From Mesonia sp. K7 (lineage in GTDB: Bacteria > Bacteroidota > Bacteroidia > Flavobacteriales > Flavobacteriaceae): 64,000 nt of DNA. The notes beneath the pieces were generated by a model that did not search any database, was not told the origin of the DNA, and was given only the letters and a program-made list of their open reading frames with translations. The translations under genes and the position numbers were made by a program. The stretch is from assembly GCF_003233725.1 (NCBI RefSeq), contig NZ_QKQV01000004.1, forward strand, positions 1-64,000, read 5' to 3'. Shown in pieces: positions 1-64,000 of this stretch. Positions within the stretch are counted from its first letter, which is position 1. Every line of letters begins with the position of its first letter.

Positions 1-396
1 CAACTCCATAAGGTTTACATCATGAAAAGTAGCTCCTGCCTTTAATCCAAAAGCTAAGTTAGAGTTAGCAAAACGTAGCGTATAAGAGAAATCTGCATAG
101 ACATTGGTCTCTTTAATGGGACCTATTTCGTCACTAATAGCAGATAAACCCAAGCCTGTATTTTCACCTACTGGAGAATGAGTATTAAAAGTAAAGGTAG
201 TTGGCGCCCCCTCAATTTCATTCCATTGACTCCTGTATAATAACCCAACGTCTAAGTGGTCTTTTGACCCTGCGTAAGCCGGGTTGACTACGTTCATATT
301 ATACATGTATTGAGTATACTGAGGGTCTTGCTGTGCATTTGTCTTTATGGTTATAAAGAGAAATCCTGCCAACAATAAATAATATAGTTTTCTCAT
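1..396 (-). CDS. PorP/SprF family T9SS membrane protein (3' part missing)
   Basis: Seen: reading down from an ATG at 396, the frame stays open for 132 codons to the window edge. It starts MRKLYYLLLAGF with a signal peptide ending in NAQ. The next residues, QDPQYTQYMYNMNVVNPAYAGS, are the hallmark start of PorP/SprF proteins. Family knowledge: these are outer-membrane beta-barrel proteins of the type IX secretion system that attach type B cargo to the cell surface; SprF serves SprB in gliding Flavobacterium. Context: it lies just downstream of a type B cargo gene on the same strand, the usual pairing, although a strong hairpin at 439-466 separates them. The gene is partial, since the family is normally about 300 aa. 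Identity is very likely; the exact cargo partner is inferred. Confidence 0.93.
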   Translation of the reverse strand, partial: MRKLYYLLLAGFLFITIKTNAQQDPQYTQYMYNMNVVNPAYAGSKDHLDVGLLYRSQWNEIEGAPTTFTFNTHSPVGENTGLGLSAISDEIGPIKETNVYADFSYTLRFANSNLAFGLKAGATFHDVNLMEL

Positions 397-438
397 AGTA
401 TGATTTTTGTTGTTTGTAGTATGTTTTATATTAAATTT

Positions 439-466
439 ATTTCCAGAGGTTTAGACCTCTGGAAAT
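439..466 (-). terminator. 12-bp perfect hairpin between type B cargo gene and porP-like gene
   Basis: ATTTCCAGAGGT pairs perfectly with ACCTCTGGAAAT around a 4-base loop. It lies 10 bases past the stop of the type B cargo gene, so it probably ends most of that transcript, with read-through or a separate start serving the PorP/SprF gene. It is followed on the minus strand by AT-rich sequence without a long T run. Confidence 0.6.
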
Positions 467-475
467 ATTGATAGA

Positions 476-3265
476 TTAATTAGCCTCTCTGTTGATATAA
501 ACGTAACCTTTTTTCACTTTACCGTGAACAGCATCTTCGTTTGCCAACACCATTACATAGAAATAAGTACCTGTTGGTAAGGCATTACCGTTTTGGTCTG
601 CCCCACAAAAATCATCGGTATAGTTATCAAACTCGTTTATAAGTCTACCATGACGGTTAAAGAATTTGATGTTTTGAATTCCAGATCTATCATTTAAAAA
701 TGTTAAATCTAAACAGTCATTAAGACCGATTGTTGTATCTGGTGAGATTCCTTGTGGTAATACACAACCTTCATTTGCATAGAAAGAAACTTCTACTGTA
801 TCTTCTCCTATACAGTCTGGCGCACCAATTTCATTTACTTCTACTACATAAGTACCAGGCGTATTCACCGTAATTGTAGGCCCCGTTTCTCCGGCAATTA
901 TACCGCCGTCTAAATACCATACAAATTCAACTTCAGATGCTTGGTAATTAGAAATATTTGCAGTAATTACCGCATCATCGGTTGGGTCATTTGGTGTATT
1001 ACAAATCGTTTGATTTGTTCCTAAATCTACCACTGGGCGCTCACTGATTTGTACATTTACCATATCGGTTTGTACACAACCTAAATAATCTGTGGTTACT
1101 GTGTATGTCCCTGACTGTGTCACTGTGATACTTGGCGTAGTCTCATTAGTGTTCCATAAATAAGTTACGTCATTCATGTCCATTGCTGGTGAGCTGGCTA
1201 CATCTGTAATATCTGCTGTTAGAGTTACACTATCTCCTGTGCCGCACAAATCAATTAGAGGAGCACCTAAATCTACGGTATACTCTGCATAAACTACATC
1301 TGTAGTAACTGTTGTAGAACAATTTGCTTCTGCAATTTCAACAGTATATGTACCCCCTTGTGTAGCTGTATAATAACTCCCTGAAAATGCCATTAAATTT
1401 CCATTTCTATACCAAGTATAAGTCACATTGGTTAAATCTGTAATATTAGCAGGTGTTGCTACAATAGGTACACTAAAAGCACCTGGACCACAAGCTACCG
1501 TTTGGGCAGGCATATTTACAATAGGATCTTCGTAGACCGTTAGTTCTAACTGCATTACATAAAAACACTGCGTTGGACTTCCTTGAGGGTGCCAGTCTAA
1601 TCTTGCGTATACCACTTGGTTATACGGCGTGATATTCTGATAAGCTGTAGGCGATGCAATAGCATTTGCAGCATTACCATCTATCGCGTCTACGTCTGTT
1701 TCGTAGTAAGTAATATCTACATCGGCTGGCCCCCAATCTGTACCTCTAAATTCTGCGTCTGCTTGAGTAAGGTCAAAAGTACCTATACCATTACCTGAAC
1801 TACTACACACTTCTAATGGTGCTGCGCAAACTGCTGTAGGGCAAATATCTACATTAGCGGTATCTGTAATTTCTATCGTATAAGCCTCTCCACAATCTAA
1901 GTCGTAAGCTACATAGGACGATAATTCGAACTGACCGTAAGGCGATACATTTACATCACTCGCATCAACCGTGAAACAGAATTGGTCTCCGTTAACCGTT
2001 GGGTTAGTGGCTGTTCCTACCTGAACCCCATTTTGCAAAATTGCTAAAGTGAGATCGTCTATATTTGGTGGAGTAGTGTTACTCACTGGCATTTTAATGG
2101 TACCACAAACCTCGATAGGGAAAGGTACTGATGCATTAATGGTGTCGCCACAAGATTGTGCTGTACCCGCTACATCTACTACACAGTCTAATGTCGTAGG
2201 ACTTGAATTTACCGACTCCATCGCAATATATCCGAAAGAAGGTGAATCACAAGGAGAGTCTATGTTATCTCCTACAAACAAATCATCTATATACATATAA
2301 CCCCAATGACCTCCTAAGGTACAGTCACCCATGGTAAATTGTACGGTTGCCTTTTCCCCTATCAACGGTAAGGTGTTTAACTTCATACATGACCATTCAC
2401 TGTAAAGTACATCTCCTGCACTACCAAAGAAAATACAGTCTGAAGGCTGTGACACGATACAACGTGAAGTGTACAAATCACCATTTTCATCATAGATTGC
2501 TACATAAAAATAAGGTTGCTCATCATATTCATGATTTAAAGGATTCTGAAATACTGCAGCAAAATTAAATACAAATACCTCACCTGCAATAAACTCTTTC
2601 GTCATATGGTTTACTTTTCCGTTAGCTGAACCTTGTCCAGCCCCGTTATTTAAACGAAAACCGTATTCTGAATAAGGGTTATCAGGAGTAGTTCTTGCAA
2701 GTGGTGTATTATTGTCTGTTCCGAATGACACCAAGGTAGCATTGGTTGCGCTATCTGGTGCTCCAACAGGAATAGAAGTTGCTGCTGCCGTAGAACCTCC
2801 ACAGGTTTTATGCCCTTGCTGATAAGATTCATCAAAAGCATCGTAATTTCCTGAAGAATCAGGGGTTCCGTCGTAAGACTCAAATTTATGGTTTTTGATA
2901 CATCCACACTCTCTATCGGTTACATCTACCACAAGTGGAGCACTTTCTACTCCTGCTACAGTTTGGGTAACATAATAAGTAGTACCATCTTGCAAAGGTG
3001 TACTCACAGGTAGTACTGTGGTCAATGCTTGATCGGCATAAAAGGTGAGGTTCTCACCATATATATATAACTCATCAAAGGTATCGTCTGGTTCTGTAAA
3101 ACCAGCATTTAGCCAGCTGGTCGCCGAGCAAAAATACTGACTTGCTTGACCAGTTGGAGCTGGCGGTGGCGTTTGGGCATTTACTGCCATAGTACTCATG
3201 ACTAAGAATAAACACGATAGGCTTATTTTAGCAATGACACTTTTGTAAAGTAATCTTTTAGTCAT
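476..3265 (-). CDS. Secreted T9SS type B cargo protein with Ig-like domains
   Basis: A 929-residue secreted protein. Seen in order: signal peptide (residues 1-30, ending VNAQ); a Cys-containing Ig_7-like domain with the TTYYVTQT motif (about 41-115); a jelly-roll-like region (about 120-340); a Cys-rich middle; a CAAPLEVCSSSG segment with FDLT (about 480) typical of type B adhesins; three Ig/PKD-like domains with YTVEI, YTVTT and YVVEV strands (about 588-816); and a C-terminal type B sorting domain (about 838-929) with FNRHGRLI and PTGTYFYVM. Known: type B tails direct secretion by T9SS and need a PorP/SprF partner, which is the next gene. The Ig_7 module is shared with the three type A proteins upstream. 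Likely a surface adhesin or matrix protein; the ligand is unknown. Confidence 0.9.
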   Translation of the reverse strand: MTKRLLYKSVIAKISLSCLFLVMSTMAVNAQTPPPAPTGQASQYFCSATSWLNAGFTEPDDTFDELYIYGENLTFYADQALTTVLPVSTPLQDGTTYYVTQTVAGVESAPLVVDVTDRECGCIKNHKFESYDGTPDSSGNYDAFDESYQQGHKTCGGSTAAATSIPVGAPDSATNATLVSFGTDNNTPLARTTPDNPYSEYGFRLNNGAGQGSANGKVNHMTKEFIAGEVFVFNFAAVFQNPLNHEYDEQPYFYVAIYDENGDLYTSRCIVSQPSDCIFFGSAGDVLYSEWSCMKLNTLPLIGEKATVQFTMGDCTLGGHWGYMYIDDLFVGDNIDSPCDSPSFGYIAMESVNSSPTTLDCVVDVAGTAQSCGDTINASVPFPIEVCGTIKMPVSNTTPPNIDDLTLAILQNGVQVGTATNPTVNGDQFCFTVDASDVNVSPYGQFELSSYVAYDLDCGEAYTIEITDTANVDICPTAVCAAPLEVCSSSGNGIGTFDLTQADAEFRGTDWGPADVDITYYETDVDAIDGNAANAIASPTAYQNITPYNQVVYARLDWHPQGSPTQCFYVMQLELTVYEDPIVNMPAQTVACGPGAFSVPIVATPANITDLTNVTYTWYRNGNLMAFSGSYYTATQGGTYTVEIAEANCSTTVTTDVVYAEYTVDLGAPLIDLCGTGDSVTLTADITDVASSPAMDMNDVTYLWNTNETTPSITVTQSGTYTVTTDYLGCVQTDMVNVQISERPVVDLGTNQTICNTPNDPTDDAVITANISNYQASEVEFVWYLDGGIIAGETGPTITVNTPGTYVVEVNEIGAPDCIGEDTVEVSFYANEGCVLPQGISPDTTIGLNDCLDLTFLNDRSGIQNIKFFNRHGRLINEFDNYTDDFCGADQNGNALPTGTYFYVMVLANEDAVHGKVKKGYVYINREAN

Positions 3266-3290
3266 AATGTTAGGATTTAATCTTTAAAAT

Positions 3291-3321
3291 ATTCCTTCCC
3301 CAAATAGCATGAGGAAGGAAT
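3291..3321 (-). terminator. Hairpin after the 1400-aa type A cargo gene
   Basis: ATTCCTTCC and GGAAGGAAT form a 9-bp perfect stem with a 13-base loop, 11 bases beyond the stop codon at 3332. No strong T tract follows, so termination may be partial. Confidence 0.5.
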
Positions 3322-3331
3322 AATTTTTTAT

Positions 3332-6300
3332 TTATTCTTTAATAATTCTTACTACTTTTTTAACTCCATCAACATAAATAGCTGCAAAATAAGTTCCTGA
3401 AGCAAATCTTTCTAACGATATAGCAACTTCATTTGCACCTGCTTGCTGTTTGAGAACTTGTTGACCTGATAAGCTGTAAATTTCAACCTTTTCAATCGGC
3501 AATGCGTTTTCAAAATTAACCCTATTATTGGTTGGGTTAGGGTAATAACTCAATCCGTTAAATACCGTGTTTTCCGTATTAATAGTAGGGAAAGGCTCTG
3601 TTAATCTAGGAGCACTTTCTACGGGGATATTTGGATCACAAAGTGAATAAAGCTCCGCAACCAAGTTAGTCTCCTTTGGTAAACCATTTACCACTTTGAA
3701 GTCTTTACTACTATCGTTTATTGCAGTAGTATATACAGGGTTGGCTTCGTTACCTGGCTCATAAACTCTCAAGATATAGCTTTGGATACTAGAAAGCACT
3801 GCTGGCACATCCCATTCTATCACTGCACTTACCGTAGTACCGTCTAAAGAAAGCTCTTGATTACCTATGCTTAAATTTGTTGGCGAAGGACAATCTAACT
3901 CCACTGTGATTTGCAAATAATCACTTTCACAATTATTTAGGGTTTGTGTAATGTAATAGGTTTCACCATGTTGTAATAAATGGTTAATTGTCACTAAATC
4001 GTACTCACCATTTGTATCAATCACATAATACTTAATATCTGTGCCTGTAACATCTAAATCTCCAGTGGTATCTCCTGTCACATATTGCTGTGTTGTACTA
4101 GTTGTTGTAGGCGGTGTCGTAAAATATACGTTAATATCTACGGTACTACTTACATCAGGACAACTTGTGAAATCTAAGTTTGCAGTATATTGATAGTTTC
4201 CAGCGGCAGATTGTGTAAAATACACTTCATTTACTGGCGAACCATCATAAGGTACAGTTGCTTGATCATCAAAGTATAAGTCTGTATTTGGCGACCAACT
4301 TACAAAACCGTCTGCAAAACTACGAGAAATAACAATGTTGTCGACAGCAACCCACCAACCCCATCCACCAGAATAGTGGATTGCAATTCGAACATCAGAA
4401 GAGCCTACATATTGATCTAAATCTACTGTAGTATTGGTAAATGGTCCATCTACATCAATCACTGGTGTTAAGGCTTGTATGTTTTGCCATGGCCCTTGAT
4501 CTATAGAAACTTGCACCTGTGCTTCGGTATCTTGATTGGTAAAATCTGCAGGGTAAGCTCTAAAGAAATAATCTAGACTCACTTCTACACCAGCCACTCC
4601 AACTAAATTGATTGTTGGTGAGATAAGCCTTGTATCTAAGGTACATGCTGGCCCTAGTTGATCTGAAACAGCAAGGTAATACTGAGAATCATCTGGACTA
4701 GACAAGGATGCTAATGGGTTATTTGCTGGCGAATGTGGTGAACTTACAATATTCCAATCTGCACTAGCAACATTTCCGTAAGGGGCTGTTGAAGTATTTA
4801 CTGAAGTCCATCCTTGAGCTCCAGTTTCAAAATCATAAATTTCTGAGCCGGCTGTTAACTTAATTATTTCATCTGCACAGATATTTTCACTTACAGGGAT
4901 TACACCTAGGTTACCAACACCGTTAGCAGTAATATCTATTGTAGAAGTTGTACTACATGTTGTAATCGGGTTATAACCTGTAACTTCAAAAGTGGTATTG
5001 GCTATTACCGTAGGTTGTATGTTTGCGCCAGAATCTGTATGCGCCCCATTGGCATCAGTCCAAGTCCAAGTATATTGATAATCTGTATCTGTACTCGTTG
5101 CTGTTAAGTCCGCTTGACCTCCTACACAAACAATCATATTGGTTGCACTCGTTGTGATTGGTAATATTTCATGAACAGTCGCTACCACTTCTTGTCTTGG
5201 TGTCTCACATAAAACTTGTGGCGCTACAATTGTCCAGTCATAGAAATAATAATAATTCGTAGAGTTAGACCCTGAGGTAGTTGCACCACCAACTACAGCA
5301 CCAGAAGCCCCTAAAGGATAAGGAAAATCAGCATCTCCGGAAGCCGTATATAATAATGCAGGACCAGATACTTTACGTAGGTAATATTCTCCAGAAGTTA
5401 GTAAGTTCCAATCTAAATTAATAACATTTAATGTTGGCGAAGAAGCTGTTCCTCCGTTTAGCGCAACTGTTTTAGACAATGTTGATTGTAAAGCTCCTCC
5501 AGAGGAATTTACCGTTTGTACCAATTCAAGTTCTAAATTTCCACTTCCTGCAGCGTATACTTCTACCGTAGAAATCTTTATAGGTTCGCTTACACTAATC
5601 CTTACGCCGTAATTTAAAGTAGAAGTAGTTCCTGCGACAGGTCCTGGATTAGCTTGATGTATTAAATTTCCTCTTCCTAAGAATACTTCTGCTGCCCAAA
5701 AAGATGTAGTCTGCGTCAAGTTAGGTGTCGCATAGCTATCACCTACGCCTACCACTTCTCCTCCCGAAGCCATATCATACCAATAAACTTGTGTTTGATC
5801 ATCATATACACTAGCGTTTTTTGTCACCGAAAGTGTCATCGTTCCGCTTTCACATACTTCATCCCCAATTGGGTTTGATATCCCGCCTAAATCTGTATTA
5901 CAATCGATATCTTCAAAAGTAATCATTAAAGCTGGACTTTCACATGCACCTACATTTTGGGTCACGTGATACACGTCGCCATCTGTTAAAACAATTGTGC
6001 TTGGGTTTGCAATTGGGTTAGCAGTATCTGGTGCTCCCGCTAAATCTGGATACCATTGTAAAGTTGCTCCGTTTATAGTTGGGTAAGCGCCTGCAGCATT
6101 TGAAGGAGCTGGAGTTGGTAGTGGTGAAGCATTATCGAAGTCTGCCAACGTCTGTGATGCAGCACTCACAAATGCCTGTGTTGTATTACCATCTGGAACC
6201 ACCCATGAAGCACAGTCGAAGCCTTCAATATCTAATGTGTAAGGTGAATTGATAGGATTCCCAGAACCATCTATCGTTGCAATCATGATATATATTTCAT

Positions 6301-7534
6301 CTCCCGTATTTACATAAATACTATTAATCTCTATATCGGCACCGTTTTGAGACTCGGCTCCAAATAAACATATACTCTCAATATCACTACACATTTCATA
6401 AATGAAAACCCCAGTAGTAACACCATTTGCTAAGCCTGTTACATCAACTGTCAAAATATCATCTTGACTACTTGTAAAATGATAGACCACTTCGTAACCA
6501 TCTAGAATATCTGAAGTGGCATTACAACCTCCACCTGGGTCACCTTCATAATCTGCAAAACCAAACCTATCTGTTTGATCTGTATCAGAATATGGTAAAT
6601 CGATACTATTATCTGGTGCACTTGGGGTCTGGTTTACTTCTATTGCTACTTCACAATAAGAACCCAAGGCAATGGTTTGAAACTGTATTGAAGATGACCA
6701 TGCACTCGTATCTGATGGTCCACAAATTGCTCTCACATGAACATAATAAGTCTGCCCATCTGTTAAACCCGTTAAGGTAGTACTCATTTCTCCGTCTGCA
6801 TTTACGGCACCTGTCACTGTAGTAAAGGTACAAAATACTGTAGAAGGAGGTCCAGGAATAGGACAAACTGCTACTTCCCATTCTGTAGCATTAGGATTAT
6901 TGAGATCTAACCATGAAATATCTGCTTCATCAAAACTAATGGTTGACTCATCTACTTGCACGCGTGTAGGGCGAATACAAGAAACTTGCTCTATTGCTGT
7001 AAACTTATCCACATACACATATACATCTGAACCTAAATTGGTCACTTCCATCTTCCAAGCAAAATCTGATCCTGTTGGTAAACTTGCCGCAGGGATTAAG
7101 TCTGTTTGCGTAGAACAATCTAAGGTTGCTGCCGTTAGTGTATTATAGGTCGTCCAAGTAGTACCATTATCTATCGAATATTGTAATGCGATAGATGCAG
7201 CATTGGCAGCAGCAGGGTTACCAGAAACAACATCAACAACTTTATACTCAAAAGAAACCTCAATTGCTAATCCTGTTGTTACTTGAGAAGCATATTGGAT
7301 AGTTGTAATGTTTCCTCCTGAAGAATTTACTCTAACCGACTGATCTCCAGAACAAGGATCGGTATCTGTCACTACAAAAGGAGGTAGACCTGTATTCCAT
7401 CCTGGAAAATCTGCAGGCATAGAAACACCGTTTTCAAAATCCTCATAAACAAGCACTTGCGCTTTTGATGTATTTATTGCTATACAGCAAAATAAAAACA
7501 CAAGACTTAAAAGAAAGTAATTTTTATTCATCAT
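3332..7534 (-). CDS. Giant secreted T9SS type A cargo protein, one scaffold copy
   Basis: A 1400-residue multidomain surface protein. Seen: signal peptide ending in SKAQ (1-25); an N-terminal beta region; fibronectin type III-like domain with YYVHVRAICG (about 181-285); PPC-like domain with LPYSDTDQTD and DGYEVVYHF (about 293-440); Ig_7 domain with VYHVTQN (about 455-535); one Ig scaffold with QVYWYDMASGG and TTSFWAAEV, carrying a variable cassette (about 618-773) before CETPRQEVVATV; a PKD-like domain; a jelly-roll region (about 898-1071); a further Ig_7 (YYITQT) and FN3 (about 1135-1310); and a type A sorting tail (about 1325-1400) with YYPNPTNNRV and SGTYFAAIYV. Known: type A tails are recognised by T9SS and usually removed on export. 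Function is probably adhesion or glycan binding; no catalytic motif is visible. Confidence 0.9.
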   Translation of the reverse strand: MMNKNYFLLSLVFLFCCIAINTSKAQVLVYEDFENGVSMPADFPGWNTGLPPFVVTDTDPCSGDQSVRVNSSGGNITTIQYASQVTTGLAIEVSFEYKVVDVVSGNPAAANAASIALQYSIDNGTTWTTYNTLTAATLDCSTQTDLIPAASLPTGSDFAWKMEVTNLGSDVYVYVDKFTAIEQVSCIRPTRVQVDESTISFDEADISWLDLNNPNATEWEVAVCPIPGPPSTVFCTFTTVTGAVNADGEMSTTLTGLTDGQTYYVHVRAICGPSDTSAWSSSIQFQTIALGSYCEVAIEVNQTPSAPDNSIDLPYSDTDQTDRFGFADYEGDPGGGCNATSDILDGYEVVYHFTSSQDDILTVDVTGLANGVTTGVFIYEMCSDIESICLFGAESQNGADIEINSIYVNTGDEIYIMIATIDGSGNPINSPYTLDIEGFDCASWVVPDGNTTQAFVSAASQTLADFDNASPLPTPAPSNAAGAYPTINGATLQWYPDLAGAPDTANPIANPSTIVLTDGDVYHVTQNVGACESPALMITFEDIDCNTDLGGISNPIGDEVCESGTMTLSVTKNASVYDDQTQVYWYDMASGGEVVGVGDSYATPNLTQTTSFWAAEVFLGRGNLIHQANPGPVAGTTSTLNYGVRISVSEPIKISTVEVYAAGSGNLELELVQTVNSSGGALQSTLSKTVALNGGTASSPTLNVINLDWNLLTSGEYYLRKVSGPALLYTASGDADFPYPLGASGAVVGGATTSGSNSTNYYYFYDWTIVAPQVLCETPRQEVVATVHEILPITTSATNMIVCVGGQADLTATSTDTDYQYTWTWTDANGAHTDSGANIQPTVIANTTFEVTGYNPITTCSTTSTIDITANGVGNLGVIPVSENICADEIIKLTAGSEIYDFETGAQGWTSVNTSTAPYGNVASADWNIVSSPHSPANNPLASLSSPDDSQYYLAVSDQLGPACTLDTRLISPTINLVGVAGVEVSLDYFFRAYPADFTNQDTEAQVQVSIDQGPWQNIQALTPVIDVDGPFTNTTVDLDQYVGSSDVRIAIHYSGGWGWWVAVDNIVISRSFADGFVSWSPNTDLYFDDQATVPYDGSPVNEVYFTQSAAGNYQYTANLDFTSCPDVSSTVDINVYFTTPPTTTSTTQQYVTGDTTGDLDVTGTDIKYYVIDTNGEYDLVTINHLLQHGETYYITQTLNNCESDYLQITVELDCPSPTNLSIGNQELSLDGTTVSAVIEWDVPAVLSSIQSYILRVYEPGNEANPVYTTAINDSSKDFKVVNGLPKETNLVAELYSLCDPNIPVESAPRLTEPFPTINTENTVFNGLSYYPNPTNNRVNFENALPIEKVEIYSLSGQQVLKQQAGANEVAISLERFASGTYFAAIYVDGVKKVVRIIKE
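5214..5680 (-). other. Variable cassette, YYYFYxWTI type, in the 1400-aa protein
   Basis: About 155 residues lie between TTSFWAAEV and LCETPRQEV. They contain KISTVEVY, GEYYLRKVSGP and NYYYFYDWTI, and resemble the cassettes at 8380-8850, 12497-12950 and 16983-17450. Confidence 0.75.
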
Positions 7535-7567
7535 TTATTAAATTTAGTTGTATTAATACTTATTAAA

Positions 7568-7603
7568 AGTACAACAAGAAAAGCATTCTTTTCTTGTTGT
7601 ACT
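7568..7603 (-). terminator. 16-bp perfect hairpin after the 2355-aa cargo gene
   Basis: AGTACAACAAGAAAAG pairs without mismatch with CTTTTCTTGTTGTACT around the loop CATT. It lies 9 bases past the stop codon at 7612 and is followed on the minus strand by TTTTAATAAG. It separates this gene from the 1400-aa gene. Confidence 0.8.
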
Positions 7604-7611
7604 CCCTTTTT

Positions 7612-10600
7612 TTATTCTTTCATAACTTTTACCATCGTTGATCTATCCTCTACAGTAATTTTTACCATATAAGGCCCAGCAGCAAGGTAAGACATATCTA
7701 TTATTGCTTCTGTTGTATTCAACTTCTCACTAACCACCTGCTGACCCAGCAAGTTAAACACCACTATCTCATCGATTGCCTTTCTATTAGCGATCGACAA
7801 ATAGTCTCTAACTGGGTTTGGATAGTAAACCAAACCTTCAAAATTAGGATGATCTAAACCAACAACCCTATGGACTTTGATGGGCAATTTATCACTCTCA
7901 CAGAAACCATTTGGGGTCTGGGTTACGTAATATGTGGTCTGATCGGTAAGGTTTACCTGTGAAGGGTCTGTAACCTCGGTAAAAATCATACCGTCATTGC
8001 TCGTATACCAAGTTAAATTGGTTCCCGTAACGGTTAAATCCAATATGGTCTCTCCCTGTACAAAATCTTGGTTTGTAGGACCTGTTGGCAATGCCGCAAC
8101 ATCTTTAATCTCTACCGTTACCGCCAAGCGTGTCTGGCTCTCACATGCATCTATGGTTTGGGTAACATAATATGTCTCACCATCTTCCAATTCATGATTT
8201 AAACCCAGAGGCGTTGACGCAGTATCTGAAGCATACCACTGTAAGTCTGATCCTGTTGCCGTCAAATCTGCAATCGTAGCTCCTGTACAAAGCTTTTGGA
8301 TACTTGTACCCGTTGGAACTGCTGTAGGTTGGTCATTTACAGTCACAACCACTTCTTCTCTTGTACTCTCACAAAGAATGTCTGCTGATCCTATTGTCCA
8401 GTTATAAAAGTAGTAATAAGAGGTTGTATTAGAGCCCGTTGCTCCAAACTGACCTGTTGTAACCTCACCATAAATACTATTTGCTCCTATCGGATATGGA
8501 TAGGTTGTGGTAGAGGCAAAATCTCTAGTCATATCAATATTTCCATCCTGCATTAAACGATAAGTACCTGGAGTAATATTATAATTAAGAGTGACAACAA
8601 AAGGTGTTGCACCGTCCATATTCGGAACCGTAACTGGTGTCGTTATAAGTACTTGATCTGTTAAATCATCTACTAATTGTAAATTAAATGTACCTGCTTC
8701 GCCATCTGGATAAATCTCTACCGAAGCCAATGTAAATGATTGATAAGCAACAAATTCAAGACCATAATACCCTCCAAAATCACTACTTCCAGGGTCTGGT
8801 GCAAGCCTAGCAGAACCCGGAACAGGCACTGTTCCGTCTGTAAACACTTCTGCTACCCAGTAAGAAGTTGTACTGCTAACATTCACATCAAGGCTGTTTC
8901 CTGTACCTAACACACTGCCTCCTGTTGCCGCATCATACCAAATCACTTCATTACCTACGCCATTTGTTTGTGCATTCAAGGTCACTTCACCTCCTGGAGC
9001 ACAGATTATAATATCATCTGCTTGAGAAACTCCCATTGCATTACAATCAAACTCCACAACAGTTACTGCTACTGCAGCACTTTCACAACCCAAAATAGTT
9101 TGGGTCACATAATAAGTCGTACCATCTACTAAATCTTCAATAGTTGGGTCTGCAATTGGCATGGTTAATGCCGCATCGGCATACCACGTATAAGAGGTAC
9201 TATTAGGATCTGTTTCTACAGTAATATCATCCAACACATCAGGCTGTACAAAATAAGGTGCAGGATCTACCTCTACCAGTGGTGCTGCCGCACAATCAAA
9301 TCCATAAATATCTAAGGTGTAGTTGACCGTTGCAGCCTCTGAAGAAATCACAATGAATATGGTCTCCCCTGCATTGATGTAATAATCGGAAATAGCCATA
9401 GCAGAAGGTGAATCTTCGTTGGTCACCCCTGTTAAACAGTTGGTTCCTACCTCACCGCAACTGGTGTAAATATACATACCCGTATTAGGGTTCGTGATCC
9501 CTGACAATTCTATTTGTAAGATATCATCATTTACAGGATCTGCGGTATATTGATATACGACTTCGTTGCCATCCAAATAAGCTGCTCCCGGACAGTCCGA
9601 TCCCGGATCGCCCTCAAAGTTGTCTCCGTAGATCGCTGTAGAATCACTCGTGTTATAAGGCAAGTCTGTATGAGACACTTGTACATCTCCCGTTTGATTT
9701 ACTGTAGCCACAACTTCTGTACGAGGAGTTGATTCACATAAGACTTCCCCTATCACTACTTTATAATCATGGGTTTCTCCAAATGTACTGCCAGGCGTAC
9801 AAGCATTTGTTGGTGTTCCTGCATATCTATCTACAATACGCATCACAGTTGGCCCTCCAGTAGTCGCGGGGATAGTAATAGAACCTGTATGAGCTAGTGC
9901 CGTACCCGATGAAGTATACAACAACTCATTAGTATCGTTAAAGGCTCCATCACGGTCTAAATCTATCCATATTTTTATTCCTTGACTAAAAGTAGGTCCA
10001 TGCACTGTGCTAAAGTCATAACTCTGACCCACAGAGAGAGTACCCACTAAACTTGGATCATTGGTGAAATCTCCATATCCGCTAGGCGAACAACCACTAC
10101 CAACATGATTGATTCCTGCATCAAGCATTACAAAATCTTCTAGTACATCTCCAGAAGTACAGCCCGTTCCATAAGTCGGGATACAATATCCTGAAGGAAC
10201 TGAACCTCCTACACTTCCAGAGACCAAGTTGATCTCCGACACCCAATAGGATGTAGTGGTGGTTAAGGTTGGTGAGGTAAAAGTATTACCTGTAGCCACT
10301 ACATTTCCATCTACTGGAGCATCGTACCAATATATTCCTGACCCTGTTCCACTGCCTGTCGCCGTCATGGTTACTTCGCCTTGACAACTTACCGTACCCG
10401 TCGTGGTTGCTGTAATCCCCAAAGAACTACAGTCTATTTCTTCGACCAATATTGAAGTTGGCGTACTTTCACAACCGTTAAAAGTTTGCGTGACAAAGTA
10501 AGTAGTATTATCCATTAAAGTTGTCGTATCTGGGATTGGATTAGTAGCTCCTGGCCCCGCATACCAATTTAAAGTGGCTCCATTTTCAGTAGTATCTACC

Positions 10601-13600
10601 TCTAGGTCTGCCAAGGTATCTCCTCCAACAAAATCCTGAGGAGAATCTCCATCGGGTGCTGCCAAAGCCGCACAATCGAATGGTATAATATCTAGTGTAT
10701 ACCCTATGGTTGGAGTTAACCAACTCGATACAACTATATAATAATCCTCTCCTGCAGTCACCTGAAAATCTTCTATCCCAAAATCATCATCGCTCGGTCC
10801 TGCAACCGCTCCCGCTAAACAGTTGTCTAACAAATCACCACAACTGTCATATACAAATACAGCTCCGTAGAAATCCGTTAGATCTGAAAGCTGGATATCA
10901 ACCAACTCTGTATTGGGCGCCGTAAACTTGTACACTACATCGTTACCGTTCAGGTAATTCTCTGTCGTCCCGCAATTGGTTCCTGGCGTTCCTTCGTAAG
11001 GGTCTCCGTAGTTTAAAGTATTGTTATTGGCATCGGTATAGGGCAAAGTCGTTACCTGGATATCACCATTGGTATCCACTGTTGCAATCACCTCTTCTCT
11101 TGGAGATTCGCAGATAATAGTATTTCCACCACATAAATCGTAGTGAATTATTCCATTCCATGTTCTAGGAGAACAGCAATAATCAAATGCAGAACAGTTA
11201 CCATTTCCAGAATTAAAAGTTAAATCAGCATTAGAAAAAGTATTAGCACTAGGCGTATAACGTAAATTTGCTAATATATATATACCATAAGTTTTACCAG
11301 CGTCCAAAAGAACACCGTTTGTCAAGTTAAATTGTAATTGCTGACCTGAAGTAGCATTAACCGAAAGGCTTTCTACAAGAGTCCAGTCAGCCTGAGTAGT
11401 ACCTGTAAATCCTCCTTCCACATAATAAATATCAACAGGAAAAGAAGAACTTGTTGCGTTTGGTAATATTGTGAAACCTTCTATCAACATAGAGTTATTA
11501 ATTACAAGATCAAACATATTACCTGCACCACAACTTGAACCTGTGGCAAATGTTGTTTGCAGTTGATCTGCACAACCAGAGCCTCCTCCTGAACCTCCAT
11601 TATCAACCAACACCTCTGAAGCCCAGTAAGAAGTAGTTGAAGTAATTTGGGGCGTAGTATATGTTGGACCTGACCCTACAAGATTTCCACCAGTTTGAGC
11701 ATCATACCAATAAATCTCATTACCATTACCGGAAGGTGTGGCTGTTAAAGTTGCCGAACCTACACAAGGTACTGTATCTCCCATAGAACTTGTAATATCC
11801 AAAATATTACAAATAATTTCTTCTGCATTTACTGCTACAATATTACTCACACAGCCATTTAATGTTTGTGTTACATAATAAGTAGCGCCATCTACTGCAG
11901 GGTCTGTATTTTGAAGCATCATTGTTCCTGCCGCATCCGAATAAAAAGTTAAATTGGCACCTTCTATATCTAAGTCACCAAGAGTATCTCCAGGGTTAAA
12001 ATATTCTGGATCGTCTACCGTTGGACCTGTAGTGTAATCTGCACAATTGATCATTGCCTCTTCAATTGTCAAGGTATAATCTATACTCATTGGCGTACCG
12101 TTACCTGAAACCACAATAAAATAAGATTCTCCCGCATAGACCGTGAACTCATCTATTGCAAAATCAGAAGACGACCCCGTGTTTACAGCTCCCGCTAAAC
12201 AGGAATTTCCAATTTCCGAACAGTTCTCATAAACAAAAACCGAGGCATCATTACCAGTGATTGCTGAAAGACCTATTTTGACCACCCTGTCGGTATCTGC
12301 CACGTATTCATACACCACATCACTACCATCAAGGTAATCATCTGTAGTATTACAATTGTTACCTGGATCTCCCGCATAATTATTCGCAAAAGCACCTGTC
12401 GAATTTGTATTTACATAAGGTAATGGGTTTGTCGTAACGATATCCGCTGCATTGTTTACTGTTGCTATCACCTCTGTTCTTGGACTAGACGAACAAATCG
12501 CTTGCTCATCACCAATCGTTAGGTTATAGAAAATGTACTGTAAGGTTGATGTTCCCGTTGCCGTTGCACCCCCTGTAACAGACCCGTAAGTCCCTAGAGG
12601 ATCTGGAAAAGAACCTGACTCATACCTAAAAGTAGGCCCAGAAACTTTCACCAGTCGGTATTGACCAGGAGCTATATTAAAATTCAAAGACACTACCACA
12701 GAAATTGGCGCCGCAGAAGTTCCTCCCGCAGGCATCGTAGCCGAAGCTGAAGCCACTGTAGCGTTACCATTATTTATATCTCTTAATTCCACATTTAAGA
12801 TTCCTCCTGCTGCTGATGTACTAAACACTTCAGCATCAATTAAGGTCATCTGTTGCGTGACGTCTAAAATTATACCTCCGTTAGTGGTGGTAGATAAAGT
12901 TCCTGAAGAAGTTGGCTGGCCTTGACCTGTTAAAACAGAACCTGTCGCCGCGACTTCAGACACCCAAAAAGAAGTTGTTGTTGCTATTTCAGGAGTGGTA
13001 AAGGTTGCTCCCTTACCAATAGGAGTGCCTCCTGTAGCGTTTTCATACCACCAAATCCTGGTATCTACAGCCTGTTCCGCTCCGGTTGCTTGAAGCTCGA
13101 CCACGCCTTCCCCACAAACAGACGCTCCTTGCGATGAAACTATTGAGAGTACCGAACACTGTACCTCGTTTACGGTTATGGTCAAAGCTGGACTTTCGCA
13201 AGTCCCGAAAGACTGTGTTACATAATAAGGTGTATTATCAACCATCACCGTATCGTCTTGAATGACCGTAGTCAAAGCCGCATCGCTGTACCATGTAAGA
13301 TCTGAGCCGGTCACATCTAAACTGGCCAATGTCTGCCCAGCTATAAAATCCTGTGTTGCCGATCCCGTTGGCGCAGGATAGTTCGTACAAAGCACGCCAT
13401 CTAAATTAAACGTATAAGGGAAGGTTCCCGTTACGGCAGAACTGGAAACCACTATATAATAGGTTTGACCATTTACAACCGAAAACTGTAAATCATATGT
13501 TCCTGTGTTTTCATTTACCGCTCCAGCATAACAATCTGTACCTATATCGGCACAAGATTCGTAGACAAATATACTTGTTTCGTTTGCCGTGATGTTTGCC

Positions 13601-14679
13601 AACTCAGCCGTCATAATATAATCGGCAGTGGCCGTATATTCATACACCACCTCATTCCCATCTAAATACATATCGGCCGTGCCGCAATCGTTCCCTGGGG
13701 CACCAGTATAATTATTGGCATAGTTTGCCGTATCATCCGTATCTGTATAAGGAAGAGATGTCACCAGTTCATCGCCCGCAGTATTTACGGTCGCTGTCGC
13801 TTGCATTCTAGGTGTAGACTCACATTGAATCGCCACTGAATCGAAATAAATTTTTCCGTAAAATGCTCTAGGATTATTAGCTGTAGGATTCGTGGAAGGC
13901 CCACTATAACCAACATTATCCGTACCGCCCAATTTATTATCTCCCACTAAAAGGCTCACCCCATTGCTTGAAAAATTATTTGGAGCTGCAGGCGTTGTGG
14001 TATTACCCCAATAGTAAAATGTAGACACCCCGCTAGTATTTGCAGTCATCACCAAAGCAAAACGATAAACCGTATTCCCTGGAATAACTATAGAAGTATT
14101 ATTGAAAATATTAGAAAGCCCTATAGAAGCACCACTGGTTGATGTCTGCGCTGGAGTTGCCAAAACCCATCCATTTGAAGCGTTGATTGCAGAAGGAGGA
14201 CCTGTCAAATCTGTCGCGTGATACCATAACTCATGCTCTCTAGTAACATTTGCGGGCATATAGTTATCCAAACCCGTAATAGTAATAGAATTAGAATTTG
14301 TGTTTTCAACAGCAAAAGTAACCGTGCTACCTATAGCACTTAAGTTATTCGAAGCTCCCGCAGTAAAAACTGTTTCTGCATCACCGATTATTGGAGTACC
14401 TGAGTACAAGACTTCTGTCGCCCAATACTGCGTAGTGGATGTTAGCACAGCAGTTTCAAAAACATTTCCTGAACCGACATAATTTCCACCTGTAGCGGCA
14501 TCAAACCAAACAATATCATCTCCTGTTCCGGACGAAGTCGCTTCTAAAACAACCTTACCTGGACCACAAACCGAGCCATCTACCGTATTTGTTATAGCAA
14601 GTGTACTACAATTTTGGGAAAACCCAAAAACCATAGTAAAGCAAGCCAAAATAAAACTTAGCATGTAATTTTTTTTCAT
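7612..14679 (-). CDS. Giant secreted T9SS type A cargo protein, five scaffold copies
   Basis: 2355 residues, the largest gene in the window. Seen: signal peptide ending FGFSQ (1-22); five scaffold copies starting near residues 23, 507, 958, 1414 and 1875. Each begins with Cys, then WYDAxTGG and TTSYWVSEV, a cassette, CESPRTEVxATV, a PPC-like domain (LPYxD, YLDGNEVVY, YIVVSS, YTLDI) and an Ig_7 domain ending YYVTQT..GCES. The fifth copy leads directly into two Ig_7 domains and a type A sorting tail (about 2275-2355, YYPNPVRDYL). Cassettes are of four kinds, including GEVED (about 1485-1647). Paired Cys residues suggest disulfides outside the cell. The last 722 bases of shared sequence are identical to the next gene upstream. 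Predicted surface adhesin or matrix protein; no enzyme motif is visible and the ligand is unknown. Confidence 0.9.
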   Translation of the reverse strand: MKKNYMLSFILACFTMVFGFSQNCSTLAITNTVDGSVCGPGKVVLEATSSGTGDDIVWFDAATGGNYVGSGNVFETAVLTSTTQYWATEVLYSGTPIIGDAETVFTAGASNNLSAIGSTVTFAVENTNSNSITITGLDNYMPANVTREHELWYHATDLTGPPSAINASNGWVLATPAQTSTSGASIGLSNIFNNTSIVIPGNTVYRFALVMTANTSGVSTFYYWGNTTTPAAPNNFSSNGVSLLVGDNKLGGTDNVGYSGPSTNPTANNPRAFYGKIYFDSVAIQCESTPRMQATATVNTAGDELVTSLPYTDTDDTANYANNYTGAPGNDCGTADMYLDGNEVVYEYTATADYIMTAELANITANETSIFVYESCADIGTDCYAGAVNENTGTYDLQFSVVNGQTYYIVVSSSAVTGTFPYTFNLDGVLCTNYPAPTGSATQDFIAGQTLASLDVTGSDLTWYSDAALTTVIQDDTVMVDNTPYYVTQSFGTCESPALTITVNEVQCSVLSIVSSQGASVCGEGVVELQATGAEQAVDTRIWWYENATGGTPIGKGATFTTPEIATTTSFWVSEVAATGSVLTGQGQPTSSGTLSTTTNGGIILDVTQQMTLIDAEVFSTSAAGGILNVELRDINNGNATVASASATMPAGGTSAAPISVVVSLNFNIAPGQYRLVKVSGPTFRYESGSFPDPLGTYGSVTGGATATGTSTLQYIFYNLTIGDEQAICSSSPRTEVIATVNNAADIVTTNPLPYVNTNSTGAFANNYAGDPGNNCNTTDDYLDGSDVVYEYVADTDRVVKIGLSAITGNDASVFVYENCSEIGNSCLAGAVNTGSSSDFAIDEFTVYAGESYFIVVSGNGTPMSIDYTLTIEEAMINCADYTTGPTVDDPEYFNPGDTLGDLDIEGANLTFYSDAAGTMMLQNTDPAVDGATYYVTQTLNGCVSNIVAVNAEEIICNILDITSSMGDTVPCVGSATLTATPSGNGNEIYWYDAQTGGNLVGSGPTYTTPQITSTTSYWASEVLVDNGGSGGGSGCADQLQTTFATGSSCGAGNMFDLVINNSMLIEGFTILPNATSSSFPVDIYYVEGGFTGTTQADWTLVESLSVNATSGQQLQFNLTNGVLLDAGKTYGIYILANLRYTPSANTFSNADLTFNSGNGNCSAFDYCCSPRTWNGIIHYDLCGGNTIICESPREEVIATVDTNGDIQVTTLPYTDANNNTLNYGDPYEGTPGTNCGTTENYLNGNDVVYKFTAPNTELVDIQLSDLTDFYGAVFVYDSCGDLLDNCLAGAVAGPSDDDFGIEDFQVTAGEDYYIVVSSWLTPTIGYTLDIIPFDCAALAAPDGDSPQDFVGGDTLADLEVDTTENGATLNWYAGPGATNPIPDTTTLMDNTTYFVTQTFNGCESTPTSILVEEIDCSSLGITATTTGTVSCQGEVTMTATGSGTGSGIYWYDAPVDGNVVATGNTFTSPTLTTTTSYWVSEINLVSGSVGGSVPSGYCIPTYGTGCTSGDVLEDFVMLDAGINHVGSGCSPSGYGDFTNDPSLVGTLSVGQSYDFSTVHGPTFSQGIKIWIDLDRDGAFNDTNELLYTSSGTALAHTGSITIPATTGGPTVMRIVDRYAGTPTNACTPGSTFGETHDYKVVIGEVLCESTPRTEVVATVNQTGDVQVSHTDLPYNTSDSTAIYGDNFEGDPGSDCPGAAYLDGNEVVYQYTADPVNDDILQIELSGITNPNTGMYIYTSCGEVGTNCLTGVTNEDSPSAMAISDYYINAGETIFIVISSEAATVNYTLDIYGFDCAAAPLVEVDPAPYFVQPDVLDDITVETDPNSTSYTWYADAALTMPIADPTIEDLVDGTTYYVTQTILGCESAAVAVTVVEFDCNAMGVSQADDIIICAPGGEVTLNAQTNGVGNEVIWYDAATGGSVLGTGNSLDVNVSSTTSYWVAEVFTDGTVPVPGSARLAPDPGSSDFGGYYGLEFVAYQSFTLASVEIYPDGEAGTFNLQLVDDLTDQVLITTPVTVPNMDGATPFVVTLNYNITPGTYRLMQDGNIDMTRDFASTTTYPYPIGANSIYGEVTTGQFGATGSNTTSYYYFYNWTIGSADILCESTREEVVVTVNDQPTAVPTGTSIQKLCTGATIADLTATGSDLQWYASDTASTPLGLNHELEDGETYYVTQTIDACESQTRLAVTVEIKDVAALPTGPTNQDFVQGETILDLTVTGTNLTWYTSNDGMIFTEVTDPSQVNLTDQTTYYVTQTPNGFCESDKLPIKVHRVVGLDHPNFEGLVYYPNPVRDYLSIANRKAIDEIVVFNLLGQQVVSEKLNTTEAIIDMSYLAAGPYMVKITVEDRSTMVKVMKE
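7658..8379 (-). repeat. 722-bp perfect direct repeat, copy 1
   Basis: By eye, base for base identical to 14883-15604 with a constant offset of 7225 and no gap. It encodes ILCESTREEVVV through the sorting tail up to 13 residues before the end. Identity starts exactly at the end of the variable cassette. Confidence 0.93.
8380..8850 (-). other. Variable cassette 5 of the 2355-aa protein (YYYFYxWTI type)
   Basis: About 157 residues between TTSYWVAEV and ILCESTREE, containing SDFGGYYGLEF, VEIYPDGEAGTF and SYYYFYNWTI. The equivalent position in the 1664-aa protein holds a GEVED cassette instead. Confidence 0.8.
9738..10225 (-). other. Variable cassette 4 of the 2355-aa protein (GEVED type)
   Basis: Contains YCIPTYGTGCTSGD, KIWIDLDRDGAF and GETHDYKVVIG, the signature of GEVED domains. 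It sits between TTSYWVSEI and LCESTPRTEV. The equivalent position in the 1664-aa protein holds a YYYFYxWTI cassette. Confidence 0.82.
11115..11605 (-). other. Variable cassette 3 of the 2355-aa protein (distinct type)
   Basis: About 163 residues between TTSYWASEV and IICESPREEV, starting with a Gly-rich linker (DNGGSGGGSGC), then DIYYVEGGF, LLDAGKTYGIYI and a CCSPRTWNG segment. It is not similar to the other cassettes except in general beta character. The equivalent position in the 1664-aa protein holds GEVED. Confidence 0.75.
12497..12950 (-). other. Variable cassette 2 of the 2355-aa protein (YYYFYxWTI type, diverged)
   Basis: About 150 residues between TTSFWVSEV and ICSSSPRTEV with DAEVFSTSAAGG, GQYRLVKVSGP and LQYIFYNLTI. 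Closest to the cassette of the 1400-aa protein (shared RKVSGP/VKVSGP segment). Confidence 0.75.
13828..14405 (-). other. Variable cassette 1 of the 2355-aa protein (distinct type)
   Basis: About 190 residues between TTQYWATEV and QCESTPRMQA, with FAVENTNSNSITITGL, HELWYHATDLTG and PRAFYGKIYFDSV. Appears unrelated to the other three cassette kinds. Confidence 0.72.
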
Positions 14680-14713
14680 ATGTTTAAATTTTAAGAACTA
14701 TTAACATTAGCTT

Positions 14714-14721
14714 CAAATATA
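14714..14721 (-). promoter_or_regulatory. -7 box TATATTTG for the 2355-aa cargo gene
   Basis: Exact match to the Bacteroidota -7 consensus TAnnTTTG, 34 bases upstream of the ATG at 14679. The same box precedes the 1664-aa gene. Confidence 0.6.
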
Positions 14722-14780
14722 AAAAAAATATTTTAGATATACTTAGGATATACGAACTAAATCTTTAAAATAATCTTAAC

Positions 14781-14812
14781 AAAAAAAGGAGCAGTAACCA
14801 CCACTCCTTTTT
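14781..14812 (-). terminator. Terminator after the 1664-aa cargo gene
   Basis: AAAAAGGAG..CTCCTTTTTTT hairpin with an internal GGT/ACT extension, followed by a T run on the minus strand, 24 bases past the stop at 14837. Confidence 0.75.
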
Positions 14813-14836
14813 ATCATAAATTCAATGTGTGAAAAA

Positions 14837-17800
14837 TTATTCTTTTATAATTTTCACCATAGTAGACTTCTCTTCTACAGTGATTTTTACCATATAAGGC
14901 CCAGCAGCAAGGTAAGACATATCTATTATTGCTTCTGTTGTATTCAACTTCTCACTAACCACCTGCTGACCCAGCAAGTTAAACACCACTATCTCATCGA
15001 TTGCCTTTCTATTAGCGATCGACAAATAGTCTCTAACTGGGTTTGGATAGTAAACCAAACCTTCAAAATTAGGATGATCTAAACCAACAACCCTATGGAC
15101 TTTGATGGGCAATTTATCACTCTCACAGAAACCATTTGGGGTCTGGGTTACGTAATATGTGGTCTGATCGGTAAGGTTTACCTGTGAAGGGTCTGTAACC
15201 TCGGTAAAAATCATACCGTCATTGCTCGTATACCAAGTTAAATTGGTTCCCGTAACGGTTAAATCCAATATGGTCTCTCCCTGTACAAAATCTTGGTTTG
15301 TAGGACCTGTTGGCAATGCCGCAACATCTTTAATCTCTACCGTTACCGCCAAGCGTGTCTGGCTCTCACATGCATCTATGGTTTGGGTAACATAATATGT
15401 CTCACCATCTTCCAATTCATGATTTAAACCCAGAGGCGTTGACGCAGTATCTGAAGCATACCACTGTAAGTCTGATCCTGTTGCCGTCAAATCTGCAATC
15501 GTAGCTCCTGTACAAAGCTTTTGGATACTTGTACCCGTTGGAACTGCTGTAGGTTGGTCATTTACAGTCACAACCACTTCTTCTCTTGTACTCTCACAAA
15601 GAATAGAACCAATTATTACTTTGTAATCATGTGTTTCGCCAAAAGTACCCCCTGGGTTACAAGCACCTGTTGGTGATCCTGCATATCTCCCCATCACCCT
15701 CATTACTGTAGAACCAGAAGTACCTCCTGGAATAGTAATCGAACCTGTTGTATTAGCCGATCCTGAAGTAGAAGCAAATAAAAGTTCAGTAGCATCATCA
15801 AAAGTACCGTCTTGGTTCAAATCAATCCAAATTTTAAGCCATTGATTAGCAAAATTATGCGTTGCACTAAAATTATAAGTGTTTCCTATAGTCATGTTTC
15901 CAACTAATGAAGGGTCAGTAGTATAGTCTGTATAAGCATTAGCAGAACATCCTGTACCTGAATGACTAATCCCTGCAGTCGACATTACAAAATCATCAAT
16001 ATCATCTCCTACCGTACAACCTGTTGGATAAGAAGGTACACAATAAGTATTTGAAATTGGCCCAGCAGTTACTCCGCTACCCAAATAGACTTCTGAAGCC
16101 CAGAAAGAAGTGGTTTGCGTTACATTTAGTGAAGGGTTCGTTCCTGTTGCAACGACATTACCTCCTGATGCTGCATCATACCAAAAAATATCATAACCTA
16201 TACCCGTACTTTGAGCTGATAATGTCACGTTACCTCCTGGCGCACAGATGACCACATCATTTGTCTGAGAAACCCCCATCGCTGCACAATTAAATTCTAC
16301 AACTGTTACTGCCACTGGAGCACTTTCACAACCTAAAATAGTTTGGGTCACATAATAAGTCATACCATCTACTAAATTTTCAATAGTTGGGTCTGCAACT
16401 GGCATGGTTAATGCTGCATCGGCATACCACGTATAGGTTGTGCTATTAGGATCTGTTCCTACATCTATATCACTTAATGTATCTGGTTGCACAAAATACG
16501 GCGCAGTATCAACATCAACTAATGGTGCTGTCGCACAATCAAACCCATAGATATCTAAGGTATAATTTACTGTATTATTTTCTGAAGAAATCACAATGAA
16601 TATGGTCTCCCCTGCATTGATGTAATAATCGGAAATAGCCATTGCAGAAGGTGAATCTTCATTGGTCACTCCCGTTAAACAATTGGTTCCTACTTCCCCG
16701 CAACTGGTGTAAATATACATTCCCGTGTTAGGGTTCGTAATTCCTGACAATTCTATTTGTAAAATATCGTCATTTACAGGATCTGCCGTGTATTGATAGA
16801 TAACCTCGTTTCCATCTAAATAAGCAGCACCTGGACAGTCAGCACCAGGGTCTCCTTGAAAACTATCTCCGTATATAGCTGTAGAATCACTTGTGTTATA
16901 TGGCAAGTCAGTATAAGCTACTTGTACATCACCTGTTTGATTAACTGTTGCGGTAACTTCTGTGCGCGGTGTAGATTCGCAAATTAACTCCCCTGTAGAT
17001 ATTGTCCAGTTATAGAAGTAGTAATAACTTGTAGAAGTTGAGCCTGTAGCTCCAAAACAACCCGAAGTAACTTGACCCACCGAACCATTTGGGCCTAAGT
17101 CATACGGAAAAGTTATCCCTGAGAAATCTCTCGTCATATCTATGACCCCTTGTTGAATCAGTCTATAATCACCTGCTTGAGGCACAAAGAAATTTAATGG
17201 TACCGTCATTGGCGTATCTCCATTCATATTAGGCACCGTTACCGAAGTACTGGTAATCACGGTATTCGTGGCATGATCCACTAATTCTATATCAAAAGTT
17301 CCTGCCTCTCCGTCTGGGTAAATATCAACTTCAACAATCGTAAAAGACTGGTTTGCCGTAAAAATCAAACCATAATTAGCACCTCCAAAATCAGTACTTC
17401 CCGGTGTAATCGCAGGTTTGGCATTACCTGTTGAAGTCAGACCTTCGGCATTTACCTCTGAAACCCAATAAGACGTAGTGCTTGTTAATACTGGTGTCGT
17501 AAAGGTGTTCCCAAATTCAATAGGATTTCCTCCTGTCGCAACATCATACCAATAAATCTCATTACCTGTCCCACTAGCAGTTGCTGTAAAGGTTACTTGT
17601 CCTTGACAATTAACCGCACCTGTGTCTGTAACCTGATTAATCGCTAGAGCACTACAATCTATTTCTTCGACCAATATTGAAGTTGGTGCACTTTCACAAC
17701 CGTTAAAAGTTTGCGTGACAAAGTAAGTAGTATTATCCATTAAAGTTGTCGTATCCGAAATAGGGCTGGTTGCTCCTGGACCTGCGTACCAATTTAAAGT

Positions 17801-19831
17801 TGCTGGGTTTTCAGTAGTCTCCACTTCAAGATCGCTTAACATATCCCCTGTTACAAAATCTTGAGGAGAATCACCATCTGGCGTAGCCAAACTAGCACAA
17901 TCGAATGGTATAATATCTAAAGTGTATCCTACTGTAGATGATAACCAACTAGACACTACTATATAGTAATCTTCACCAGCGGTGACTTGGAAATCTTCTA
18001 TGCCAAAATCATCATCACTCGGCCCAGCTATTTCTCCTGCAAGACAATTGTTACCAATCTCTCCACAATTATCATATACAAAAACAGAAGCATAGAAATC
18101 GGTTAAATCTGATAGTAAAATGTCAACTAATTCCGTATTAGGTGCTGTAAATTTGTAAACCACATTGTTTCCGTTAAGGTAATTTTCTGTTGTCCCACAA
18201 CTAGATCCTGGAGAACCAGCAAAAGGATCTCCATAATTCGCCGTATCATTATTAGAGTCATTATAAGGAAGTGTTGTCACCTGAACATCTCCATTTACAT
18301 CTACTGTTGCAACCACTTCCTCTCTTGGTGATTCACAAGCTACATCACTTATAATAACCTTATAGTCGTGCGTCTCTCCAAATGTTCCTCCTGGATTACA
18401 AGCATCTGTAGGCAAGTTTGCATACCTACCCATCACTCTCATCACCGTCGCTCCTCCATTTGCTCCAGGTATTGTTATAGAGCCTGTAGTATTAGCGGAT
18501 CCTCCTGGTGAAGCAAATAAAAGCTCACTAGCACTAAAAGTTCCATCTTGATCTAAATCAATCCATATTTTCAACCATTGGTTAGCAAAATTATGCGTTG
18601 CAGAGAAACTATAGGTGCTCCCAATATTCATCACCCCTACTAAGTTTGGGTCATTCGTATAATCTGCATAAGCACCTGTAGAACACCCTGTACCTGTGTG
18701 CGATATTCCTGCACTAGACATGTCAAAATCATCTATATCATCTCCAACTGTACACCCGGTTGGATAAGTTGGAACACAATAAGTTGGCGTAGCACCACCT
18801 GAACCCGATTCCATTTTTATTTCTGATGCCCAATAAGAAGTTGTGGTTGAAATAACAGGAGTTACAAAAGTACTTCCTGTCCCTACAATGTTTCCTCCCA
18901 CTGCAGCATCATACCAATAAATATCATCCCCTGTTCCTGTAGAAGTTGCTGTTAAAGTAGCGGTACCTTGACAAGCTACAGTATCTCCCGAAGAAGATGT
19001 AATATCTAAAGTATAGATAGAGCAATCTATGGTTGTTGAAAAAGCGAAAGGCCCCTCCCAAAAACTCGTTCCATCAGTAGTTCCACAATCTGCTTGAATA
19101 TAAAACTCGTAGTCGGTATCTGTCGTTAAGCTACCAATAGTAGTTGGATTGGTGGTCGCTACATGCGTAATTCCTGTTCCTTGAGCAAAACCTGGTGCAC
19201 CGTATTCTATGTTCCAACTTGCTGGTGTTGGTGTATTGGTGTCTGTCCAAGCAACATCAATAGAGGTATTTGTCGCATTTCCTGTTTGCACGTTTGTTGG
19301 TGAAATACACGTTGGTGGCACCTGATAATGCACTGTAATTATCCATGTATTATTATCTACTTTATTATAGTGGGTACCGCACCCTGCATTTGGAGCTGTG
19401 GAACCCCAAGTCCTCCAAGCCTGCATTTCAAAAATTAGACTGGTTCCTCCTGCGTAATAACCATTTGCAAAGGTAAGAGCTGTTCTACTATATGAGAAAG
19501 TCCCTCCTGTACTTCCAGAACCATTTATCGTTGCTTCTGTAAAACCATTGTTTTGAAAATGTACTCGTGATCGTTGTTCAGACATGTAAGCTACATTAGC
19601 AGCAGTCATATCATAAGCTATATCAACACCTAAAACCTCCCAATTCCCTGTAGTTGCAGGCAAGGTTACTGTTAGTGCTGTCGAAGGACCATTACAAGTT
19701 GAGTCATAAGCATTAAAAGCCGTAGGTATATCTCCAGCGCTATAGGTTGCGGAGATGGTTTGCACTTGTGCATTCCCATAAAGTCCACAAGCTAAAAAAC
19801 CCAAAAATAAGAATAAGTATTTTTTTGCCAT
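14837..19831 (-). CDS. Giant secreted T9SS type A cargo protein, three scaffold copies
   Basis: 1664 residues. Seen: signal peptide ending GNAQ (1-22); a unique N-terminal beta domain (about 22-180, with FNAYDSTC and NTWIITVHY); a fibronectin type III-like domain (about 180-268, ASWNIEYG and DYEFYIQADCG); three scaffold copies starting near residues 267, 725 and 1180, with GEVED, YYYFYxWTI and GEVED cassettes; PPC-like domains; two Ig_7 domains; and a type A sorting tail (about 1590-1664). Its three scaffold copies match copies 3-5 of the 2355-aa protein, up to about 90% by eye in the PPC part of the middle copy, while the cassette differs each time. It has its own TATATTTG promoter. Predicted exported surface protein; the ligand is unknown. 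Confidence 0.9.
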   Translation of the reverse strand: MAKKYLFLFLGFLACGLYGNAQVQTISATYSAGDIPTAFNAYDSTCNGPSTALTVTLPATTGNWEVLGVDIAYDMTAANVAYMSEQRSRVHFQNNGFTEATINGSGSTGGTFSYSRTALTFANGYYAGGTSLIFEMQAWRTWGSTAPNAGCGTHYNKVDNNTWIITVHYQVPPTCISPTNVQTGNATNTSIDVAWTDTNTPTPASWNIEYGAPGFAQGTGITHVATTNPTTIGSLTTDTDYEFYIQADCGTTDGTSFWEGPFAFSTTIDCSIYTLDITSSSGDTVACQGTATLTATSTGTGDDIYWYDAAVGGNIVGTGSTFVTPVISTTTSYWASEIKMESGSGGATPTYCVPTYPTGCTVGDDIDDFDMSSAGISHTGTGCSTGAYADYTNDPNLVGVMNIGSTYSFSATHNFANQWLKIWIDLDQDGTFSASELLFASPGGSANTTGSITIPGANGGATVMRVMGRYANLPTDACNPGGTFGETHDYKVIISDVACESPREEVVATVDVNGDVQVTTLPYNDSNNDTANYGDPFAGSPGSSCGTTENYLNGNNVVYKFTAPNTELVDILLSDLTDFYASVFVYDNCGEIGNNCLAGEIAGPSDDDFGIEDFQVTAGEDYYIVVSSWLSSTVGYTLDIIPFDCASLATPDGDSPQDFVTGDMLSDLEVETTENPATLNWYAGPGATSPISDTTTLMDNTTYFVTQTFNGCESAPTSILVEEIDCSALAINQVTDTGAVNCQGQVTFTATASGTGNEIYWYDVATGGNPIEFGNTFTTPVLTSTTSYWVSEVNAEGLTSTGNAKPAITPGSTDFGGANYGLIFTANQSFTIVEVDIYPDGEAGTFDIELVDHATNTVITSTSVTVPNMNGDTPMTVPLNFFVPQAGDYRLIQQGVIDMTRDFSGITFPYDLGPNGSVGQVTSGCFGATGSTSTSYYYFYNWTISTGELICESTPRTEVTATVNQTGDVQVAYTDLPYNTSDSTAIYGDSFQGDPGADCPGAAYLDGNEVIYQYTADPVNDDILQIELSGITNPNTGMYIYTSCGEVGTNCLTGVTNEDSPSAMAISDYYINAGETIFIVISSENNTVNYTLDIYGFDCATAPLVDVDTAPYFVQPDTLSDIDVGTDPNSTTYTWYADAALTMPVADPTIENLVDGMTYYVTQTILGCESAPVAVTVVEFNCAAMGVSQTNDVVICAPGGNVTLSAQSTGIGYDIFWYDAASGGNVVATGTNPSLNVTQTTSFWASEVYLGSGVTAGPISNTYCVPSYPTGCTVGDDIDDFVMSTAGISHSGTGCSANAYTDYTTDPSLVGNMTIGNTYNFSATHNFANQWLKIWIDLNQDGTFDDATELLFASTSGSANTTGSITIPGGTSGSTVMRVMGRYAGSPTGACNPGGTFGETHDYKVIIGSILCESTREEVVVTVNDQPTAVPTGTSIQKLCTGATIADLTATGSDLQWYASDTASTPLGLNHELEDGETYYVTQTIDACESQTRLAVTVEIKDVAALPTGPTNQDFVQGETILDLTVTGTNLTWYTSNDGMIFTEVTDPSQVNLTDQTTYYVTQTPNGFCESDKLPIKVHRVVGLDHPNFEGLVYYPNPVRDYLSIANRKAIDEIVVFNLLGQQVVSEKLNTTEAIIDMSYLAAGPYMVKITVEEKSTMVKIIKE
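14883..15604 (-). repeat. 722-bp perfect direct repeat, copy 2
   Basis: Identical to 7658-8379, in the same orientation. Outside it the two genes diverge at once: the last 13 codons differ by several substitutions, and the cassette on the other side is of another family. Confidence 0.93.
15605..16085 (-). other. Variable cassette 3 of the 1664-aa protein (GEVED type)
   Basis: YCVPSYPTGCTVGDD, WLKIWIDLNQDGTF and GETHDYKVIIG lie between TTSFWASEV and ILCESTREE. It is closely similar to cassette 1 of the same gene (18340-18815), so it may have been copied within the gene. Confidence 0.82.
16983..17450 (-). other. Variable cassette 2 of the 1664-aa protein (YYYFYxWTI type)
   Basis: TDFGGANYGLIF, VDIYPDGEAGTF and SYYYFYNWTI lie between TTSYWVSEV and LICESTPRTEV. 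It is the close relative of cassette 5 of the 2355-aa gene, which sits at a different scaffold position. Confidence 0.8.
18340..18815 (-). other. Variable cassette 1 of the 1664-aa protein (GEVED type)
   Basis: YCVPTYPTGCTVGDD, WLKIWIDLDQDGTF and GETHDYKVIIS lie between TTSYWASEI and ACESPREEV. Confidence 0.82.
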
Positions 19832-19879
19832 AAAAATTTATGTTTAGTTAAGAAAATATTAATAATCTACAATAGCTAT

Positions 19880-19887
19880 CAAATATA
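19880..19887 (-). promoter_or_regulatory. -7 box TATATTTG for the 1664-aa cargo gene
   Basis: Exact TAnnTTTG match on the minus strand, about 49 bases upstream of the ATG at 19831, in a very AT-rich leader. Confidence 0.6.
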
Positions 19888-19952
19888 TAATAAAAATTAT
19901 TTTTTACTAAAAAAAAAGTAATAAAAAAATAAAATTCATGACAATATCATTA

Positions 19953-20378
19953 TCAGACCTTAATTTCACTACCATTCAGGAAAATAACATAATTGATTTT
20001 TGCCGCTTTTTCTAACATTTTAGAGACCGAGCAATATTTAGTAAACGACAATTCTGCCGCTCTTAAAAGCTTAGCTTCTGGTAAATCTCCTTCAATGAAT
20101 ATAGTAAGGATAATTTCTGTAAACACATTAGGAATATTCCCTTCTTTTCTTATTCCTTCCACTTCAACTTTAATATTATCTAGTTCTATTTTTTGTTTCT
20201 TTAATATATATACGATATCAATACTACTACAACCTGCAATAGCTCGCAGCAGCAAATCCATCGGACTGGAACCATTTAGCACATCTTCAGAACGGTTATC
20301 TAACAAAACGATGTCACCGTTTTCGTTTACGGTTTCAAAATTATACGAACTGTTTATTCGCTTTAAGCTTATTTTCAT
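19953..20378 (-). CDS. OsmC/Ohr family protein
   Basis: 141 residues. Seen: the two family cysteines, Cys50 in the AIAGCSSID helix motif and Cys116 in TKYCSVSKML, plus the SSPMDLLL segment and a C-terminal N-x-x-V-F-L-N-G strand. Length is normal for the family. Known: OsmC/Ohr proteins are cytoplasmic dimers that reduce organic hydroperoxides with the paired cysteines; the wider YhfA-like group has the same fold with unproven function, and this member may belong there. It is transcribed divergently from metK with 164 bases between them. It ends just before the AT-rich leader of the giant cargo gene and no clear terminator is visible. The substrate is not determined. Confidence 0.85.
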   Translation of the reverse strand: MKISLKRINSSYNFETVNENGDIVLLDNRSEDVLNGSSPMDLLLRAIAGCSSIDIVYILKKQKIELDNIKVEVEGIRKEGNIPNVFTEIILTIFIEGDLPEAKLLRAAELSFTKYCSVSKMLEKAAKINYVIFLNGSEIKV

Positions 20379-20427
20379 TTCAACTGTTTTATAAATGTTA
20401 AAGATAGTTTTTTCGTGAAATTATTTT

Positions 20428-20435
20428 TAAATTTG
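20428..20435 (+). promoter_or_regulatory. -7 box TAAATTTG for metK
   Basis: Exact TAnnTTTG match. Transcription would start near 20442, a few bases before the first stem of the SAM-II riboswitch at 20447, so the two elements fit together. Confidence 0.65.
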
Positions 20436-20446
20436 TCGCCTAATTC

Positions 20447-20492
20447 AGGGAGAAATTTGACTGATTGCAACCCTAAAAAATGCTAAAACAGT
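20447..20492 (+). promoter_or_regulatory. SAM-II riboswitch upstream of metK
   Basis: Seen: P1 stem AGGG (20447-20450) with CCCT (20471-20474); a 20-base loop containing TTTGACTG and TTGCAA (20465-20470); then AAAAAATGCTAAAA (GCTAAAA at 20482-20488). A pseudoknot forms between loop ACTG (20460-20463) and CAGT (20489-20492) directly after GCTAAAA. Known: SAM-II aptamers have a short P1, an L1 with UUGCA, a conserved GCUAAA and an H-type pseudoknot at this position. The pseudoknot bases differ from published examples as I recall them but still pair. SAM binding should reduce metK expression. A second pairing, TTGACT (20457-20462) with AGTCAG (20516-20521), would exclude the pseudoknot and could be the free state. 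Confidence 0.82.
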
Positions 20493-20542
20493 AAAAGTAT
20501 TCTTTTAGAATCACAAGTCAGCTTCCCTACAAATTACTATTT

Positions 20543-21799
20543 ATGGCATACTTATTTACTTCAGAAAGTGTTTCTGAAGGACACCCCGATAAAATTGCAG
20601 ATCAAATTAGCGACGCATTATTAGATAATTTTCTCGCTTTTGATGAAAACTCTAAAGTCGCGTGTGAAACGCTTGTCACCACAGGACAAGTAGTTTTGGC
20701 GGGTGAAGTAAAATCCGAAACGTATATCGATGTGCAAGAAATTGCCCGAAACACCATCAACGAAATTGGTTACACCAAAGGTGAATACCAATTTAGTGGT
20801 GACTCTTGCGGTGTAATCTCCCTTATTCATGAGCAATCGCAAGACATCAACCAAGGCGTAGATAAAACGGAAAAAGAAGAACAAGGTGCCGGCGATCAAG
20901 GAATGATGTTTGGCTATGCTACCTCAGAAACCAAAAATTATATGCCATTGGCGCTTGACATTTCGCATAAAATTTTAATTGAACTTGCCAAATTACGTCG
21001 CGAAAATAAAGAAATCACCTATTTAAGACCCGACGCAAAAAGCCAAGTTACTATAGAATACAGCAACGACAACATTCCTCAGAAAATTGTAGCGATTGTA
21101 GTCTCCACACAACACGATCCTTTTGATAGTCAGGACGAAGTGATGCTTTCGCGAATCAAAAAAGACATCAAAGAGATTTTAATCCCGAGAGTAATCAAGC
21201 AATTGCCAGCACAAATTCAGCCGCTTTTTAACGAAGACATTATTTACCACATCAACCCTACTGGAAAATTTGTAATAGGCGGGCCTCACGGCGATACCGG
21301 TTTAACGGGAAGAAAAATCATCGTCGATACCTATGGCGGTAAAGGTGCTCACGGCGGTGGCGCTTTTTCCGGAAAAGACCCAAGTAAAGTAGACCGTTCG
21401 GCTGCTTATGCCGCAAGACATATTGCTAAAAATTTGGTTGCCGCTGGTGTTGCCAACGAGATCTTGGTACAAATTTCTTATGCGATTGGTGTTGCAGAAC
21501 CCACCTCTATTTTTGTAGATACTTATAAAAGTTCGAAGGTAAATTTACCTGACGGTGAAATTGTCCAAAAAGTAAAAGAAATTTTTGATTTACGACCCGC
21601 AGCTATCGAGCGAAGACTAAAACTTCGCAATCCTATCTATAAAGAAACTGCTGCTTACGGACATATGGGGAAAGAACCTCGAGTGGTGACTAAGGTTTTT
21701 GAGAGTCCTTATTCAGGAAAAGTAGAAAAAGAAGTCGAACTTTTTACGTGGGAAAAACTCGATTATATCGACAAAATAAAAACTGCTTTTGGGCTGTAA
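20543..21799 (+). CDS. metK: S-adenosylmethionine synthetase
   Basis: 418 residues. Makes S-adenosylmethionine from methionine and ATP, releasing phosphate and pyrophosphate; cytoplasmic tetramer. Seen: N-terminal [19 protein letters not shown] (catalytic His14 and the metal-binding Asp), the [12 protein letters not shown] hexapeptide-containing motif (about 117-128), and the [14 protein letters not shown]-loop-like motif (about 248-260) followed by [18 protein letters not shown]. Slightly longer than E. coli MetK (384 aa), as in other Bacteroidota. The leader holds a SAM-II riboswitch, so the enzyme is under feedback from its product. A strong terminator follows, so metK is monocistronic. 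Identity is certain. Confidence 0.98.
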
Positions 21800-21825
21800 A
21801 AAAACCTAAATAAAACACAAAAATG

Positions 21826-21855
21826 AAAGCAGCTTTTGGGCTGCTTTTTTATTTT
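21826..21855 (+). terminator. Terminator after metK
   Basis: AAAGCAGC and GCTGCTTT pair around TTTTGG, followed by a T-rich tract. Perfect 8-bp stem, 26 bases past the metK stop. Confidence 0.88.
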
Positions 21856-21857
21856 TC

Positions 21858-21865
21858 TACTTTTG
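21858..21865 (+). promoter_or_regulatory. -7 box TACTTTTG for marC-family gene
   Basis: Exact TAnnTTTG match 16 bases upstream of the ATG at 21882 and directly after the metK terminator. The leader would be about 10 bases long. Confidence 0.6.
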
Positions 21866-21881
21866 CACCAAATTTAAATTC

Positions 21882-22523
21882 ATGAACGAAATCATCGCAT
21901 TTGCTTTTCTTGCTTTCACCTCCTTTTTTACGCTAATCAACCCGATTGGGACAATGCCTATATTTATGACGATGACTTCAAATCTTGACGACAAGCATCG
22001 AGCAAAAACTGCAAAAAAAGCAACCATAGCTGCCTTTTTTACGATTGTTCTGTTTGCTTTTTCCGGACAGCTTTTATTTAAGTTTTTTGGAATTTCTGTC
22101 AACAGTTTTCGGGTTGTTGGTGGGGTAATTTTCTTTCTCATGGGTATGGATATGCTACAAGCGAGATTGGCAACCATCAAAGTAAAAGAAGACCAAGTAA
22201 AAAGTTATGTCAACGATATTTCCATAACACCTTTGGCTATTCCTATGATTTCTGGCCCAGGCGCATTAACCAATGCTATCGTGATGATGGAAGACGCCAC
22301 AAGCGTTACACATAAAATTGTATTGATTTCAGCTATTTTTATAGTCTTATTACTCACTTTTATTATTCTTTGGAGCTCTTCTAAAATTCTAAAGCTCATG
22401 GGAGAAACTGGCCAAAATGTTTTGATGCGCTTGATGGGACTTATCGTCATGGTAATCGCTGTAGAGTTTTTCTTTTCGGGATTAAAACCTATTTTAATCG
22501 ATATTTTTGGAAAAATGAATTAA
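21882..22523 (+). CDS. MarC family (UPF0056) inner-membrane protein
   Basis: 213 residues with six predicted membrane segments. Seen: the N-terminal FFTLINPIGTMPIFM motif and the central IPMISGPGALTNAIVMM motif, both typical of MarC/YchE proteins, in which the two halves are related. Known: the family is widespread; the early link of E. coli MarC to multiple antibiotic resistance was withdrawn and the substrate is unknown. It stands alone between the metK terminator and the acyl-CoA dehydrogenase gene. Length is normal. Family assignment is firm, function open. Confidence 0.92.
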   Translation: MNEIIAFAFLAFTSFFTLINPIGTMPIFMTMTSNLDDKHRAKTAKKATIAAFFTIVLFAFSGQLLFKFFGISVNSFRVVGGVIFFLMGMDMLQARLATIKVKEDQVKSYVNDISITPLAIPMISGPGALTNAIVMMEDATSVTHKIVLISAIFIVLLLTFIILWSSSKILKLMGETGQNVLMRLMGLIVMVIAVEFFFSGLKPILIDIFGKMN

Positions 22524-22572
22524 TGCAAATCTTACGCTAAAATTTCTTCTCATTATTTTAACAAATTCCTGT

Positions 22573-22611
22573 GGATTTAATCTCTATTTTTAAAGAATAA
22601 AAAATAAATCC
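22573..22611 (+). repeat. Inverted repeat in the leader of the acyl-CoA dehydrogenase gene
   Basis: GGATTTA (22573-22579) and TAAATCC (22605-22611) can pair, with near-matching flanks GT and GC. The second arm ends 5 bases before the ATG at 22617. It could be an operator or a leader hairpin that affects translation; the loop of 25 bases is long. Confidence 0.35.
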
Positions 22612-22616
22612 GCTGT

Positions 22617-23981
22617 ATGTCTTTGTTCAAAAAAATAAAAAACACCATCGATTTACTAAAAGGTGTCGATTTAGACCAATTAGCAAAAATTAACGAAAAG
22701 ATAGACCTAAAGAAAACGATGGAGACTCTAGGAAGATTAGACGACCGCCAACTCAAAGGAATGATGAAAATGTTGAATTCCCAAGGTAAAAAAGGACAAC
22801 ATCAACTTCCGCCTATCGATGGAGATTTTTATAACTTAGATTTGAAACTTTCCAAACCACAACGCGACTTACAGATAAAGGTGCGCAATTTTATGGAAGA
22901 TGAAATTCGCCCCTTGGTAAATGACCATTGGAACAAAGCAAAATTTCCGATGGAAATCATCCCAAAGTTAGCAGAACTCAATATTTCTGGCTTACCATAC
23001 GAAGGTTATGGTTGCCCTAATTTACCATTTCTCATGGAAGGCATTGCCGCCCAAGAAATCGCTCGCGTAGACGTTTCCATCTCAACCTTTTTTGGCGTTC
23101 ACAGTGGTTTGGCCATGGGCTCTATCTACCTTTGCGGAAGCGAAGCACAAAAACAGGAATGGCTTCCAAAAATGCAGCGATTAGAAAAAATTGGTGCTTT
23201 TGGTTTAACCGAACCAAATGTAGGCTCTGCCGTTTCGCAAGGTATGGAAACCACCTGCAAATTTGATGGCGAAAATTGGATTCTCAACGGGCAAAAAAAA
23301 TGGATTGGTAACGCCACTTTTGCTGATGTGATTATTATTTGGGCAAAAGATATTGACAGCAAACAGGTCAAAGGCTTTTTAGTTCGTCAAGAAAACCCAG
23401 GTTTTAAAGCTGAAGTGATTAAAGACAAAATGGCGTTACGTATCGTGCAAAATGCCCTAATTACCTTAACCGATTGCAAAATCCACGAAAGTGATCGCCT
23501 ACAAAATGCCAATTCTTTTAAAGACACGGCAAAAGTATTAAAAATGACACGTGCCGGTGTTGCTTGGCAAGCAGTTGGTTGCGCTCGAGGAGCATACGAA
23601 AGCGCTTTAAAATACACCAAAAAGCGAGAACAATTTGGCAGACCTATTGCTTCGTACCAGCTTATTCAAAACCATTTGGTAGAGATGCTTTCTAATCTTA
23701 CCGCAATGCAAACGATGGTTTTTCGCTTGTCAGAAATGCAAGACGAAGGCATCTTAACCGATGAACATGCTTCACTTGCTAAAGTGTATTGTAGTATGCG
23801 AACAAGAGACATTGTGAGTCGAGCACGCGAGGTTTTAGGCGGAAATGGTATTTTATTAGAACACGATGTCGCACGTTTTGTTGCTGACGCAGAAGCTATT
23901 TACAGTTATGAAGGCACCAAAGAAATCAATTCCCTGATTGTAGGTAGAGCCATTACAGGCTACAGTGCATTTGTAAATTAG
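22617..23981 (+). CDS. Acyl-CoA dehydrogenase, glutaryl-CoA dehydrogenase/ACX4-like
   Basis: 454 residues, about 60 more than usual because of a charged helical N-terminal extension (residues 1-65). Seen: the FAD/substrate motif FGLTEPNVGSA, then WILNGQKKWIGNATFAD, and YEGTKEIN near the C-terminus, whose Glu lies where glutaryl-CoA dehydrogenase has its catalytic base (YEGTHD). RGAYESALKYTKKREQFG and REVLGGNGIL complete the family pattern. Reaction: alpha-beta dehydrogenation of an acyl-CoA with FAD, electrons going to electron transfer flavoprotein; etfBA is 14 kb away in this window. The substrate cannot be fixed from sequence, and Arg/Glu residues for glutaryl specificity were not checked. 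No obvious partner gene is adjacent. Confidence 0.92.
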   Translation: MSLFKKIKNTIDLLKGVDLDQLAKINEKIDLKKTMETLGRLDDRQLKGMMKMLNSQGKKGQHQLPPIDGDFYNLDLKLSKPQRDLQIKVRNFMEDEIRPLVNDHWNKAKFPMEIIPKLAELNISGLPYEGYGCPNLPFLMEGIAAQEIARVDVSISTFFGVHSGLAMGSIYLCGSEAQKQEWLPKMQRLEKIGAFGLTEPNVGSAVSQGMETTCKFDGENWILNGQKKWIGNATFADVIIIWAKDIDSKQVKGFLVRQENPGFKAEVIKDKMALRIVQNALITLTDCKIHESDRLQNANSFKDTAKVLKMTRAGVAWQAVGCARGAYESALKYTKKREQFGRPIASYQLIQNHLVEMLSNLTAMQTMVFRLSEMQDEGILTDEHASLAKVYCSMRTRDIVSRAREVLGGNGILLEHDVARFVADAEAIYSYEGTKEINSLIVGRAITGYSAFVN

Positions 23982-24041
23982 AAATCTATACCTCAAAAGA
24001 AAATATTTTACGTATTTTAGTTTATCACATAACTAGATTTC

Positions 24042-25805
24042 ATGCTTTACCTAACCTTTCTCATTATACTCATCGGGGTTTTTCTTTTCGTGAAAGATTA
24101 TTTCACTATCGACACTACTTCTATTGTAATTATGTCGCTTTTTATTGTCGTTGGTGTTTTGAGTCCGGAAGAAGGTTTTTCTGGCTTCAACCATCCCGCA
24201 ACCATTACACTTGGCTGCATGTTTGTGATTAGTGCCGCTGTTTTTAAATCAGGAATTATCGATGGTTTGAGTTCTAAAATTGTGCAAATTGCAAAAATAA
24301 ACTATGTTTTTGCCTTGATGATCTTTTGTATCGTTTCTGCAGCATTCTCAGCATTTATCAACGATACCGCCATTGTGGCCATTCTTATCCCAATGGCATT
24401 GATGGTTTGCCGAGAAACCAATATCGCACCTTCCCGATTGCTTATCCCTATTTCTTTTGCAGCGCTCTTCGGCGGAACTTGCACCTTAGTCGGAACTTCC
24501 ACAAATATTCTTGTAAGTAGCATTGCTAAAAAAAGTGGTCTTGAGCCTTTCGGAATGTTTGAATTTTCTTTACCTGCCTTGTGTCTTTTGGCTATTGGTT
24601 TGGCTTATATGTTTTTTATTGGGCCGCTTATTTTACCCAATCGCCCTTCAAAAGATATGTTGCTCAAAATTGAAGCAGAAAATTACATCGCAGAAATAGA
24701 ATTGACCGAAGGAAATGAGGATATCGATCAGACCATAAAAGAATGCCGTCTAAATAGAAAATTTGGTGCTCAAGTTTTAAGTATTAGACGAAAACACACT
24801 ACGGTTTTTGAAATAAACGAAGAAACCAATCTACGCCAAGGAGACAAGATAAAAATTATGATTACTCCAGGTAATTTGGCTAAACTTCAAGAAATCAAAA
24901 CCTACAAACTCACTGGCGATAAGGTTATTTTAGAAGACGAACAACTCAAAAAAATATACGAAGTGATGATTCCTCACGGCTCAATGATGGCAGGAAAAAC
25001 ACTCAAAAACCTCAATTTTAGAACCAATTATTACGCTTCGGTTTTAGCCTTAAGACAGCGCAAAGAGACGATTACTTCTGATGTTTCTAATGTAAAACTC
25101 AACGAAGGTGACATGTTACTTGTTTACACTTCCGCGGAAAATTTACATGCACTCACAAGAGAAAAAATGGTGGTGACCCTTTCTGAATACCAAGGGAGAA
25201 AATTTTCACTAAAAAGGGCCATTCCAACGGTTGCTATTTTGGTAGGCGTAATTTTAGCTGCTGCCCTAAATATCACATCGCTTCTCATAAGTGCCCTTAT
25301 CGGAAGTTTAGTATTGGTAACGACCACACTTATCAAACCCAAAGAAGCCTACGAAGCAATCGAATGGAAAGTGATTTTTATGATGGCCGGTGTTTTATCG
25401 ATGGGAAAAGCATTAGAAAAAACCGGTGGCGATGAATTAATTTCAAACTTTATTTTTGAAAATATTGGCGGTTTAGACCACAGGATCACATTAAGCCTCA
25501 TTTTCTTAATCAGTTTTCTATCGACCAATGTATTATCTAGTAAAGCTACCGCAGCCTTGATGTCACCTATTGTTATTAGTCTCACTGCGGCGATGCAACT
25601 GAGCTACAAACCTTTTTTAATCGCAGTTATGTTTGCTTGCTCGCTTACGTTTATGACACCTGTAAGCTACCCAACCAACACGATGGTTTACGCTCCTGGA
25701 AATTACAAATTCAATGATTTTGTAAAAATTGGGACACCACTCAACATCATTATATGGATAGCTGCTTCTTTTATTATACCTTTGTTTTTCCCTTTTGAAG
25801 TATGA
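24042..25805 (+). CDS. SLC13-family anion permease with two TrkA-C domains
   Basis: 587 residues. Seen: about ten or more membrane segments in two blocks, with FINDTAIVAILIPMAL and GTSTNILVSS in the first half and STNVLSSKATAALMSPI in the second, the paired signature loops of the DASS/SLC13 group. Between the halves lie two soluble TrkA-C (RCK_C) domains, about residues 213-285 and 305-372, each with a LxxGDxxxI/L strand. Known: DASS transporters import sulfate, dicarboxylates or other anions with sodium; members with TrkA-C domains often carry sulfate or are of unknown specificity. The last codons overlap the next gene (ATGA), so the two are co-translated. Substrate not assigned. Confidence 0.9.
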   Translation: MLYLTFLIILIGVFLFVKDYFTIDTTSIVIMSLFIVVGVLSPEEGFSGFNHPATITLGCMFVISAAVFKSGIIDGLSSKIVQIAKINYVFALMIFCIVSAAFSAFINDTAIVAILIPMALMVCRETNIAPSRLLIPISFAALFGGTCTLVGTSTNILVSSIAKKSGLEPFGMFEFSLPALCLLAIGLAYMFFIGPLILPNRPSKDMLLKIEAENYIAEIELTEGNEDIDQTIKECRLNRKFGAQVLSIRRKHTTVFEINEETNLRQGDKIKIMITPGNLAKLQEIKTYKLTGDKVILEDEQLKKIYEVMIPHGSMMAGKTLKNLNFRTNYYASVLALRQRKETITSDVSNVKLNEGDMLLVYTSAENLHALTREKMVVTLSEYQGRKFSLKRAIPTVAILVGVILAAALNITSLLISALIGSLVLVTTTLIKPKEAYEAIEWKVIFMMAGVLSMGKALEKTGGDELISNFIFENIGGLDHRITLSLIFLISFLSTNVLSSKATAALMSPIVISLTAAMQLSYKPFLIAVMFACSLTFMTPVSYPTNTMVYAPGNYKFNDFVKIGTPLNIIIWIAASFIIPLFFPFEV

Positions 25806-26128
25806 GAAAAGTAAAATTACATAATCCGTTTAAACCCAGAATTACCGACGAAAAGAAAATTCGGGAGCATCTGGCGCTAGAACGCACCAAACTTGCCAAC
25901 GAACGTACGCTTTTGGCTTACATTAGAGCTTCGCTTTATTTGTTGGTGGGCGGAACGGCTTTGTTACAACTCGAAGAATATGATAACCTACACATTATTG
26001 GCTATATGGCATTATTTATCTGTGTACTGTTTATCATTATCGGGATTTGGCGTTATATTATTTTAGAAAAGAAACTCAGCGATTTGTTATTGCCCGATGA
26101 TGAAGTCGAAGAAAAAGGTGAAGACTAA
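25802..26128 (+). CDS. DUF202 (YidH) family small membrane protein
   Basis: 108 residues with two membrane helices. Seen: the DUF202 signature LALERTKLANERTLLAYIRASL, given here as its parts ERTKLANERT and LAYIRASLYLL, then a second helix (IGYMALFICVLFIIIGIW) and an acidic tail. It overlaps the preceding SLC13 gene by four bases (ATGA), which supports the start and an operon. Known: YidH/DUF202 proteins are inner-membrane proteins of unknown role; VTC-type proteins in eukaryotes use the same domain. Function unknown. Confidence 0.9.
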   Translation: MRKVKLHNPFKPRITDEKKIREHLALERTKLANERTLLAYIRASLYLLVGGTALLQLEEYDNLHIIGYMALFICVLFIIIGIWRYIILEKKLSDLLLPDDEVEEKGED

Positions 26129-26132
26129 TTCA

Positions 26133-26471
26133 ATGCAACCGCTCATTCATTATTTTTTGCACTTCGGTTTTATAGCAATTATTGCTTACGTTTATGATAA
26201 AGAAAACTTCAAAATCAATTATTTGATTCTTTTGGCAACGATGTTAATCGATCTTGACCATTTGTTTGCCAATCCTATTTTTGACCCTAAACGGTGTAGC
26301 ATCAACTTTCACTTTTTACACACCTATTATGCTTGGGTGATTTACCTCATCGGATTTATTTTTACCAAAAAAGGAAAGCTACAACTTGCTTTTTTGGGAT
26401 TAAATTTTCATCTTATTACCGATTTAATCGATTGCCTTTGGTCTAATTCTTGGGATATATCGGTGTTATAA
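26133..26471 (+). CDS. DUF6122 family membrane protein
   Basis: 112 residues from the ATG at 26133, four bases after the DUF202 stop. A start at 26097 inside the upstream gene is possible but would add a lysine-rich stretch that the family lacks. Seen: three to four membrane helices and the conserved polar residues of the family, IHYFLHFG near the N-terminus, DLDHLFANP in the middle and FHLITDLIDCLW near the end. Known: a small integral membrane family common in Bacteroidota, with His and Asp residues reminiscent of metal-dependent membrane hydrolases. Function unknown. Part of the 24,042-28,569 run. Confidence 0.85.
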   Translation: MQPLIHYFLHFGFIAIIAYVYDKENFKINYLILLATMLIDLDHLFANPIFDPKRCSINFHFLHTYYAWVIYLIGFIFTKKGKLQLAFLGLNFHLITDLIDCLWSNSWDISVL

Positions 26472-26483
26472 TTTCATTTAAAA

Positions 26484-27266
26484 ATGAAAAATTGCTTGAT
26501 TTTACTACTTTTTGTTTCGCAACTTGGTTTAGCCCAACTTACGGTAAAAAAGGTTAACAGCATCGCTTTCGCGAAAGAAAAACTAGTGGGCATCGATAAG
26601 TTTGACAACTTGTATTACCAACAGAAAAATGCCCTTTTTAAGTTAGAACCAACGAAAAAAGAATATACTTTTTTCGACCCACAATTGGGTGAACTCACTT
26701 CGGTAGATTTAATCAATCCGTTGCAGATTACTCTTTTTTACCAAGATATGAATACCGTTGTGATTCTCGACAATCGGCTAAACGAAATCAAACGCATTAA
26801 TTTCTCGCAAATCGAAGATTTTAAAATCATCAGCTTTGCTGGAACTGCCAAAAACAATAGCCTTTGGCTATACAACAAAAACCTAGAGCAACTAGAGTTA
26901 TTTGATACCAAAAACTTAAAAACCATTGCCAGAACTCAACCTTTTGACAGCGAGATTTACGACCTCACCAGTAACCTCAACTTTGTTTGGATAGCGCATC
27001 AAAAAGCCCTAGAGCTATATAACATCTACGGGAATATGGTAAAAAGCTGGCAACCTAAAAAAGTAGAAAACCTCATGATTTCAGATAACTTTTTATTGGC
27101 AAAAACTGGAAATAGCATCGAAATTTCGAGTACAGAAACCGAAAACTGGAAAAACGTGTACAATTCTGAAATAGAAGTTAAAGATATTTTCTTGCAACAA
27201 GAAAACCTTTATCTTTACACCCAAAACTTTTTAAGTAAATATCAAATCAATCTTCCAAAAGAATAA
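26484..27266 (+). CDS. Secreted protein of unknown function, propeller-like
   Basis: 260 residues with a signal peptide (MKNCLILLLFVSQLGLA). Seen: about seven short repeating beta segments of the type KFDNLYYQQ, QDMNTVVILDN, SLWLYNKNLEQLELFD and FVWIAHQKALELYN, which resembles a beta-propeller or WD-like sensor chain. No catalytic motif and no sorting tail are visible, so it is probably periplasmic or outer-membrane facing. It lies 12 bases after the DUF6122 gene and 3 bases before the deoxynucleoside kinase gene, so it is co-transcribed with both. I recognise it only as a type often found beside deoxynucleoside kinases in Flavobacteriaceae; no function is claimed. Confidence 0.8.
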   Translation: MKNCLILLLFVSQLGLAQLTVKKVNSIAFAKEKLVGIDKFDNLYYQQKNALFKLEPTKKEYTFFDPQLGELTSVDLINPLQITLFYQDMNTVVILDNRLNEIKRINFSQIEDFKIISFAGTAKNNSLWLYNKNLEQLELFDTKNLKTIARTQPFDSEIYDLTSNLNFVWIAHQKALELYNIYGNMVKSWQPKKVENLMISDNFLLAKTGNSIEISSTETENWKNVYNSEIEVKDIFLQQENLYLYTQNFLSKYQINLPKE

Positions 27267-27269
27267 GGA

Positions 27270-27884
27270 ATGCATATCGCGATAGCTGGAAATATCGGAG
27301 CGGGAAAAACAACTTTAACAAAACTTCTTGCCAAACATTACAAATGGGAACCACAGTTTGAAGATGTGCTCGAAAACCCTTATCTAGAAGATTTTTACAA
27401 CAAAATGGATCGCTGGTCTTTTAACCTGCAAGTTTATTTTTTAAACAGCAGGTTTCGGCAGATTTTAGAAATCCACGAAAGTGGAAAAAAAATCATACAG
27501 GATCGCACCATTTATGAAGACGCTCATATTTTTGCTCCCAACTTACACGCGATGGGTTTGATGGAGAATAGGGATTTTGAAAATTACAAATCGCTGTTTG
27601 ATTTGATGGAAAGTGTCACCAAATCGCCTGATTTATTGATTTATTTAAGGAGTTCGGTACCAAATTTGGTAGCACAAATACAAAAACGTGGTCGAGAGTA
27701 TGAAAATAGCATTTCTATAGATTACCTCAACCGTTTAAATGAACGATACGAAGCCTGGATTAGCACCTACGAAAAAGGGAGTTTATTGATTATTGATGTC
27801 GATAATATTAACTTTGTAGACAATCCCGAGCATTTAGGAGGTATTATTAATAAAATTGACGGAGAGATAAACGGATTATTTTGA
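27270..27884 (+). CDS. Deoxynucleoside kinase (stand-alone)
   Basis: 204 residues. Phosphorylates deoxynucleosides with ATP, the first step of DNA precursor salvage, in the cytoplasm. Seen: P-loop GNIGAGKTT (residues 7-15), the QDRTIYED motif with the catalytic Asp-Arg, and the lid RGREYENSI following LRSSVPNLVAQIQKR. Length is typical of the dCK/dGK-like family in Bacteroidota. Substrate preference (dAdo, dGuo or dCyd) cannot be read by eye. A second kinase of the same family is fused to FolK at 54,089-55,207, so the two may split substrates. It starts 3 bases after the upstream gene and ends 1 base before the next. Confidence 0.93.
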   Translation: MHIAIAGNIGAGKTTLTKLLAKHYKWEPQFEDVLENPYLEDFYNKMDRWSFNLQVYFLNSRFRQILEIHESGKKIIQDRTIYEDAHIFAPNLHAMGLMENRDFENYKSLFDLMESVTKSPDLLIYLRSSVPNLVAQIQKRGREYENSISIDYLNRLNERYEAWISTYEKGSLLIIDVDNINFVDNPEHLGGIINKIDGEINGLF

Positions 27885-27885
27885 T

Positions 27886-28569
27886 ATGGAAAAGATGGAA
27901 TCTACAAAACTAAAAAGACCAAAACATAAGGGTTCGCCAAAACTTTTTGACAACCCCATTTTAGAAAAACTAACACATACACACATTTCGCTTCCGCTGA
28001 TTATTTTTTCGGTGATTTCGGCTGCGTTGATTTATTACGGTATTTTTGAGAAAGGGTTTACCACACCAGCAATTGTAGGTTTGTTCTTTGCAGGTTTAAT
28101 GTTTTTTACGCTTATAGAATATTTAATGCACCGCTATTTGTATCATTTACCAGCAACAAACGAACGTAACAAAAAAATATCTTACACAATGCACGGCGTG
28201 CATCACGATTATCCGAAAGACAAATCGAGATTGGCAATGCCGCCCGTTTTAAGTTTAATCATTGCAACGATATTTTTTATTATTTATCGCGCCGTAATGG
28301 GTGATTACGTCTTTGGATTTTTGGCTGGGTTTTTAATGGGTTACGCTCTTTATTTGGCGGTACATTATTCGGTACATGCATTTAAAGTACCTAACAATTT
28401 CTTGAAAATCTTATGGCATCATCATAGTATTCATCACTATCGTGAGTCAGACAGAGCCTTTGGTGTTTCGTCACCATTTTGGGATGTTATTTTTAGAACT
28501 ATGCCAAGAAAAGACATTCAGCAAAAGAAACAACAAACCAACGTTTATATCGATCCAGAAGCGAATTAA
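27886..28569 (+). CDS. Sterol desaturase/fatty acid hydroxylase family protein (FA2H-like)
   Basis: 227 residues with four membrane helices. Seen: the di-iron histidine motifs EYLMHRYLYH, MHGVHHDYP, HYSVHAF and HHHSIHHYRESDRAFG followed by SSPFWDVIF, which match fatty acid 2-hydroxylases more than sterol desaturases. Known: such enzymes hydroxylate an acyl chain with O2 at a membrane di-iron site; in Bacteroidota the product could be 2-hydroxy fatty acids of sphingolipids or other lipids. It is the last gene of the run starting at 24,042. Its stop codon overlaps the stop of the convergent APP1-like gene in the palindrome TTAA (28566-28569). Substrate is inferred only. Confidence 0.88.
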   Translation: MEKMESTKLKRPKHKGSPKLFDNPILEKLTHTHISLPLIIFSVISAALIYYGIFEKGFTTPAIVGLFFAGLMFFTLIEYLMHRYLYHLPATNERNKKISYTMHGVHHDYPKDKSRLAMPPVLSLIIATIFFIIYRAVMGDYVFGFLAGFLMGYALYLAVHYSVHAFKVPNNFLKILWHHHSIHHYRESDRAFGVSSPFWDVIFRTMPRKDIQQKKQQTNVYIDPEAN

Positions 28570-29588
28570 GAGGCGATAAAACCATGTGCTTTTGCATGGT
28601 CGATGGCTTGCTTTGAGTTTTCTACTAATAAAATAGGTAATTGTTCTTCATGTTTCCCGATAAGCGTTTTGATGCGTTCTATTTTCTTTTGATGATTTAC
28701 TGAACGTAGGTAAATTGCTTTTATCCTTTTCGGATATAAATGAGCGATTTCCAAATAAATATCGGCATCTTTTTCGCCACTATCGCCAATCAGAATAAAA
28801 TCTAATTGCGGATACATTTTTAGGATATTCAGGATTTCGTGTTGTTTTTGTGGTTTTTCCCGTTGTAACTCTTGATGAGAAAAGGGTTTAGGAAAATCAC
28901 GCAGTAAAATTGGTCCTTTTGGGAAATTATTATGCCGGAGAAAAAACTCCAAGTAACGGTATAAATTCCAAGGGCTGTGACTCACATAAAAAATAGGATT
29001 GGCATTTTCACCCGATTTTCCGTGATGCAGTAAATGGTAAAATTCTGCCGCTCCTTTTAGTGGTGTTCTGTTTTGGGTATTGATAAAAAACGTATTGAAA
29101 AACACCCGCCATTTTAGAAAGGAAACCACTCCGGTATGTAAAATAGTATCATCAATATCAGAAATCACCCCAAATTCAGAGTCGTCTTTTGGGATAAGAA
29201 CTTGTCCTGGAAAACGATTTTCTGAAGTGATTTTATGCACAATATTCACATTATCATAAGCCATTTCATAAGACAGCCAACCTTCTTCGTTGCACAGTGA
29301 TTTTAAATTTCCCGAAGGCTCATCTATCGTAAAATAACCTCTATGATTGGTTTTTACTTTGTAAATACTGTTATCTTCTAATTTTAAGTTGAGTTCGGTA
29401 TGCTTGATTTCATCAGTTTCAAAACGTTTCCACGAATTGATGAGTAAATGCCACCAACTATTTTTGTTCAGGTCTATTTGCTCGTCTTCTAAGGCTCTTC
29501 CTCTTGCATACAAATGGGTGTCAGTTCCGTAAGACTGAAAAGTGATAATTTGAAGTGGGTCTTTTTTAAAAATGTTGATCAAGGACAT
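28566..29588 (-). CDS. APP1-like phosphatidate phosphatase domain protein (DUF2183)
   Basis: 340 residues, no signal peptide. Seen: an N-terminal beta domain (1-130), then the HAD-like DxDxT motif SDIDDTIL (about 138-145), the VSHSPWNLY segment, FPKGPILLRDF, and FILIGDSGEKDADIY, in the order found in yeast App1 and bacterial DUF2183 proteins. Known: yeast App1 dephosphorylates phosphatidate to diacylglycerol; bacterial substrates are not established. It lies 9 bases downstream of the MgtC/DUF4010 gene on the same strand, so the two are likely co-transcribed. No terminator lies between it and the convergent hydroxylase gene. Confidence 0.9.
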   Translation of the reverse strand: MSLINIFKKDPLQIITFQSYGTDTHLYARGRALEDEQIDLNKNSWWHLLINSWKRFETDEIKHTELNLKLEDNSIYKVKTNHRGYFTIDEPSGNLKSLCNEEGWLSYEMAYDNVNIVHKITSENRFPGQVLIPKDDSEFGVISDIDDTILHTGVVSFLKWRVFFNTFFINTQNRTPLKGAAEFYHLLHHGKSGENANPIFYVSHSPWNLYRYLEFFLRHNNFPKGPILLRDFPKPFSHQELQREKPQKQHEILNILKMYPQLDFILIGDSGEKDADIYLEIAHLYPKRIKAIYLRSVNHQKKIERIKTLIGKHEEQLPILLVENSKQAIDHAKAHGFIAS

Positions 29589-29597
29589 AGGTTTGAT

Positions 29598-30860
29598 TTA
29601 AAAATGCCAATTGTCAGGCCACAATAGAATCAACCCTACTCCAAAAGCTATCGAAATGAGCATAAAAAGAGAAATCCATTTGGTAAGGTTTTTATTTCCT
29701 AAAACAGACACCATCACTACTTTAAAAAAGAGATTGGAAATAATGGCAGTCATAATGAGTCGCCAACCCAAGCTCGTTTCTACTCCGCCACCAATCATTT
29801 TAGAAAGCGATAGCGTAATGGCATCTTTATTGGCCAAACCGCCAATTGCTGAAGCAATGTATAAACCGTCGTTACCAAATTCCTTTTCGGTATAAGCGAC
29901 AATCAATAAAATAGCTGCATATATCGCCGCAAAAACCAAGGCACTTTTGAATTGGGCAGGATTTTTTGGCTCAGGCAACTCTTCGTCTTTTCGATCTTTT
30001 GAAATCAGATAAAACAACACCACACTCAACATAAGCATAAAGACAAACAAAACCATAATTGGAGTGATGATCTCTTGGAATTTTCCAGGAATAACGACCA
30101 TAATCTCAATTAAAACCCGAACTAACGAAACGGTAACTGCTAACAAAATGACAAATGCCGCTAATTTTCCACTAGAGTTGCTTTTTTTGCTCTTTCTCGC
30201 AAAACTTACTGTACTTGCAGTACTACTTATAATTCCGCCAAGAATACCGTTAGAAATGAGTCCTGCTTTTTTACCAAGCCATTTGTAGATAAAATAGCCA
30301 AAAACGCTAATGCCAACAATAAGCACCACCATTAACCAAATGTTTTTTGGGTTGAGCACATCAAACGGCCCAAAAGTTTCATCGGGAAGAATGGGTAAAA
30401 TTACCAGAGAAATTCCGACGAAAGTCATAATAGCTGACAAATCTTTTTCTTTTAGCTTTTCGATAAAACCATGTAAATGTTCTTTCACGAAAAGTAAGAT
30501 AGCTAAAACACCACCAACCATCACACCGATAATCTTATCGCCAAAAACCAGATAAACTCCAATAGAATACATCAAAATGGCAGCAACTTCTGTGGTTTGC
30601 CCTACATCTGGATCTGGTAGTTTTTTGAGTTTTATGACATTTGCCATAATTAAAAAAGCTGCTAAAACAACCGCAATTGCAGCAATAATAATCGGGCTTT
30701 CGAACTCTTGCGCTATAAAACCTGTGAGCGAACCCAGAATCGTTATGAGTGTAAAAGTTCGCACACCCGCCATTCTGTTGTTTGTGGTTTCGCGCTGCAT
30801 TCCTACCAACATTCCCAAACCAAAAGATATTCCAAGGATGATAATTTGATCGTAGTTCAT
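29598..30860 (-). CDS. MgtC/SapB-type membrane protein with DUF4010
   Basis: 420 residues, about twelve membrane helices. Seen: the N-terminal MgtC motif GMLVGMQRE with NRMAGVRTFTLI (residues 1-45), typical of MgtC/SapB proteins, and a C-terminal DUF4010 half with GGLANKDAITLSLSKM and WRLIMTAIISNLFFK. Known: MgtC proteins are linked to growth at low magnesium and to F-type ATPase control in pathogens; long MgtC-DUF4010 proteins are uncharacterised. The terminator at 30895-30920 separates it from the upstream hppA gene, so it starts a unit with the APP1-like gene. The ion or partner is unknown. Confidence 0.88.
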   Translation of the reverse strand: MNYDQIIILGISFGLGMLVGMQRETTNNRMAGVRTFTLITILGSLTGFIAQEFESPIIIAAIAVVLAAFLIMANVIKLKKLPDPDVGQTTEVAAILMYSIGVYLVFGDKIIGVMVGGVLAILLFVKEHLHGFIEKLKEKDLSAIMTFVGISLVILPILPDETFGPFDVLNPKNIWLMVVLIVGISVFGYFIYKWLGKKAGLISNGILGGIISSTASTVSFARKSKKSNSSGKLAAFVILLAVTVSLVRVLIEIMVVIPGKFQEIITPIMVLFVFMLMLSVVLFYLISKDRKDEELPEPKNPAQFKSALVFAAIYAAILLIVAYTEKEFGNDGLYIASAIGGLANKDAITLSLSKMIGGGVETSLGWRLIMTAIISNLFFKVVMVSVLGNKNLTKWISLFMLISIAFGVGLILLWPDNWHF

Positions 30861-30894
30861 AAGAGTTTATATGTTCCGAAACACTATATTAACA

Positions 30895-30920
30895 AAAAAC
30901 TCCGACATTTTTGTCGGAGT
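30895..30920 (-). terminator. Terminator after hppA
   Basis: ACTCCGACA and TGTCGGAGT form a perfect 9-bp stem with loop TTTT; on the minus strand it is followed by TTTTTTGTT. It lies 24 bases past the hppA stop. Confidence 0.88.
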
Positions 30921-30944
30921 TTAAGTGATTTTTAACGTTGAAAG

Positions 30945-33311
30945 TTATTCCAAACTATTTTTAAAATCTTCAATCTGCGCTTCTACTTCATCTTCACTTC
31001 CTTCAAAAACTTTCTTTTCTTTGATTAGTTTTCCATCGTCATTCAAGGTTTCGTAATAAACAGTTGCCGACGCTTTATCATCTATAACAGATTTTTCTAC
31101 TTTTAGTTCAATTCTTTTTTGATCATTTTCTAAACCCATCACGCTTAAATCGCTCTTGCTGGAATGCCCACCTAAAATCGGAGCAATCACCAAACCAACC
31201 AAACAAGTAAGTTTAATCAAGATATTCATCGAAGGTCCGGAAGTATCTTTAAACGGGTCACCAACCGTATCGCCTGTAACGGCTGCTTTGTGTGCATCGC
31301 TTCCTTTATAGGTCATTTTCCCGTCGATTTCTACTCCTGCTTCAAAGGATTTTTTGGCATTATCCCAAGCTCCACCTGCATTATTCTGGAAAATAGCCCA
31401 CATCACACCGCTTACACAAACACCCGCCATATAACCACCAAGTGGTTCTGCACCAAAAAATACACCTACTAAAATTGGGGTAACAATCGTGAGCAAACCT
31501 GGCAAAATCATTTCGCGTAAAGCGGCTTTGGTAGAGATATCAACACATTTGGCATATTCTGGCTTGCCAGTTCCTTCCATAATCCCTGGGATTTCCTTGA
31601 ACTGTCTTCTCACCTCTTTTACCATTTGCATGGCTGCTTTTCCTACAGACTCCATCGCTAAAGCGGAAAAAATTACTGGAATCATTCCTCCTAAAAACAA
31701 AGCTGCTAATACGTCTGCTTTAAAAATATTGATTCCGTCGATACCTGTAAACGTTACATAAGCTGCAAAAAGTGCTAAGGCTGTTAATGCTGCCGAAGCA
31801 ATGGCAAAACCTTTACCTACCGCTGCGGTTGTGTTTCCTACCGAGTCTAAAATATCGGTACGTTCACGAACTTCTTCTGGCAATTCGCTCATTTCGGCAA
31901 CACCTCCAGCATTATCGGCAATTGGCCCGAAAGCATCTATCGCCAACTGCATCGCCGTAGTGGCCATCATGGCAGAAGCCGCTAAAGCCACCCCATAAAA
32001 TCCTGCTAACTCGTATGAACCGTAAATCGCTGCTGCAAAAAGAATTACCGATGCAAAAGTAGATTTCATCCCAACAGCCAAACCAGCTATAATGTTGGTT
32101 GCTGCTCCTGTTGAGCTATTTCTCACTATACTCAATACTGGTTTTTTACCTAGGCTTGTAAAATGAGCGGTTACCATCGAGATTAAAGCTCCAACGGCTA
32201 AACCAATAAGTGAAGCCCAGAAAACATTCATCGAACTTACTTCGACGTAACCCTCACCAAAAAACTTCATATTCATGGTTTCTGGAAGCATGTATTTGAT
32301 TAGAACAAAACTTGCCGCTAAAGTCAATAAAATAGCTACCCAGTTTCCTAAATCCAAAGCTTTTTGCACTTGAGCTTCTTTGGCATCGTTGCTTGAAATT
32401 CGTACCAAAAAAGTACCAATAATCGAAGCTAAAATACCAACCCCTGCAATGACCAAAGGCAATAGAATTGGCCCCATATTATTAAAATTGTCAGTAAAAG
32501 CTCCGTTTACAGACATATCACGAATCACATAATTTCCCAAAACCATTGCCGCTAAAACGGTTGCTACGTAACTTCCGAAAAGATCTGCTCCCATACCTGC
32601 AACATCACCTACATTATCTCCTACGTTATCTGCAATTGTCGCTGGGTTTCTTGGGTCGTCTTCCGGAATTCCCGCTTCAACTTTCCCTACCAAATCGGCA
32701 CCCACATCGGCAGCTTTGGTATAAATCCCTCCACCAACACGAGCGAATAATGCAATCGATTCCGCGCCAAGCGAAAAACCCGCTAAGGCTTCGAGAACAA
32801 TAGTCATCTGACTATAAAAATCTCCTGTACCAGTTAAAAACTGATTTGAAAAGAATAAAAATAATAAACTTAAACCCAATACCGCTAAACCTGCAACACC
32901 AAGTCCCATCACAGTTCCTCCGCTAAAAGATACTTTTAAGGCTTTTGGTAAACTTGTTTTGGCTGCTTCTGCGGTACGAGCATTGGCTTCGGTAGCAATA
33001 CGCATCCCAATATTTCCTGCTAGAGCAGAAAAAATTGCTCCGATGATGAAAGCTGGAATAATCATCCAACTCGTGGTTTCTACGAGCTGAGAAACCACAA
33101 ATAGAGCAATAGAAGCGATGACTACAAAAATAAGTAGCAATCTATATTCGGCATTGAGAAACGCTAACGCACCTTCTTTGATGCTTCTTGAAATGGTTTG
33201 CATTTTTTCTGAACCAGGTGATTGTTTTTTGACCCAGCTTGCTTTGAAAAGCATAAATAAAATTCCGATAACCGCTAATATAATAGGGATAAGAATAATG
33301 TTAGAATCCAT
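30945..33311 (-). CDS. hppA: Membrane-bound pyrophosphatase, ion-pumping, K+-dependent type
   Basis: 788 residues, sixteen or so helices. Couples PPi hydrolysis to pumping of H+ and/or Na+ across the inner membrane. Seen: signature [23 protein letters not shown] with [21 protein letters not shown] (parts: [28 protein letters not shown]), and [19 protein letters not shown] near the end. [20 protein letters not shown] has Ala at the position where K+-independent enzymes have Lys (GNTTKA), which indicates a K+-stimulated enzyme. A soluble tail of about 70 residues follows the last helix ([17 protein letters not shown] onward), beyond the usual end. Soluble pyrophosphatase is the next gene upstream. 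H+ against Na+ specificity is not readable by eye. Confidence 0.95.
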
Positions 33312-33365
33312 AAAGATTGATTTTAAAGTTTGGCTAAATCTAGTATTTAAAAATAAAATTCCATA

Positions 33366-33403
33366 AAAAAAGCCGTACTTTTTTATGAAAGCACGGCTTT
33401 TTT
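33366..33403 (-). terminator. Terminator after ppa
   Basis: AAAAAAGCCGT and ACGGCTTTTTT stem with an inner CTTT/AAAG extension; T run on both strands. It lies 22 bases past the ppa stop and 54 bases before the hppA start, so hppA has its own promoter or relies on read-through. Confidence 0.85.
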
Positions 33404-33424
33404 AATAGGATAATTGATTATTTA

Positions 33425-33934
33425 CTAATCGATACTTACTTTAAATCTAGGTACATCACTTACCTGAAATCTGTTGATGCAAAGCTCTACGATTTCTTTT
33501 GCTTTTTCTGCATTGTCCCATCCACCAACATCTACTTTTTTCTTTTCTAAATCTTTATACACTTGGAAAAAGTGCTCGATTTCTTTTATTCTGTGCGGAT
33601 TAAGCTCTGTAATGTCATTGTATTTATTCCAGATTGGGTCTGAAACGGGTACACAAATTATTTTTTCATCTGGCCCTTTTTCGTCTGCCATATGGAAAAC
33701 CCCGATTGGTTTTACTTCCATCACACAACCTGGGAAAGTTGGCTCGGTTACCAAAACCAAAACATCTAACGGATCACCATCTAGAGCTAAGGTTTGTGGA
33801 ATAAAACCGTAATCTGCAGGATACATCATCGATGAAAAAATCATACGGTCGTAACGTATTTTTTTTAATTCGAAATCATACTCATATTTGTTACGACTTC
33901 CTTTTGGAATCTCTACTAATACATCAAAAGTCAT
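33425..33934 (-). CDS. ppa: Inorganic pyrophosphatase, family I
   Basis: 169 residues. Hydrolyses pyrophosphate to two phosphates with Mg2+, in the cytoplasm; it drives biosynthetic reactions. Seen: EIPKGSRNKYEYD at the N-terminus, YPADYGFIPQT, the signature DGDPLDVLVL with its three metal-binding Asp residues, and the C-terminal VDVGGWDNAEKAKE segment. Length is normal for bacterial family I. It has a clean TAAATTTG promoter box, and a terminator separates it from the membrane pyrophosphatase gene downstream. Identity is certain. Confidence 0.97.
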   Translation of the reverse strand: MTFDVLVEIPKGSRNKYEYDFELKKIRYDRMIFSSMMYPADYGFIPQTLALDGDPLDVLVLVTEPTFPGCVMEVKPIGVFHMADEKGPDEKIICVPVSDPIWNKYNDITELNPHRIKEIEHFFQVYKDLEKKKVDVGGWDNAEKAKEIVELCINRFQVSDVPRFKVSID

Positions 33935-33964
33935 TTCTAAAAAAGGTTTGAAAAATTAAGAGTG

Positions 33965-33972
33965 CAAATTTA
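33965..33972 (-). promoter_or_regulatory. -7 box TAAATTTG for ppa
   Basis: Exact TAnnTTTG match on the minus strand, 30 bases upstream of the ppa ATG at 33934. Confidence 0.6.
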
Positions 33973-34001
33973 CGACTATCTTTAAAAATACGTGTCGTTT
34001 T

Positions 34002-36512
34002 TTAGAAATAAAAACCAAAATTACCAGTCAGACCAAAACTTCTCGCATCGGGATTATCAAAATAGTTTCCACGGAAATGAAAATCGAGTCTAAAAACTTT
34101 AAATATATTGCCTATACCAAAACTGTAAGACCAATAAGGTTCTACATTTGGCGCGTATAAAACAGGATGTGAGGTCGATGCGTTTAGCAGTTGGTTTTCT
34201 TCTGAAATCTCACCAATTACCCCGCGTACAGAAACAATTTCACGTAAGTTTAAATCTCTCACTCCTGGAATTCTGCTAAATAGTCGACCGTTAAAATTGT
34301 GCTCGACATGTAAACTAGTGTATGTATCCGTAACAAATTCATAAAAATTAAGCAAAGGAAAAGTACCAAAAATAGAGAAATAGGTCTGGTTACCCGGCAC
34401 AACGCTCAACAGGCCAAGTGGAACCTCATCAAAGGTTTTTCCTGCTTCAAGAGTTGTGGTAAGCCTTCCAAAACCACCAACCTGTATGGGCTGTCGGTAA
34501 AAGAATTGCACTTTTTTGTAATCAAAATCACTTTCCAACATGCCCTTTATACCGAGCGAATAATTCAAAAACAACTGCGGATAATCGCCATCATTTACAA
34601 TAATTCGCTCGACACCATAACCGGTTGTTTTTCGTTTGGGTGAAAAACTTAAAATTGTTGAAATCTCTGCTTGTCGGATATCCGATTTTATTGTGGTATA
34701 GGTATCATCGGTGTAATAAGCCAAACTAAAATCTCGGGATGCCGATTCTAAGGTTCTAAACGAAGTTCCTACACGAACATTAAAGTTTTTGGCTGGCTCG
34801 ATTTCAACTGCAAAAGTTGACAAATTGATGTCGGTTAAACTGGTGTTGGCACCAACGGTTATCAATGAAGACGAAGCCAAACTTCTACCTAAAACATCGT
34901 TGGTATTGGTTAAACTTGCCCCGAGTTGCTCGATATCACGGCGGTTTCCTCCAGAAACAATCAATCGCATTTTTTTGTCAAGCAGTACTTTTCCAGAAAT
35001 ACCATATTTGAATTTATCGTCTTTTAGACCGTAAGCGGTATAACCCTCGATTCGCCAAGGATCGTTTCTACCAAAATAGGTTCTTCCTCCAGCTCTTATC
35101 CGTAAACCTTCGACATCGTTATAACCAAAAGTGGAAAAAACAGGGCCAAAATCGAAGTTTAAATCGTCAAACTCTATGTAACCTGAAGCTAAAATGCTCG
35201 CTACATTATAAATGCGTTTAAAGGCTTTTACCGTTTTAAGCGTGTCTAACATTTTATAAACCTGCTTTTCGTCATTATTGAGTTCTTCTAAACGGTTTGT
35301 TTCCCAAAAAGAATCATCTCTATTAAACACGTGATCTTGGTATTCTTGTACTTGGTTTTTATAAAAAGCTGCTCCTTTTTCGATATCGAAATGGTAATCG
35401 TCATATAAAGTCGTTCGTTTTCCGTAAACTCCGCGAGCAGCATCTTTTTCCCGAAAAGAGAAATCAGACATAAAATGATCACGTTTAATGAGAAACACCG
35501 AATCGTTAAGTACATCAAATTCTTGTTCGATATAAATATCCCTAATCCAGTTGATGTTTGCACTTTTAGTAACGTGCAGTTTGATTTCTTTAATCGCCCA
35601 AGTGGTATCATTTACCCAAAAATCACCTTTAAAAGTGAGTTCATTTTTACGTCTCGGGTAATACACAATTTTATAACACCATTTGTTATCGATAAAAGTG
35701 CTGTCAGACAACACATAATTATACGCATCGATGCCTGTGGTACTCAACGGACTCACAAAACTTTTGTCGAAAAACTTCAAGTAATTGTCGTAAACATTGT
35801 ACTCTGAATATAAATCTTTGATAAACGAAATCAAGGTTTGGTTATCGCTAAACCCTGAGTTTTTGTTTCCAAGAAGTATCTCTTTTTCCTTATTGAGGTT
35901 GTTATCTCCGTAAACCTTATAAACCGCCTCGTTAATGAAAATAGGCAAATAGGTTTTTCCAGTGACGGTATTGGTATCGGTTTCTTTAAAAATAAATTCC
36001 ATCCCATTAAAAATCGGGCTGTTGATTAAATTACTATCAATCGTATTGAGGTCAAACTCCTGCTTTTCGTATTTTTTGTATTGGTATTGGTCAAACTTTT
36101 TCACGCCATTTTCGCGTCTTTTTTCCCATATTTTGCGAAGAATATCGATGGCAGGATTATTCTTTTTAGACGTTTTTCCTTGATAGATCACCACTTCGCT
36201 CAAAGCACTGGCTTCCTCTTGTAAAACAATTTCTAAATTAAGTGAAACTGAAGAAGTAAGTTCTAACTTTTTACTTTCAAAACCGATAAATGAAAAGGTA
36301 ACTGATTTAAAAGAATTGTCTGATTGAACATAGAAACTACCATCGTCATTGGTAATCGTTCCTTCAGAAGAACCTTCGAAGACCACATTTACAAAAGGTA
36401 TAGGTTCTCCGTTGGCGTCTTTTACATAACCACCAACTTTAGTTTGCGACACTCCCACGAAAGTGGAAAAAATAAATAATACAAGGAATGCTAAGTTTCT
36501 GTTCATTGCCAT
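34002..36512 (-). CDS. DUF5686 and carboxypeptidase-like regulatory domain outer-membrane protein
   Basis: 836 residues. Seen: signal peptide ending GVSQ; a carboxypeptidase-regulatory-like (CarboxypepD_reg) domain, residues about 25-105, with KVGGYVKDANGEPIPFVNV and FIGFESKKLEL; then the DUF5686 region with PAIDILRKIWEKR, YQYKKYEK and repeated amphipathic beta strands to the C-terminal aromatic FGFYF, as expected of an outer-membrane beta-barrel. The true start may be the ATG at 36506 (MNRNLAF), two codons inside the longer frame. Known: the family is widespread in Bacteroidota and resembles TonB-dependent receptors without a plug; function is unknown. It is separated from pdhB upstream by a terminator. 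Confidence 0.88.
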   Translation of the reverse strand: MAMNRNLAFLVLFIFSTFVGVSQTKVGGYVKDANGEPIPFVNVVFEGSSEGTITNDDGSFYVQSDNSFKSVTFSFIGFESKKLELTSSVSLNLEIVLQEEASALSEVVIYQGKTSKKNNPAIDILRKIWEKRRENGVKKFDQYQYKKYEKQEFDLNTIDSNLINSPIFNGMEFIFKETDTNTVTGKTYLPIFINEAVYKVYGDNNLNKEKEILLGNKNSGFSDNQTLISFIKDLYSEYNVYDNYLKFFDKSFVSPLSTTGIDAYNYVLSDSTFIDNKWCYKIVYYPRRKNELTFKGDFWVNDTTWAIKEIKLHVTKSANINWIRDIYIEQEFDVLNDSVFLIKRDHFMSDFSFREKDAARGVYGKRTTLYDDYHFDIEKGAAFYKNQVQEYQDHVFNRDDSFWETNRLEELNNDEKQVYKMLDTLKTVKAFKRIYNVASILASGYIEFDDLNFDFGPVFSTFGYNDVEGLRIRAGGRTYFGRNDPWRIEGYTAYGLKDDKFKYGISGKVLLDKKMRLIVSGGNRRDIEQLGASLTNTNDVLGRSLASSSLITVGANTSLTDINLSTFAVEIEPAKNFNVRVGTSFRTLESASRDFSLAYYTDDTYTTIKSDIRQAEISTILSFSPKRKTTGYGVERIIVNDGDYPQLFLNYSLGIKGMLESDFDYKKVQFFYRQPIQVGGFGRLTTTLEAGKTFDEVPLGLLSVVPGNQTYFSIFGTFPLLNFYEFVTDTYTSLHVEHNFNGRLFSRIPGVRDLNLREIVSVRGVIGEISEENQLLNASTSHPVLYAPNVEPYWSYSFGIGNIFKVFRLDFHFRGNYFDNPDARSFGLTGNFGFYF

Positions 36513-36543
36513 AAAAAAAACTCCACTTTTTCAAGTGAAGTTT
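36513..36543 (-). terminator. Terminator after pdhB
   Basis: On the minus strand AAACTTCACTT pairs with AAGTGGAGTTT (one G-U) around GAAA and is followed by a T run. It overlaps the leader of the DUF5686 gene. Confidence 0.82.
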
Positions 36544-36571
36544 CAAATATAATTTTATAAATGAATATCTG

Positions 36572-37549
36572 TTATTTATATAATACTTTTTTAACAGCTT
36601 TAACAACATCTTCACTGTTTGGCAACCATTCTTTCAGAAGAACTGGAGAATAAGGCGCTGGTGTATCTGCAGTGTTTATCTTTACGATTGGCGCATCTAA
36701 ATAGTCGAAAATCTGATCTTGTACCTCAAAAGCAATCTGTGTAGCTACATTACCAAATGGCCAAGCTTCTTCTAAAATTACCAATCTGTTGGTTTTCTTT
36801 ACGGACTTAATAATGGTTTCGTAATCTAAAGGTCTTACCGTTCTGATGTCGATAATTTCACACGAAATATCCTCATCTGCTAATTTTTCCGCAGCAGCGT
36901 ATGCTTCTTTAATTATTTTTCCGAAAGAAACAATGGTCACATCACTTCCTTCTCTTTTGATATCTGCAACGCCTATAGGAATGGTGTATTCTTCTTCTGG
37001 CACTTCGCCTTTATCACCATACATTTGCTCACTTTCCATAAAAATAACCGGGTCGTTATCTCTAATTGCCGATTTTAATAAACCTTTGGCATCGTAAGGA
37101 TTTGACGGAACAATCACTTTTAAACCTGGACAATTGGCATACCAACTTTCAAACGCTTGTGAGTGTGTTGCCGCCAACTGACCTGCAGAAGCTGTTGGAC
37201 CCCTGAAGACAATCGGGCAGTTAAATTGTCCGCCAGACATTTGTCTAATCTTAGCAGCATTGTTGATGATTTGGTCAATTCCTACCAACGAAAAATTGAA
37301 GGTCATAAACTCTACAATTGGTCTTGCACCTGTCATCGTAGAACCTACTCCAATTCCGCTAAATCCAGCTTCTGAGATAGGTGTATCAATAACTCTTTCA
37401 GCTCCAAACTCGTCCAACATACCTTTAGACGCTTTGTAAGCCCCATTGTATTCTGCCACTTCTTCTCCCATCAAATAAACAGCCTCATCTCTTCTCATTT
37501 CTTCGCTCATTGCCTCAGCAATCGCTTCTCTAAACTGGATTGTTCTCAT
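36572..37549 (-). CDS. pdhB: Pyruvate dehydrogenase E1 component subunit beta
   Basis: 325 residues. Together with the alpha subunit it forms the thiamin-diphosphate E1 that decarboxylates pyruvate and passes the acetyl group to E2. Seen: TIQFREAIAEAMSEEMRRD at the start, the MGEEVAEYNGAYK segment, DTPISEAGFSGIGVGSTM, EFMTFNFSLVGIDQI, and the C-terminal domain with DIRTVRPLDYETI and EEAWPFGNV. Length is typical. The alpha gene is not next to it; in Flavobacteriaceae the beta gene is often alone. A homologous 2-oxoisovalerate E1 beta is less likely, given the close fit to the PdhB pattern. Own promoter box at 37580-37587 and own terminator, so monocistronic. Confidence 0.93.
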   Translation of the reverse strand: MRTIQFREAIAEAMSEEMRRDEAVYLMGEEVAEYNGAYKASKGMLDEFGAERVIDTPISEAGFSGIGVGSTMTGARPIVEFMTFNFSLVGIDQIINNAAKIRQMSGGQFNCPIVFRGPTASAGQLAATHSQAFESWYANCPGLKVIVPSNPYDAKGLLKSAIRDNDPVIFMESEQMYGDKGEVPEEEYTIPIGVADIKREGSDVTIVSFGKIIKEAYAAAEKLADEDISCEIIDIRTVRPLDYETIIKSVKKTNRLVILEEAWPFGNVATQIAFEVQDQIFDYLDAPIVKINTADTPAPYSPVLLKEWLPNSEDVVKAVKKVLYK

Positions 37550-37579
37550 CTATTTTTAAATGATTATTTTTTGCGAAAA

Positions 37580-37587
37580 CAAAAGTA
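37580..37587 (-). promoter_or_regulatory. -7 box TACTTTTG for pdhB
   Basis: Exact TAnnTTTG match on the minus strand, 30 bases upstream of the pdhB ATG at 37549. Confidence 0.6.
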
Positions 37588-37705
37588 AACATCAAAATCA
37601 TATTTATAGTAGTTTTCGTTAAAAATATATTATGCAAGCATAGTATTTTTTGAAAGATTTTATTATCTTCGCAGAGCATTTTTAAAAAATTTCAAAACAA
37701 CAAGT

Positions 37706-38452
37706 ATGAAAATATTAGTTTGTATAAGTCACGTTCCAGACACGACTTCCAAAATAAATTTTACCGATAGCGATACCAAGTTTGACACCAATGGTGTTCA
37801 ATTTGTCATCAATCCTAACGACGAATTTGGTTTAACACGTGCGATGTGGTTCAAAGAGCAACAAGGCGCAACGGTAGACATCATCAATGTTGGTGGACCC
37901 GAAACAGAACCAACTTTAAGAAAAGCATTAGCTATTGGTGCCGATAATGCCATTCGTGTAAACACAGAAGCTAAAGACGGTTTTCAGGTAGCCAAGGAAA
38001 TTGCTCACGTAGCCAAAGACGGTAATTATGATTTGATTATTGCAGGTCGCGAATCTATCGATTACAATGGCGGGATGGTTCCTGGCATTGTTGCCCAGCT
38101 ATTAAAAGCAAACTTTATTAACACTTGCGTGGATTTAAAAGTAGAAGGAAATACTGCCACTGCCATAAGAGAAATCGATGGCGGAAAAGAAACCTTAACT
38201 GCAGATTTACCTTTGGTTATTGGCGGTCAAAAAGGTTTGGTGCAAGAAAACGAACTAAAAATACCAAACATGAGAGGTATTATGATGGCGAGACAAAAGC
38301 CACTAAACGTAGTTGAACCTCAAGGCGCTCAAGCTTTTTCGAATGCAGAAAAATTTGAAAAACCAGCTCCAAAAGGTGCGGTAAAATTAGTAGATAAAGA
38401 CAATTTAGACGAATTAATCAACTTATTGCACAACGAGGCAAAAGTTATCTAA
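37706..38452 (+). CDS. etfB: Electron transfer flavoprotein subunit beta
   Basis: 248 residues. With EtfA it forms the soluble heterodimer that takes electrons from acyl-CoA dehydrogenases to the quinone pool. Seen: KILVCISHVPDTTSKI at the start, NPNDEFGLTRAMW, the adenosine/AMP-binding stretch with AGRESIDYNGGMVPGIVAQLL, and the signature region LPLVIGGQKGLVQENELKIPNMRGIM (parts: LPLVIGGQKGLV, PNMRGIMMARQKPL). The gene starts after an intergenic region with a TATCTTCG box near 37664, close to the -7 consensus. The etfA gene follows after 24 bases, so they form an operon. Confidence 0.96.
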   Translation: MKILVCISHVPDTTSKINFTDSDTKFDTNGVQFVINPNDEFGLTRAMWFKEQQGATVDIINVGGPETEPTLRKALAIGADNAIRVNTEAKDGFQVAKEIAHVAKDGNYDLIIAGRESIDYNGGMVPGIVAQLLKANFINTCVDLKVEGNTATAIREIDGGKETLTADLPLVIGGQKGLVQENELKIPNMRGIMMARQKPLNVVEPQGAQAFSNAEKFEKPAPKGAVKLVDKDNLDELINLLHNEAKVI

Positions 38453-38476
38453 TCAACTACAAAAAAAAGAAAACAT

Positions 38477-39445
38477 ATGTCAGTTTTAGTATATACAGAA
38501 TCAGAAAACGGAAAATACAAAAAAGCCGCGTTAGAAGCCGCTTCTTATGCCAAAGGTGTTGCCGATAAAATGGGAACTGAGGTTACGGCAATAAGTTTTA
38601 ATATGAGCAGCCACGACGATTTAAAAACCTACGGTGTTTCTAAGGTTTTAAATGTGGCCAATGAGAAGTTAAGCAAGTTTAATGCAGAAGCTTACGCAGA
38701 TGCTATTGCTCAAGCAGCAAAAAAAGAAGCGACAAAAGTGGTCATTTTAGGTCAAACGGCTAACGACAAATATTTAGCCCCACTTTTGGCGGGATTATTA
38801 GAAGCCGGTTATGCTTCTAATGCCGTGGCTTTACCAGAAAGCACTTCACCTTTTCAGGTGAAAAGAACAGCTTTCAGTAACAAAGCTTTTAACATCACCA
38901 GCATTTCTACAGATATCAAAATTGTGGGTGTTTCTAAAAATGCTTACGGATTAAAAGAAAACCCAACAGAACTTACTGCAGAAGAGTTTTCACCAGAGTT
39001 ATCGGGCGAAGATTTTAGTGTCAATGTAAATGCTGTCGATAAAGCAACCGATAAAGTAACCATCGCTGACGCAGAAATCGTAGTTTCTGGCGGTCGTGGT
39101 CTTAAAGGTCCTGAAAATTGGGAATTGGTAGAAAACCTTGCAGAAGTGCTTGGTGCCGCAACCGCTTGTTCTAAACCTGTTAGTGATATGGGTTGGAGAC
39201 CACACAGCGAACACGTTGGGCAAACCGGTAAACCCGTTGCTTCTAACTTATATATTGCGATTGGTATTTCAGGAGCAATACAACATTTGGCTGGTGTAAG
39301 CGCTTCCAAAACCAAAGTAGTGATCAATAACGATCCGGAAGCTCCTTTCTTTAAAGCCGCAGACTACGGTATTGTTGGCGACGCTTTTGAAGTTGTACCA
39401 AAGCTTACAGAAAAATTAAAAGAATTTAAGGCAAACAATTCATAA
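38477..39445 (+). CDS. etfA: Electron transfer flavoprotein subunit alpha
   Basis: 322 residues. Holds the FAD of the EtfAB dimer. Seen: SVLVYTESENGKYKKAALEA at the start, VILGQTANDKYLAPLLAGLL, and the FAD-binding C-terminal domain with VSGGRGLKGPENW, GATACSKPVSDMGWRPHSEHVGQTG (parts: SKPVSDMGW, HVGQTG), YIAIGISGAIQHLAG and NNDPEAPFFKAADYGIVGD. Length is normal. Cotranscribed with etfB and closed by the terminator at 39475-39518. The acyl-CoA dehydrogenase at 22,617 is a possible electron donor. Confidence 0.97.
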   Translation: MSVLVYTESENGKYKKAALEAASYAKGVADKMGTEVTAISFNMSSHDDLKTYGVSKVLNVANEKLSKFNAEAYADAIAQAAKKEATKVVILGQTANDKYLAPLLAGLLEAGYASNAVALPESTSPFQVKRTAFSNKAFNITSISTDIKIVGVSKNAYGLKENPTELTAEEFSPELSGEDFSVNVNAVDKATDKVTIADAEIVVSGGRGLKGPENWELVENLAEVLGAATACSKPVSDMGWRPHSEHVGQTGKPVASNLYIAIGISGAIQHLAGVSASKTKVVINNDPEAPFFKAADYGIVGDAFEVVPKLTEKLKEFKANNS

Positions 39446-39474
39446 TTTTTATAAATTGTGCCTCAGAACAAAGG

Positions 39475-39518
39475 GCGGTCTAAAAATAAAAAGTCCTTAT
39501 TTTAGACCGCTTTTTTTT
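39475..39518 (+). terminator. Terminator after etfBA
   Basis: GCGGTCTAAAA pairs with TTTTAGACCGC, followed by eight T residues. It lies 29 bases past the etfA stop. Confidence 0.9.
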
Positions 39519-39547
39519 ATATTTTTAGCTAAAGAAGAATACGAAGT

Positions 39548-40180
39548 ATGAGTTTAGTGCGCCTTACGATAAAAGGAATTTCTTACAGCCAAACCCAAAA
39601 CGGAGCTTACGCCCTATTATTGAGCGAAGTAGATGGTAAAAAACAACTCCCGATTGTCATCGGAGCTTTTGAAGCTCAATCGATTGCGATTGCTTTAGAA
39701 AAAGATATTCGACCACCAAGACCATTAACACACGATTTATTCAAAAGTTTTTCCGACCGCTTTTCTATTCTGGTCAAACAGGTGATTATTCATAAATTGG
39801 TCGATGGTGTTTTTTACTCGAGCCTGATTTGTGAAAGAGACAAGATTGAAGAAATTATTGATGCGAGAACGAGTGATGCCATTGCGTTAGCCTTGCGCTT
39901 TAACGCCCCTATTTTTACGTACCAAAACATTTTAGACAAAGCAGGAATTTACCTTAAAAACGAAAAACAAGAAGAAGATATTACTTCCGAAGAAACTGAA
40001 GCAAATATTGAAGAAGAAATCAAAAAAATACAAGAAGAAACACAGCCCCCTAAAAAATCAACTTATCATAAAAAATCCCTGAGCGAACTTGAAGAAGATT
40101 TAGAAAAAGCCGTGAAAAACGAAGATTATGAAGAAGCGGCAAAAATAAGAGATGAAATTTCAAAAAGATCCGATTCGTAA
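39548..40180 (+). CDS. Bifunctional nuclease family protein (DUF151) with UVR motif
   Basis: 210 residues. Seen: an N-terminal bifunctional nuclease (BFN/DUF151) domain, residues about 1-135, with LLSEVDGKKQLPIVIG, FEAQSIAIALE, RPLTHDLFKSF and ARTSDAIALALRFNAPI; an acidic linker; and a C-terminal UvrB/UvrC-like motif, about 175-205 (LSELEEDLEKAVKNEDYEEA), typical of this family in Bacteroidota. Known: some DUF151 proteins show RNase/DNase activity in plants; in bacteria the role is unproven. The next gene starts 1 base after its stop. Family is firm, activity inferred. Confidence 0.9.
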   Translation: MSLVRLTIKGISYSQTQNGAYALLLSEVDGKKQLPIVIGAFEAQSIAIALEKDIRPPRPLTHDLFKSFSDRFSILVKQVIIHKLVDGVFYSSLICERDKIEEIIDARTSDAIALALRFNAPIFTYQNILDKAGIYLKNEKQEEDITSEETEANIEEEIKKIQEETQPPKKSTYHKKSLSELEEDLEKAVKNEDYEEAAKIRDEISKRSDS

Positions 40181-40181
40181 T

Positions 40182-41840
40182 ATGAGAATACTGTTGTTGT
40201 TTTTCGCTTTATGCTTAAGTTTTCAAATGGGTTTCTCTCAAGAAATTGAAAACAATTGGAAAAACACCAACCATCAAACCGAATATAAAGAATTACAACT
40301 CAAGCAAGGTGAGTTTAAAATCACAACTACAACCGATTCCTTAAAAGGGAATTACATCAAACAAGACAAATTCCTTCTATTCTTTTTCGATCAGCCCAAA
40401 GACAGCATTACTCGCTTTTACATTACAGAGTTTACCGATTCTACTTTGGTTGCCAAAAATTACAACCAAATTTACAACTTTAAAGCAGAGAAAAAGGAAA
40501 TTGTCAATACACCCCCTATAAAACAAGTCATCAAAAGTCAAGGCTTTACTTTCCATAGTTTTTACCGCGGAGCTATCGGGATGATTTCACTTCTACTCAT
40601 CGCATTTCTCCTTAGTAAAAACAAAAAAGCCATCAATTGGAAAACAATTATTCTGGGTTTAGCAGCTCAGCTTCTGCTCGCTTTTGGTGTATTAAGAGTA
40701 AAAGCAGTACAAATGGTGTTTGAGTTTATTGGCAAAATTTTCGTACGAATATTAGATTTTACCGCTGCTGGAAGTGAATTTCTCCTTGGCGGAATGATGA
40801 ACGTTGAAAGTTTTGGATTTATCTTTTTATTTCAGGTTTTACCTACCATAATTTTCTTTTCAGCACTTACTTCGGTCTTATTTTATTTCGGGATTATACA
40901 AGTCGTCGTGAAAGGTTTGGCTTGGGTTTTAACCAAACTTTTGGGTATTTCTGGAGCAGAAAGCCTGAGCGTTGCCGGAAATATTTTCCTTGGCCAAACA
41001 GAAGCTCCGCTAATGATTAAAGCTTACCTTGAAAAAATGACCAAATCTGAGATTCTTCTTGTAATGATTGGTGGAATGGCAACTGTTGCTGGTGGTGTTT
41101 TGGCAGCTTATATTGGTTTTCTTGGTGGTGATGACCCAACAATGAAATTAGAGTTTGCCAAACACTTATTGGCAGCTTCGGTAATGGCAGCTCCAGGGGC
41201 AATTATTATTTCAAAAATTTTATACCCACAGACAGAAAAAATCAATCAAGAAGTAGAAGTTTCCCAAGATAAAATAGGAAGTAATTTTCTTGATGCCATT
41301 GCTAACGGAACCACCGAAGGTTTAAAACTTGCAGCAAATGTTGGTGCGATGCTGTTGGTCTTTATTGCTTTTATCGCAATGATTAATTACGGTTTTGGAA
41401 AAATTGGTCATTGGACAAGCTTAAATGCGCTTTTAGCAGAATACACACCTTACCAATCGTTTTCTATCGAAGCGATTCTCGGAACTGTATTTGCTCCGCT
41501 CATGTGGCTTATTGGCGTAGCTAAAGAAGACATGATGCTGATGGGGCAATTGCTCGGAATTAAACTTGCTGCCAGCGAATTTGTAGGTTACATTCAACTT
41601 GCTGAGTTAAAAAATCCAGCCACAGCGTTAAGCCTAACTTATGAGAAATCAATTATCATGGCAACTTATATGCTTTGTGGGTTTGCCAATTTTGCCTCCA
41701 TTGGGATTCAGTTAGGAGGAATAGGTTCTTTGGCGCCAGGACAACGCAAAACCCTTTCAGAGTTTGGTTTAAAAGCCGTTATCGGTGGAACTTTAGCTTC
41801 ACTACTTTCAGCAACGATCGCCGGAATGATTATTGGGTAG
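40182..41840 (+). CDS. CNT (NupC) family nucleoside transporter with N-terminal periplasmic domain
   Basis: 552 residues from the ATG at 40182; a longer reading from 40152 would overlap the nuclease gene and lacks support. Seen: a signal-like segment (MRILLLFFALCLSFQMGFSQ) and a beta-rich region of about 90 residues without membrane helices, then the CNT core with AAQLLLAFGVLRVKAVQ, GNIFLGQTEAPLMIKAYL, TVAGGVLAAYIG, LLAASVMAAPGAIIISKIL, NGTTEGLKLAANVGAMLL and YMLCGFANFASIGIQLGG. Known: CNT proteins take up nucleosides with Na+ or H+. The N-terminal domain is absent from E. coli NupC. Fits with the thymidylate and salvage genes nearby. Confidence 0.92.
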   Translation: MRILLLFFALCLSFQMGFSQEIENNWKNTNHQTEYKELQLKQGEFKITTTTDSLKGNYIKQDKFLLFFFDQPKDSITRFYITEFTDSTLVAKNYNQIYNFKAEKKEIVNTPPIKQVIKSQGFTFHSFYRGAIGMISLLLIAFLLSKNKKAINWKTIILGLAAQLLLAFGVLRVKAVQMVFEFIGKIFVRILDFTAAGSEFLLGGMMNVESFGFIFLFQVLPTIIFFSALTSVLFYFGIIQVVVKGLAWVLTKLLGISGAESLSVAGNIFLGQTEAPLMIKAYLEKMTKSEILLVMIGGMATVAGGVLAAYIGFLGGDDPTMKLEFAKHLLAASVMAAPGAIIISKILYPQTEKINQEVEVSQDKIGSNFLDAIANGTTEGLKLAANVGAMLLVFIAFIAMINYGFGKIGHWTSLNALLAEYTPYQSFSIEAILGTVFAPLMWLIGVAKEDMMLMGQLLGIKLAASEFVGYIQLAELKNPATALSLTYEKSIIMATYMLCGFANFASIGIQLGGIGSLAPGQRKTLSEFGLKAVIGGTLASLLSATIAGMIIG

Positions 41841-42038
41841 GTTAATTAGTTTAAAGGCTTAATGTTTGAAAGTTCTCAAGTTGATATTCGGGTAAATAGG
41901 TATTTGAGTTTTAAATTCATAAAAATTTGGATTGAAATCACCCTCTTAATCAAACGAAAATAATTAAATTTATACCTTATTAAAGCAATTTCACAAATAA
42001 ACAATTAATGTTTAACCATTAACGTATCAACAACAAAA
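41841..42038. other. 198-base intergenic region before thyA
   Basis: AT-rich, without a convincing terminator for the transporter gene and without an exact TAnnTTTG box for thyA. No RNA gene or repeat was seen in it. Confidence 0.5.
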
Positions 42039-42863
42039 ATGCAACAATACCACGATTTACTGCGACACGTTTTAGAAAACGGACACCAAAAAGGAGACCG
42101 AACAGGAACTGGAACCAAAAGTGTTTTTGGCTACCAAATGCGTTTTGATTTGAGCAAAGGTTTTCCGATGGTGACCACAAAAAAATTGCATCTCAAATCG
42201 ATTGTTCATGAATTGTTGTGGTTTTTGAATGGGGATACCAATATTAGTTATTTACAAGAAAATGGCGTAAGAATCTGGAACGAGTGGGCTGATGAAAATG
42301 GTGATTTGGGTCCGGTTTATGGGCATCAATGGCGTAACTGGAATAGTGAAGAAATCGATCAAATAAAAGATATAGTTGAAACGCTTAAAACCAACCCAAA
42401 CAGTCGTAGAATGCTTGTTTCTGCTTGGAATCCTAGTGTTTTACCAGACACTTCAGTTTCTTTTAGTGAAAACGTTGCCAACAACAAAGCTGCTTTACCG
42501 CCTTGCCATGCTTTTTTTCAGTTTTACGTTGCCGATGGCAAACTTTCGTGTCAACTTTACCAACGAAGTGCTGACATTTTCCTAGGGGTTCCTTTTAATA
42601 TTGCTTCGTATGCTTTACTAACGATGATGATGGCGCAAGTTTGTGGTTACGAAGCTGGCGATTTTGTTCATACGTTTGGTGACGCTCATATTTACAACAA
42701 TCACTTTGAGCAAGTAGCCCTGCAACTGTCTCGTGAACCTAGAGAATTACCGACAATGAAGATAAATCCTGAGGTAAAAGACATCTTTGGCTTTAAATTT
42801 AAGGATTTTACATTAGAAAATTATAATCCGCATCCGCATATAAAAGCAGCAGTTGCAGTTTAA
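42039..42863 (+). CDS. thyA: Thymidylate synthase
   Basis: 274 residues. Makes dTMP from dUMP with methylene-tetrahydrofolate, releasing dihydrofolate, which the DHFR encoded 0.9 kb downstream would recycle. Seen: [20 protein letters not shown] (folate and phosphate contacts), [32 protein letters not shown], the catalytic Cys in [12 protein letters not shown] (about residue 156), [20 protein letters not shown] and [12 protein letters not shown]. It carries a short insertion before the catalytic loop (SENVANNKA), as in other Flavobacteria. Identity is certain. Confidence 0.98.
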
Positions 42864-42878
42864 AAAAAGAATATCGTT

Positions 42879-43283
42879 ATGAAAAAAATAATCGTTTTTA
42901 CCTTTTTTGTATTCGCTACAAGTTTTGGGTTTGCCCAGAATGTTTCCGGCAATACCGTTTCTAACAAAGAAAAAGCACCTATTTGGCCAGGTTGTGAAGA
43001 AGCAAGTTCTACCAGCAATTGTTTTAACCAAAAACTTTCGCAACACATTGCTCAAAATTATAAATTCCCAAAAGAATATACCGAAGCCGATAAAGGCACC
43101 AAAGTAGTCGTGAGTTTTGTGATTGACGAAAATGGCGAACCGCAAATCACCAAAGTTACAGGCGGGAAAAAATACTTACAAGACGAAGCAAAACGCAATA
43201 TTTTAGCCATACCTAAGATGAAACCCGGGTCGTTAGACGGAAAACCAAGAGCTATAAAATATACCGTTCCTTTTAAGTTTTAA
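42879..43283 (+). CDS. Periplasmic TonB C-terminal-like protein
   Basis: 134 residues with a signal peptide (MKKIIVFTFFVFATSFGFAQ). Seen: an IWPGCE motif and two Cys (GCEEASSTSNC), then NFKFP-type and DEKG segments ending in VVVSFVIDENGEPQITKV, DEAKRNILAIPKMKPG and KYTVPFKF, the pattern of a TonB C-terminal domain (GKVxxxFxVxxxGxV, then PxWxP and VxVPxxF). It has no membrane anchor or Pro-rich spacer, so it is not a full TonB. Known: such secreted TonB-C domains are frequent in Bacteroidota; the role is unknown. It starts 15 bases after thyA and is probably co-transcribed with it. Confidence 0.85.
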   Translation: MKKIIVFTFFVFATSFGFAQNVSGNTVSNKEKAPIWPGCEEASSTSNCFNQKLSQHIAQNYKFPKEYTEADKGTKVVVSFVIDENGEPQITKVTGGKKYLQDEAKRNILAIPKMKPGSLDGKPRAIKYTVPFKF

Positions 43284-43319
43284 CTAATTTTGTTTTAATT
43301 TTAGTTTCTAAATTTACTT

Positions 43320-43754
43320 ATGGCAAGTTCAACCCATCCCAATATAGATCCGCAACAGCGTTTTCTTATCGAAAACGCACAGCGAAGAGTTAAACAAAAG
43401 AAAAACCTCATGCGTCATTTTGTGATTTTTATCGCAGGTTCGGTCTTGTTTATCATCCTTGATCTTGTTTTAGGTTTCGGAAAGGAAATCAACGAAACTA
43501 CCAACTCCAATTGGTTTGTTTGGGCAATTTTGATTTGGTTTTTCTTCTTTCTCATTCATTTTATCAATGTTTTTGTGGTAAACCGCTTCATGGGAAAAGA
43601 ATGGGAAGAAAAACAGTTAGAATTTCTAATTGAAAAACAGCAAAAGAAAATCAATAAGCTACAAGAAAAAATAGACAAAGATTATCCGTTACCTTCTCCA
43701 GAAGTAGCCAATAACGAACCTAATCAACCGCTACCTCCTAAACCATCTGTATGA
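43320..43754 (+). CDS. 2TM domain protein
   Basis: 144 residues. Seen: an N-terminal Arg/Lys-rich helix (ENAQRRVKQKKNLMRH), two membrane helices (FVIFIAGSVLFIILDLVLG and FVWAILIWFFFFLIHFINVF), a FMGKEWEEKQ motif right after, and a coiled-coil tail (QKKINKLQEKID). This is the 2TM domain layout (PF13239), often found at the N-terminus of LytTR or histidine kinase proteins but here alone. Function unknown, possibly a small membrane scaffold. Its stop overlaps the DHFR start (ATGA), so the two are co-translated. Confidence 0.85.
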   Translation: MASSTHPNIDPQQRFLIENAQRRVKQKKNLMRHFVIFIAGSVLFIILDLVLGFGKEINETTNSNWFVWAILIWFFFFLIHFINVFVVNRFMGKEWEEKQLEFLIEKQQKKINKLQEKIDKDYPLPSPEVANNEPNQPLPPKPSV

Positions 43755-44263
43755 CACTTACTCTTATTGCTGCTGCAGGCGAAAACAATGAGTTAGGTAA
43801 AAACAATGACTTGGTTTGGCATTTACCCGACGATTTTGCACGGTTTAAAATGCTAACCAGCGGACATCACATTATCATGGGTAGAAAAACTTTTGAGAGT
43901 TTTCCTAAACCACTTCCCAATAGGATTCACGTTGTCATTACTAGAGATAAAAATTATCATATCGACCATGAGCAATGCATTGTAGTTCATAGTCTTGAAA
44001 AAGCCATACAAATAACAGAAAAAGACAATCACCCATTTGTTATTGGTGGTGGTGAAATCTATAAAATGGCACTCGCTTACGCGGATAAAATTGAGCTCAC
44101 CAGAGTTCACGCCACTTTTGATGCCGACACTTTTTTCCCTGAAATTCCTAAAGAAGATTGGGTAATCACAGAATTTAAGCATCATCCAAAAGACGAAAGA
44201 CATCAATATTGTTTTAGTTACCTCACGTATGTGAAAAAAGATTCGCAGCATCTCTCTTCTTGA
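43751..44263 (+). CDS. folA: Dihydrofolate reductase
   Basis: 170 residues. Reduces dihydrofolate to tetrahydrofolate with NADPH, completing the cycle with ThyA. Seen: TLIAAAGENNELGKNNDLVWHLPDD (parts: AAAGENNELG, DLVWHLPDDFARFK) with the catalytic acidic residue in the HLPDDF loop, IIMGRKTFESFPKPLPNR, the VIGGGEIYKMAL NADPH motif and a C-terminal QYCFSYLTYV strand. It starts in the four-base overlap with the 2TM gene. The C-terminal codons extend over the non-ATG start of the fructosamine kinase-like gene. Confidence 0.96.
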   Translation: MTLTLIAAAGENNELGKNNDLVWHLPDDFARFKMLTSGHHIIMGRKTFESFPKPLPNRIHVVITRDKNYHIDHEQCIVVHSLEKAIQITEKDNHPFVIGGGEIYKMALAYADKIELTRVHATFDADTFFPEIPKEDWVITEFKHHPKDERHQYCFSYLTYVKKDSQHLSS

Positions 44264-45089
44264 CCACATAGCCGAAAAAGAAAACTTTAAAATTCTACAC
44301 TCCGAAGTTTTAACTGGCGGAGATATCAATCAAGTTTATAGAGTTAAGACAGAAAACCGAATTTTTGTTATCAAAACAAATGAGAACCAGCCCGAAAATT
44401 GGTTTGAAGCAGAGGCTAATGGTTTAAAGCTTCTAGCGAAAAACTCTAATCTTACTATTCCAGAAGTGATGGGTTTTGGAAATTTTGAGAAGAAACAATA
44501 TTTGATGATCGATTATATTCCACCAGAAAAACCCACGCAAAAACATTGGGAAAATTTTGCTATACGTTTGGCGAAAATGCATCGAGTCAGCCAGCCTAAT
44601 TTTGGTTTAAATCACGATAACTTTATTGGAAGTTTACCGCAACAAAACAATGGAAATTTGACTTCTTCTTCCGATTTTTATATTCAGAAAAGAATTTTAC
44701 CACAACTAAATTCCGCAAAAGCGAAAGGTTTTACATTTAAGCATGAAGAGAGTTTTTTAAAACAAATTCCAAGGATAATACCAAACGAAAAACCAAGTTT
44801 AACCCACGGAGATTTATGGAGTGGCAATTATTTTTTCACCTCCCATCTACAAACTGTTTTGATTGATCCTGCAGTAAGTTTTTCGCTCAGAGAGTTTGAT
44901 TTGGCCATGTTACAATTGTTTGGTTCTCCTCCCACTTATTTTTTTGAAACTTACAACGAAGAAAATCCGCTTGAAGTGGAATGGAAAGAACGTATTCATC
45001 TATTCCAGTTGTATTACTTATTGGTTCATCTCAATTTGTTTGGGAGCAGTTATTACCCTTCGTGTACCCAAATCATAAATAGATATTGA
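44241..45089 (+). CDS. Fructosamine kinase family protein without a canonical start codon
   Basis: About 282 residues. Phosphorylates ketoamines on glycated proteins or amines, which promotes deglycation. Seen: LTGGDINQVYRVKTE (ATP loop), FVIKTN (Lys), EANGLKLLA, YLMIDYI, HRVSQPNFGLNHDNFIG, the catalytic loop THGDLWSGNYFF and IDPAVSFSLREFDLAM (metal Asp). The frame is open from the TGA at 44232, but between 44235 and 44465 there is no ATG, GTG or TTG. The family N-terminus (LLDHIAEKENF) begins near 44256, so a start at ATT 44241 is proposed. A GTG at 44466 would remove the ATP loop. Alternatives: rare start codon, or a frameshift at the A6 run (44234-44239) linking it to folA, real or from assembly. 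Confidence 0.85.
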   Translation: MRSISLLDHIAEKENFKILHSEVLTGGDINQVYRVKTENRIFVIKTNENQPENWFEAEANGLKLLAKNSNLTIPEVMGFGNFEKKQYLMIDYIPPEKPTQKHWENFAIRLAKMHRVSQPNFGLNHDNFIGSLPQQNNGNLTSSSDFYIQKRILPQLNSAKAKGFTFKHEESFLKQIPRIIPNEKPSLTHGDLWSGNYFFTSHLQTVLIDPAVSFSLREFDLAMLQLFGSPPTYFFETYNEENPLEVEWKERIHLFQLYYLLVHLNLFGSSYYPSCTQIINRY

Positions 45090-45111
45090 GTTTTCAATGG
45101 ATAGATTTTAT

Positions 45112-45119
45112 TACATTTG
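45112..45119 (+). promoter_or_regulatory. -7 box TACATTTG for fabD
   Basis: Exact TAnnTTTG match, with TTG at 45086-45088 as a possible -33 element; 22 bases before the fabD ATG. Confidence 0.65.
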
Positions 45120-45141
45120 TTAAAAACCAAATAAAAAATAG

Positions 45142-46023
45142 ATGAAAGCATATATTTTTCCTGGGCAAGGTGCTCAATTTACCGGAATGGGATTAGACTT
45201 ATACGAAAATCATGCAGAAGCACAAGAAATGTTTCAGCAAGCCAATAAAATTTTAGGATTCAATATTACCGATGTGATGTTTGAAGGTTCTGCAGAAGAT
45301 CTTAAACAGACCAAAGTGACACAACCTGCTATATTTTTACATTCCGTAATTTTACACAAAATGATGGGCGAAAAAGCAAAACCAGAGATGGTTGCAGGTC
45401 ATTCTTTAGGAGAATTTTCAGCATTGGTTGCCAATAAGACCCTTGCTTATGAAGACGCCTTAAAACTGGTTTCGCAACGAGCTATGGCAATGCAGAAAGC
45501 TTGTGAAGTGCAACCTTCTACCATGGCTGCTGTACTTGGCTTAGACGACCATATTGTCGAAGCCGTTTGCGCCGACGTCGATGGAATTGTAGTGGCGGCC
45601 AACTATAATTGTCCTGGTCAATTAGTGATTTCTGGAGAAATTGATGCGATTGATAAAGCTTGTGAAGCTTTACTGGAAAAAGGAGCCAAACGCGCTTTAA
45701 AATTACCTGTTGGTGGCGCTTTTCACTCACCGCTAATGGAACCTGCTCGCGAAGAATTGGCCAAAGCTATAGAAAACACCACTTTCAACACTCCTATTTG
45801 TCCGGTTTATCAAAACGTGACGACTTTTGCGGTGACCTATCCAGAAGAAATAAAGAAAAATCTGATTTTTCAGTTGACTGCTCCCGTAAAATGGACACAA
45901 TCGGTACAACAAATGATCAAAGATGGTGCGTCTTCTTTTACAGAAGTTGGCCCTGGAAAAGTTTTACAAGGCTTAGTTAAAAAAATAGACAGAAACGCTG
46001 AAACATTAACTGGAGAAGTATAA
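45142..46023 (+). CDS. fabD: Malonyl-CoA:ACP transacylase
   Basis: 293 residues. Transfers malonyl from CoA to acyl carrier protein for fatty acid synthesis. Seen: FPGQGAQFTGMG at the start, the nucleophile motif AGHSLGEFSALVA (Ser about 88), QRAMAMQKACE with the substrate-binding Arg, and GGAFHSPLM with the catalytic His (about 195), then VGPGKVLQGLVKKI near the end. Own promoter box and own terminator, so probably monocistronic. Identity is certain. Confidence 0.97.
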   Translation: MKAYIFPGQGAQFTGMGLDLYENHAEAQEMFQQANKILGFNITDVMFEGSAEDLKQTKVTQPAIFLHSVILHKMMGEKAKPEMVAGHSLGEFSALVANKTLAYEDALKLVSQRAMAMQKACEVQPSTMAAVLGLDDHIVEAVCADVDGIVVAANYNCPGQLVISGEIDAIDKACEALLEKGAKRALKLPVGGAFHSPLMEPAREELAKAIENTTFNTPICPVYQNVTTFAVTYPEEIKKNLIFQLTAPVKWTQSVQQMIKDGASSFTEVGPGKVLQGLVKKIDRNAETLTGEV

Positions 46024-46031
46024 AGACAAAC

Positions 46032-46061
46032 AAAAAAGGCTTCCAAATGGAAGCCTTTTTT
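46032..46061. terminator. Bidirectional terminator between fabD and the aminotransferase gene
   Basis: AAAAAAGGCTTCC pairs perfectly with GGAAGCCTTTTTT around AAAT. It sits between two convergent genes and has a T run on both strands. Confidence 0.92.
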
Positions 46062-46062
46062 G

Positions 46063-47199
46063 TTACTTTAAAAATGTGTTTATCGTTGCTGTGATAAAAT
46101 CTATTTGCTCGTCATCCAATTCGGTGTGCATCGGTAAAGAAATGACTTCCTTCACTAGTTGATTGGTGACTTTAAAATCACTTTCGTTAAAACGCTCGTC
46201 TGTATAAGCTTTTTGCGCATGTAGCGGAATTGGATAGTAAATTCCGAAGGGAACATTCTTTTCTTTTAGGTGTTCTGCCAAAGCATCTCTTCTTCCGTTG
46301 GTAATTCTTAAGGTGTATTGATGAAAGACGTGGGTATCTTCACTTCCTAAAATTTCTGGTGTAATGATATTGGGATTGTTTTTTAAAGCTTCGGAATATG
46401 TTTTTGCTGCTTTTTGGCGCGCTTTATTATAAGTATCTAATTTTGGAAGCTTAGCTCTTAAAACCGCTGCCTGCAAACTATCCAAACGTGAGTTTACACC
46501 GACCACATCGTGATGGTAACGTTCGTACATTCCGTGGTTCACAATACCTCTAATCGTATATGCTAAATTATCATCGTTGGTGAAAATGGCTCCACCATCG
46601 CCATAACAACCTAAATTTTTACTCGGAAAAAAAGAAGTTGTTCCTACATCGCCAATCGTTCCTGTTTTTAAAACTTTACCAGATTTACTGTAATAATTAG
46701 CTCCAATCGCTTGCGCATTGTCTTCTATCACAAAAAGTTTATGTTCTTTCGCGACAGCGAGAATTTCATCCATATGAGCAGCTTGCCCAAATAAATGTAC
46801 CGGAACTATCGCTTTTGTTTTTGGGGTAATCGCTTTTTTGATGGCTTCGATATTAATGTTAAAACTATCTTCATCTACATCGACCAAAACTGGAGTTAGT
46901 TGCAAAAGAGCAATCACTTCTACGGTTGCGGCAAAGGTAAAATCGGCAGTGATGACTTCGTCGCCAGGCTGCAAACCCAAACCCATCATGGCAATTTGTA
47001 AGGCATCGGTTCCGTTGGCACACGGAATCACATGTTTTACACCCAAATAATTTTCTAAGTCTTTTTGAAAAGCATGAACTTCTGGACCATTGATAAAAGA
47101 AGTATTGTCTATAATTTCTTCGAAAGAAGCATCTATTTGTGATTTTATAGCTTGGTATTGACCTTTTAGGTCAACCATCTGTAATTTTTTCATAGTCAT
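46063..47199 (-). CDS. DegT/DnrJ/EryC1/StrS sugar aminotransferase
   Basis: 378 residues. PLP-dependent enzyme that aminates a keto sugar nucleotide for surface polysaccharide. Seen: PCANGTDALQIAMMGLGLQPGDEVI (parts: NGTDALQIAMM, LQPGDEVITADFTF), AIVPVHLFGQAA, FVIEDNAQAIGA with the PLP-pairing Asp, and SFFPSKNLGCYGDGGA with the PLP lysine (about residue 191), then RLDSLQAAVLRAKL. It resembles WbpE/WlbC-type enzymes that act on UDP-3-keto sugars, but the substrate is not assigned. Start at 47199 or two codons inside (47193). A TATTTTTG box lies 12 bases upstream. It is divergent from the Kdo transferase gene, another surface glycan gene. Confidence 0.93.
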   Translation of the reverse strand: MTMKKLQMVDLKGQYQAIKSQIDASFEEIIDNTSFINGPEVHAFQKDLENYLGVKHVIPCANGTDALQIAMMGLGLQPGDEVITADFTFAATVEVIALLQLTPVLVDVDEDSFNINIEAIKKAITPKTKAIVPVHLFGQAAHMDEILAVAKEHKLFVIEDNAQAIGANYYSKSGKVLKTGTIGDVGTTSFFPSKNLGCYGDGGAIFTNDDNLAYTIRGIVNHGMYERYHHDVVGVNSRLDSLQAAVLRAKLPKLDTYNKARQKAAKTYSEALKNNPNIITPEILGSEDTHVFHQYTLRITNGRRDALAEHLKEKNVPFGIYYPIPLHAQKAYTDERFNESDFKVTNQLVKEVISLPMHTELDDEQIDFITATINTFLK

Positions 47200-47210
47200 A
47201 ATTTGTGTTT

Positions 47211-47218
47211 CAAAAATA
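47211..47218 (-). promoter_or_regulatory. -7 box TATTTTTG for the aminotransferase gene
   Basis: Exact TAnnTTTG match on the minus strand; the transcript would start only about 5 bases before the ATG at 47199. Confidence 0.55.
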
Positions 47219-47257
47219 CAAAATATGTACAGGTTAACCTCAATCTTTAGAAAAGTT

Positions 47258-47265
47258 TATTTTTG
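47258..47265 (+). promoter_or_regulatory. -7 box TATTTTTG for the Kdo transferase gene
   Basis: Exact TAnnTTTG match, 16 bases before the TTG start at 47282. Confidence 0.55.
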
Positions 47266-47281
47266 CTAAAAAAGTTTTAGC

Positions 47282-48517
47282 TTGAAGTTTCTTTACGACA
47301 TATTCATTTCCTTATTTGATGTCCTTTTGCCTTTTTTAGGCATTTTTGGCGATAAAATGAAGTTGTTTGCAAATGGAAGGAAAAATTTTACAGAAAAACT
47401 TGTTCATATTCCTGAAAAACAAAAAAAACGAATTTGGTTTCATACCGCCTCATTGGGAGAGTATGAACAAGCTGTTCCGATAATGGAAAAGCTAAAAAAT
47501 GATTTTGAAATCATCGTCACTTTTTTTTCGCCATCGGGTTACGAAATCAAAAAAAACAATCCGTATGCTATTTTTACAAGCTATTTACCGATAGACACCA
47601 AGAAAAATGCTCGTGAGTTTGTCGATTTAGCTCAACCCGATGTAGTTCTTTTCATTAAATATGAAATTTGGCCAAATTTTCTTCACGAACTTTCTCAAAA
47701 GCAGATTCCTATTTATTTAGTTTCGGCAACTTTTAGAGAAAATCAGTTTTTATTTAAGCCTTTCGGCGGATTTTTACGCAAAGCTTTAAAGCAATTTCAG
47801 CATGTTTTTGTACAAGACCACAAAAGTTTAGAAATACTACAACAGCATCAGATTTTTAATTCCAGCGTAAGCGGAGATACTCGTTTTGATCGTGTAGATG
47901 CTCAATTACAAATCGATAATCAGCTTGATTTTATCGAAATTTTTCTCGATAATAAGCTTTGTATGGTTTGCGGAAGCACTTGGCCAGAAGATGATGAAGT
48001 TTTGGTTCCATTCATCAATCAATGTAAAGAAGCTGTCAAATTTATTATTGCTCCGCACGAGATCAAACCTGAAAAAATAGAGCGTTTAAAAAATAGTATT
48101 CAAAAACCAACTGGATTATATAGCAATTACACAGAAAACTCTCTGAAAAAGGCTCAAGTTATTATTATCGATACTGTTGGGTTACTTTCAAAAATTTACG
48201 CTTACGCAGATATCACTTATGTTGGGGGAGCAATGGGGAATACCGGTTTACACAACATTTTAGAACCCGCTACTTTCGGAAAACCTATAATCATTGGATC
48301 AAATTATGATAAATTCCCAGAGGCAAAAAATCTAAAAAAACTAGAAGGACTTTTTGTAATAAAAAATAAAAAGGAATTAGAAGAAATATTTCAAAAACTA
48401 ACTAAAAATAAGGAATTTAGAGAAAAATCAGGTGCAAATTCTAAGCGGTATGTACTCGATAATACAGGAGCTACTGATTTTATTTTACAACAGATGAGTA
48501 TAGATAAAGTATTATAA
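47282..48517 (+). CDS. waaA: 3-deoxy-D-manno-octulosonic acid (Kdo) transferase
   Basis: 411 residues. Adds Kdo from CMP-Kdo to lipid A precursor at the inner membrane. Seen: an N-terminal membrane anchor (FLYDIFISLFDVLLPFLGIF), IWFHTASLGEYEQAVP (catalytic Glu in the HxxSxGE motif), YLPIDTKKNAREFVD, VLFIKYEIWPNFLHEL, VCGSTWPEDDEVLVPF, FIIAPHEI and GGAMGNTGLHNILEPATFGKP, all in family order. The start is TTG: the frame has a stop at 47267 and no ATG, and the family N-terminus (KFLYDIF) begins exactly there. A good promoter box lies 16 bases upstream. No Kdo kinase motif is present. Confidence 0.95.
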   Translation: MKFLYDIFISLFDVLLPFLGIFGDKMKLFANGRKNFTEKLVHIPEKQKKRIWFHTASLGEYEQAVPIMEKLKNDFEIIVTFFSPSGYEIKKNNPYAIFTSYLPIDTKKNAREFVDLAQPDVVLFIKYEIWPNFLHELSQKQIPIYLVSATFRENQFLFKPFGGFLRKALKQFQHVFVQDHKSLEILQQHQIFNSSVSGDTRFDRVDAQLQIDNQLDFIEIFLDNKLCMVCGSTWPEDDEVLVPFINQCKEAVKFIIAPHEIKPEKIERLKNSIQKPTGLYSNYTENSLKKAQVIIIDTVGLLSKIYAYADITYVGGAMGNTGLHNILEPATFGKPIIIGSNYDKFPEAKNLKKLEGLFVIKNKKELEEIFQKLTKNKEFREKSGANSKRYVLDNTGATDFILQQMSIDKVL

Positions 48518-48577
48518 AACCTAAATAAATTATATTTTAAGTACTTTTTATCAAAATTTAATAAAATTTTATTGTTT

Positions 48578-48585
48578 TAAATTTG
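48578..48585 (+). promoter_or_regulatory. -7 box TAAATTTG for the small lipoprotein genes
   Basis: Exact TAnnTTTG match about 56 bases before the ATG at 48642. Confidence 0.5.
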
Positions 48586-48641
48586 CATAACCACCTCTAA
48601 AATATATACTTTAGCCAATTATAATATTAAAATAACCATAA

Positions 48642-48878
48642 ATGAAAAAATTGGCATTTACATTGGCTGTTGCTACTTTAGCTATTTTCACTTCTTGTAG
48701 AGAAGAAGAAAAAAAAGAAGTAGAGGTTGTTAAAGAAGTAGAAGTTATCGAAAAAGAAGTTCCTGTAGAAGTAGAAAAAGAAGACAAAGGAATTCTTGAG
48801 CGTACAGCAGAAAAAATTGATGCAGAAGTCGAAAAAGAAGTCAATGAAGAAATTGAGAAAATTGGTAACGACAACTAA
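48642..48878 (+). CDS. Small Glu/Lys-rich lipoprotein
   Basis: 78 residues. Seen: lipoprotein signal with lipobox AIFTSC (Cys19), then a strongly charged mature part rich in E, K and V (VEVVKEVEVIEKEVPVEVE), probably a long helix or extended chain. The acidic residues right after the Cys (REEEKK) resemble the surface-export signal reported for Bacteroidota lipoproteins. The next gene, 42 bases away, encodes a lipoprotein with nearly the same leader (FTSCRE), so they are probably paralogous or co-expressed. Function unknown. Confidence 0.75.
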   Translation: MKKLAFTLAVATLAIFTSCREEEKKEVEVVKEVEVIEKEVPVEVEKEDKGILERTAEKIDAEVEKEVNEEIEKIGNDN

Positions 48879-48920
48879 TAAAAATTTAAATTTAAACACT
48901 AATACACAAAAACAAACATT

Positions 48921-49187
48921 ATGAAAAAAACAGTTTTAATGCTAGCTATGTTATTTGCATTCTCAACCGCTTTTACTTCTTGTAGAGAAGACAAAAAGGT
49001 AGAAATAGACGTTGAAGAAGCTGAAAACGATGTTGAGCAAGGTTTAGAAAATGCGGGTGACGCTATGGAAAATGCAGCTCAAGAAACAGGTAACGCTATT
49101 GAGAACGCTGCTGAAGAAACAGGAGATGCTATCGAAAATGCAGCTCAAGAAGTAGAAGACGAAATCGAAGGCAACGACGATATGTAA
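48921..49187 (+). CDS. Small acidic lipoprotein with 11-residue helical repeats
   Basis: 88 residues. Seen: lipobox AFTSC (Cys21), acidic spacer (REDKKVEIDVEEAEND), then three 11-residue repeats at residues 50-60, 61-71 and 72-82: ENAAQETGNAI, ENAAEETGDAI and ENAAQEVEDEI, preceded by a shorter LENAGDAM. Such undecamers form amphipathic helices, as in LEA and apolipoprotein-like proteins, and may lie on membranes or protect against stress. No ortholog with a known role is recognised. It ends in a strong terminator. Confidence 0.78.
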   Translation: MKKTVLMLAMLFAFSTAFTSCREDKKVEIDVEEAENDVEQGLENAGDAMENAAQETGNAIENAAEETGDAIENAAQEVEDEIEGNDDM

Positions 49188-49210
49188 TCTTTTCTTTCTA
49201 TAGAAAACAA

Positions 49211-49240
49211 AAAGCCACTTCAAACAAAGTGGCTTTTTTT
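49211..49240 (+). terminator. Terminator after the small lipoprotein genes
   Basis: AAAGCCACTT and AAGTGGCTTT pair around CAAACA, followed by T residues. Confidence 0.88.
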
Positions 49241-49297
49241 ATTGAATAATTCTCAGGTTTATTAATATCAAAGTTCGGAAAATATAAAATTTCTTAG

Positions 49298-49326
49298 TTG
49301 CAATAACATAAAATAATACTATTTTG
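49298..49326 (+). promoter_or_regulatory. Promoter TTG-N19-TATTTTG for the 196-aa gene
   Basis: TTG at 49298-49300 and TATTTTG at 49320-49326 with 19 bases between, close to the Bacteroidota layout. 26 bases before the ATG at 49353. Confidence 0.45.
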
Positions 49327-49352
49327 CAACCTATAAACCATAAATTTAATAA

Positions 49353-49943
49353 ATGAAAAAAATTATCCTAAGTAGCTTAACACTTCTAATTGCATTTGCC
49401 ATGACGGCTCAAAAAGGAAAGGTTTTAGAAGGTGATTGGAAGTCTCTTAAAGGCATTGAAAAATTTGATTTAGAATTTGATTATTCTAATGTAGAGGTTC
49501 CAGATTTTGATACAGAAGAAGATTACATCAATCAAAAAATGAAGGAAAAAGATGAAGACGAACCTGGACAAGGTAAAGTCTGGAAAGAAAAATATTTTGC
49601 AGACCGAGAAGCTCATTTTGAACCTAAGTTCATCGAATCTTTTAATAAAAGAGAAAGTCAAAAAGTGAGCAAGACTTATGATGGAGAGCCTTATATTTTA
49701 AGGGTTGAAACAACAATGATCTACAACGGTTGGAATGTTGGTGTCATGCGTAAACCGGCAAGAATAGATGCCATTATTTATATTTATAAAAGAGGGGAAA
49801 ATTCACCTTTATTAAAAGTTAAGTATGAAAATGTTAAAGGAGCAGACGCAATGGGTTATGATTTTGCTTCTCATAGTAGAGTTGCAGAAGCATACGCAAA
49901 ACTAGCTAAATCCTTTATGAAAGACTTCAAAAAGAAAGTATAA
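49353..49943 (+). CDS. Secreted protein of unknown function
   Basis: 196 residues with a signal peptide (MKKIILSSLTLLIAFAMTAQ). Seen: an acidic N-terminal half (FDTEEDYINQKMKEKDEDEPG), then two beta strands (YILRVETTMIYNGWNVG and ARIDAIIYIYKRGENSP) and a C-terminal helix (RVAEAYAKLAKSFMKDFKKKV). No sorting tail and no lipobox, so it is probably periplasmic. Not recognised as a named family. Monocistronic: a promoter lies upstream and a terminator follows. Confidence 0.78.
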   Translation: MKKIILSSLTLLIAFAMTAQKGKVLEGDWKSLKGIEKFDLEFDYSNVEVPDFDTEEDYINQKMKEKDEDEPGQGKVWKEKYFADREAHFEPKFIESFNKRESQKVSKTYDGEPYILRVETTMIYNGWNVGVMRKPARIDAIIYIYKRGENSPLLKVKYENVKGADAMGYDFASHSRVAEAYAKLAKSFMKDFKKKV

Positions 49944-49983
49944 TTATATATAGCTTTATTTTAGTTAAATAACTATTTTCACT

Positions 49984-50021
49984 AAAAAGGCTTAGTTTTT
50001 ATGTAAAAACTAAGCCTTTTT
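49984..50021. terminator. Bidirectional terminator between the 196-aa gene and the tRNA/mutS unit
   Basis: AAAAAGGCTTAGTTTTT and AAAAACTAAGCCTTTTT are perfect complements (17 bp) around ATGT. It ends the plus-strand gene and the minus-strand tRNA transcript. Confidence 0.92.
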
Positions 50022-50082
50022 AATTACAATTCATTTTAAAACAAAAAACCCTTGAAAATCAAAAGATTAACAAGGGTTTGTG

Positions 50083-50166
50083 TACTCGGAGCGGGACTTG
50101 AACCCGCACGAACTAATGTTCATTGGATTTTAAGTCCAACGTGTCTACCAATTCCACCATCCGAGC
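50083..50166 (-). tRNA. tRNA-Leu (anticodon TAA)
   Basis: 84 bases on the minus strand, with a 7-bp acceptor stem (GCTCGGA/TCCGAGT, one G-U), D-arm TGGTGGAATTGGTAGACA, anticodon loop CTTAAAA (TAA), a long variable arm as in class II tRNAs, and T-loop GGTTCAAGTCC. CCA is not encoded. It reads leucine codons TTA/TTG. Confidence 0.96.
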
Positions 50167-50184
50167 AAATATTATGTATGCTAG

Positions 50185-50257
50185 AGCGAAAAACGGGGTT
50201 CGAACCCGCGACCTCCACCTTGGCAAGGTGGCGCTCTACCAGCTGAGCTATTTTCGC
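50185..50257 (-). tRNA. tRNA-Gly (anticodon GCC)
   Basis: 73 bases on the minus strand: acceptor GCGAAAA/TTTTCGC, D-arm TAGCTCAGCTGGTAGAGC, anticodon stem-loop CACCTTGCCAAGGTG (GCC), T-arm CGGGTTCGAACCCCG. CCA not encoded. 18 bases upstream of tRNA-Leu, probably one transcript. Confidence 0.97.
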
Positions 50258-50332
50258 ATTTTATATGAACGTTGCAACATCGCTATTGCGGATGCAAATT
50301 TAATTCTTTTTTTAGTTTACAAAAGAAAAAAA

Positions 50333-52948
50333 TTAATTTTTTTGAACTTTTTGTTGACTCAAACCTAAGAGCCGTTTTATCTCATTTAGTTTCATCAAAG
50401 CTTCTACTGGCGTAAGTGTATTGATATCAATACTCAAGATGTCATCTTTGATTTCCTCCAATAAAGGATCGTCTAATTGTATAAAACTCAATTGATGATC
50501 TATTGCTGTTGCTTGGCTTATTTTTTCATCTAAGGCATTTTCGCCATGAGCTTTCTCTAATTTTTTAAGAATTTTATTCGCTCTTGACAATACTTGTTGT
50601 GGCATTCCCGCCATTTTAGCTACATGGATACCAAAACTATGTTCTGACCCTCCAGGAACCAATTTCCGTAAGAAAAGCACCTTATTTTTTAACTCTTTAA
50701 CGGAAACATTATAGTTTTTAATTCGCAAAAAAGTTTGTTGCATATCATTGAGTTCGTGATAGTGTGTTGCAAACAAGGTTTTAGGCTTGGCTGGATGCTC
50801 GTGTAAATATTCGGTAATGGCCCAAGCTATCGAAATACCGTCGTAAGTACTCGTACCGCGACCAATTTCGTCTAATAAAACCAAACTCCGTTCCGAAATA
50901 TTGTTGAGGATATTTGCCGTTTCATTCATCTCGACCATAAAAGTAGATTCGCCCATCGAAATGTTATCGCTCGCTCCCACTCTAGTGAAAATCTTATCTA
51001 CCAAACCTATTTTTGCTGCTTTTGCTGGAACAAAACTTCCCATTTGTGCCAATAAAACAATAAGAGCAGTCTGACGTAAAATAGCAGATTTACCACTCAT
51101 ATTTGGTCCTGTAATCATGATAATTTGTTGGTCTTCTCTATCCAAATAAACATCATTGGCAATATAGCTTTCGCTCACTTTTAGTTGCTTCTCAATCACT
51201 GGATGTCTTCCATCAGTAATATCCAACTCAAAACCATCGGTAATTTCTGGTTCACAATAGTTTTCTTCTAATGCCAATTGAGCAAAACCTTGTAAACAAT
51301 CTAATTGCCCAATGAGATTGGCATTCTGCTGTACTGCTTTGATGTATTCCGTTAAATCGTTGATGAGCGAACTAAAAATCTGTTGCTCTAACTGTAAAAT
51401 CTTTTCTTCGGCACCCAAAATTTTAGCTTCGTAATCTTTGAGTTCCTCGGTAATATAACGCTCAGCATTGACCAAAGTTTGCTTTCTAATCCAGTTTTCG
51501 GGTACTTTATCACGGTGCGTATTTCGTACTTCTATGTAATACCCAAACACATTATTGCTTGCTATTTTTAAGCTAGTAATTCCAGTGGCTTCAATTTCGC
51601 GTTCCAGCATTTTATCGAGGTAATCTTTCCCTGAAAAGGCAAGATTTCTCAATTCATCTAACTCTTCTGAAAACCCTTTTAAAACCACATTTCCTTTTAA
51701 AATATTTACCGGAGCTTCTTCTTGTATTGTTTTATCGATTTTCTCTCGCAACAAATCACACGATTGGATATTATCTGAAATTACTTTTAGGTATTCTACT
51801 TCCGATTTTTGCAAAGCTTCTTTGATGGGAATTACCGCATCCAAAGAATTTTTAAGTTGCACCACTTCCCGTGGGTTAATTTTCTGCGTCGCAATTTTTG
51901 ATACTAAACGCTCTAAGTCACCTACTTGCTTAATGTGCTTTTGTAAGGTTTCTTTTAAACTTTTATCTTTCAAAAAAGCATTGACTGCCTGATGCCGTTG
52001 TTTTATTTTCTGGGTATTTTTTAGTGGCAATGCCAACCAACGCTTCAACATTCTTGCCCCAAGCGAAGAAAGGGTTTTATCGATCACCATGAGCAAAGTA
52101 ACCCCTTGGTGATTGGTTGGATTGTACAACTCTAAGTTACGAATGGTAAATTTATCCATCCAAACATATTCTTCTTGTGCAATTCGGTTGAGCGAAGTGA
52201 TATGTTGTAGCTGCTTATGTTGCGTTTCTTCGAGGTAATGTAAGATTACTCCCGCGGCAATGATCCCATCTTGCAGATGATCTACGCCAAAACCTTTGAG
52301 CGATTGTACATCAAAATGTTTTTGTAAAGTCTCGTTAGCAAAATCTTCTTGATACACCCAATTTTCCTGAAAAAAGGTATGGAAAGTGTCTCCAAAGTCT
52401 TCAAAAAAATGATTTTTTTGTTTTTTGGAAACCAATACTTCACTTGGTAAAAAGTTTTGAAATAATTTGTCGATGTATTCTAAATTTCCTTGAGCGGTTA
52501 AAAATTCACCGGTCGAAACATCTAAAAAAGCGACACCTAAATGTGTTTTTCCGTAATGAAGTGAAGCTAGAAAGTTATTGGACTTCGATTGTAAAACTTC
52601 GTCATTCAAAGCAACTCCTGGAGTTACCAATTCGGTCACGCCACGTTTGACTATGGTTTTGGTTTGCTTTGGGTCTTCTAACTGATCGCAAATCGCAACC
52701 CGTTCACCAGCTTTGACCAATTTTGGCAAATAAGTATTCAAAGAATGATGCGGAAAACCTGCCAATTCGGTTTTTTCACCACCATTGTTTCTGTTCGTTA
52801 AAACGATATTTAAAATCTGCGCTGCTTTTACAGCATCTTCTCCAAAGGTTTCGTAAAAATCCCCCACACGAAAAAGCAATAACGCATCAGGATATTTTGC
52901 TTTAATCGCGTTGTATTGTTTCATTAAGGGGGTTACTTTCTTAGCCAT
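50333..52948 (-). CDS. mutS: DNA mismatch repair protein MutS
   Basis: 871 residues, normal for MutS1. Recognises mispaired and looped bases and starts repair with MutL. Seen: N-terminal mismatch-binding Phe31-Tyr-Glu33 in [12 protein letters not shown], the clamp and lever regions, Walker [16 protein letters not shown] (about 610-624), the [11 protein letters not shown] segment, and Walker B with the signature [14 protein letters not shown] (about 689-702), then ATHYHEL. The Phe-X-Glu motif rules out MutS2. MutL is not in the window. A TACATTTG box lies 23 bases upstream. Identity is certain. Confidence 0.98.
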
Positions 52949-52970
52949 ACTTTAAAAAGAATAAGAACTT

Positions 52971-52978
52971 CAAATGTA
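52971..52978 (-). promoter_or_regulatory. -7 box TACATTTG for mutS
   Basis: Exact TAnnTTTG match on the minus strand, 22 bases before the ATG at 52948. Confidence 0.6.
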
Positions 52979-53059
52979 AGAAATTGAGTAATTTTTGCTT
53001 GACGGAAAACCCATGAGTTATTGCAAGTTTTCCACAATCTGAAAATCTAAAGAAAATAC

Positions 53060-53067
53060 TACTTTTG
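53060..53067 (+). promoter_or_regulatory. -7 box TACTTTTG for the SpoU methyltransferase gene, near-leaderless
   Basis: Exact TAnnTTTG match ending only 6 bases before the ATG at 53074; the transcript would begin at or within a base or two of the start codon. Confidence 0.6.
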
Positions 53068-53073
53068 CAGTCT

Positions 53074-53613
53074 ATGAAAAATAGAAAGTTAAAAAATAGC
53101 GAGCTCGAACGTATCGATAACAGTAGTTTTAAAGAAGCTCAAAAAACACCCATTATAGTGATTCTTGACAACATTAGGAGTTTAAACAATATCGGGTCGG
53201 TTTTTAGAACTTCTGATGCTTTTTTGATTGAAAAAATTTATTTATGTGGATTTACCGCAACACCGCCACACAAAGACATCCAGAAAACAGCTTTAGGTGC
53301 AACCGATAGTGTTATTTGGGAATACCGCGAAGATGTGGTGCATTTGATAGACGAACTTCAACAGGAAAACATCAAAATTTTAGTGATCGAACAAGCCGAA
53401 AATTCGGTAATGCTGAACGATTTTGCACCTCAGAAAAACGAAAAATATGCCGTCGTTTTTGGAAATGAAGTAAAAGGCGTACAACAAAATATCGTCTCAA
53501 AAAGTGATACTGTAATTGAAATCCCGCAGTTTGGCACCAAACACTCGCTCAATATTTCGGTTTGTGCCGGAGTGGTTTTATGGGATTTGTTTGCGAAAAT
53601 GCGTTTCTTTTGA
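53074..53613 (+). CDS. TrmH/SpoU family RNA 2'-O-methyltransferase
   Basis: 179 residues from the ATG at 53074 (MKNRKLKNSELERI); a longer frame from TTG 53065 lies inside the promoter box and is rejected. Methylates a ribose 2'-OH in tRNA or rRNA with SAM. Seen: the three SpoU motifs IRSLNNIGSVFRTSDAF (motif 1), YAVVFGNEVKGV (motif 2) and EIPQFGTKHSLNISVCAGVVL (motif 3, parts IPQFGTKHSLNIS). The knotted SPOUT fold follows from these. It lacks an N-terminal substrate-binding domain, so the target (tRNA position 18 or 34, or 23S rRNA) cannot be told. Divergent from mutS. Confidence 0.92.
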   Translation: MKNRKLKNSELERIDNSSFKEAQKTPIIVILDNIRSLNNIGSVFRTSDAFLIEKIYLCGFTATPPHKDIQKTALGATDSVIWEYREDVVHLIDELQQENIKILVIEQAENSVMLNDFAPQKNEKYAVVFGNEVKGVQQNIVSKSDTVIEIPQFGTKHSLNISVCAGVVLWDLFAKMRFF

Positions 53614-53615
53614 TT

Positions 53616-54092
53616 TTATAAAATTGGAATGTAAACTTGCTCTTCTGCGTTTTCGTCATTCGGGTTATACCCTACTGGCAAAACCTCAAAATGAGGTCGG
53701 TTTGTATCAACTTCTAAGCTGTTTTTAGGGATGATTTCAGTAAAGACCTTCACCCAAAAAGCGGGAAAGTTTTCAGGTTGACCACGGTAAGTTAAGACCA
53801 AGTATTTTCCTGCTGGAATTTCTAAACATTCTAATCCGTCTAAATTTTCAGGAAAATCATTTACTTCAACTCCAAACCACTTTTTAAATTTTGTTGTTGG
53901 TGAAAAGCTAGAAAATTCAAAATTTGAATACTGCTGAATAGAAAAAACTTCTTCCCTCTTTTTATTTTCGATGAGCTGTTTTTGAGATATAAATTGTTGT
54001 GCCAACCAAGCGTTTTTATTTTCAGTAAAACTCATTTCTACCGACTTTCCTATAATTTTTATAAGAGGTGATTTTTCTATACTAAAGTTCAT
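53616..54092 (-). CDS. Stand-alone GyrI-like/effector-binding domain protein
   Basis: 158 residues. Seen: the AraC effector-binding (GyrI-like) fold pattern with VEMSFTENKNAWLAQQFI, the conserved central strand FEKWFGVEV-like KFKKWFGVEVNDF, IPAGKYLVLTYRG, FPAFWVKVFTEI and the C-terminal PHFEVLPVGYNPND with VYIPI. No DNA-binding domain is present. Known: such single domains bind small drug-like ligands or DNA gyrase in other bacteria. Its start overlaps the stop of the FolK-kinase fusion by four bases, so both are translated from one message. The ligand is unknown. Confidence 0.88.
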   Translation of the reverse strand: MNFSIEKSPLIKIIGKSVEMSFTENKNAWLAQQFISQKQLIENKKREEVFSIQQYSNFEFSSFSPTTKFKKWFGVEVNDFPENLDGLECLEIPAGKYLVLTYRGQPENFPAFWVKVFTEIIPKNSLEVDTNRPHFEVLPVGYNPNDENAEEQVYIPIL

Positions 54093-55207
54093 TTGTTGGT
54101 TATTTCCTGTAAAACTTTGAGGTAATCTTCGTGGTTTTCTACAAAATCGAGAGCACTAACATCAATAATTTTCACCTGCATTTCTGTGTTATTTTTGATG
54201 TAATTGAGATATCCTTGATTGATTTTTTCTAAATATTCTGCTGGGATTTCTTGCTCATAACTTCTACCTCTTTTCTTGATGTTATTAAGCAGTTTTTCAG
54301 TGTTCTGATAGAGATAGACATATAAATCTGGCTTCGGCAATTCTTTATACATCAACTGAAAAATTTTCTTGTACAACGCCAATTCATCTTCTTGTAAAGT
54401 AACCTGCGCAAAAATAAGCGACTTGTACAAATCGTAATCCGCAACCATAAAGTCAGTAAACAAATTATATTGCTTGATGTCGTCGTGTAACTGCTGGTAA
54501 CGATCGGCGAGAAAAGACATCTCGACTGTAAATGCAAAACGCTCTTGGTTTTCGTAAAACTTTGGTAAAAAAGGATTGTCTTTAAAACGTTCGATCACCA
54601 GTTTGGCATTAAAATCCTGTGAAATCATAGTTGCCAACGAGGTTTTTCCTGCTCCGATGTTTCCTTCAATCACTAAATATTCTGGGAATTTATATTCTTT
54701 CGCTTTAGCGGAAATTTGACCAGCCACAGCCTTTATTTCGCCAAAAGGCAGTGCATTTTTGAGTTCTGCAACCGTTTTATTTTCTGTAGGGTGTAAAAAA
54801 TCTGGAGCAATGTCTGCTAACGGAAAAAGTACAAAATTGCGTTTGCTAATTTCTGGATGAGGAATTTGAAGATTTTTCTGGTTGATAATTTCATTTTCGT
54901 AAAAAAGCACATCGATATCTACGGTTCTGTTTTGGTAACCTTCTTTACTTCTTTCTCTTCCTATATCGGTTTCTATTTGCAGCACTTTTTGCAGAAAATC
55001 TTCCGCCGAAAAACGTGTTTTCACCTCAACACAAATGTTGTAGAAATCTTCGCCATCAAACCCATAAGCTGGTGTTTGATAGGTTTTAGAAGTTTTTGTC
55101 ACAAAACCAATTTTCGCTTCAATTTCGGTCACAGCTTGTTGTAAAAACTGTTGTTTATCACCCAAATTGCTACCCAAACCAAGATATGTCGTGCGGTTTT
55201 CTCTCAA
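54089..55207 (-). CDS. folK: Fusion of FolK (HPPK) and deoxynucleoside kinase
   Basis: 372 residues. Seen: N-terminal HPPK domain, residues about 4-160, with TYLGLGSNLGDKQQFL, the YNICVEVKT strand, ETDIGRERSKEGYQNRTVDIDVLFY (parts: GRERSKEGYQNRTVDID) and IPHPEISKRNFVLFPLADIAP; then a complete deoxynucleoside kinase, about 178-372, with P-loop GNIGAGKTSLA (about 182-192), MVADYDLYKSLIFA and the lid KKRGRSYEQEI. Known: HPPK makes the pyrophosphorylated pterin for folate synthesis; the kinase salvages deoxynucleosides. The fusion is known in Bacteroidota. The start is TTG at 55207, because no ATG or GTG precedes the domain in frame. Links folate and dNTP supply. Confidence 0.93.
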   Translation of the reverse strand: MRENRTTYLGLGSNLGDKQQFLQQAVTEIEAKIGFVTKTSKTYQTPAYGFDGEDFYNICVEVKTRFSAEDFLQKVLQIETDIGRERSKEGYQNRTVDIDVLFYENEIINQKNLQIPHPEISKRNFVLFPLADIAPDFLHPTENKTVAELKNALPFGEIKAVAGQISAKAKEYKFPEYLVIEGNIGAGKTSLATMISQDFNAKLVIERFKDNPFLPKFYENQERFAFTVEMSFLADRYQQLHDDIKQYNLFTDFMVADYDLYKSLIFAQVTLQEDELALYKKIFQLMYKELPKPDLYVYLYQNTEKLLNNIKKRGRSYEQEIPAEYLEKINQGYLNYIKNNTEMQVKIIDVSALDFVENHEDYLKVLQEITNK

Positions 55208-55270
55208 AAAATTAACAATTAAATTTTTATATTTTCACAACAAATTAAGTAAAAGAAAGCTACATAAACC

Positions 55271-55278
55271 TACATTTG
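55271..55278 (+). promoter_or_regulatory. -7 box TACATTTG for the queuosine-precursor transporter gene
   Basis: Exact TAnnTTTG match 20 bases before the ATG at 55299. Confidence 0.62.
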
Positions 55279-55298
55279 TTAACAATTAAATCAAAAAA

Positions 55299-55997
55299 AT
55301 GAGCAGCCAATCCCCCGAAAACAAAATTTTAGGTTTTAAAATCTATCTCGTTTTGGGTGCTTTGTTTATAGCTTCTTTGGTGGCTTCCAACCTTATTTTC
55401 AAAAAGTTTTTTTCTTGGGATTTTTTTGGGCTACACACCTTCGAGATTTCAGTAGGGATTTTACCCTATCCCATCACTTTTTTGATTACCGATTTAATTA
55501 GTGAAATCTACGGAAAGAAAAAAGCCAACCAAGTGGTGGTCGCTGGTATTTTTGCCTCGGTATTTTCTTTGCTCATTATTACTGCTGCTTCGTTGGCTTC
55601 AGCAACGAGTTGGTCGCCGGTAAGCGATGAGTTATTCAACAAAGTGTTTGGCTCGACTATTCTAGCCGTAATAGCATCGATGATCGCCTATCTCTTGGCG
55701 CAATTTGTAGATATACACATTTACCATTACTGGAAAAAAATAACACAGGGAAAACACCTATGGCTGAGAAACAATTTCTCGACTTTTACTTCACAATTTA
55801 TAGATACATTTGCGGTATTGTTTTTGTTGTGTAGTTTTAGCGAAATTTCCTGGGAAAGATTTGGCAAACTGTTACTTAGCGGATTTTTATTTAAAGTAAT
55901 CATCGCTTTATTAGATACACCCTTTTTGTATGCAGGCGTTTACTTTTTCCGACGTAAGTTTAACCTTAAAACAAACGAAGAATTAGAATTGATATAA
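55299..55997 (+). CDS. Queuosine precursor transporter (YhhQ/VUT family)
   Basis: 232 residues with six membrane helices. Seen: ASLVASNLIFKKF, the family motif LPYPITFLITDLISEIYGKKKANQ (parts: PYPITFLITDLISEIYGKK), AQFVDIHIYHYWKK and NNFSTFTSQFIDTFAVLF. Known: YhhQ imports queuine precursors (preQ0/preQ1) for queuosine in tRNA; the family is also called VUT or ECF-like. It is followed after 1 base by the AsmA-like gene, so they are co-transcribed. Substrate preference is inferred from the family. Confidence 0.93.
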   Translation: MSSQSPENKILGFKIYLVLGALFIASLVASNLIFKKFFSWDFFGLHTFEISVGILPYPITFLITDLISEIYGKKKANQVVVAGIFASVFSLLIITAASLASATSWSPVSDELFNKVFGSTILAVIASMIAYLLAQFVDIHIYHYWKKITQGKHLWLRNNFSTFTSQFIDTFAVLFLLCSFSEISWERFGKLLLSGFLFKVIIALLDTPFLYAGVYFFRRKFNLKTNEELELI

Positions 55998-55998
55998 T

Positions 55999-58611
55999 AT
56001 GAAAAAGACGATAAAGATTATATTATTTGTGATTGTGCTTTTGGTCATTATTGTGCTCTTAGCACCAATTATTTTTAAAGGGCCAATTGAAAAAGCGATT
56101 AAAAAATCGGTGAACAACAATTTAGAAGCTACCGTGAGTTGGGAAGATTTTAATCTGAGTATATACAAGCATTTTCCAGATGCGACGGTAAGCATTAAAG
56201 ATTTTCTGATTTTGAGCAAAGGAGCCTACACCGGAGACACTTTGGCTTATGGTGAATCGGTTGGTTTGAATATGGATTTAGGTGAACTTTTTAAAGGCGA
56301 AGGCGAACCCATAAGTATCAAAGAAATTTTGATAAACAACACCGTTCTTAACTTAAAAACAGACACTTTAGGAAACACCAATTTTGATGTTGCCAAAAAA
56401 GACGAATCTAAAAAAGAGACCGAAAAAGCCTTGGTTTTTGATGTTCAGAATTATGAAATAGAAAATGCAGAAATCAATTATATCGACGATAAGACCAAGA
56501 CCTACTTCCATCTTGAAAATTTTAATCACTCAGGAACAGGAGATTTATCAGCTTCGACCACCAAGCTCACAACCAAAACCGACGCCGATGTTTCGTTTAC
56601 CTTAGATAGCATCAATTACCTCAATAAGCACAAGTTACAATTAGATGCTATCTTCGACCTCGATCTAGAGAACCAAAAATATACGTTTTCAGAAAACAAG
56701 GCCATAATCAATCAGTTGCCGCTTACCTTCGAAGGTTTTGTAAAAGTGAATGAAAACAATAACGAAATCGATTTGAGTTTTAAAACACCTTCGTCAGATT
56801 TTAAAAACTTCTTGGCGATTATTCCAGAAGTTTATTCTAAAAACATCAGCAACGTAGAAACTACTGGCGATTTTACAGTAAACGGAATCATAAAAGGTAT
56901 AGTAAGCGAAACTACTGTTCCGCAAATGGATATTCAGGTAAGCAGTAGCAATGCGTCTTTTAAATACCCTGATTTGCCGAAAAAGGTTGAAAATATTGCG
57001 ATAGACCTTAACTTAAAAAACGAAACCGGACTTTCTAAAGACACCTACCTCAACATCAACAACCTTAATTTTAAAGTAGACACCGATGAGTTTAATACTA
57101 AGGGTTCGCTAAAAAACCTTACCGAAAACATGTTAGTCGATCTTGCCGTAAAAGGAAGATTGAATCTAGCAAACATCGAAAAAACATATCCTGTTGAATT
57201 AGAAAACGACCTTAACGGAATTATTGATGCCGATTTTACGACACAATTCGATTATGAGTCGATAGAAAAAGAGCAATACCAAAATATCAAAGGTGACGGA
57301 ACGGCAACGATTTCTAATTTCAGATATACTTCAGAAGATTTCAAAAACCCGATTGATGTTTCTAAGGCGAGTTTAGCGTTCAACCCGCAAACCATTCAGC
57401 TAAAAGAAATGAAAGCGCAAACCGGAAAAACCGATGCAGCGATTTCGGGAACCATTCAGAATTTGTTTGGGTATTTGTTTGCCGACCAAAAACTAAAAGG
57501 ACAGTTCAAGCTCAATTCCAATCAGTTTGCTTTTAGCGATTTTATGACCTCTGAAGAAGAAAGAACTAATAAATCCGCTTCAAGCAAAACTAAAACTACT
57601 TCGGCCGAAGAAGAAGCCATCAAAATACCTGCTTTCTTAGATGCTCAAGTAGATTTTACAGCCAATCAGGTTTTATACGACAATTTGGTTTTGAAAAACG
57701 TGACCGGAAATATGACCATCAAAGACGAAATCGCTTCTTTGAACAATGTGAAAACCAACATTTTTGGCGGAAGCATCGGTTTAACCGGAAATGTTTCGAC
57801 ACAGCAAAAAACACCCACTTTTGCAATGAATCTCGATTTAAGCCAGATCAATATTGTCGATTCGTTTAAACAGTTAGAATTATTACAGAGTTTGGCTCCT
57901 TTAGCAAAGGCTTTTACGGGCAACCTCAATACCAATTTAACTCTAAAAGGAAATCTGAATGAGGATTTCACACCTGTTTTATCCAGTTTGGTCGGTGATG
58001 CTTTGGCGAAAATTTTAGATGCTAAAATAGATACCGAACAAACTCCGATGCTTCAAAAATTAGACGGCAGGCTTGATTTTATAAATCTTGATAATGTTAA
58101 TCTAAAAGATATCACTACACAACTTTCATTTAGCGACGGAAAAGTAAATGTTGCACCGCTTAATTTTAATATCAAAGATTTCAATTTTCAGATACAAGGT
58201 TCGCATGGTTTTGACAACCAAATGAATTATAACCTCAATCTTGATGTCCCAGCAAAATATTTAGGTAGTGAAATTAGTGGTGGTTTAGCAAGTCTTACCA
58301 ACACCAATTTAGAAAACACCAAAGTAAAAGTTCCGATAAGCCTCACTGGAAACTTTGCCAACCCAAGTGTAAATGTAAATACCGAACAAGCTGTAAGAGA
58401 ACTTTCACAAAAAATTATTGATGCACAAAAAGACAAAGCGACCGATAAAGTAAAAGAGGAAATCAACGATAAGTTAAATGATATCTTAAACCCTAATAAA
58501 GAGAACCAAACCGACACTATCCCTGCAAATGATAATAAAAGTACAGAAGACAAAGTAAAAGAAGCAGCAGGAAATATTCTAAAAGATTTATTTGGTAACA
58601 AGAAAAATTGA
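55999..58611 (+). CDS. AsmA-like C-terminal region protein
   Basis: 870 residues. Seen: one N-terminal membrane anchor (IILFVIVLLVIIVLLAPII), a start motif VSWEDFNLSIYKHFPDATVSI typical of AsmA-family proteins in Bacteroidota (parts: WEDFNLSIYKHFPD), long stretches of alternating beta strands, and a C-terminal AsmA_2-like region with GRLDFINLDNVNLKD and NYNLNLDVPAKYLGSE. A Lys/Asp/Asn-rich tail ends in LKDLFGNKK. Known: AsmA/TamB/YhdP-type proteins span the periplasm as beta grooves and move phospholipids to the outer membrane; this size fits a mid-length member. It starts 1 base after the transporter gene. Confidence 0.88.
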   Translation: MKKTIKIILFVIVLLVIIVLLAPIIFKGPIEKAIKKSVNNNLEATVSWEDFNLSIYKHFPDATVSIKDFLILSKGAYTGDTLAYGESVGLNMDLGELFKGEGEPISIKEILINNTVLNLKTDTLGNTNFDVAKKDESKKETEKALVFDVQNYEIENAEINYIDDKTKTYFHLENFNHSGTGDLSASTTKLTTKTDADVSFTLDSINYLNKHKLQLDAIFDLDLENQKYTFSENKAIINQLPLTFEGFVKVNENNNEIDLSFKTPSSDFKNFLAIIPEVYSKNISNVETTGDFTVNGIIKGIVSETTVPQMDIQVSSSNASFKYPDLPKKVENIAIDLNLKNETGLSKDTYLNINNLNFKVDTDEFNTKGSLKNLTENMLVDLAVKGRLNLANIEKTYPVELENDLNGIIDADFTTQFDYESIEKEQYQNIKGDGTATISNFRYTSEDFKNPIDVSKASLAFNPQTIQLKEMKAQTGKTDAAISGTIQNLFGYLFADQKLKGQFKLNSNQFAFSDFMTSEEERTNKSASSKTKTTSAEEEAIKIPAFLDAQVDFTANQVLYDNLVLKNVTGNMTIKDEIASLNNVKTNIFGGSIGLTGNVSTQQKTPTFAMNLDLSQINIVDSFKQLELLQSLAPLAKAFTGNLNTNLTLKGNLNEDFTPVLSSLVGDALAKILDAKIDTEQTPMLQKLDGRLDFINLDNVNLKDITTQLSFSDGKVNVAPLNFNIKDFNFQIQGSHGFDNQMNYNLNLDVPAKYLGSEISGGLASLTNTNLENTKVKVPISLTGNFANPSVNVNTEQAVRELSQKIIDAQKDKATDKVKEEINDKLNDILNPNKENQTDTIPANDNKSTEDKVKEAAGNILKDLFGNKKN

Positions 58612-58673
58612 TTTTTTTTGAGGTTTTTCTACATATTTTGTTAAATTTCGGATGAATAACCATCTAACCCGAT

Positions 58674-59537
58674 ATGAGACAACTTAAAATAACCAAACAA
58701 GTTACCAATCGTGAGTCGGTCTCTTTAGACAAATACTTACATGACATTGGTAAAGTAGATCTAATTACCGCCGAAGAAGAAGTAGAACTTGCACAACGCA
58801 TCAAAGCTGGTGACCAACAAGCTTTAAACCGTTTAACTACAGCCAATTTACGTTTTGTAGTTTCGGTTGCCAAACAATACCAAAACCAAGGTTTGACGCT
58901 TCCCGATCTGATAAATGAAGGAAATGTAGGACTTGTAAAAGCTGCCAAACGTTTTGATGAAACCCGTGGTTTCAAATTTATTTCTTACGCCGTTTGGTGG
59001 ATTCGCCAATCTATTTTACAAGCACTAGCAGAACAATCACGCATTGTACGTTTACCACTCAACAAAATTGGTTCGATCAATAAAATCAATCGAGCTTATG
59101 CGGCTTTAGAGCAAACTTATCAAAGACCTCCAACAGCAGAAGAAATTGCCAAAGAAATAGACGTTGCTGTAAGTGTGGTAACCCAATCTTTAAAAAACTC
59201 AGGAAAGCATCTTTCGATGGATGCTCCATTGGTGGAAGGAGAAAACTCCAATCTTTATGACGTGCTTAATCCAGGTGACGGCGATCATCCAGACGAAAAA
59301 CTCATTCATGATTCGCTTTCGATAGAAATAGAAAGAGCTTTAAAACATCTTTCTACACGAGAAGCCGATGTAATCAAACTCTTTTATGGATTAGACAACA
59401 ATAGACCGATGTCACTCGAAGAAATAGGCGAATTATTTGAACTCACACGTGAGCGTGTGCGACAAATTCGCGAAAAAGGAATTAGAAAACTCAAACGTTC
59501 TTCCAATAATATTGTGTTGCGAAATTACTTAGGCTAA
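58674..59537 (+). CDS. rpoD: Primary RNA polymerase sigma factor (Bacteroidota type)
   Basis: 287 residues. Seen: region 1.2 ([16 protein letters not shown]), region 2 with [30 protein letters not shown] (parts: [16 protein letters not shown]), the -10 recognition helix [21 protein letters not shown], region 3 with PPTAEEIA, and region 4 with [22 protein letters not shown]. It lacks region 1.1 and the non-conserved insert, as primary sigma factors of Bacteroidota do. Known: this sigma reads TTG-N19-TAnnTTTG promoters, and such -7 boxes are found before at least a dozen genes in this window. Its last bases overlap the convergent DUF2797 gene by 9. Confidence 0.96.
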
Positions 59538-60326
59538 AATATCGATACCTACATACAAACCTTCGTTTCCACGGATGTTAAAAACAGTACTATCTTCAAA
59601 AATAAGGTACTGCCCTTTTATACCTTTGAGGACACCCGAATAAGTTTTCTCTTTTTCGAGATTGAGTGATTTTAGTTTTTTTGGAAACTCTAGCACTGGA
59701 AATTTGATATTTAATTCTTCAATATTAGTTTTCACATAAGGTTTAACTTCATCGGGTAAAAAAGCAATTAGTTTTTCCTTTTCGGCTTTTAAATCAGCAT
59801 CTATGATTTCGTTTTTAAGCATCGTTCGCCAATTGGTTTTATCACTAATGTGTTCTTTTAGGCTTACTTCAGCAATTCCTGCCAAATAACGATTGGGTAC
59901 TTCGACCATTTCTATGGCTTCGTGAGCTCCTTGATCAATCCACCTTGTCGGAACTTGTACTTTTCGCGTTACACCTACTTTTACGTTACTCGAATTTGCT
60001 AAATAAACAATATGCGGTTGTAATTGTACTTTCTTTTCATAAGCTAAATCCCTATCTTCTTCATCAAGATGAGCTTTGCTCAGTTCTGGTCGCATTACCC
60101 AATCTGCTGCTTGTGGCACCTCATAAAAACATTGTTTACAAAAACCTTGACGATAAATCTGTTTGTCTTGATGACAATTTAGGCATTCATACTTCAAAAA
60201 AGTAAGCTGTACTTTTTTATCCAGCAACTGGTTCACATGAATAAAATCCTGATTAAAAACCAGATAATATTGCACCTCGCTCTTCAATTCGGTTTGCATC
60301 TTGACCAATACGCCTTCGTATAACAT
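59529..60326 (-). CDS. DUF2797 protein with zinc-ribbon-like Cys motifs
   Basis: 265 residues from the ATG at 60326 ([10 protein letters not shown]). A longer frame to 60503 overlaps the divergent GH3 gene and adds a non-family N-terminus, so it is rejected. Seen: [20 protein letters not shown] (two CxxC pairs, probably a zinc site), [35 protein letters not shown] with the GIY-YIG-like VKVGVTR strand, and a C-terminal beta domain ([15 protein letters not shown]). Known: DUF2797 proteins contain a nuclease-like segment; function is unproven. It converges on rpoD with a 9-base overlap and has its promoter region in common with GH3. Confidence 0.85.
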
Positions 60327-60417
60327 ATTTTTTATATTTTTATGATAGAATGAGTTTTTTAAATTTATAAATACTTTAAATTTATAACCGCTATAAAGGT
60401 CTAAATATAATCTATAA

Positions 60418-61938
60418 ATGCCAATACCAATAGTAAATTCTATCGCTTCTTGGTTTCTAAAAAAAAGAATCCACCAAATGGAACTTTTTATAAAGTATCC
60501 CAACGAAGTACAAGAAGAACTACTGCATCAGCTTATTTCTAAAGCAAAAGACACCGAAATTGGTAAGCAATACGACTTTAAAAGTATAGCCAATTATCAA
60601 GAATTTAAAGAAAGAGTCCCTATTTTTGAATACGAAGAATTCGAACCGCTTATTGAGCGAAGTCGTCGTGGCGAAAACAATATTTTTTGGCCTTCGACAA
60701 TCAAATGGTTTGCGAAATCTAGCGGTACGACCAATGCCAAAAGTAAGTTTATTCCAGTAAGTACAGAATCGCTCGAAGATTGCCATTATGCCGCCAGCAA
60801 AGATTTGTTGTGTTTGTATTTAAACAACAACCCTAACTCCAAACTTTTTACAGGTAAAGGCTTGCGCTTGGGCGGAAGTAAAGAACTATACAAAGAAAAC
60901 GGGACTGTTTTTGGGGATTTGTCAGCGATTTTGATTGATAATATGCCGATTTGGGCTACGTTGAGTTCTACACCCAATAACGAAATTTCGCTTATGAGCG
61001 ATTTTGAAGCCAAAATGAATGCCGTTGTCAACAAAACCGTTAACGAAAATGTTACCAGTTTGGCAGGAGTTCCTTCTTGGATGTTGGTATTGCTTAACAA
61101 TGTGATGGAAACGACAGGAAAAACCAATTTACTCGAAATTTGGCCTAATCTAGAAGTGTATTTTCACGGTGGTGTAAGTTTTGAACCCTATCAAAATCAA
61201 TACAAAAAAATAATTCCTTCAACAGATTTTAAGTATTTTGAAATCTACAATGCCTCCGAAGGTTTTTTTGCCGCACAAGACCAAAACGACTCCAAAGATT
61301 TACTCTTAATGCTCGATTACGGTATTTTTTATGAGTTTATCGATATGGCTACTTACGGTTCTAAAAACGAAAAAGTGATTCCGCTTTCCGAGGTCGAAGA
61401 AGGAAAAAATTATGCGGTTGTCATCACCACCAATGCGGGTTTGTGGCGTTATAAAATTGGCGACACGGTAAGGTTTACTTCAACCAAGCCCTACCGCATT
61501 AAAGTGACAGGTCGCACCAAACACCACATTAACGTTTTTGGAGAAGAACTCATTATCGAAAATGCCGAAAAAGCCTTAAACGAAGTCTCACAACTACACC
61601 ATTGCGAAATTATAGATTATACAGCAGGCCCTATTTTTATGGAAGATAATGAAAAAGGTGCTCACGAGTGGATCATCGAGTTTAAAACGCCGCCAGAAAA
61701 CATACACGCTTTCGCGGAAAATCTTGACCTCAAATTGCAAAGCCTCAATAGTGACTACGAAGCTAAACGCAAAAACAACGTCACGCTCAATATGCTAAAA
61801 TTGCATCAAGCCAAAAGCAAATTGTTTTACAATTGGTCTAAAAAACATGATAAATTAGGCGGACAACATAAAATCCCGAGATTGTCGAACACCCGAGATT
61901 ATTTGGAGGAGTTGTTGGAGATCAATAGAGGGTTGTAA
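60418..61938 (+). CDS. GH3-family acyl-acid amido synthetase-like protein
   Basis: 506 residues. Seen: the ATP-binding P-loop-like motif WFAKSSGTTNAKSKFIPVS (about 98-115), the AGVPSWMLVLL segment, EVYFHGGVSFEPY, YNASEGFFAAQD (a second nucleotide motif), YAVVITTNAGLWRYKIGDTVRF and KVTGRTKHHINVFGEELI, matching the ANL-superfamily GH3 fold. Known: plant GH3 enzymes adenylate jasmonate, auxin or salicylate and join them to amino acids; bacterial members are widespread in Bacteroidota and their acyl and amine substrates are unknown. Length is a little short of plant GH3 (about 600). Divergent from DUF2797 and not in a clear operon. Confidence 0.9.
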   Translation: MPIPIVNSIASWFLKKRIHQMELFIKYPNEVQEELLHQLISKAKDTEIGKQYDFKSIANYQEFKERVPIFEYEEFEPLIERSRRGENNIFWPSTIKWFAKSSGTTNAKSKFIPVSTESLEDCHYAASKDLLCLYLNNNPNSKLFTGKGLRLGGSKELYKENGTVFGDLSAILIDNMPIWATLSSTPNNEISLMSDFEAKMNAVVNKTVNENVTSLAGVPSWMLVLLNNVMETTGKTNLLEIWPNLEVYFHGGVSFEPYQNQYKKIIPSTDFKYFEIYNASEGFFAAQDQNDSKDLLLMLDYGIFYEFIDMATYGSKNEKVIPLSEVEEGKNYAVVITTNAGLWRYKIGDTVRFTSTKPYRIKVTGRTKHHINVFGEELIIENAEKALNEVSQLHHCEIIDYTAGPIFMEDNEKGAHEWIIEFKTPPENIHAFAENLDLKLQSLNSDYEAKRKNNVTLNMLKLHQAKSKLFYNWSKKHDKLGGQHKIPRLSNTRDYLEELLEINRGL

Positions 61939-61943
61939 GTTAT

Positions 61944-62219
61944 TTACGTATAAAATTTTGGACTATAAGTCTCATGTACTAAAGAAAAATTTGCTGTTAA
62001 AAATTCAATCACTTTTTTAGAATTTTCTTCCTTTTTTAAAACTAATATTGCTTCTCTTTTTGTGTGATTTTTATTAAGAATATTAATTTCATAAGAGTTA
62101 AAACCGCTGCCTAAATCTGGCCTTGCTGCAGAAAAGAAAGCAAATTTTTGTACTTTTTTAAATTTTAAAACACTAAGTTTAGGCTTATCGATAAGGTTTA
62201 TTTTTGTCATAAAAAACAA
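61944..62219 (-). CDS. Downstream part of a split small membrane protein (PH-like domain)
   Basis: 91 residues from TTG 62219, or 88 from ATG 62210. Seen: KINLIDKPKLSVLKFKKVQKFAFFSA (parts: INLIDKPKLSVLKF, AFFSAARPDLGSGFNSYEI), ILNKNHTKREAILVLKKE and VIEFLTANFSLVHETYSP. The alternating beta strands followed by a C-terminal helix fit a bacterial PH-like domain. It has no signal or membrane helix of its own, and it begins five bases after the stop of the upstream frame, where a single extra T would join the two into one 173-residue protein. It is most likely not an independent gene; see the heptamer at 62228-62234. Confidence 0.65.
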   Translation of the reverse strand: MFFMTKINLIDKPKLSVLKFKKVQKFAFFSAARPDLGSGFNSYEINILNKNHTKREAILVLKKEENSKKVIEFLTANFSLVHETYSPKFYT

Positions 62220-62224
62220 CTTTC

Positions 62225-62464
62225 CTAGAAAAAAGAACCTCGATATAAATCTGATTTTATTTTTATAAATCCTTTTTTAAGAAAAGTAATACAAAATATA
62301 AAAACACAGGCTATAATAAGAAAAACTAAAAATAAATAACCTTTAAAATTTAGATTAAAACCAAGAACTGTCACAGTCATCAATAAAAAAGGAGCGCCAA
62401 CACAAAATAATATCATTAACTTTTGATGAGTCGTAAATCTATCTTCTAAAATTATCTTTTTCAT
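62225..62464 (-). CDS. Upstream part of a split small membrane protein (two helices)
   Basis: 79 residues. Seen: MKKIILEDRFTTHQKLMILF, then two membrane helices (FLLMTVTVLGFNL and YLFLVFLIIACVFIFCITFL), then KKGFIKIKSDLYRGSFF and a TAG stop. Two helices followed by a KIKSDLYRG strand, with a PH-like domain in the next frame, matches a common layout of small two-helix plus PH-like membrane proteins. The frame ends in TCT TTT TTC TAG, so translation could move -1 into the next frame, or the gene has lost one T. Function unknown. It lies 9 bases downstream of hemL. Confidence 0.7.
   Translation of the reverse strand: MKKIILEDRFTTHQKLMILFCVGAPFLLMTVTVLGFNLNFKGYLFLVFLIIACVFIFCITFLKKGFIKIKSDLYRGSFF
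62228..62234 (-). other. Slippery heptamer T TTT TTC before a TAG stop
   Basis: On the minus strand the zero-frame codons are TCT TTT TTC TAG. The heptamer T TTT TTC fits X XXY YYZ, and a -1 move gives TTT TTT CTA GGA AAG, which reads through into the downstream frame (FFLGKLFFMTKINL). It marks either a -1 frameshift site or a one-base deletion in a T run. Confidence 0.7.
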
Positions 62465-62473
62465 TTGAAAATA

Positions 62474-63763
62474 TTAAAACCCGTCCGCAGTTACTTTCCT
62501 CGCCGCTTCAATCGTAAAATCTAAATCACCATAACTTACAGCTTCCGAAATAAACCAAGTTTCAAACGCACTTGGGGCAATATAAACGCCTTCTTTGAGC
62601 ATTCCGTGGAAGAATTTTTTAAACCGCTCGTTATTTCCGCTTTTAGCAGATTCAAAATCTTTCATTTCTTGATCGCTAAAATGCACCGAAATCATCGACC
62701 CAATTTGGTTGATGGTAAAAGTCACCTCATTTTCGGTCAAGACTTTTTGCAAACCTTCTCTTAAATAAGCCGTTTTCTCATTGATACTTTGGTAAATCTC
62801 AGGTTGTTGATGCAATTCTTGTAACATCTTTAAACCGGCTGCCATCGCTAAAGGGTTTCCACTTAAAGTGCCCGCCTGATATACCGAGCCTAACGGAGCC
62901 AAATGATCCATAATTTCTTGTCGTGCAGCAAAAGCTCCCACTGGCAAACCGCCACCAATCACTTTCCCGAAAGTCATGATATCGGCTTTTATTTCAAACA
63001 ATTCTTGAGCTCCGCCTTGAGCGAGTCTAAAACCGGTCATCACTTCATCAAAAATGAGTAAAATGCCATTTTCATCACACACTTGTCGCAATTGTTGTAA
63101 AAAATCACCTTTCGGCGGAATACACCCCATATTTCCGGCAACGGGTTCGAGAATGATACATGCGATTTCATTTTGGTTTTCACTCACAATCTGTTTGACA
63201 TTTTCAATATCATTATAATTTGCCAGTAAAGTATCCTTGGCAGTTCCTTGGGTAACACCCGGACTGTTGGGCTCACCAAAAGTAACGGCTCCACTTCCGG
63301 CTTGAATCAAAAACGTATCGCTATGGCCGTGGTAACAACCCGCAAACTTGATAATTTTATCGCGTTTGGTATAACCTCTTGCCAAACGAACCGCACTCAT
63401 ACAAGCTTCGGTTCCGCTATTGACCATTCTGATCTGGTCGATATTAGGTACCATTTTTACGGCAAGTTTGGCGATTTCGGTTTCGATTTCGGTTGGTGTG
63501 CCAAAAGAAGTTCCTTTTTTGGCTTTTTCAATCAGGGCATCAATCACTTTTGGATGGGCGTGACCTAATATCATCGGTCCCCAAGAATTGATGTAATCGA
63601 TGAATTGGTTACCATCTTCATCATACAAATAAGCTCCTTTGGCTTCTTTAATAAAAATAGGTTCTCCGCCAACCGCATTAAAAGCCCTTACAGGTGAATT
63701 GACTCCACCTGGTATATATTTTTTAGCTTCAGCGAAAAGCTGACTGCTTCTTTGATAAATCAT
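62474..63763 (-). CDS. hemL: Glutamate-1-semialdehyde 2,1-aminomutase
   Basis: 429 residues. Converts glutamate-1-semialdehyde to 5-aminolevulinate, the first tetrapyrrole precursor in the C5 pathway, with PLP. Seen: [20 protein letters not shown] at the start, [66 protein letters not shown] with the PLP Asp, [16 protein letters not shown] with the PLP lysine (about 265), and [17 protein letters not shown]. It starts 3 bases after the LysM protein's stop, so the two are co-transcribed. Identity is certain. Confidence 0.97.
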
Positions 63764-63766
63764 AAA

Positions 63767-64000
63767 CTAAAGTGATTTTACGTATAGTTTTTGGCCAATC
63801 GCCAAATCATTTGAATTTAGGTTGTTGAGCATTTTAAGCTCTTCTATCGTGAGGTTGTGTTGCTTAGCAATCCCATAAAGTGTATCGCCTTTTTTTACGG
63901 TATAACGAATACTGGTATGGTCTGCTTTTAAACTGCCCGATTTTTGATTTTGAGTATAAGCATTTCCTAAAACCTGACGATCGTATTGACTTAAATTATA
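63767..64000 (-). CDS. LysM domain cell-wall protein (5' part missing)
   Basis: Partial: 77 residues and the TAG stop at 63767-63769, open to the window edge. Seen: YNLSQYDRQVLGNAYTQNQ, a Ser/Gly linker, then one LysM domain: IRYTVKKGDTLYGIAKQHN, LTIEELKMLNNLNSNDLAIG and QKLYVKSL. LysM binds N-acetylglucosamine chains of peptidoglycan. The segment before it resembles the end of a GH73-type glucosaminidase domain, so the full protein may be a cell-wall hydrolase; that part is an inference because the domain lies outside the window. It is directly upstream of hemL. Confidence 0.8.
   Translation of the reverse strand, partial: YNLSQYDRQVLGNAYTQNQKSGSLKADHTSIRYTVKKGDTLYGIAKQHNLTIEELKMLNNLNSNDLAIGQKLYVKSL

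Follow-up and report, generated by a model that had tools for sequence, protein, structure and literature searches.

The nearest known system to the one described here is that of the RTX adhesins FrhA, MpIBP and AhLap, in which split Ig-like domains project ligand-binding domains off the fibre axis (PMC10865825, PMC12077191). There, an Ig-like domain in giant modular surface proteins is interrupted by a whole domain with both of its ends together, the inserts are of several kinds (PA14/CBM or sugar-binding, peptide-binding, and RTX roll), and in FrhA 12 residues stand ahead of the insert and 106 behind it. The locus that we describe from Mesonia sp. K7 is alike in the giant modular build, in the whole domain set into an Ig-like one and in the several kinds of insert, but differs in family, secretion route and insertion point: the interrupted domain is Ig_7 (PF19081, the CHU_C-associated Ig-like domain), secretion is type IX rather than type I with RTX repeats, and the insert leaves the domain before its last strand, at about position 65 of 84, rather than after the first strand as in FrhA. 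The portions of these reports that were covered give no account of corresponding slots that hold other kinds of insert or that stand empty. A literature search that covered few subscription journals (GEVED, Ig_7/PF19081, domain insertion in Ig-like or type IX-secreted proteins, and F–G loop insertion) returned no description of the arrangement; the split-domain idea itself is known from the RTX adhesins.

The window, by which we mean the whole 64,000-nucleotide stretch of DNA analysed, contains three open reading frames, P0001, P0002 and P0003, with one, five and three scaffold copies respectively (Table 1). A C-terminal Por_Secre_tail/TIGR04183 match, the sorting domain of type A cargo of the type IX secretion system (T9SS), is present in each, and no RTX family occurs among their Pfam matches up to E 1. 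Their N-termini are hydrophobic by eye. The relatives of P0003 are, nearest first, proteins of Mesonia genomes and then of Aequorivita echinoideorum and Salegentibacter sp. R32; pairwise alignment of P0001 with P0003 was uninformative. All nine copies could be delimited on the single plan that the preliminary description had proposed, with a cassette lying between two strands: 67–73 residues up to a strand F of the SYWVSEV type, a cassette of 149–192 residues, and 15–16 residues of the CESPRxEVxATV type. The plan given there stands, with one small correction: the strand-F motif is not fixed, reading SYWVSEV, SYWASEI, SFWVSEV, QYWATEV and so on. Delimitation and clustering also reproduced its count of cassette kinds, with three GEVED, four of YYYFY type and two singletons, here called A and B.

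Table 1. Positions in the window of the three proteins and of the parts of their nine interrupted Ig_7 domains
Feature	Position	Strand	Basis
P0001, 1400 aa, type IX sorting tail, one split Ig_7 (S1)	3332..7534	-	ORF; Ig_7, fn3, Por_Secre_tail matches
P0002, 2355 aa, type IX sorting tail, five split Ig_7 (S2-S6)	7612..14679	-	ORF; Ig_7 (10 stretches), GEVED, Por_Secre_tail
P0003, 1664 aa, type IX sorting tail, three split Ig_7 (S7-S9)	14837..19831	-	ORF; Ig_7 (7 stretches), GEVED (2), Por_Secre_tail
S1 scaffold N-terminal part, to strand F	5684..5902	-	Ig_7 9-65/84
S1 cassette, YYYFY type	5219..5683	-	delimitation and insert clustering
S1 scaffold last strand (G)	5174..5218	-	joined Ig_7 match
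S2 scaffold N-terminal part	14410..14610	-	Ig_7 8-65/84
S2 cassette, singleton kind A	13834..14409	-	clustering; no Pfam match up to E 1
S2 scaffold last strand (G)	13786..13833	-	joined Ig_7 match
S3 scaffold N-terminal part	12952..13158	-	Ig_7 7-69/84
S3 cassette, YYYFY type (divergent)	12505..12951	-	delimitation and insert clustering
S3 scaffold last strand (G)	12457..12504	-	joined Ig_7 match
S4 scaffold N-terminal part	11611..11811	-	Ig_7 13-65/84
S4 cassette, singleton kind B	11122..11610	-	clustering; one distant homologue outside own genome (247 genomes searched)
S4 scaffold last strand (G)	11077..11121	-	joined Ig_7 match
S5 scaffold N-terminal part	10231..10431	-	Ig_7 7-66/84
S5 cassette, GEVED (PF20009)	9748..10230	-	63.1 bits
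S5 scaffold last strand (G)	9700..9747	-	joined Ig_7 match
S6 scaffold N-terminal part	8845..9045	-	Ig_7 11-65/84
S6 cassette, YYYFY type	8383..8844	-	delimitation and insert clustering; S8-cassette search
S6 scaffold last strand (G)	8338..8382	-	joined Ig_7 match
S7 scaffold N-terminal part	18818..19024	-	Ig_7 8-66/84
S7 cassette, GEVED	18347..18817	-	61.7 bits; AlphaFold2 model
S7 scaffold last strand (G)	18302..18346	-	joined Ig_7 match; AlphaFold2 model
S8 scaffold N-terminal part	17453..17656	-	Ig_7 6-74/84
S8 cassette, YYYFY type	16991..17452	-	clustering; AlphaFold2 model
S8 scaffold last strand (G)	16943..16990	-	joined Ig_7 match; AlphaFold2 model
S9 scaffold N-terminal part	16088..16288	-	Ig_7 8-65/84
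S9 cassette, GEVED	15608..16087	-	67.2 bits
S9 scaffold last strand (G)	15563..15607	-	joined Ig_7 match

A profile search of the whole genome placed Ig_7 (84 positions) at 48 sites. In the nine native scaffolds the match breaks off at position 65, 66, 69 or 74, and the other 39 matches end at positions 71–84, 28 of them at position 80 or beyond. Every native scaffold already lies above the curated Ig_7 cut-off of 27.3 bits, as does every scaffold from which the cassette has been removed, and upon removal all nine match the profile to position 82, with scores rising from 39.5–54.7 to 50.9–65.3 bits (a gain of 8.4–14.8 bits each). When the first half of S4 was instead followed by residues of its own cassette, the match ended at position 65 with 53.3 bits, 6.8 bits below the 60.1 bits of the joined form. 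In the protein C4 the strands before and after are only a few residues apart.

Relatives were collected with scaffold profiles from 100 genomes of the family, 16 of the genus, 395 of the order and 395 of the phylum, and the census drawn from them comprises the window and 145 loci (L001–L145; 83 regions and 62 loci) with identical copies removed. Its 259 matches to the first half of Ig_7 comprise 164 plain copies and 78 nested copies, the remaining 17 being unresolved (13) or truncated where the locus ends (4); because the loci had been picked for an early-ending or high-scoring scaffold match, or for comparison, 78 of 259 is no frequency. Between strands F and G the plain copies, classed by a lenient threshold (motif score at least −1), have 0–8 residues, whereas the nested copies have 142–228 and the nine window copies lie inside that range; a single printed value of 237 (L013, third slot of P3) is a wrong pick, the same contig giving 161 as L148. 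Two of the unresolved copies (L020 and L023) seem on inspection by eye to hold YYYFY inserts, their last strand lacking the cysteine. A scan over the full range of gaps took in the 195 of 259 copies with enough sequence ahead of the next scaffold, and in the 165 of these with a site over threshold the sites lay at 0–9 residues (80), 78–89 (3, all in chains classed as plain), 140–229 (78) and 240–259 (4), with none at 10–69. Gap lengths are thus two-peaked, at 0–8 and at 142–228 residues.

Since PF19081 might itself contain interrupted cases, we trained an independent profile on 131 uninterrupted domains, with the window and loci L001–L013, L094 and L098 excluded. With this profile, joining the two parts raised the score in all 78 nested homologues, by 5.5–18.3 bits (median 11.3), the last-strand site having been chosen with a motif that was itself derived from such strands and, at the third slot of P3 in L013, wrongly taken from the next domain 237 residues on, an error that this one case carries through the later comparisons as well. 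Joining 16 random cassette-internal residues changed the score by a median of −0.4 bits, with 9 of 390 trials above 3 bits. A more stringent control, in which shuffled sequence was scanned for the site most like a last strand, gave a median of 1.1, a 95th percentile of 6.6 and a maximum of 9.8 bits, and 36 of 390 trials reached at least 5.5 bits; 75 of the 78 real cases exceed that 95th percentile and 58 exceed the best of the 390. Given the gains in the window copies and in the homologues against these random and shuffled controls, we rejected a chance explanation. By the profile evidence, then, the parts before and after the cassette are one Ig_7 domain interrupted at one place, with CESPRxEV as the strand expected after SYWVSEV, as had been claimed beforehand. 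Of the nested copies 77 of 78, and of the plain ones 127 of 164, have both a cysteine near strand B and another at the start of strand G, and our guess would be that a disulphide between the two closes the frame where the cassette exits.

For two AlphaFold2 models the input alignments contained no uninterrupted Ig_7 sequence aligned with the scaffold, although each target ends in a plain Ig_7 domain of its own. The S8 unit with its YYYFY cassette and the following domains was modelled with a pLDDT of 91.9 and a pTM of 0.75, with strand F at 61–71, the strands of the cassette within 74–220 and strand G at 223–227 and 232–236. For the S7 unit with its GEVED cassette (pLDDT 83.1, pTM 0.50), strand F lies at 62–71 and strand G at 228–231 and 235–242, and confidence past strand G is low (53–69). 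Both models predict confident strands F and G on either side of a folded insert, as the proposed frame would have it; that F pairs with G we infer from profile homology together with the strand positions. Foldseek placed the grappling-hook protein of Aureispira, as an Ig-like fragment, at the top for both models, with TM-scores that are low because the models contain several domains. Further down, at rank 34, the S8 search listed a PHR domain (3no8; E 1.7e-3, TM by target 0.51, 169 columns), which the YYYFY cassette probably accounts for. A PDB sequence search with the YYYFY unit yielded only one antibody chain, at E 0.06.

These data also bear on a more ordinary layout, in which tandem domains follow one another, an Ig domain with a lost or weakened last strand being succeeded by a PPC-like domain that begins with CESPRxEV. 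Such a layout would agree with native matches that reach only positions 65–74, with a strand G that adjoins the following domain in the models and with the low junction confidence in the GEVED model. We nevertheless consider it highly improbable, for CESPRxEV restores the end of Ig_7 in 9 of 9 window copies and in 78 of 78 homologues, and the plain Ig_7 domains have the same strand. Moreover, as judged by eye, CESPRxEV is present with no PPC-like domain behind it in S1, S6 and S9 and ahead of the sorting tails of L027–L034, and it is present in two naturally empty relatives, where it comes directly after strand F.

The inserts in the interrupted Ig_7 domains are of several kinds. The 78 nested inserts clustered into YYYFY (51 copies), GEVED (13), a family termed R that ends in SNRPxIxF-like strands (8), LTD-like (3), and LamG, A and B with one copy each, and hhalign detected no homology in any of the 21 pairs of these seven kinds (best probability 6.4%). 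We therefore rejected, at the level of sequence, the possibility that all cassettes are one diverged family; kinds unrelated in sequence may still share a jelly-roll fold. Among the inserts compared with Pfam, that of LamG matched Laminin_G_3 at E 2.6e-18, the LTD-like kind gave a weak match below the cut-off (E 0.07), and no family passed its cut-off in A, B, two YYYFY, three R and two LTD-like inserts. LamG domains are lectin-like. The GEVED cassettes of the window (S5, S7 and S9) scored 61.7–67.2 bits against a cut-off of 24.4. By these sequence comparisons the same gap takes at least seven unrelated domains in Bacteroidota and so appears to be a generic socket. The preliminary description had asked for two checks, structure prediction and an HMM search for unrelated domains in the SYWVSEV/CESPR gap, and both favoured its interpretation.

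At least some of these inserts also occur on their own, outside an Ig_7 frame. GEVED (PF20009), which has been linked with CshA-type adhesins (PMC10952558), makes up 3 of the 9 window cassettes and 13 of the 78 nested inserts. It occurs in 145 of the 246 genomes searched in the order, and Mesonia sp. K7 itself encodes two more copies outside these genes. In the best-scoring loci outside the window, 29 GEVED copies lie, by eye, behind FN3-like repeats, at the N-terminus or behind another domain, and none of them follows a strand-F motif. Kind B has a distant homologue in L095 (30% identity, E 7.5e-12), the only one outside its own genome in 247 genomes, and the scaffold profile finds no first half in the 1140 residues of that protein that were covered.

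P0002 and P0003 are collinear paralogues, and their DNA matches in three main blocks: residues 1190–1482 of P0002 with 499–792 of P0003 (75.8%), 1643–1945 with 946–1248 (81.5%) and 2101–2356 with 1410–1665 (98.7%). Each block begins in or shortly before the last strand of a scaffold; blocks one and two stop where the following scaffold has its strand F, and the last block reaches the ends of the genes. At all three corresponding slots the kind of cassette differs between P0002 and P0003 (B/GEVED, GEVED/YYYFY and YYYFY/GEVED), and the identity of the cassette DNA, 61–64%, lies within a shuffled baseline of 60–67% obtained from one of the three slot pairs. The first halves of the scaffolds are 71–72% identical in DNA, and the 100 codons past the last strand are 73, 85 and 100% identical at the three slots.

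Differences of the same sort separate species, which we compared using one prefix per species, without L153 and without L146 and L148, both of which nearly duplicate L150. The third slot of P3 holds GEVED, GEVED and YYYFY in three species, and the fourth slot of P2 holds GEVED, GEVED, YYYFY, YYYFY and GEVED in five. The fifth slot of P2 holds YYYFY in three species, whereas Mesonia hippocampi and Salegentibacter sp. R32 have no insert there, with 8 residues in the gap, and keep strand G. The kind is constant at three of the six slots, namely at the slot of P1, compared in six species, and at the first and second slots of P3, each compared in three. In the Mesonia locus, then, the domain in a slot differs or is absent between species while its flanks are kept. 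Similarity between YYYFY cassettes correlates weakly with that between their scaffolds (r 0.28, p 0.0008, 19 copies). Given the differing slot kinds and this weak tracking, the sequences suggest that the cassette evolves largely as a separate unit. In P1 orthologues the cassette (45–57%) is about as divergent as the scaffold (44–63%), as measured with the three best partners of each copy. A recent swap was rejected as the sole reading for the window, since the GEVED cassette in the third slot of P3 and the YYYFY cassette in the fifth slot of P2 sit at the same slots in an uncultured Mesonia as well, which for that pair makes homogenised flanks around old, different cassettes the likelier history. 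We infer that cassettes are replaced and lost at these slots while the genes descend vertically and their flanks undergo gene conversion.

The preliminary description had compared the cassette with a variable loop on an antibody-like frame. The F–G loop is the place of CDR3, and the scaffold profile finds its best PDB sequence matches in V-beta domains of the T-cell receptor, at strands B and C (E 0.002, weak), which fits an insert in the corresponding loop, the strand order here being taken from the profile. The comparison would hold for the place of the insert. Whole domains rather than loops are accommodated, and we saw no sign of hypervariability or of somatic or phase-variable diversification, the P1 cassettes having diverged about as much as the scaffold. 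No hit to reverse transcriptase (RVT_1) was obtained in the genome of Mesonia sp. K7, and diversification of the DGR type was rejected on that ground. A store of silent cassettes was likewise rejected for the YYYFY type, in that a search of the genome with the S8 YYYFY cassette at E up to 1 returned only its own slot, S6 and S1 and no copy outside the three genes, although the search was not exhaustive and missed the divergent S3.

The same observations weigh on the idea of a programmed system that would shuffle cassettes through recombination at the conserved sequences encoding strands F and G. Paralogous slots that differ in kind while the stretches between and after them are 76–99% identical, the differences between species, and a GEVED cassette in the third slot of P0003 whose closest relative (78%) lies in another slot of the same gene are what such a system might leave behind. 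We regard it as unlikely, however, because slow domain shuffling with gene conversion of the flanks accounts for the pattern, cassette and scaffold similarity remain correlated, if weakly, and neither a reverse transcriptase nor an outside copy of the S8 cassette turned up in the searches just described. A broader proposal, which we put forward only tentatively and hold to be more doubtful than not, is that the F–G loop of Ig_7 is a general docking socket in Bacteroidota and that the cassettes of the Mesonia locus are exchanged by recombination between F- and G-strand sequences.

Taken together, we favour, with a probability of roughly 0.8, the reading that these are split Ig_7 domains in type IX-secreted surface fibres whose F–G loops carry complete second domains. 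During folding the chain would form the strands up to F, exit the frame at the F–G turn, build a complete second domain of about 150–190 residues and return to add strand G to the frame. The proteins would stand on the cell surface as rods, with the inserts pointing sideways and perhaps binding ligands such as the glycans of algal or animal surfaces. By analogy, the inserts are probably lateral ligand-binding modules on the Ig_7 links of surface fibres, a reading suggested by the T9SS tail, by the MAM and FN3 domains that accompany the Ig_7 links in all three P2 orthologues examined, by the LamG cassette and by the occurrence of GEVED as a partner in CshA-type adhesins. The preliminary proposal of a whole domain in place of the loop between the last two strands is thereby upheld as regards the frame, a single Ig_7 with seven kinds of insert in the same gap, and its display role is plausible on the grounds of analogy.

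The cassette might instead have a structural role, as a spacer or stabiliser that makes the fibre longer or stiffer, and be no binding module. Cassette lengths are fairly uniform (142–228 aa) and the P1 cassettes are about as divergent as their scaffold, both of which a spacer would accommodate. Seven unrelated kinds would be needless for that purpose, however, lateral insertion adds little length, and LamG is tied to binding proteins elsewhere. GEVED is tied to CshA-type adhesins (PMC10952558), and RTX adhesin domains inserted in a like manner bind ligands (PMC10865825, PMC12077191). On balance a mere spacer seems to us unlikely, and we retain the reading of laterally carried binding modules.

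With this arrangement the split-domain principle of the RTX adhesins would reach a further phylum and secretion system and a different position in the Ig fold. It also provides a simple sequence rule, an Ig_7 match that ends near position 65 followed 140–230 residues on by C-x-S-x-R, by which candidate binding modules can be picked out in giant proteins secreted by the type IX system, where the inserts largely lack a named family. The natural pairs, in which one slot holds a different insert or none, offer material for testing how binding specificity changes, and the scaffold is a natural frame for domain-scale protein engineering. If the tentative proposal of exchange at a general docking socket were true, binding specificity would be swapped in a single step with the fibre undisturbed, a domain-scale analogue of CDR3 change on a fixed frame.

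The final 256 codons of P0002 and P0003, the two paralogous giant proteins with type IX sorting tails, share 98.7% identity at the DNA level, while the cassettes immediately upstream of these ends are unrelated to each other. From sequence comparison, this pattern probably reflects recent gene conversion between the two gene ends that halted at the cassette edge. The fourth protein of the cluster has a single plain YYVTQT..VES domain and is matched by the type B tail model only below that model's cut-off.

Coordinates of the features discussed
Feature	Location	Remark
Fourth cluster protein	window 476-3265	CHU_C tail; adjoins three type A tail proteins
P0002 end	window 7612-8382	
P0003 end	window 14837-15607	
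Naturally empty last scaffold of P2	L009 (G103) 6456-6716	Mesonia hippocampi
Naturally empty last scaffold of P2	L011 (G110) 4865-5125	Salegentibacter sp. R32
Long Ig_7-like array	G021 contig 1, about 3750218-3759010	4569-residue frame

When the scaffold alignment (A1) was compared with PDB sequences, the top matches were strands B and C of T-cell receptor V-beta, at a weak E of 0.002. Judged by name, 58 of the 59 distinct PDB sequences among the matches listed to E 0.1 appear to be T-cell receptor chains.

The F–G gap of Ig_7 is occupied by a lamin-tail-like domain at three loci (L050, L051 and L053), each from a different genome within the same family; the insert of L050 has a weak, below-cut-off match to the LTD family of Pfam (E 0.07) and that of L051 has no LTD match in the Pfam search. 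Genome G513, from another family of the class, holds a second locus with mixed cassettes: at L126 one protein carries three split Ig_7 domains with inserts of the unnamed R family, and at L129 R and YYYFY inserts are intermingled across neighbouring frames and even inside one frame. Dozens of Ig_7-like repeats lie in the long frame of G021, and since many of them score equally they are probably near-identical.

In a profile search the scaffold was found at E 1e-6 or better in 7 of the 16 genomes of the window's genus, and the locus is thus patchy within the genus. In two relatives the last scaffold of P2, the orthologue group of P0002, is naturally empty, and the residues left past strand F (EVFL and EIFT) are similar to the beginning of some YYYFY cassettes. 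This likeness hints that the empty scaffolds may be a product of cassette loss rather than the ancestral state.
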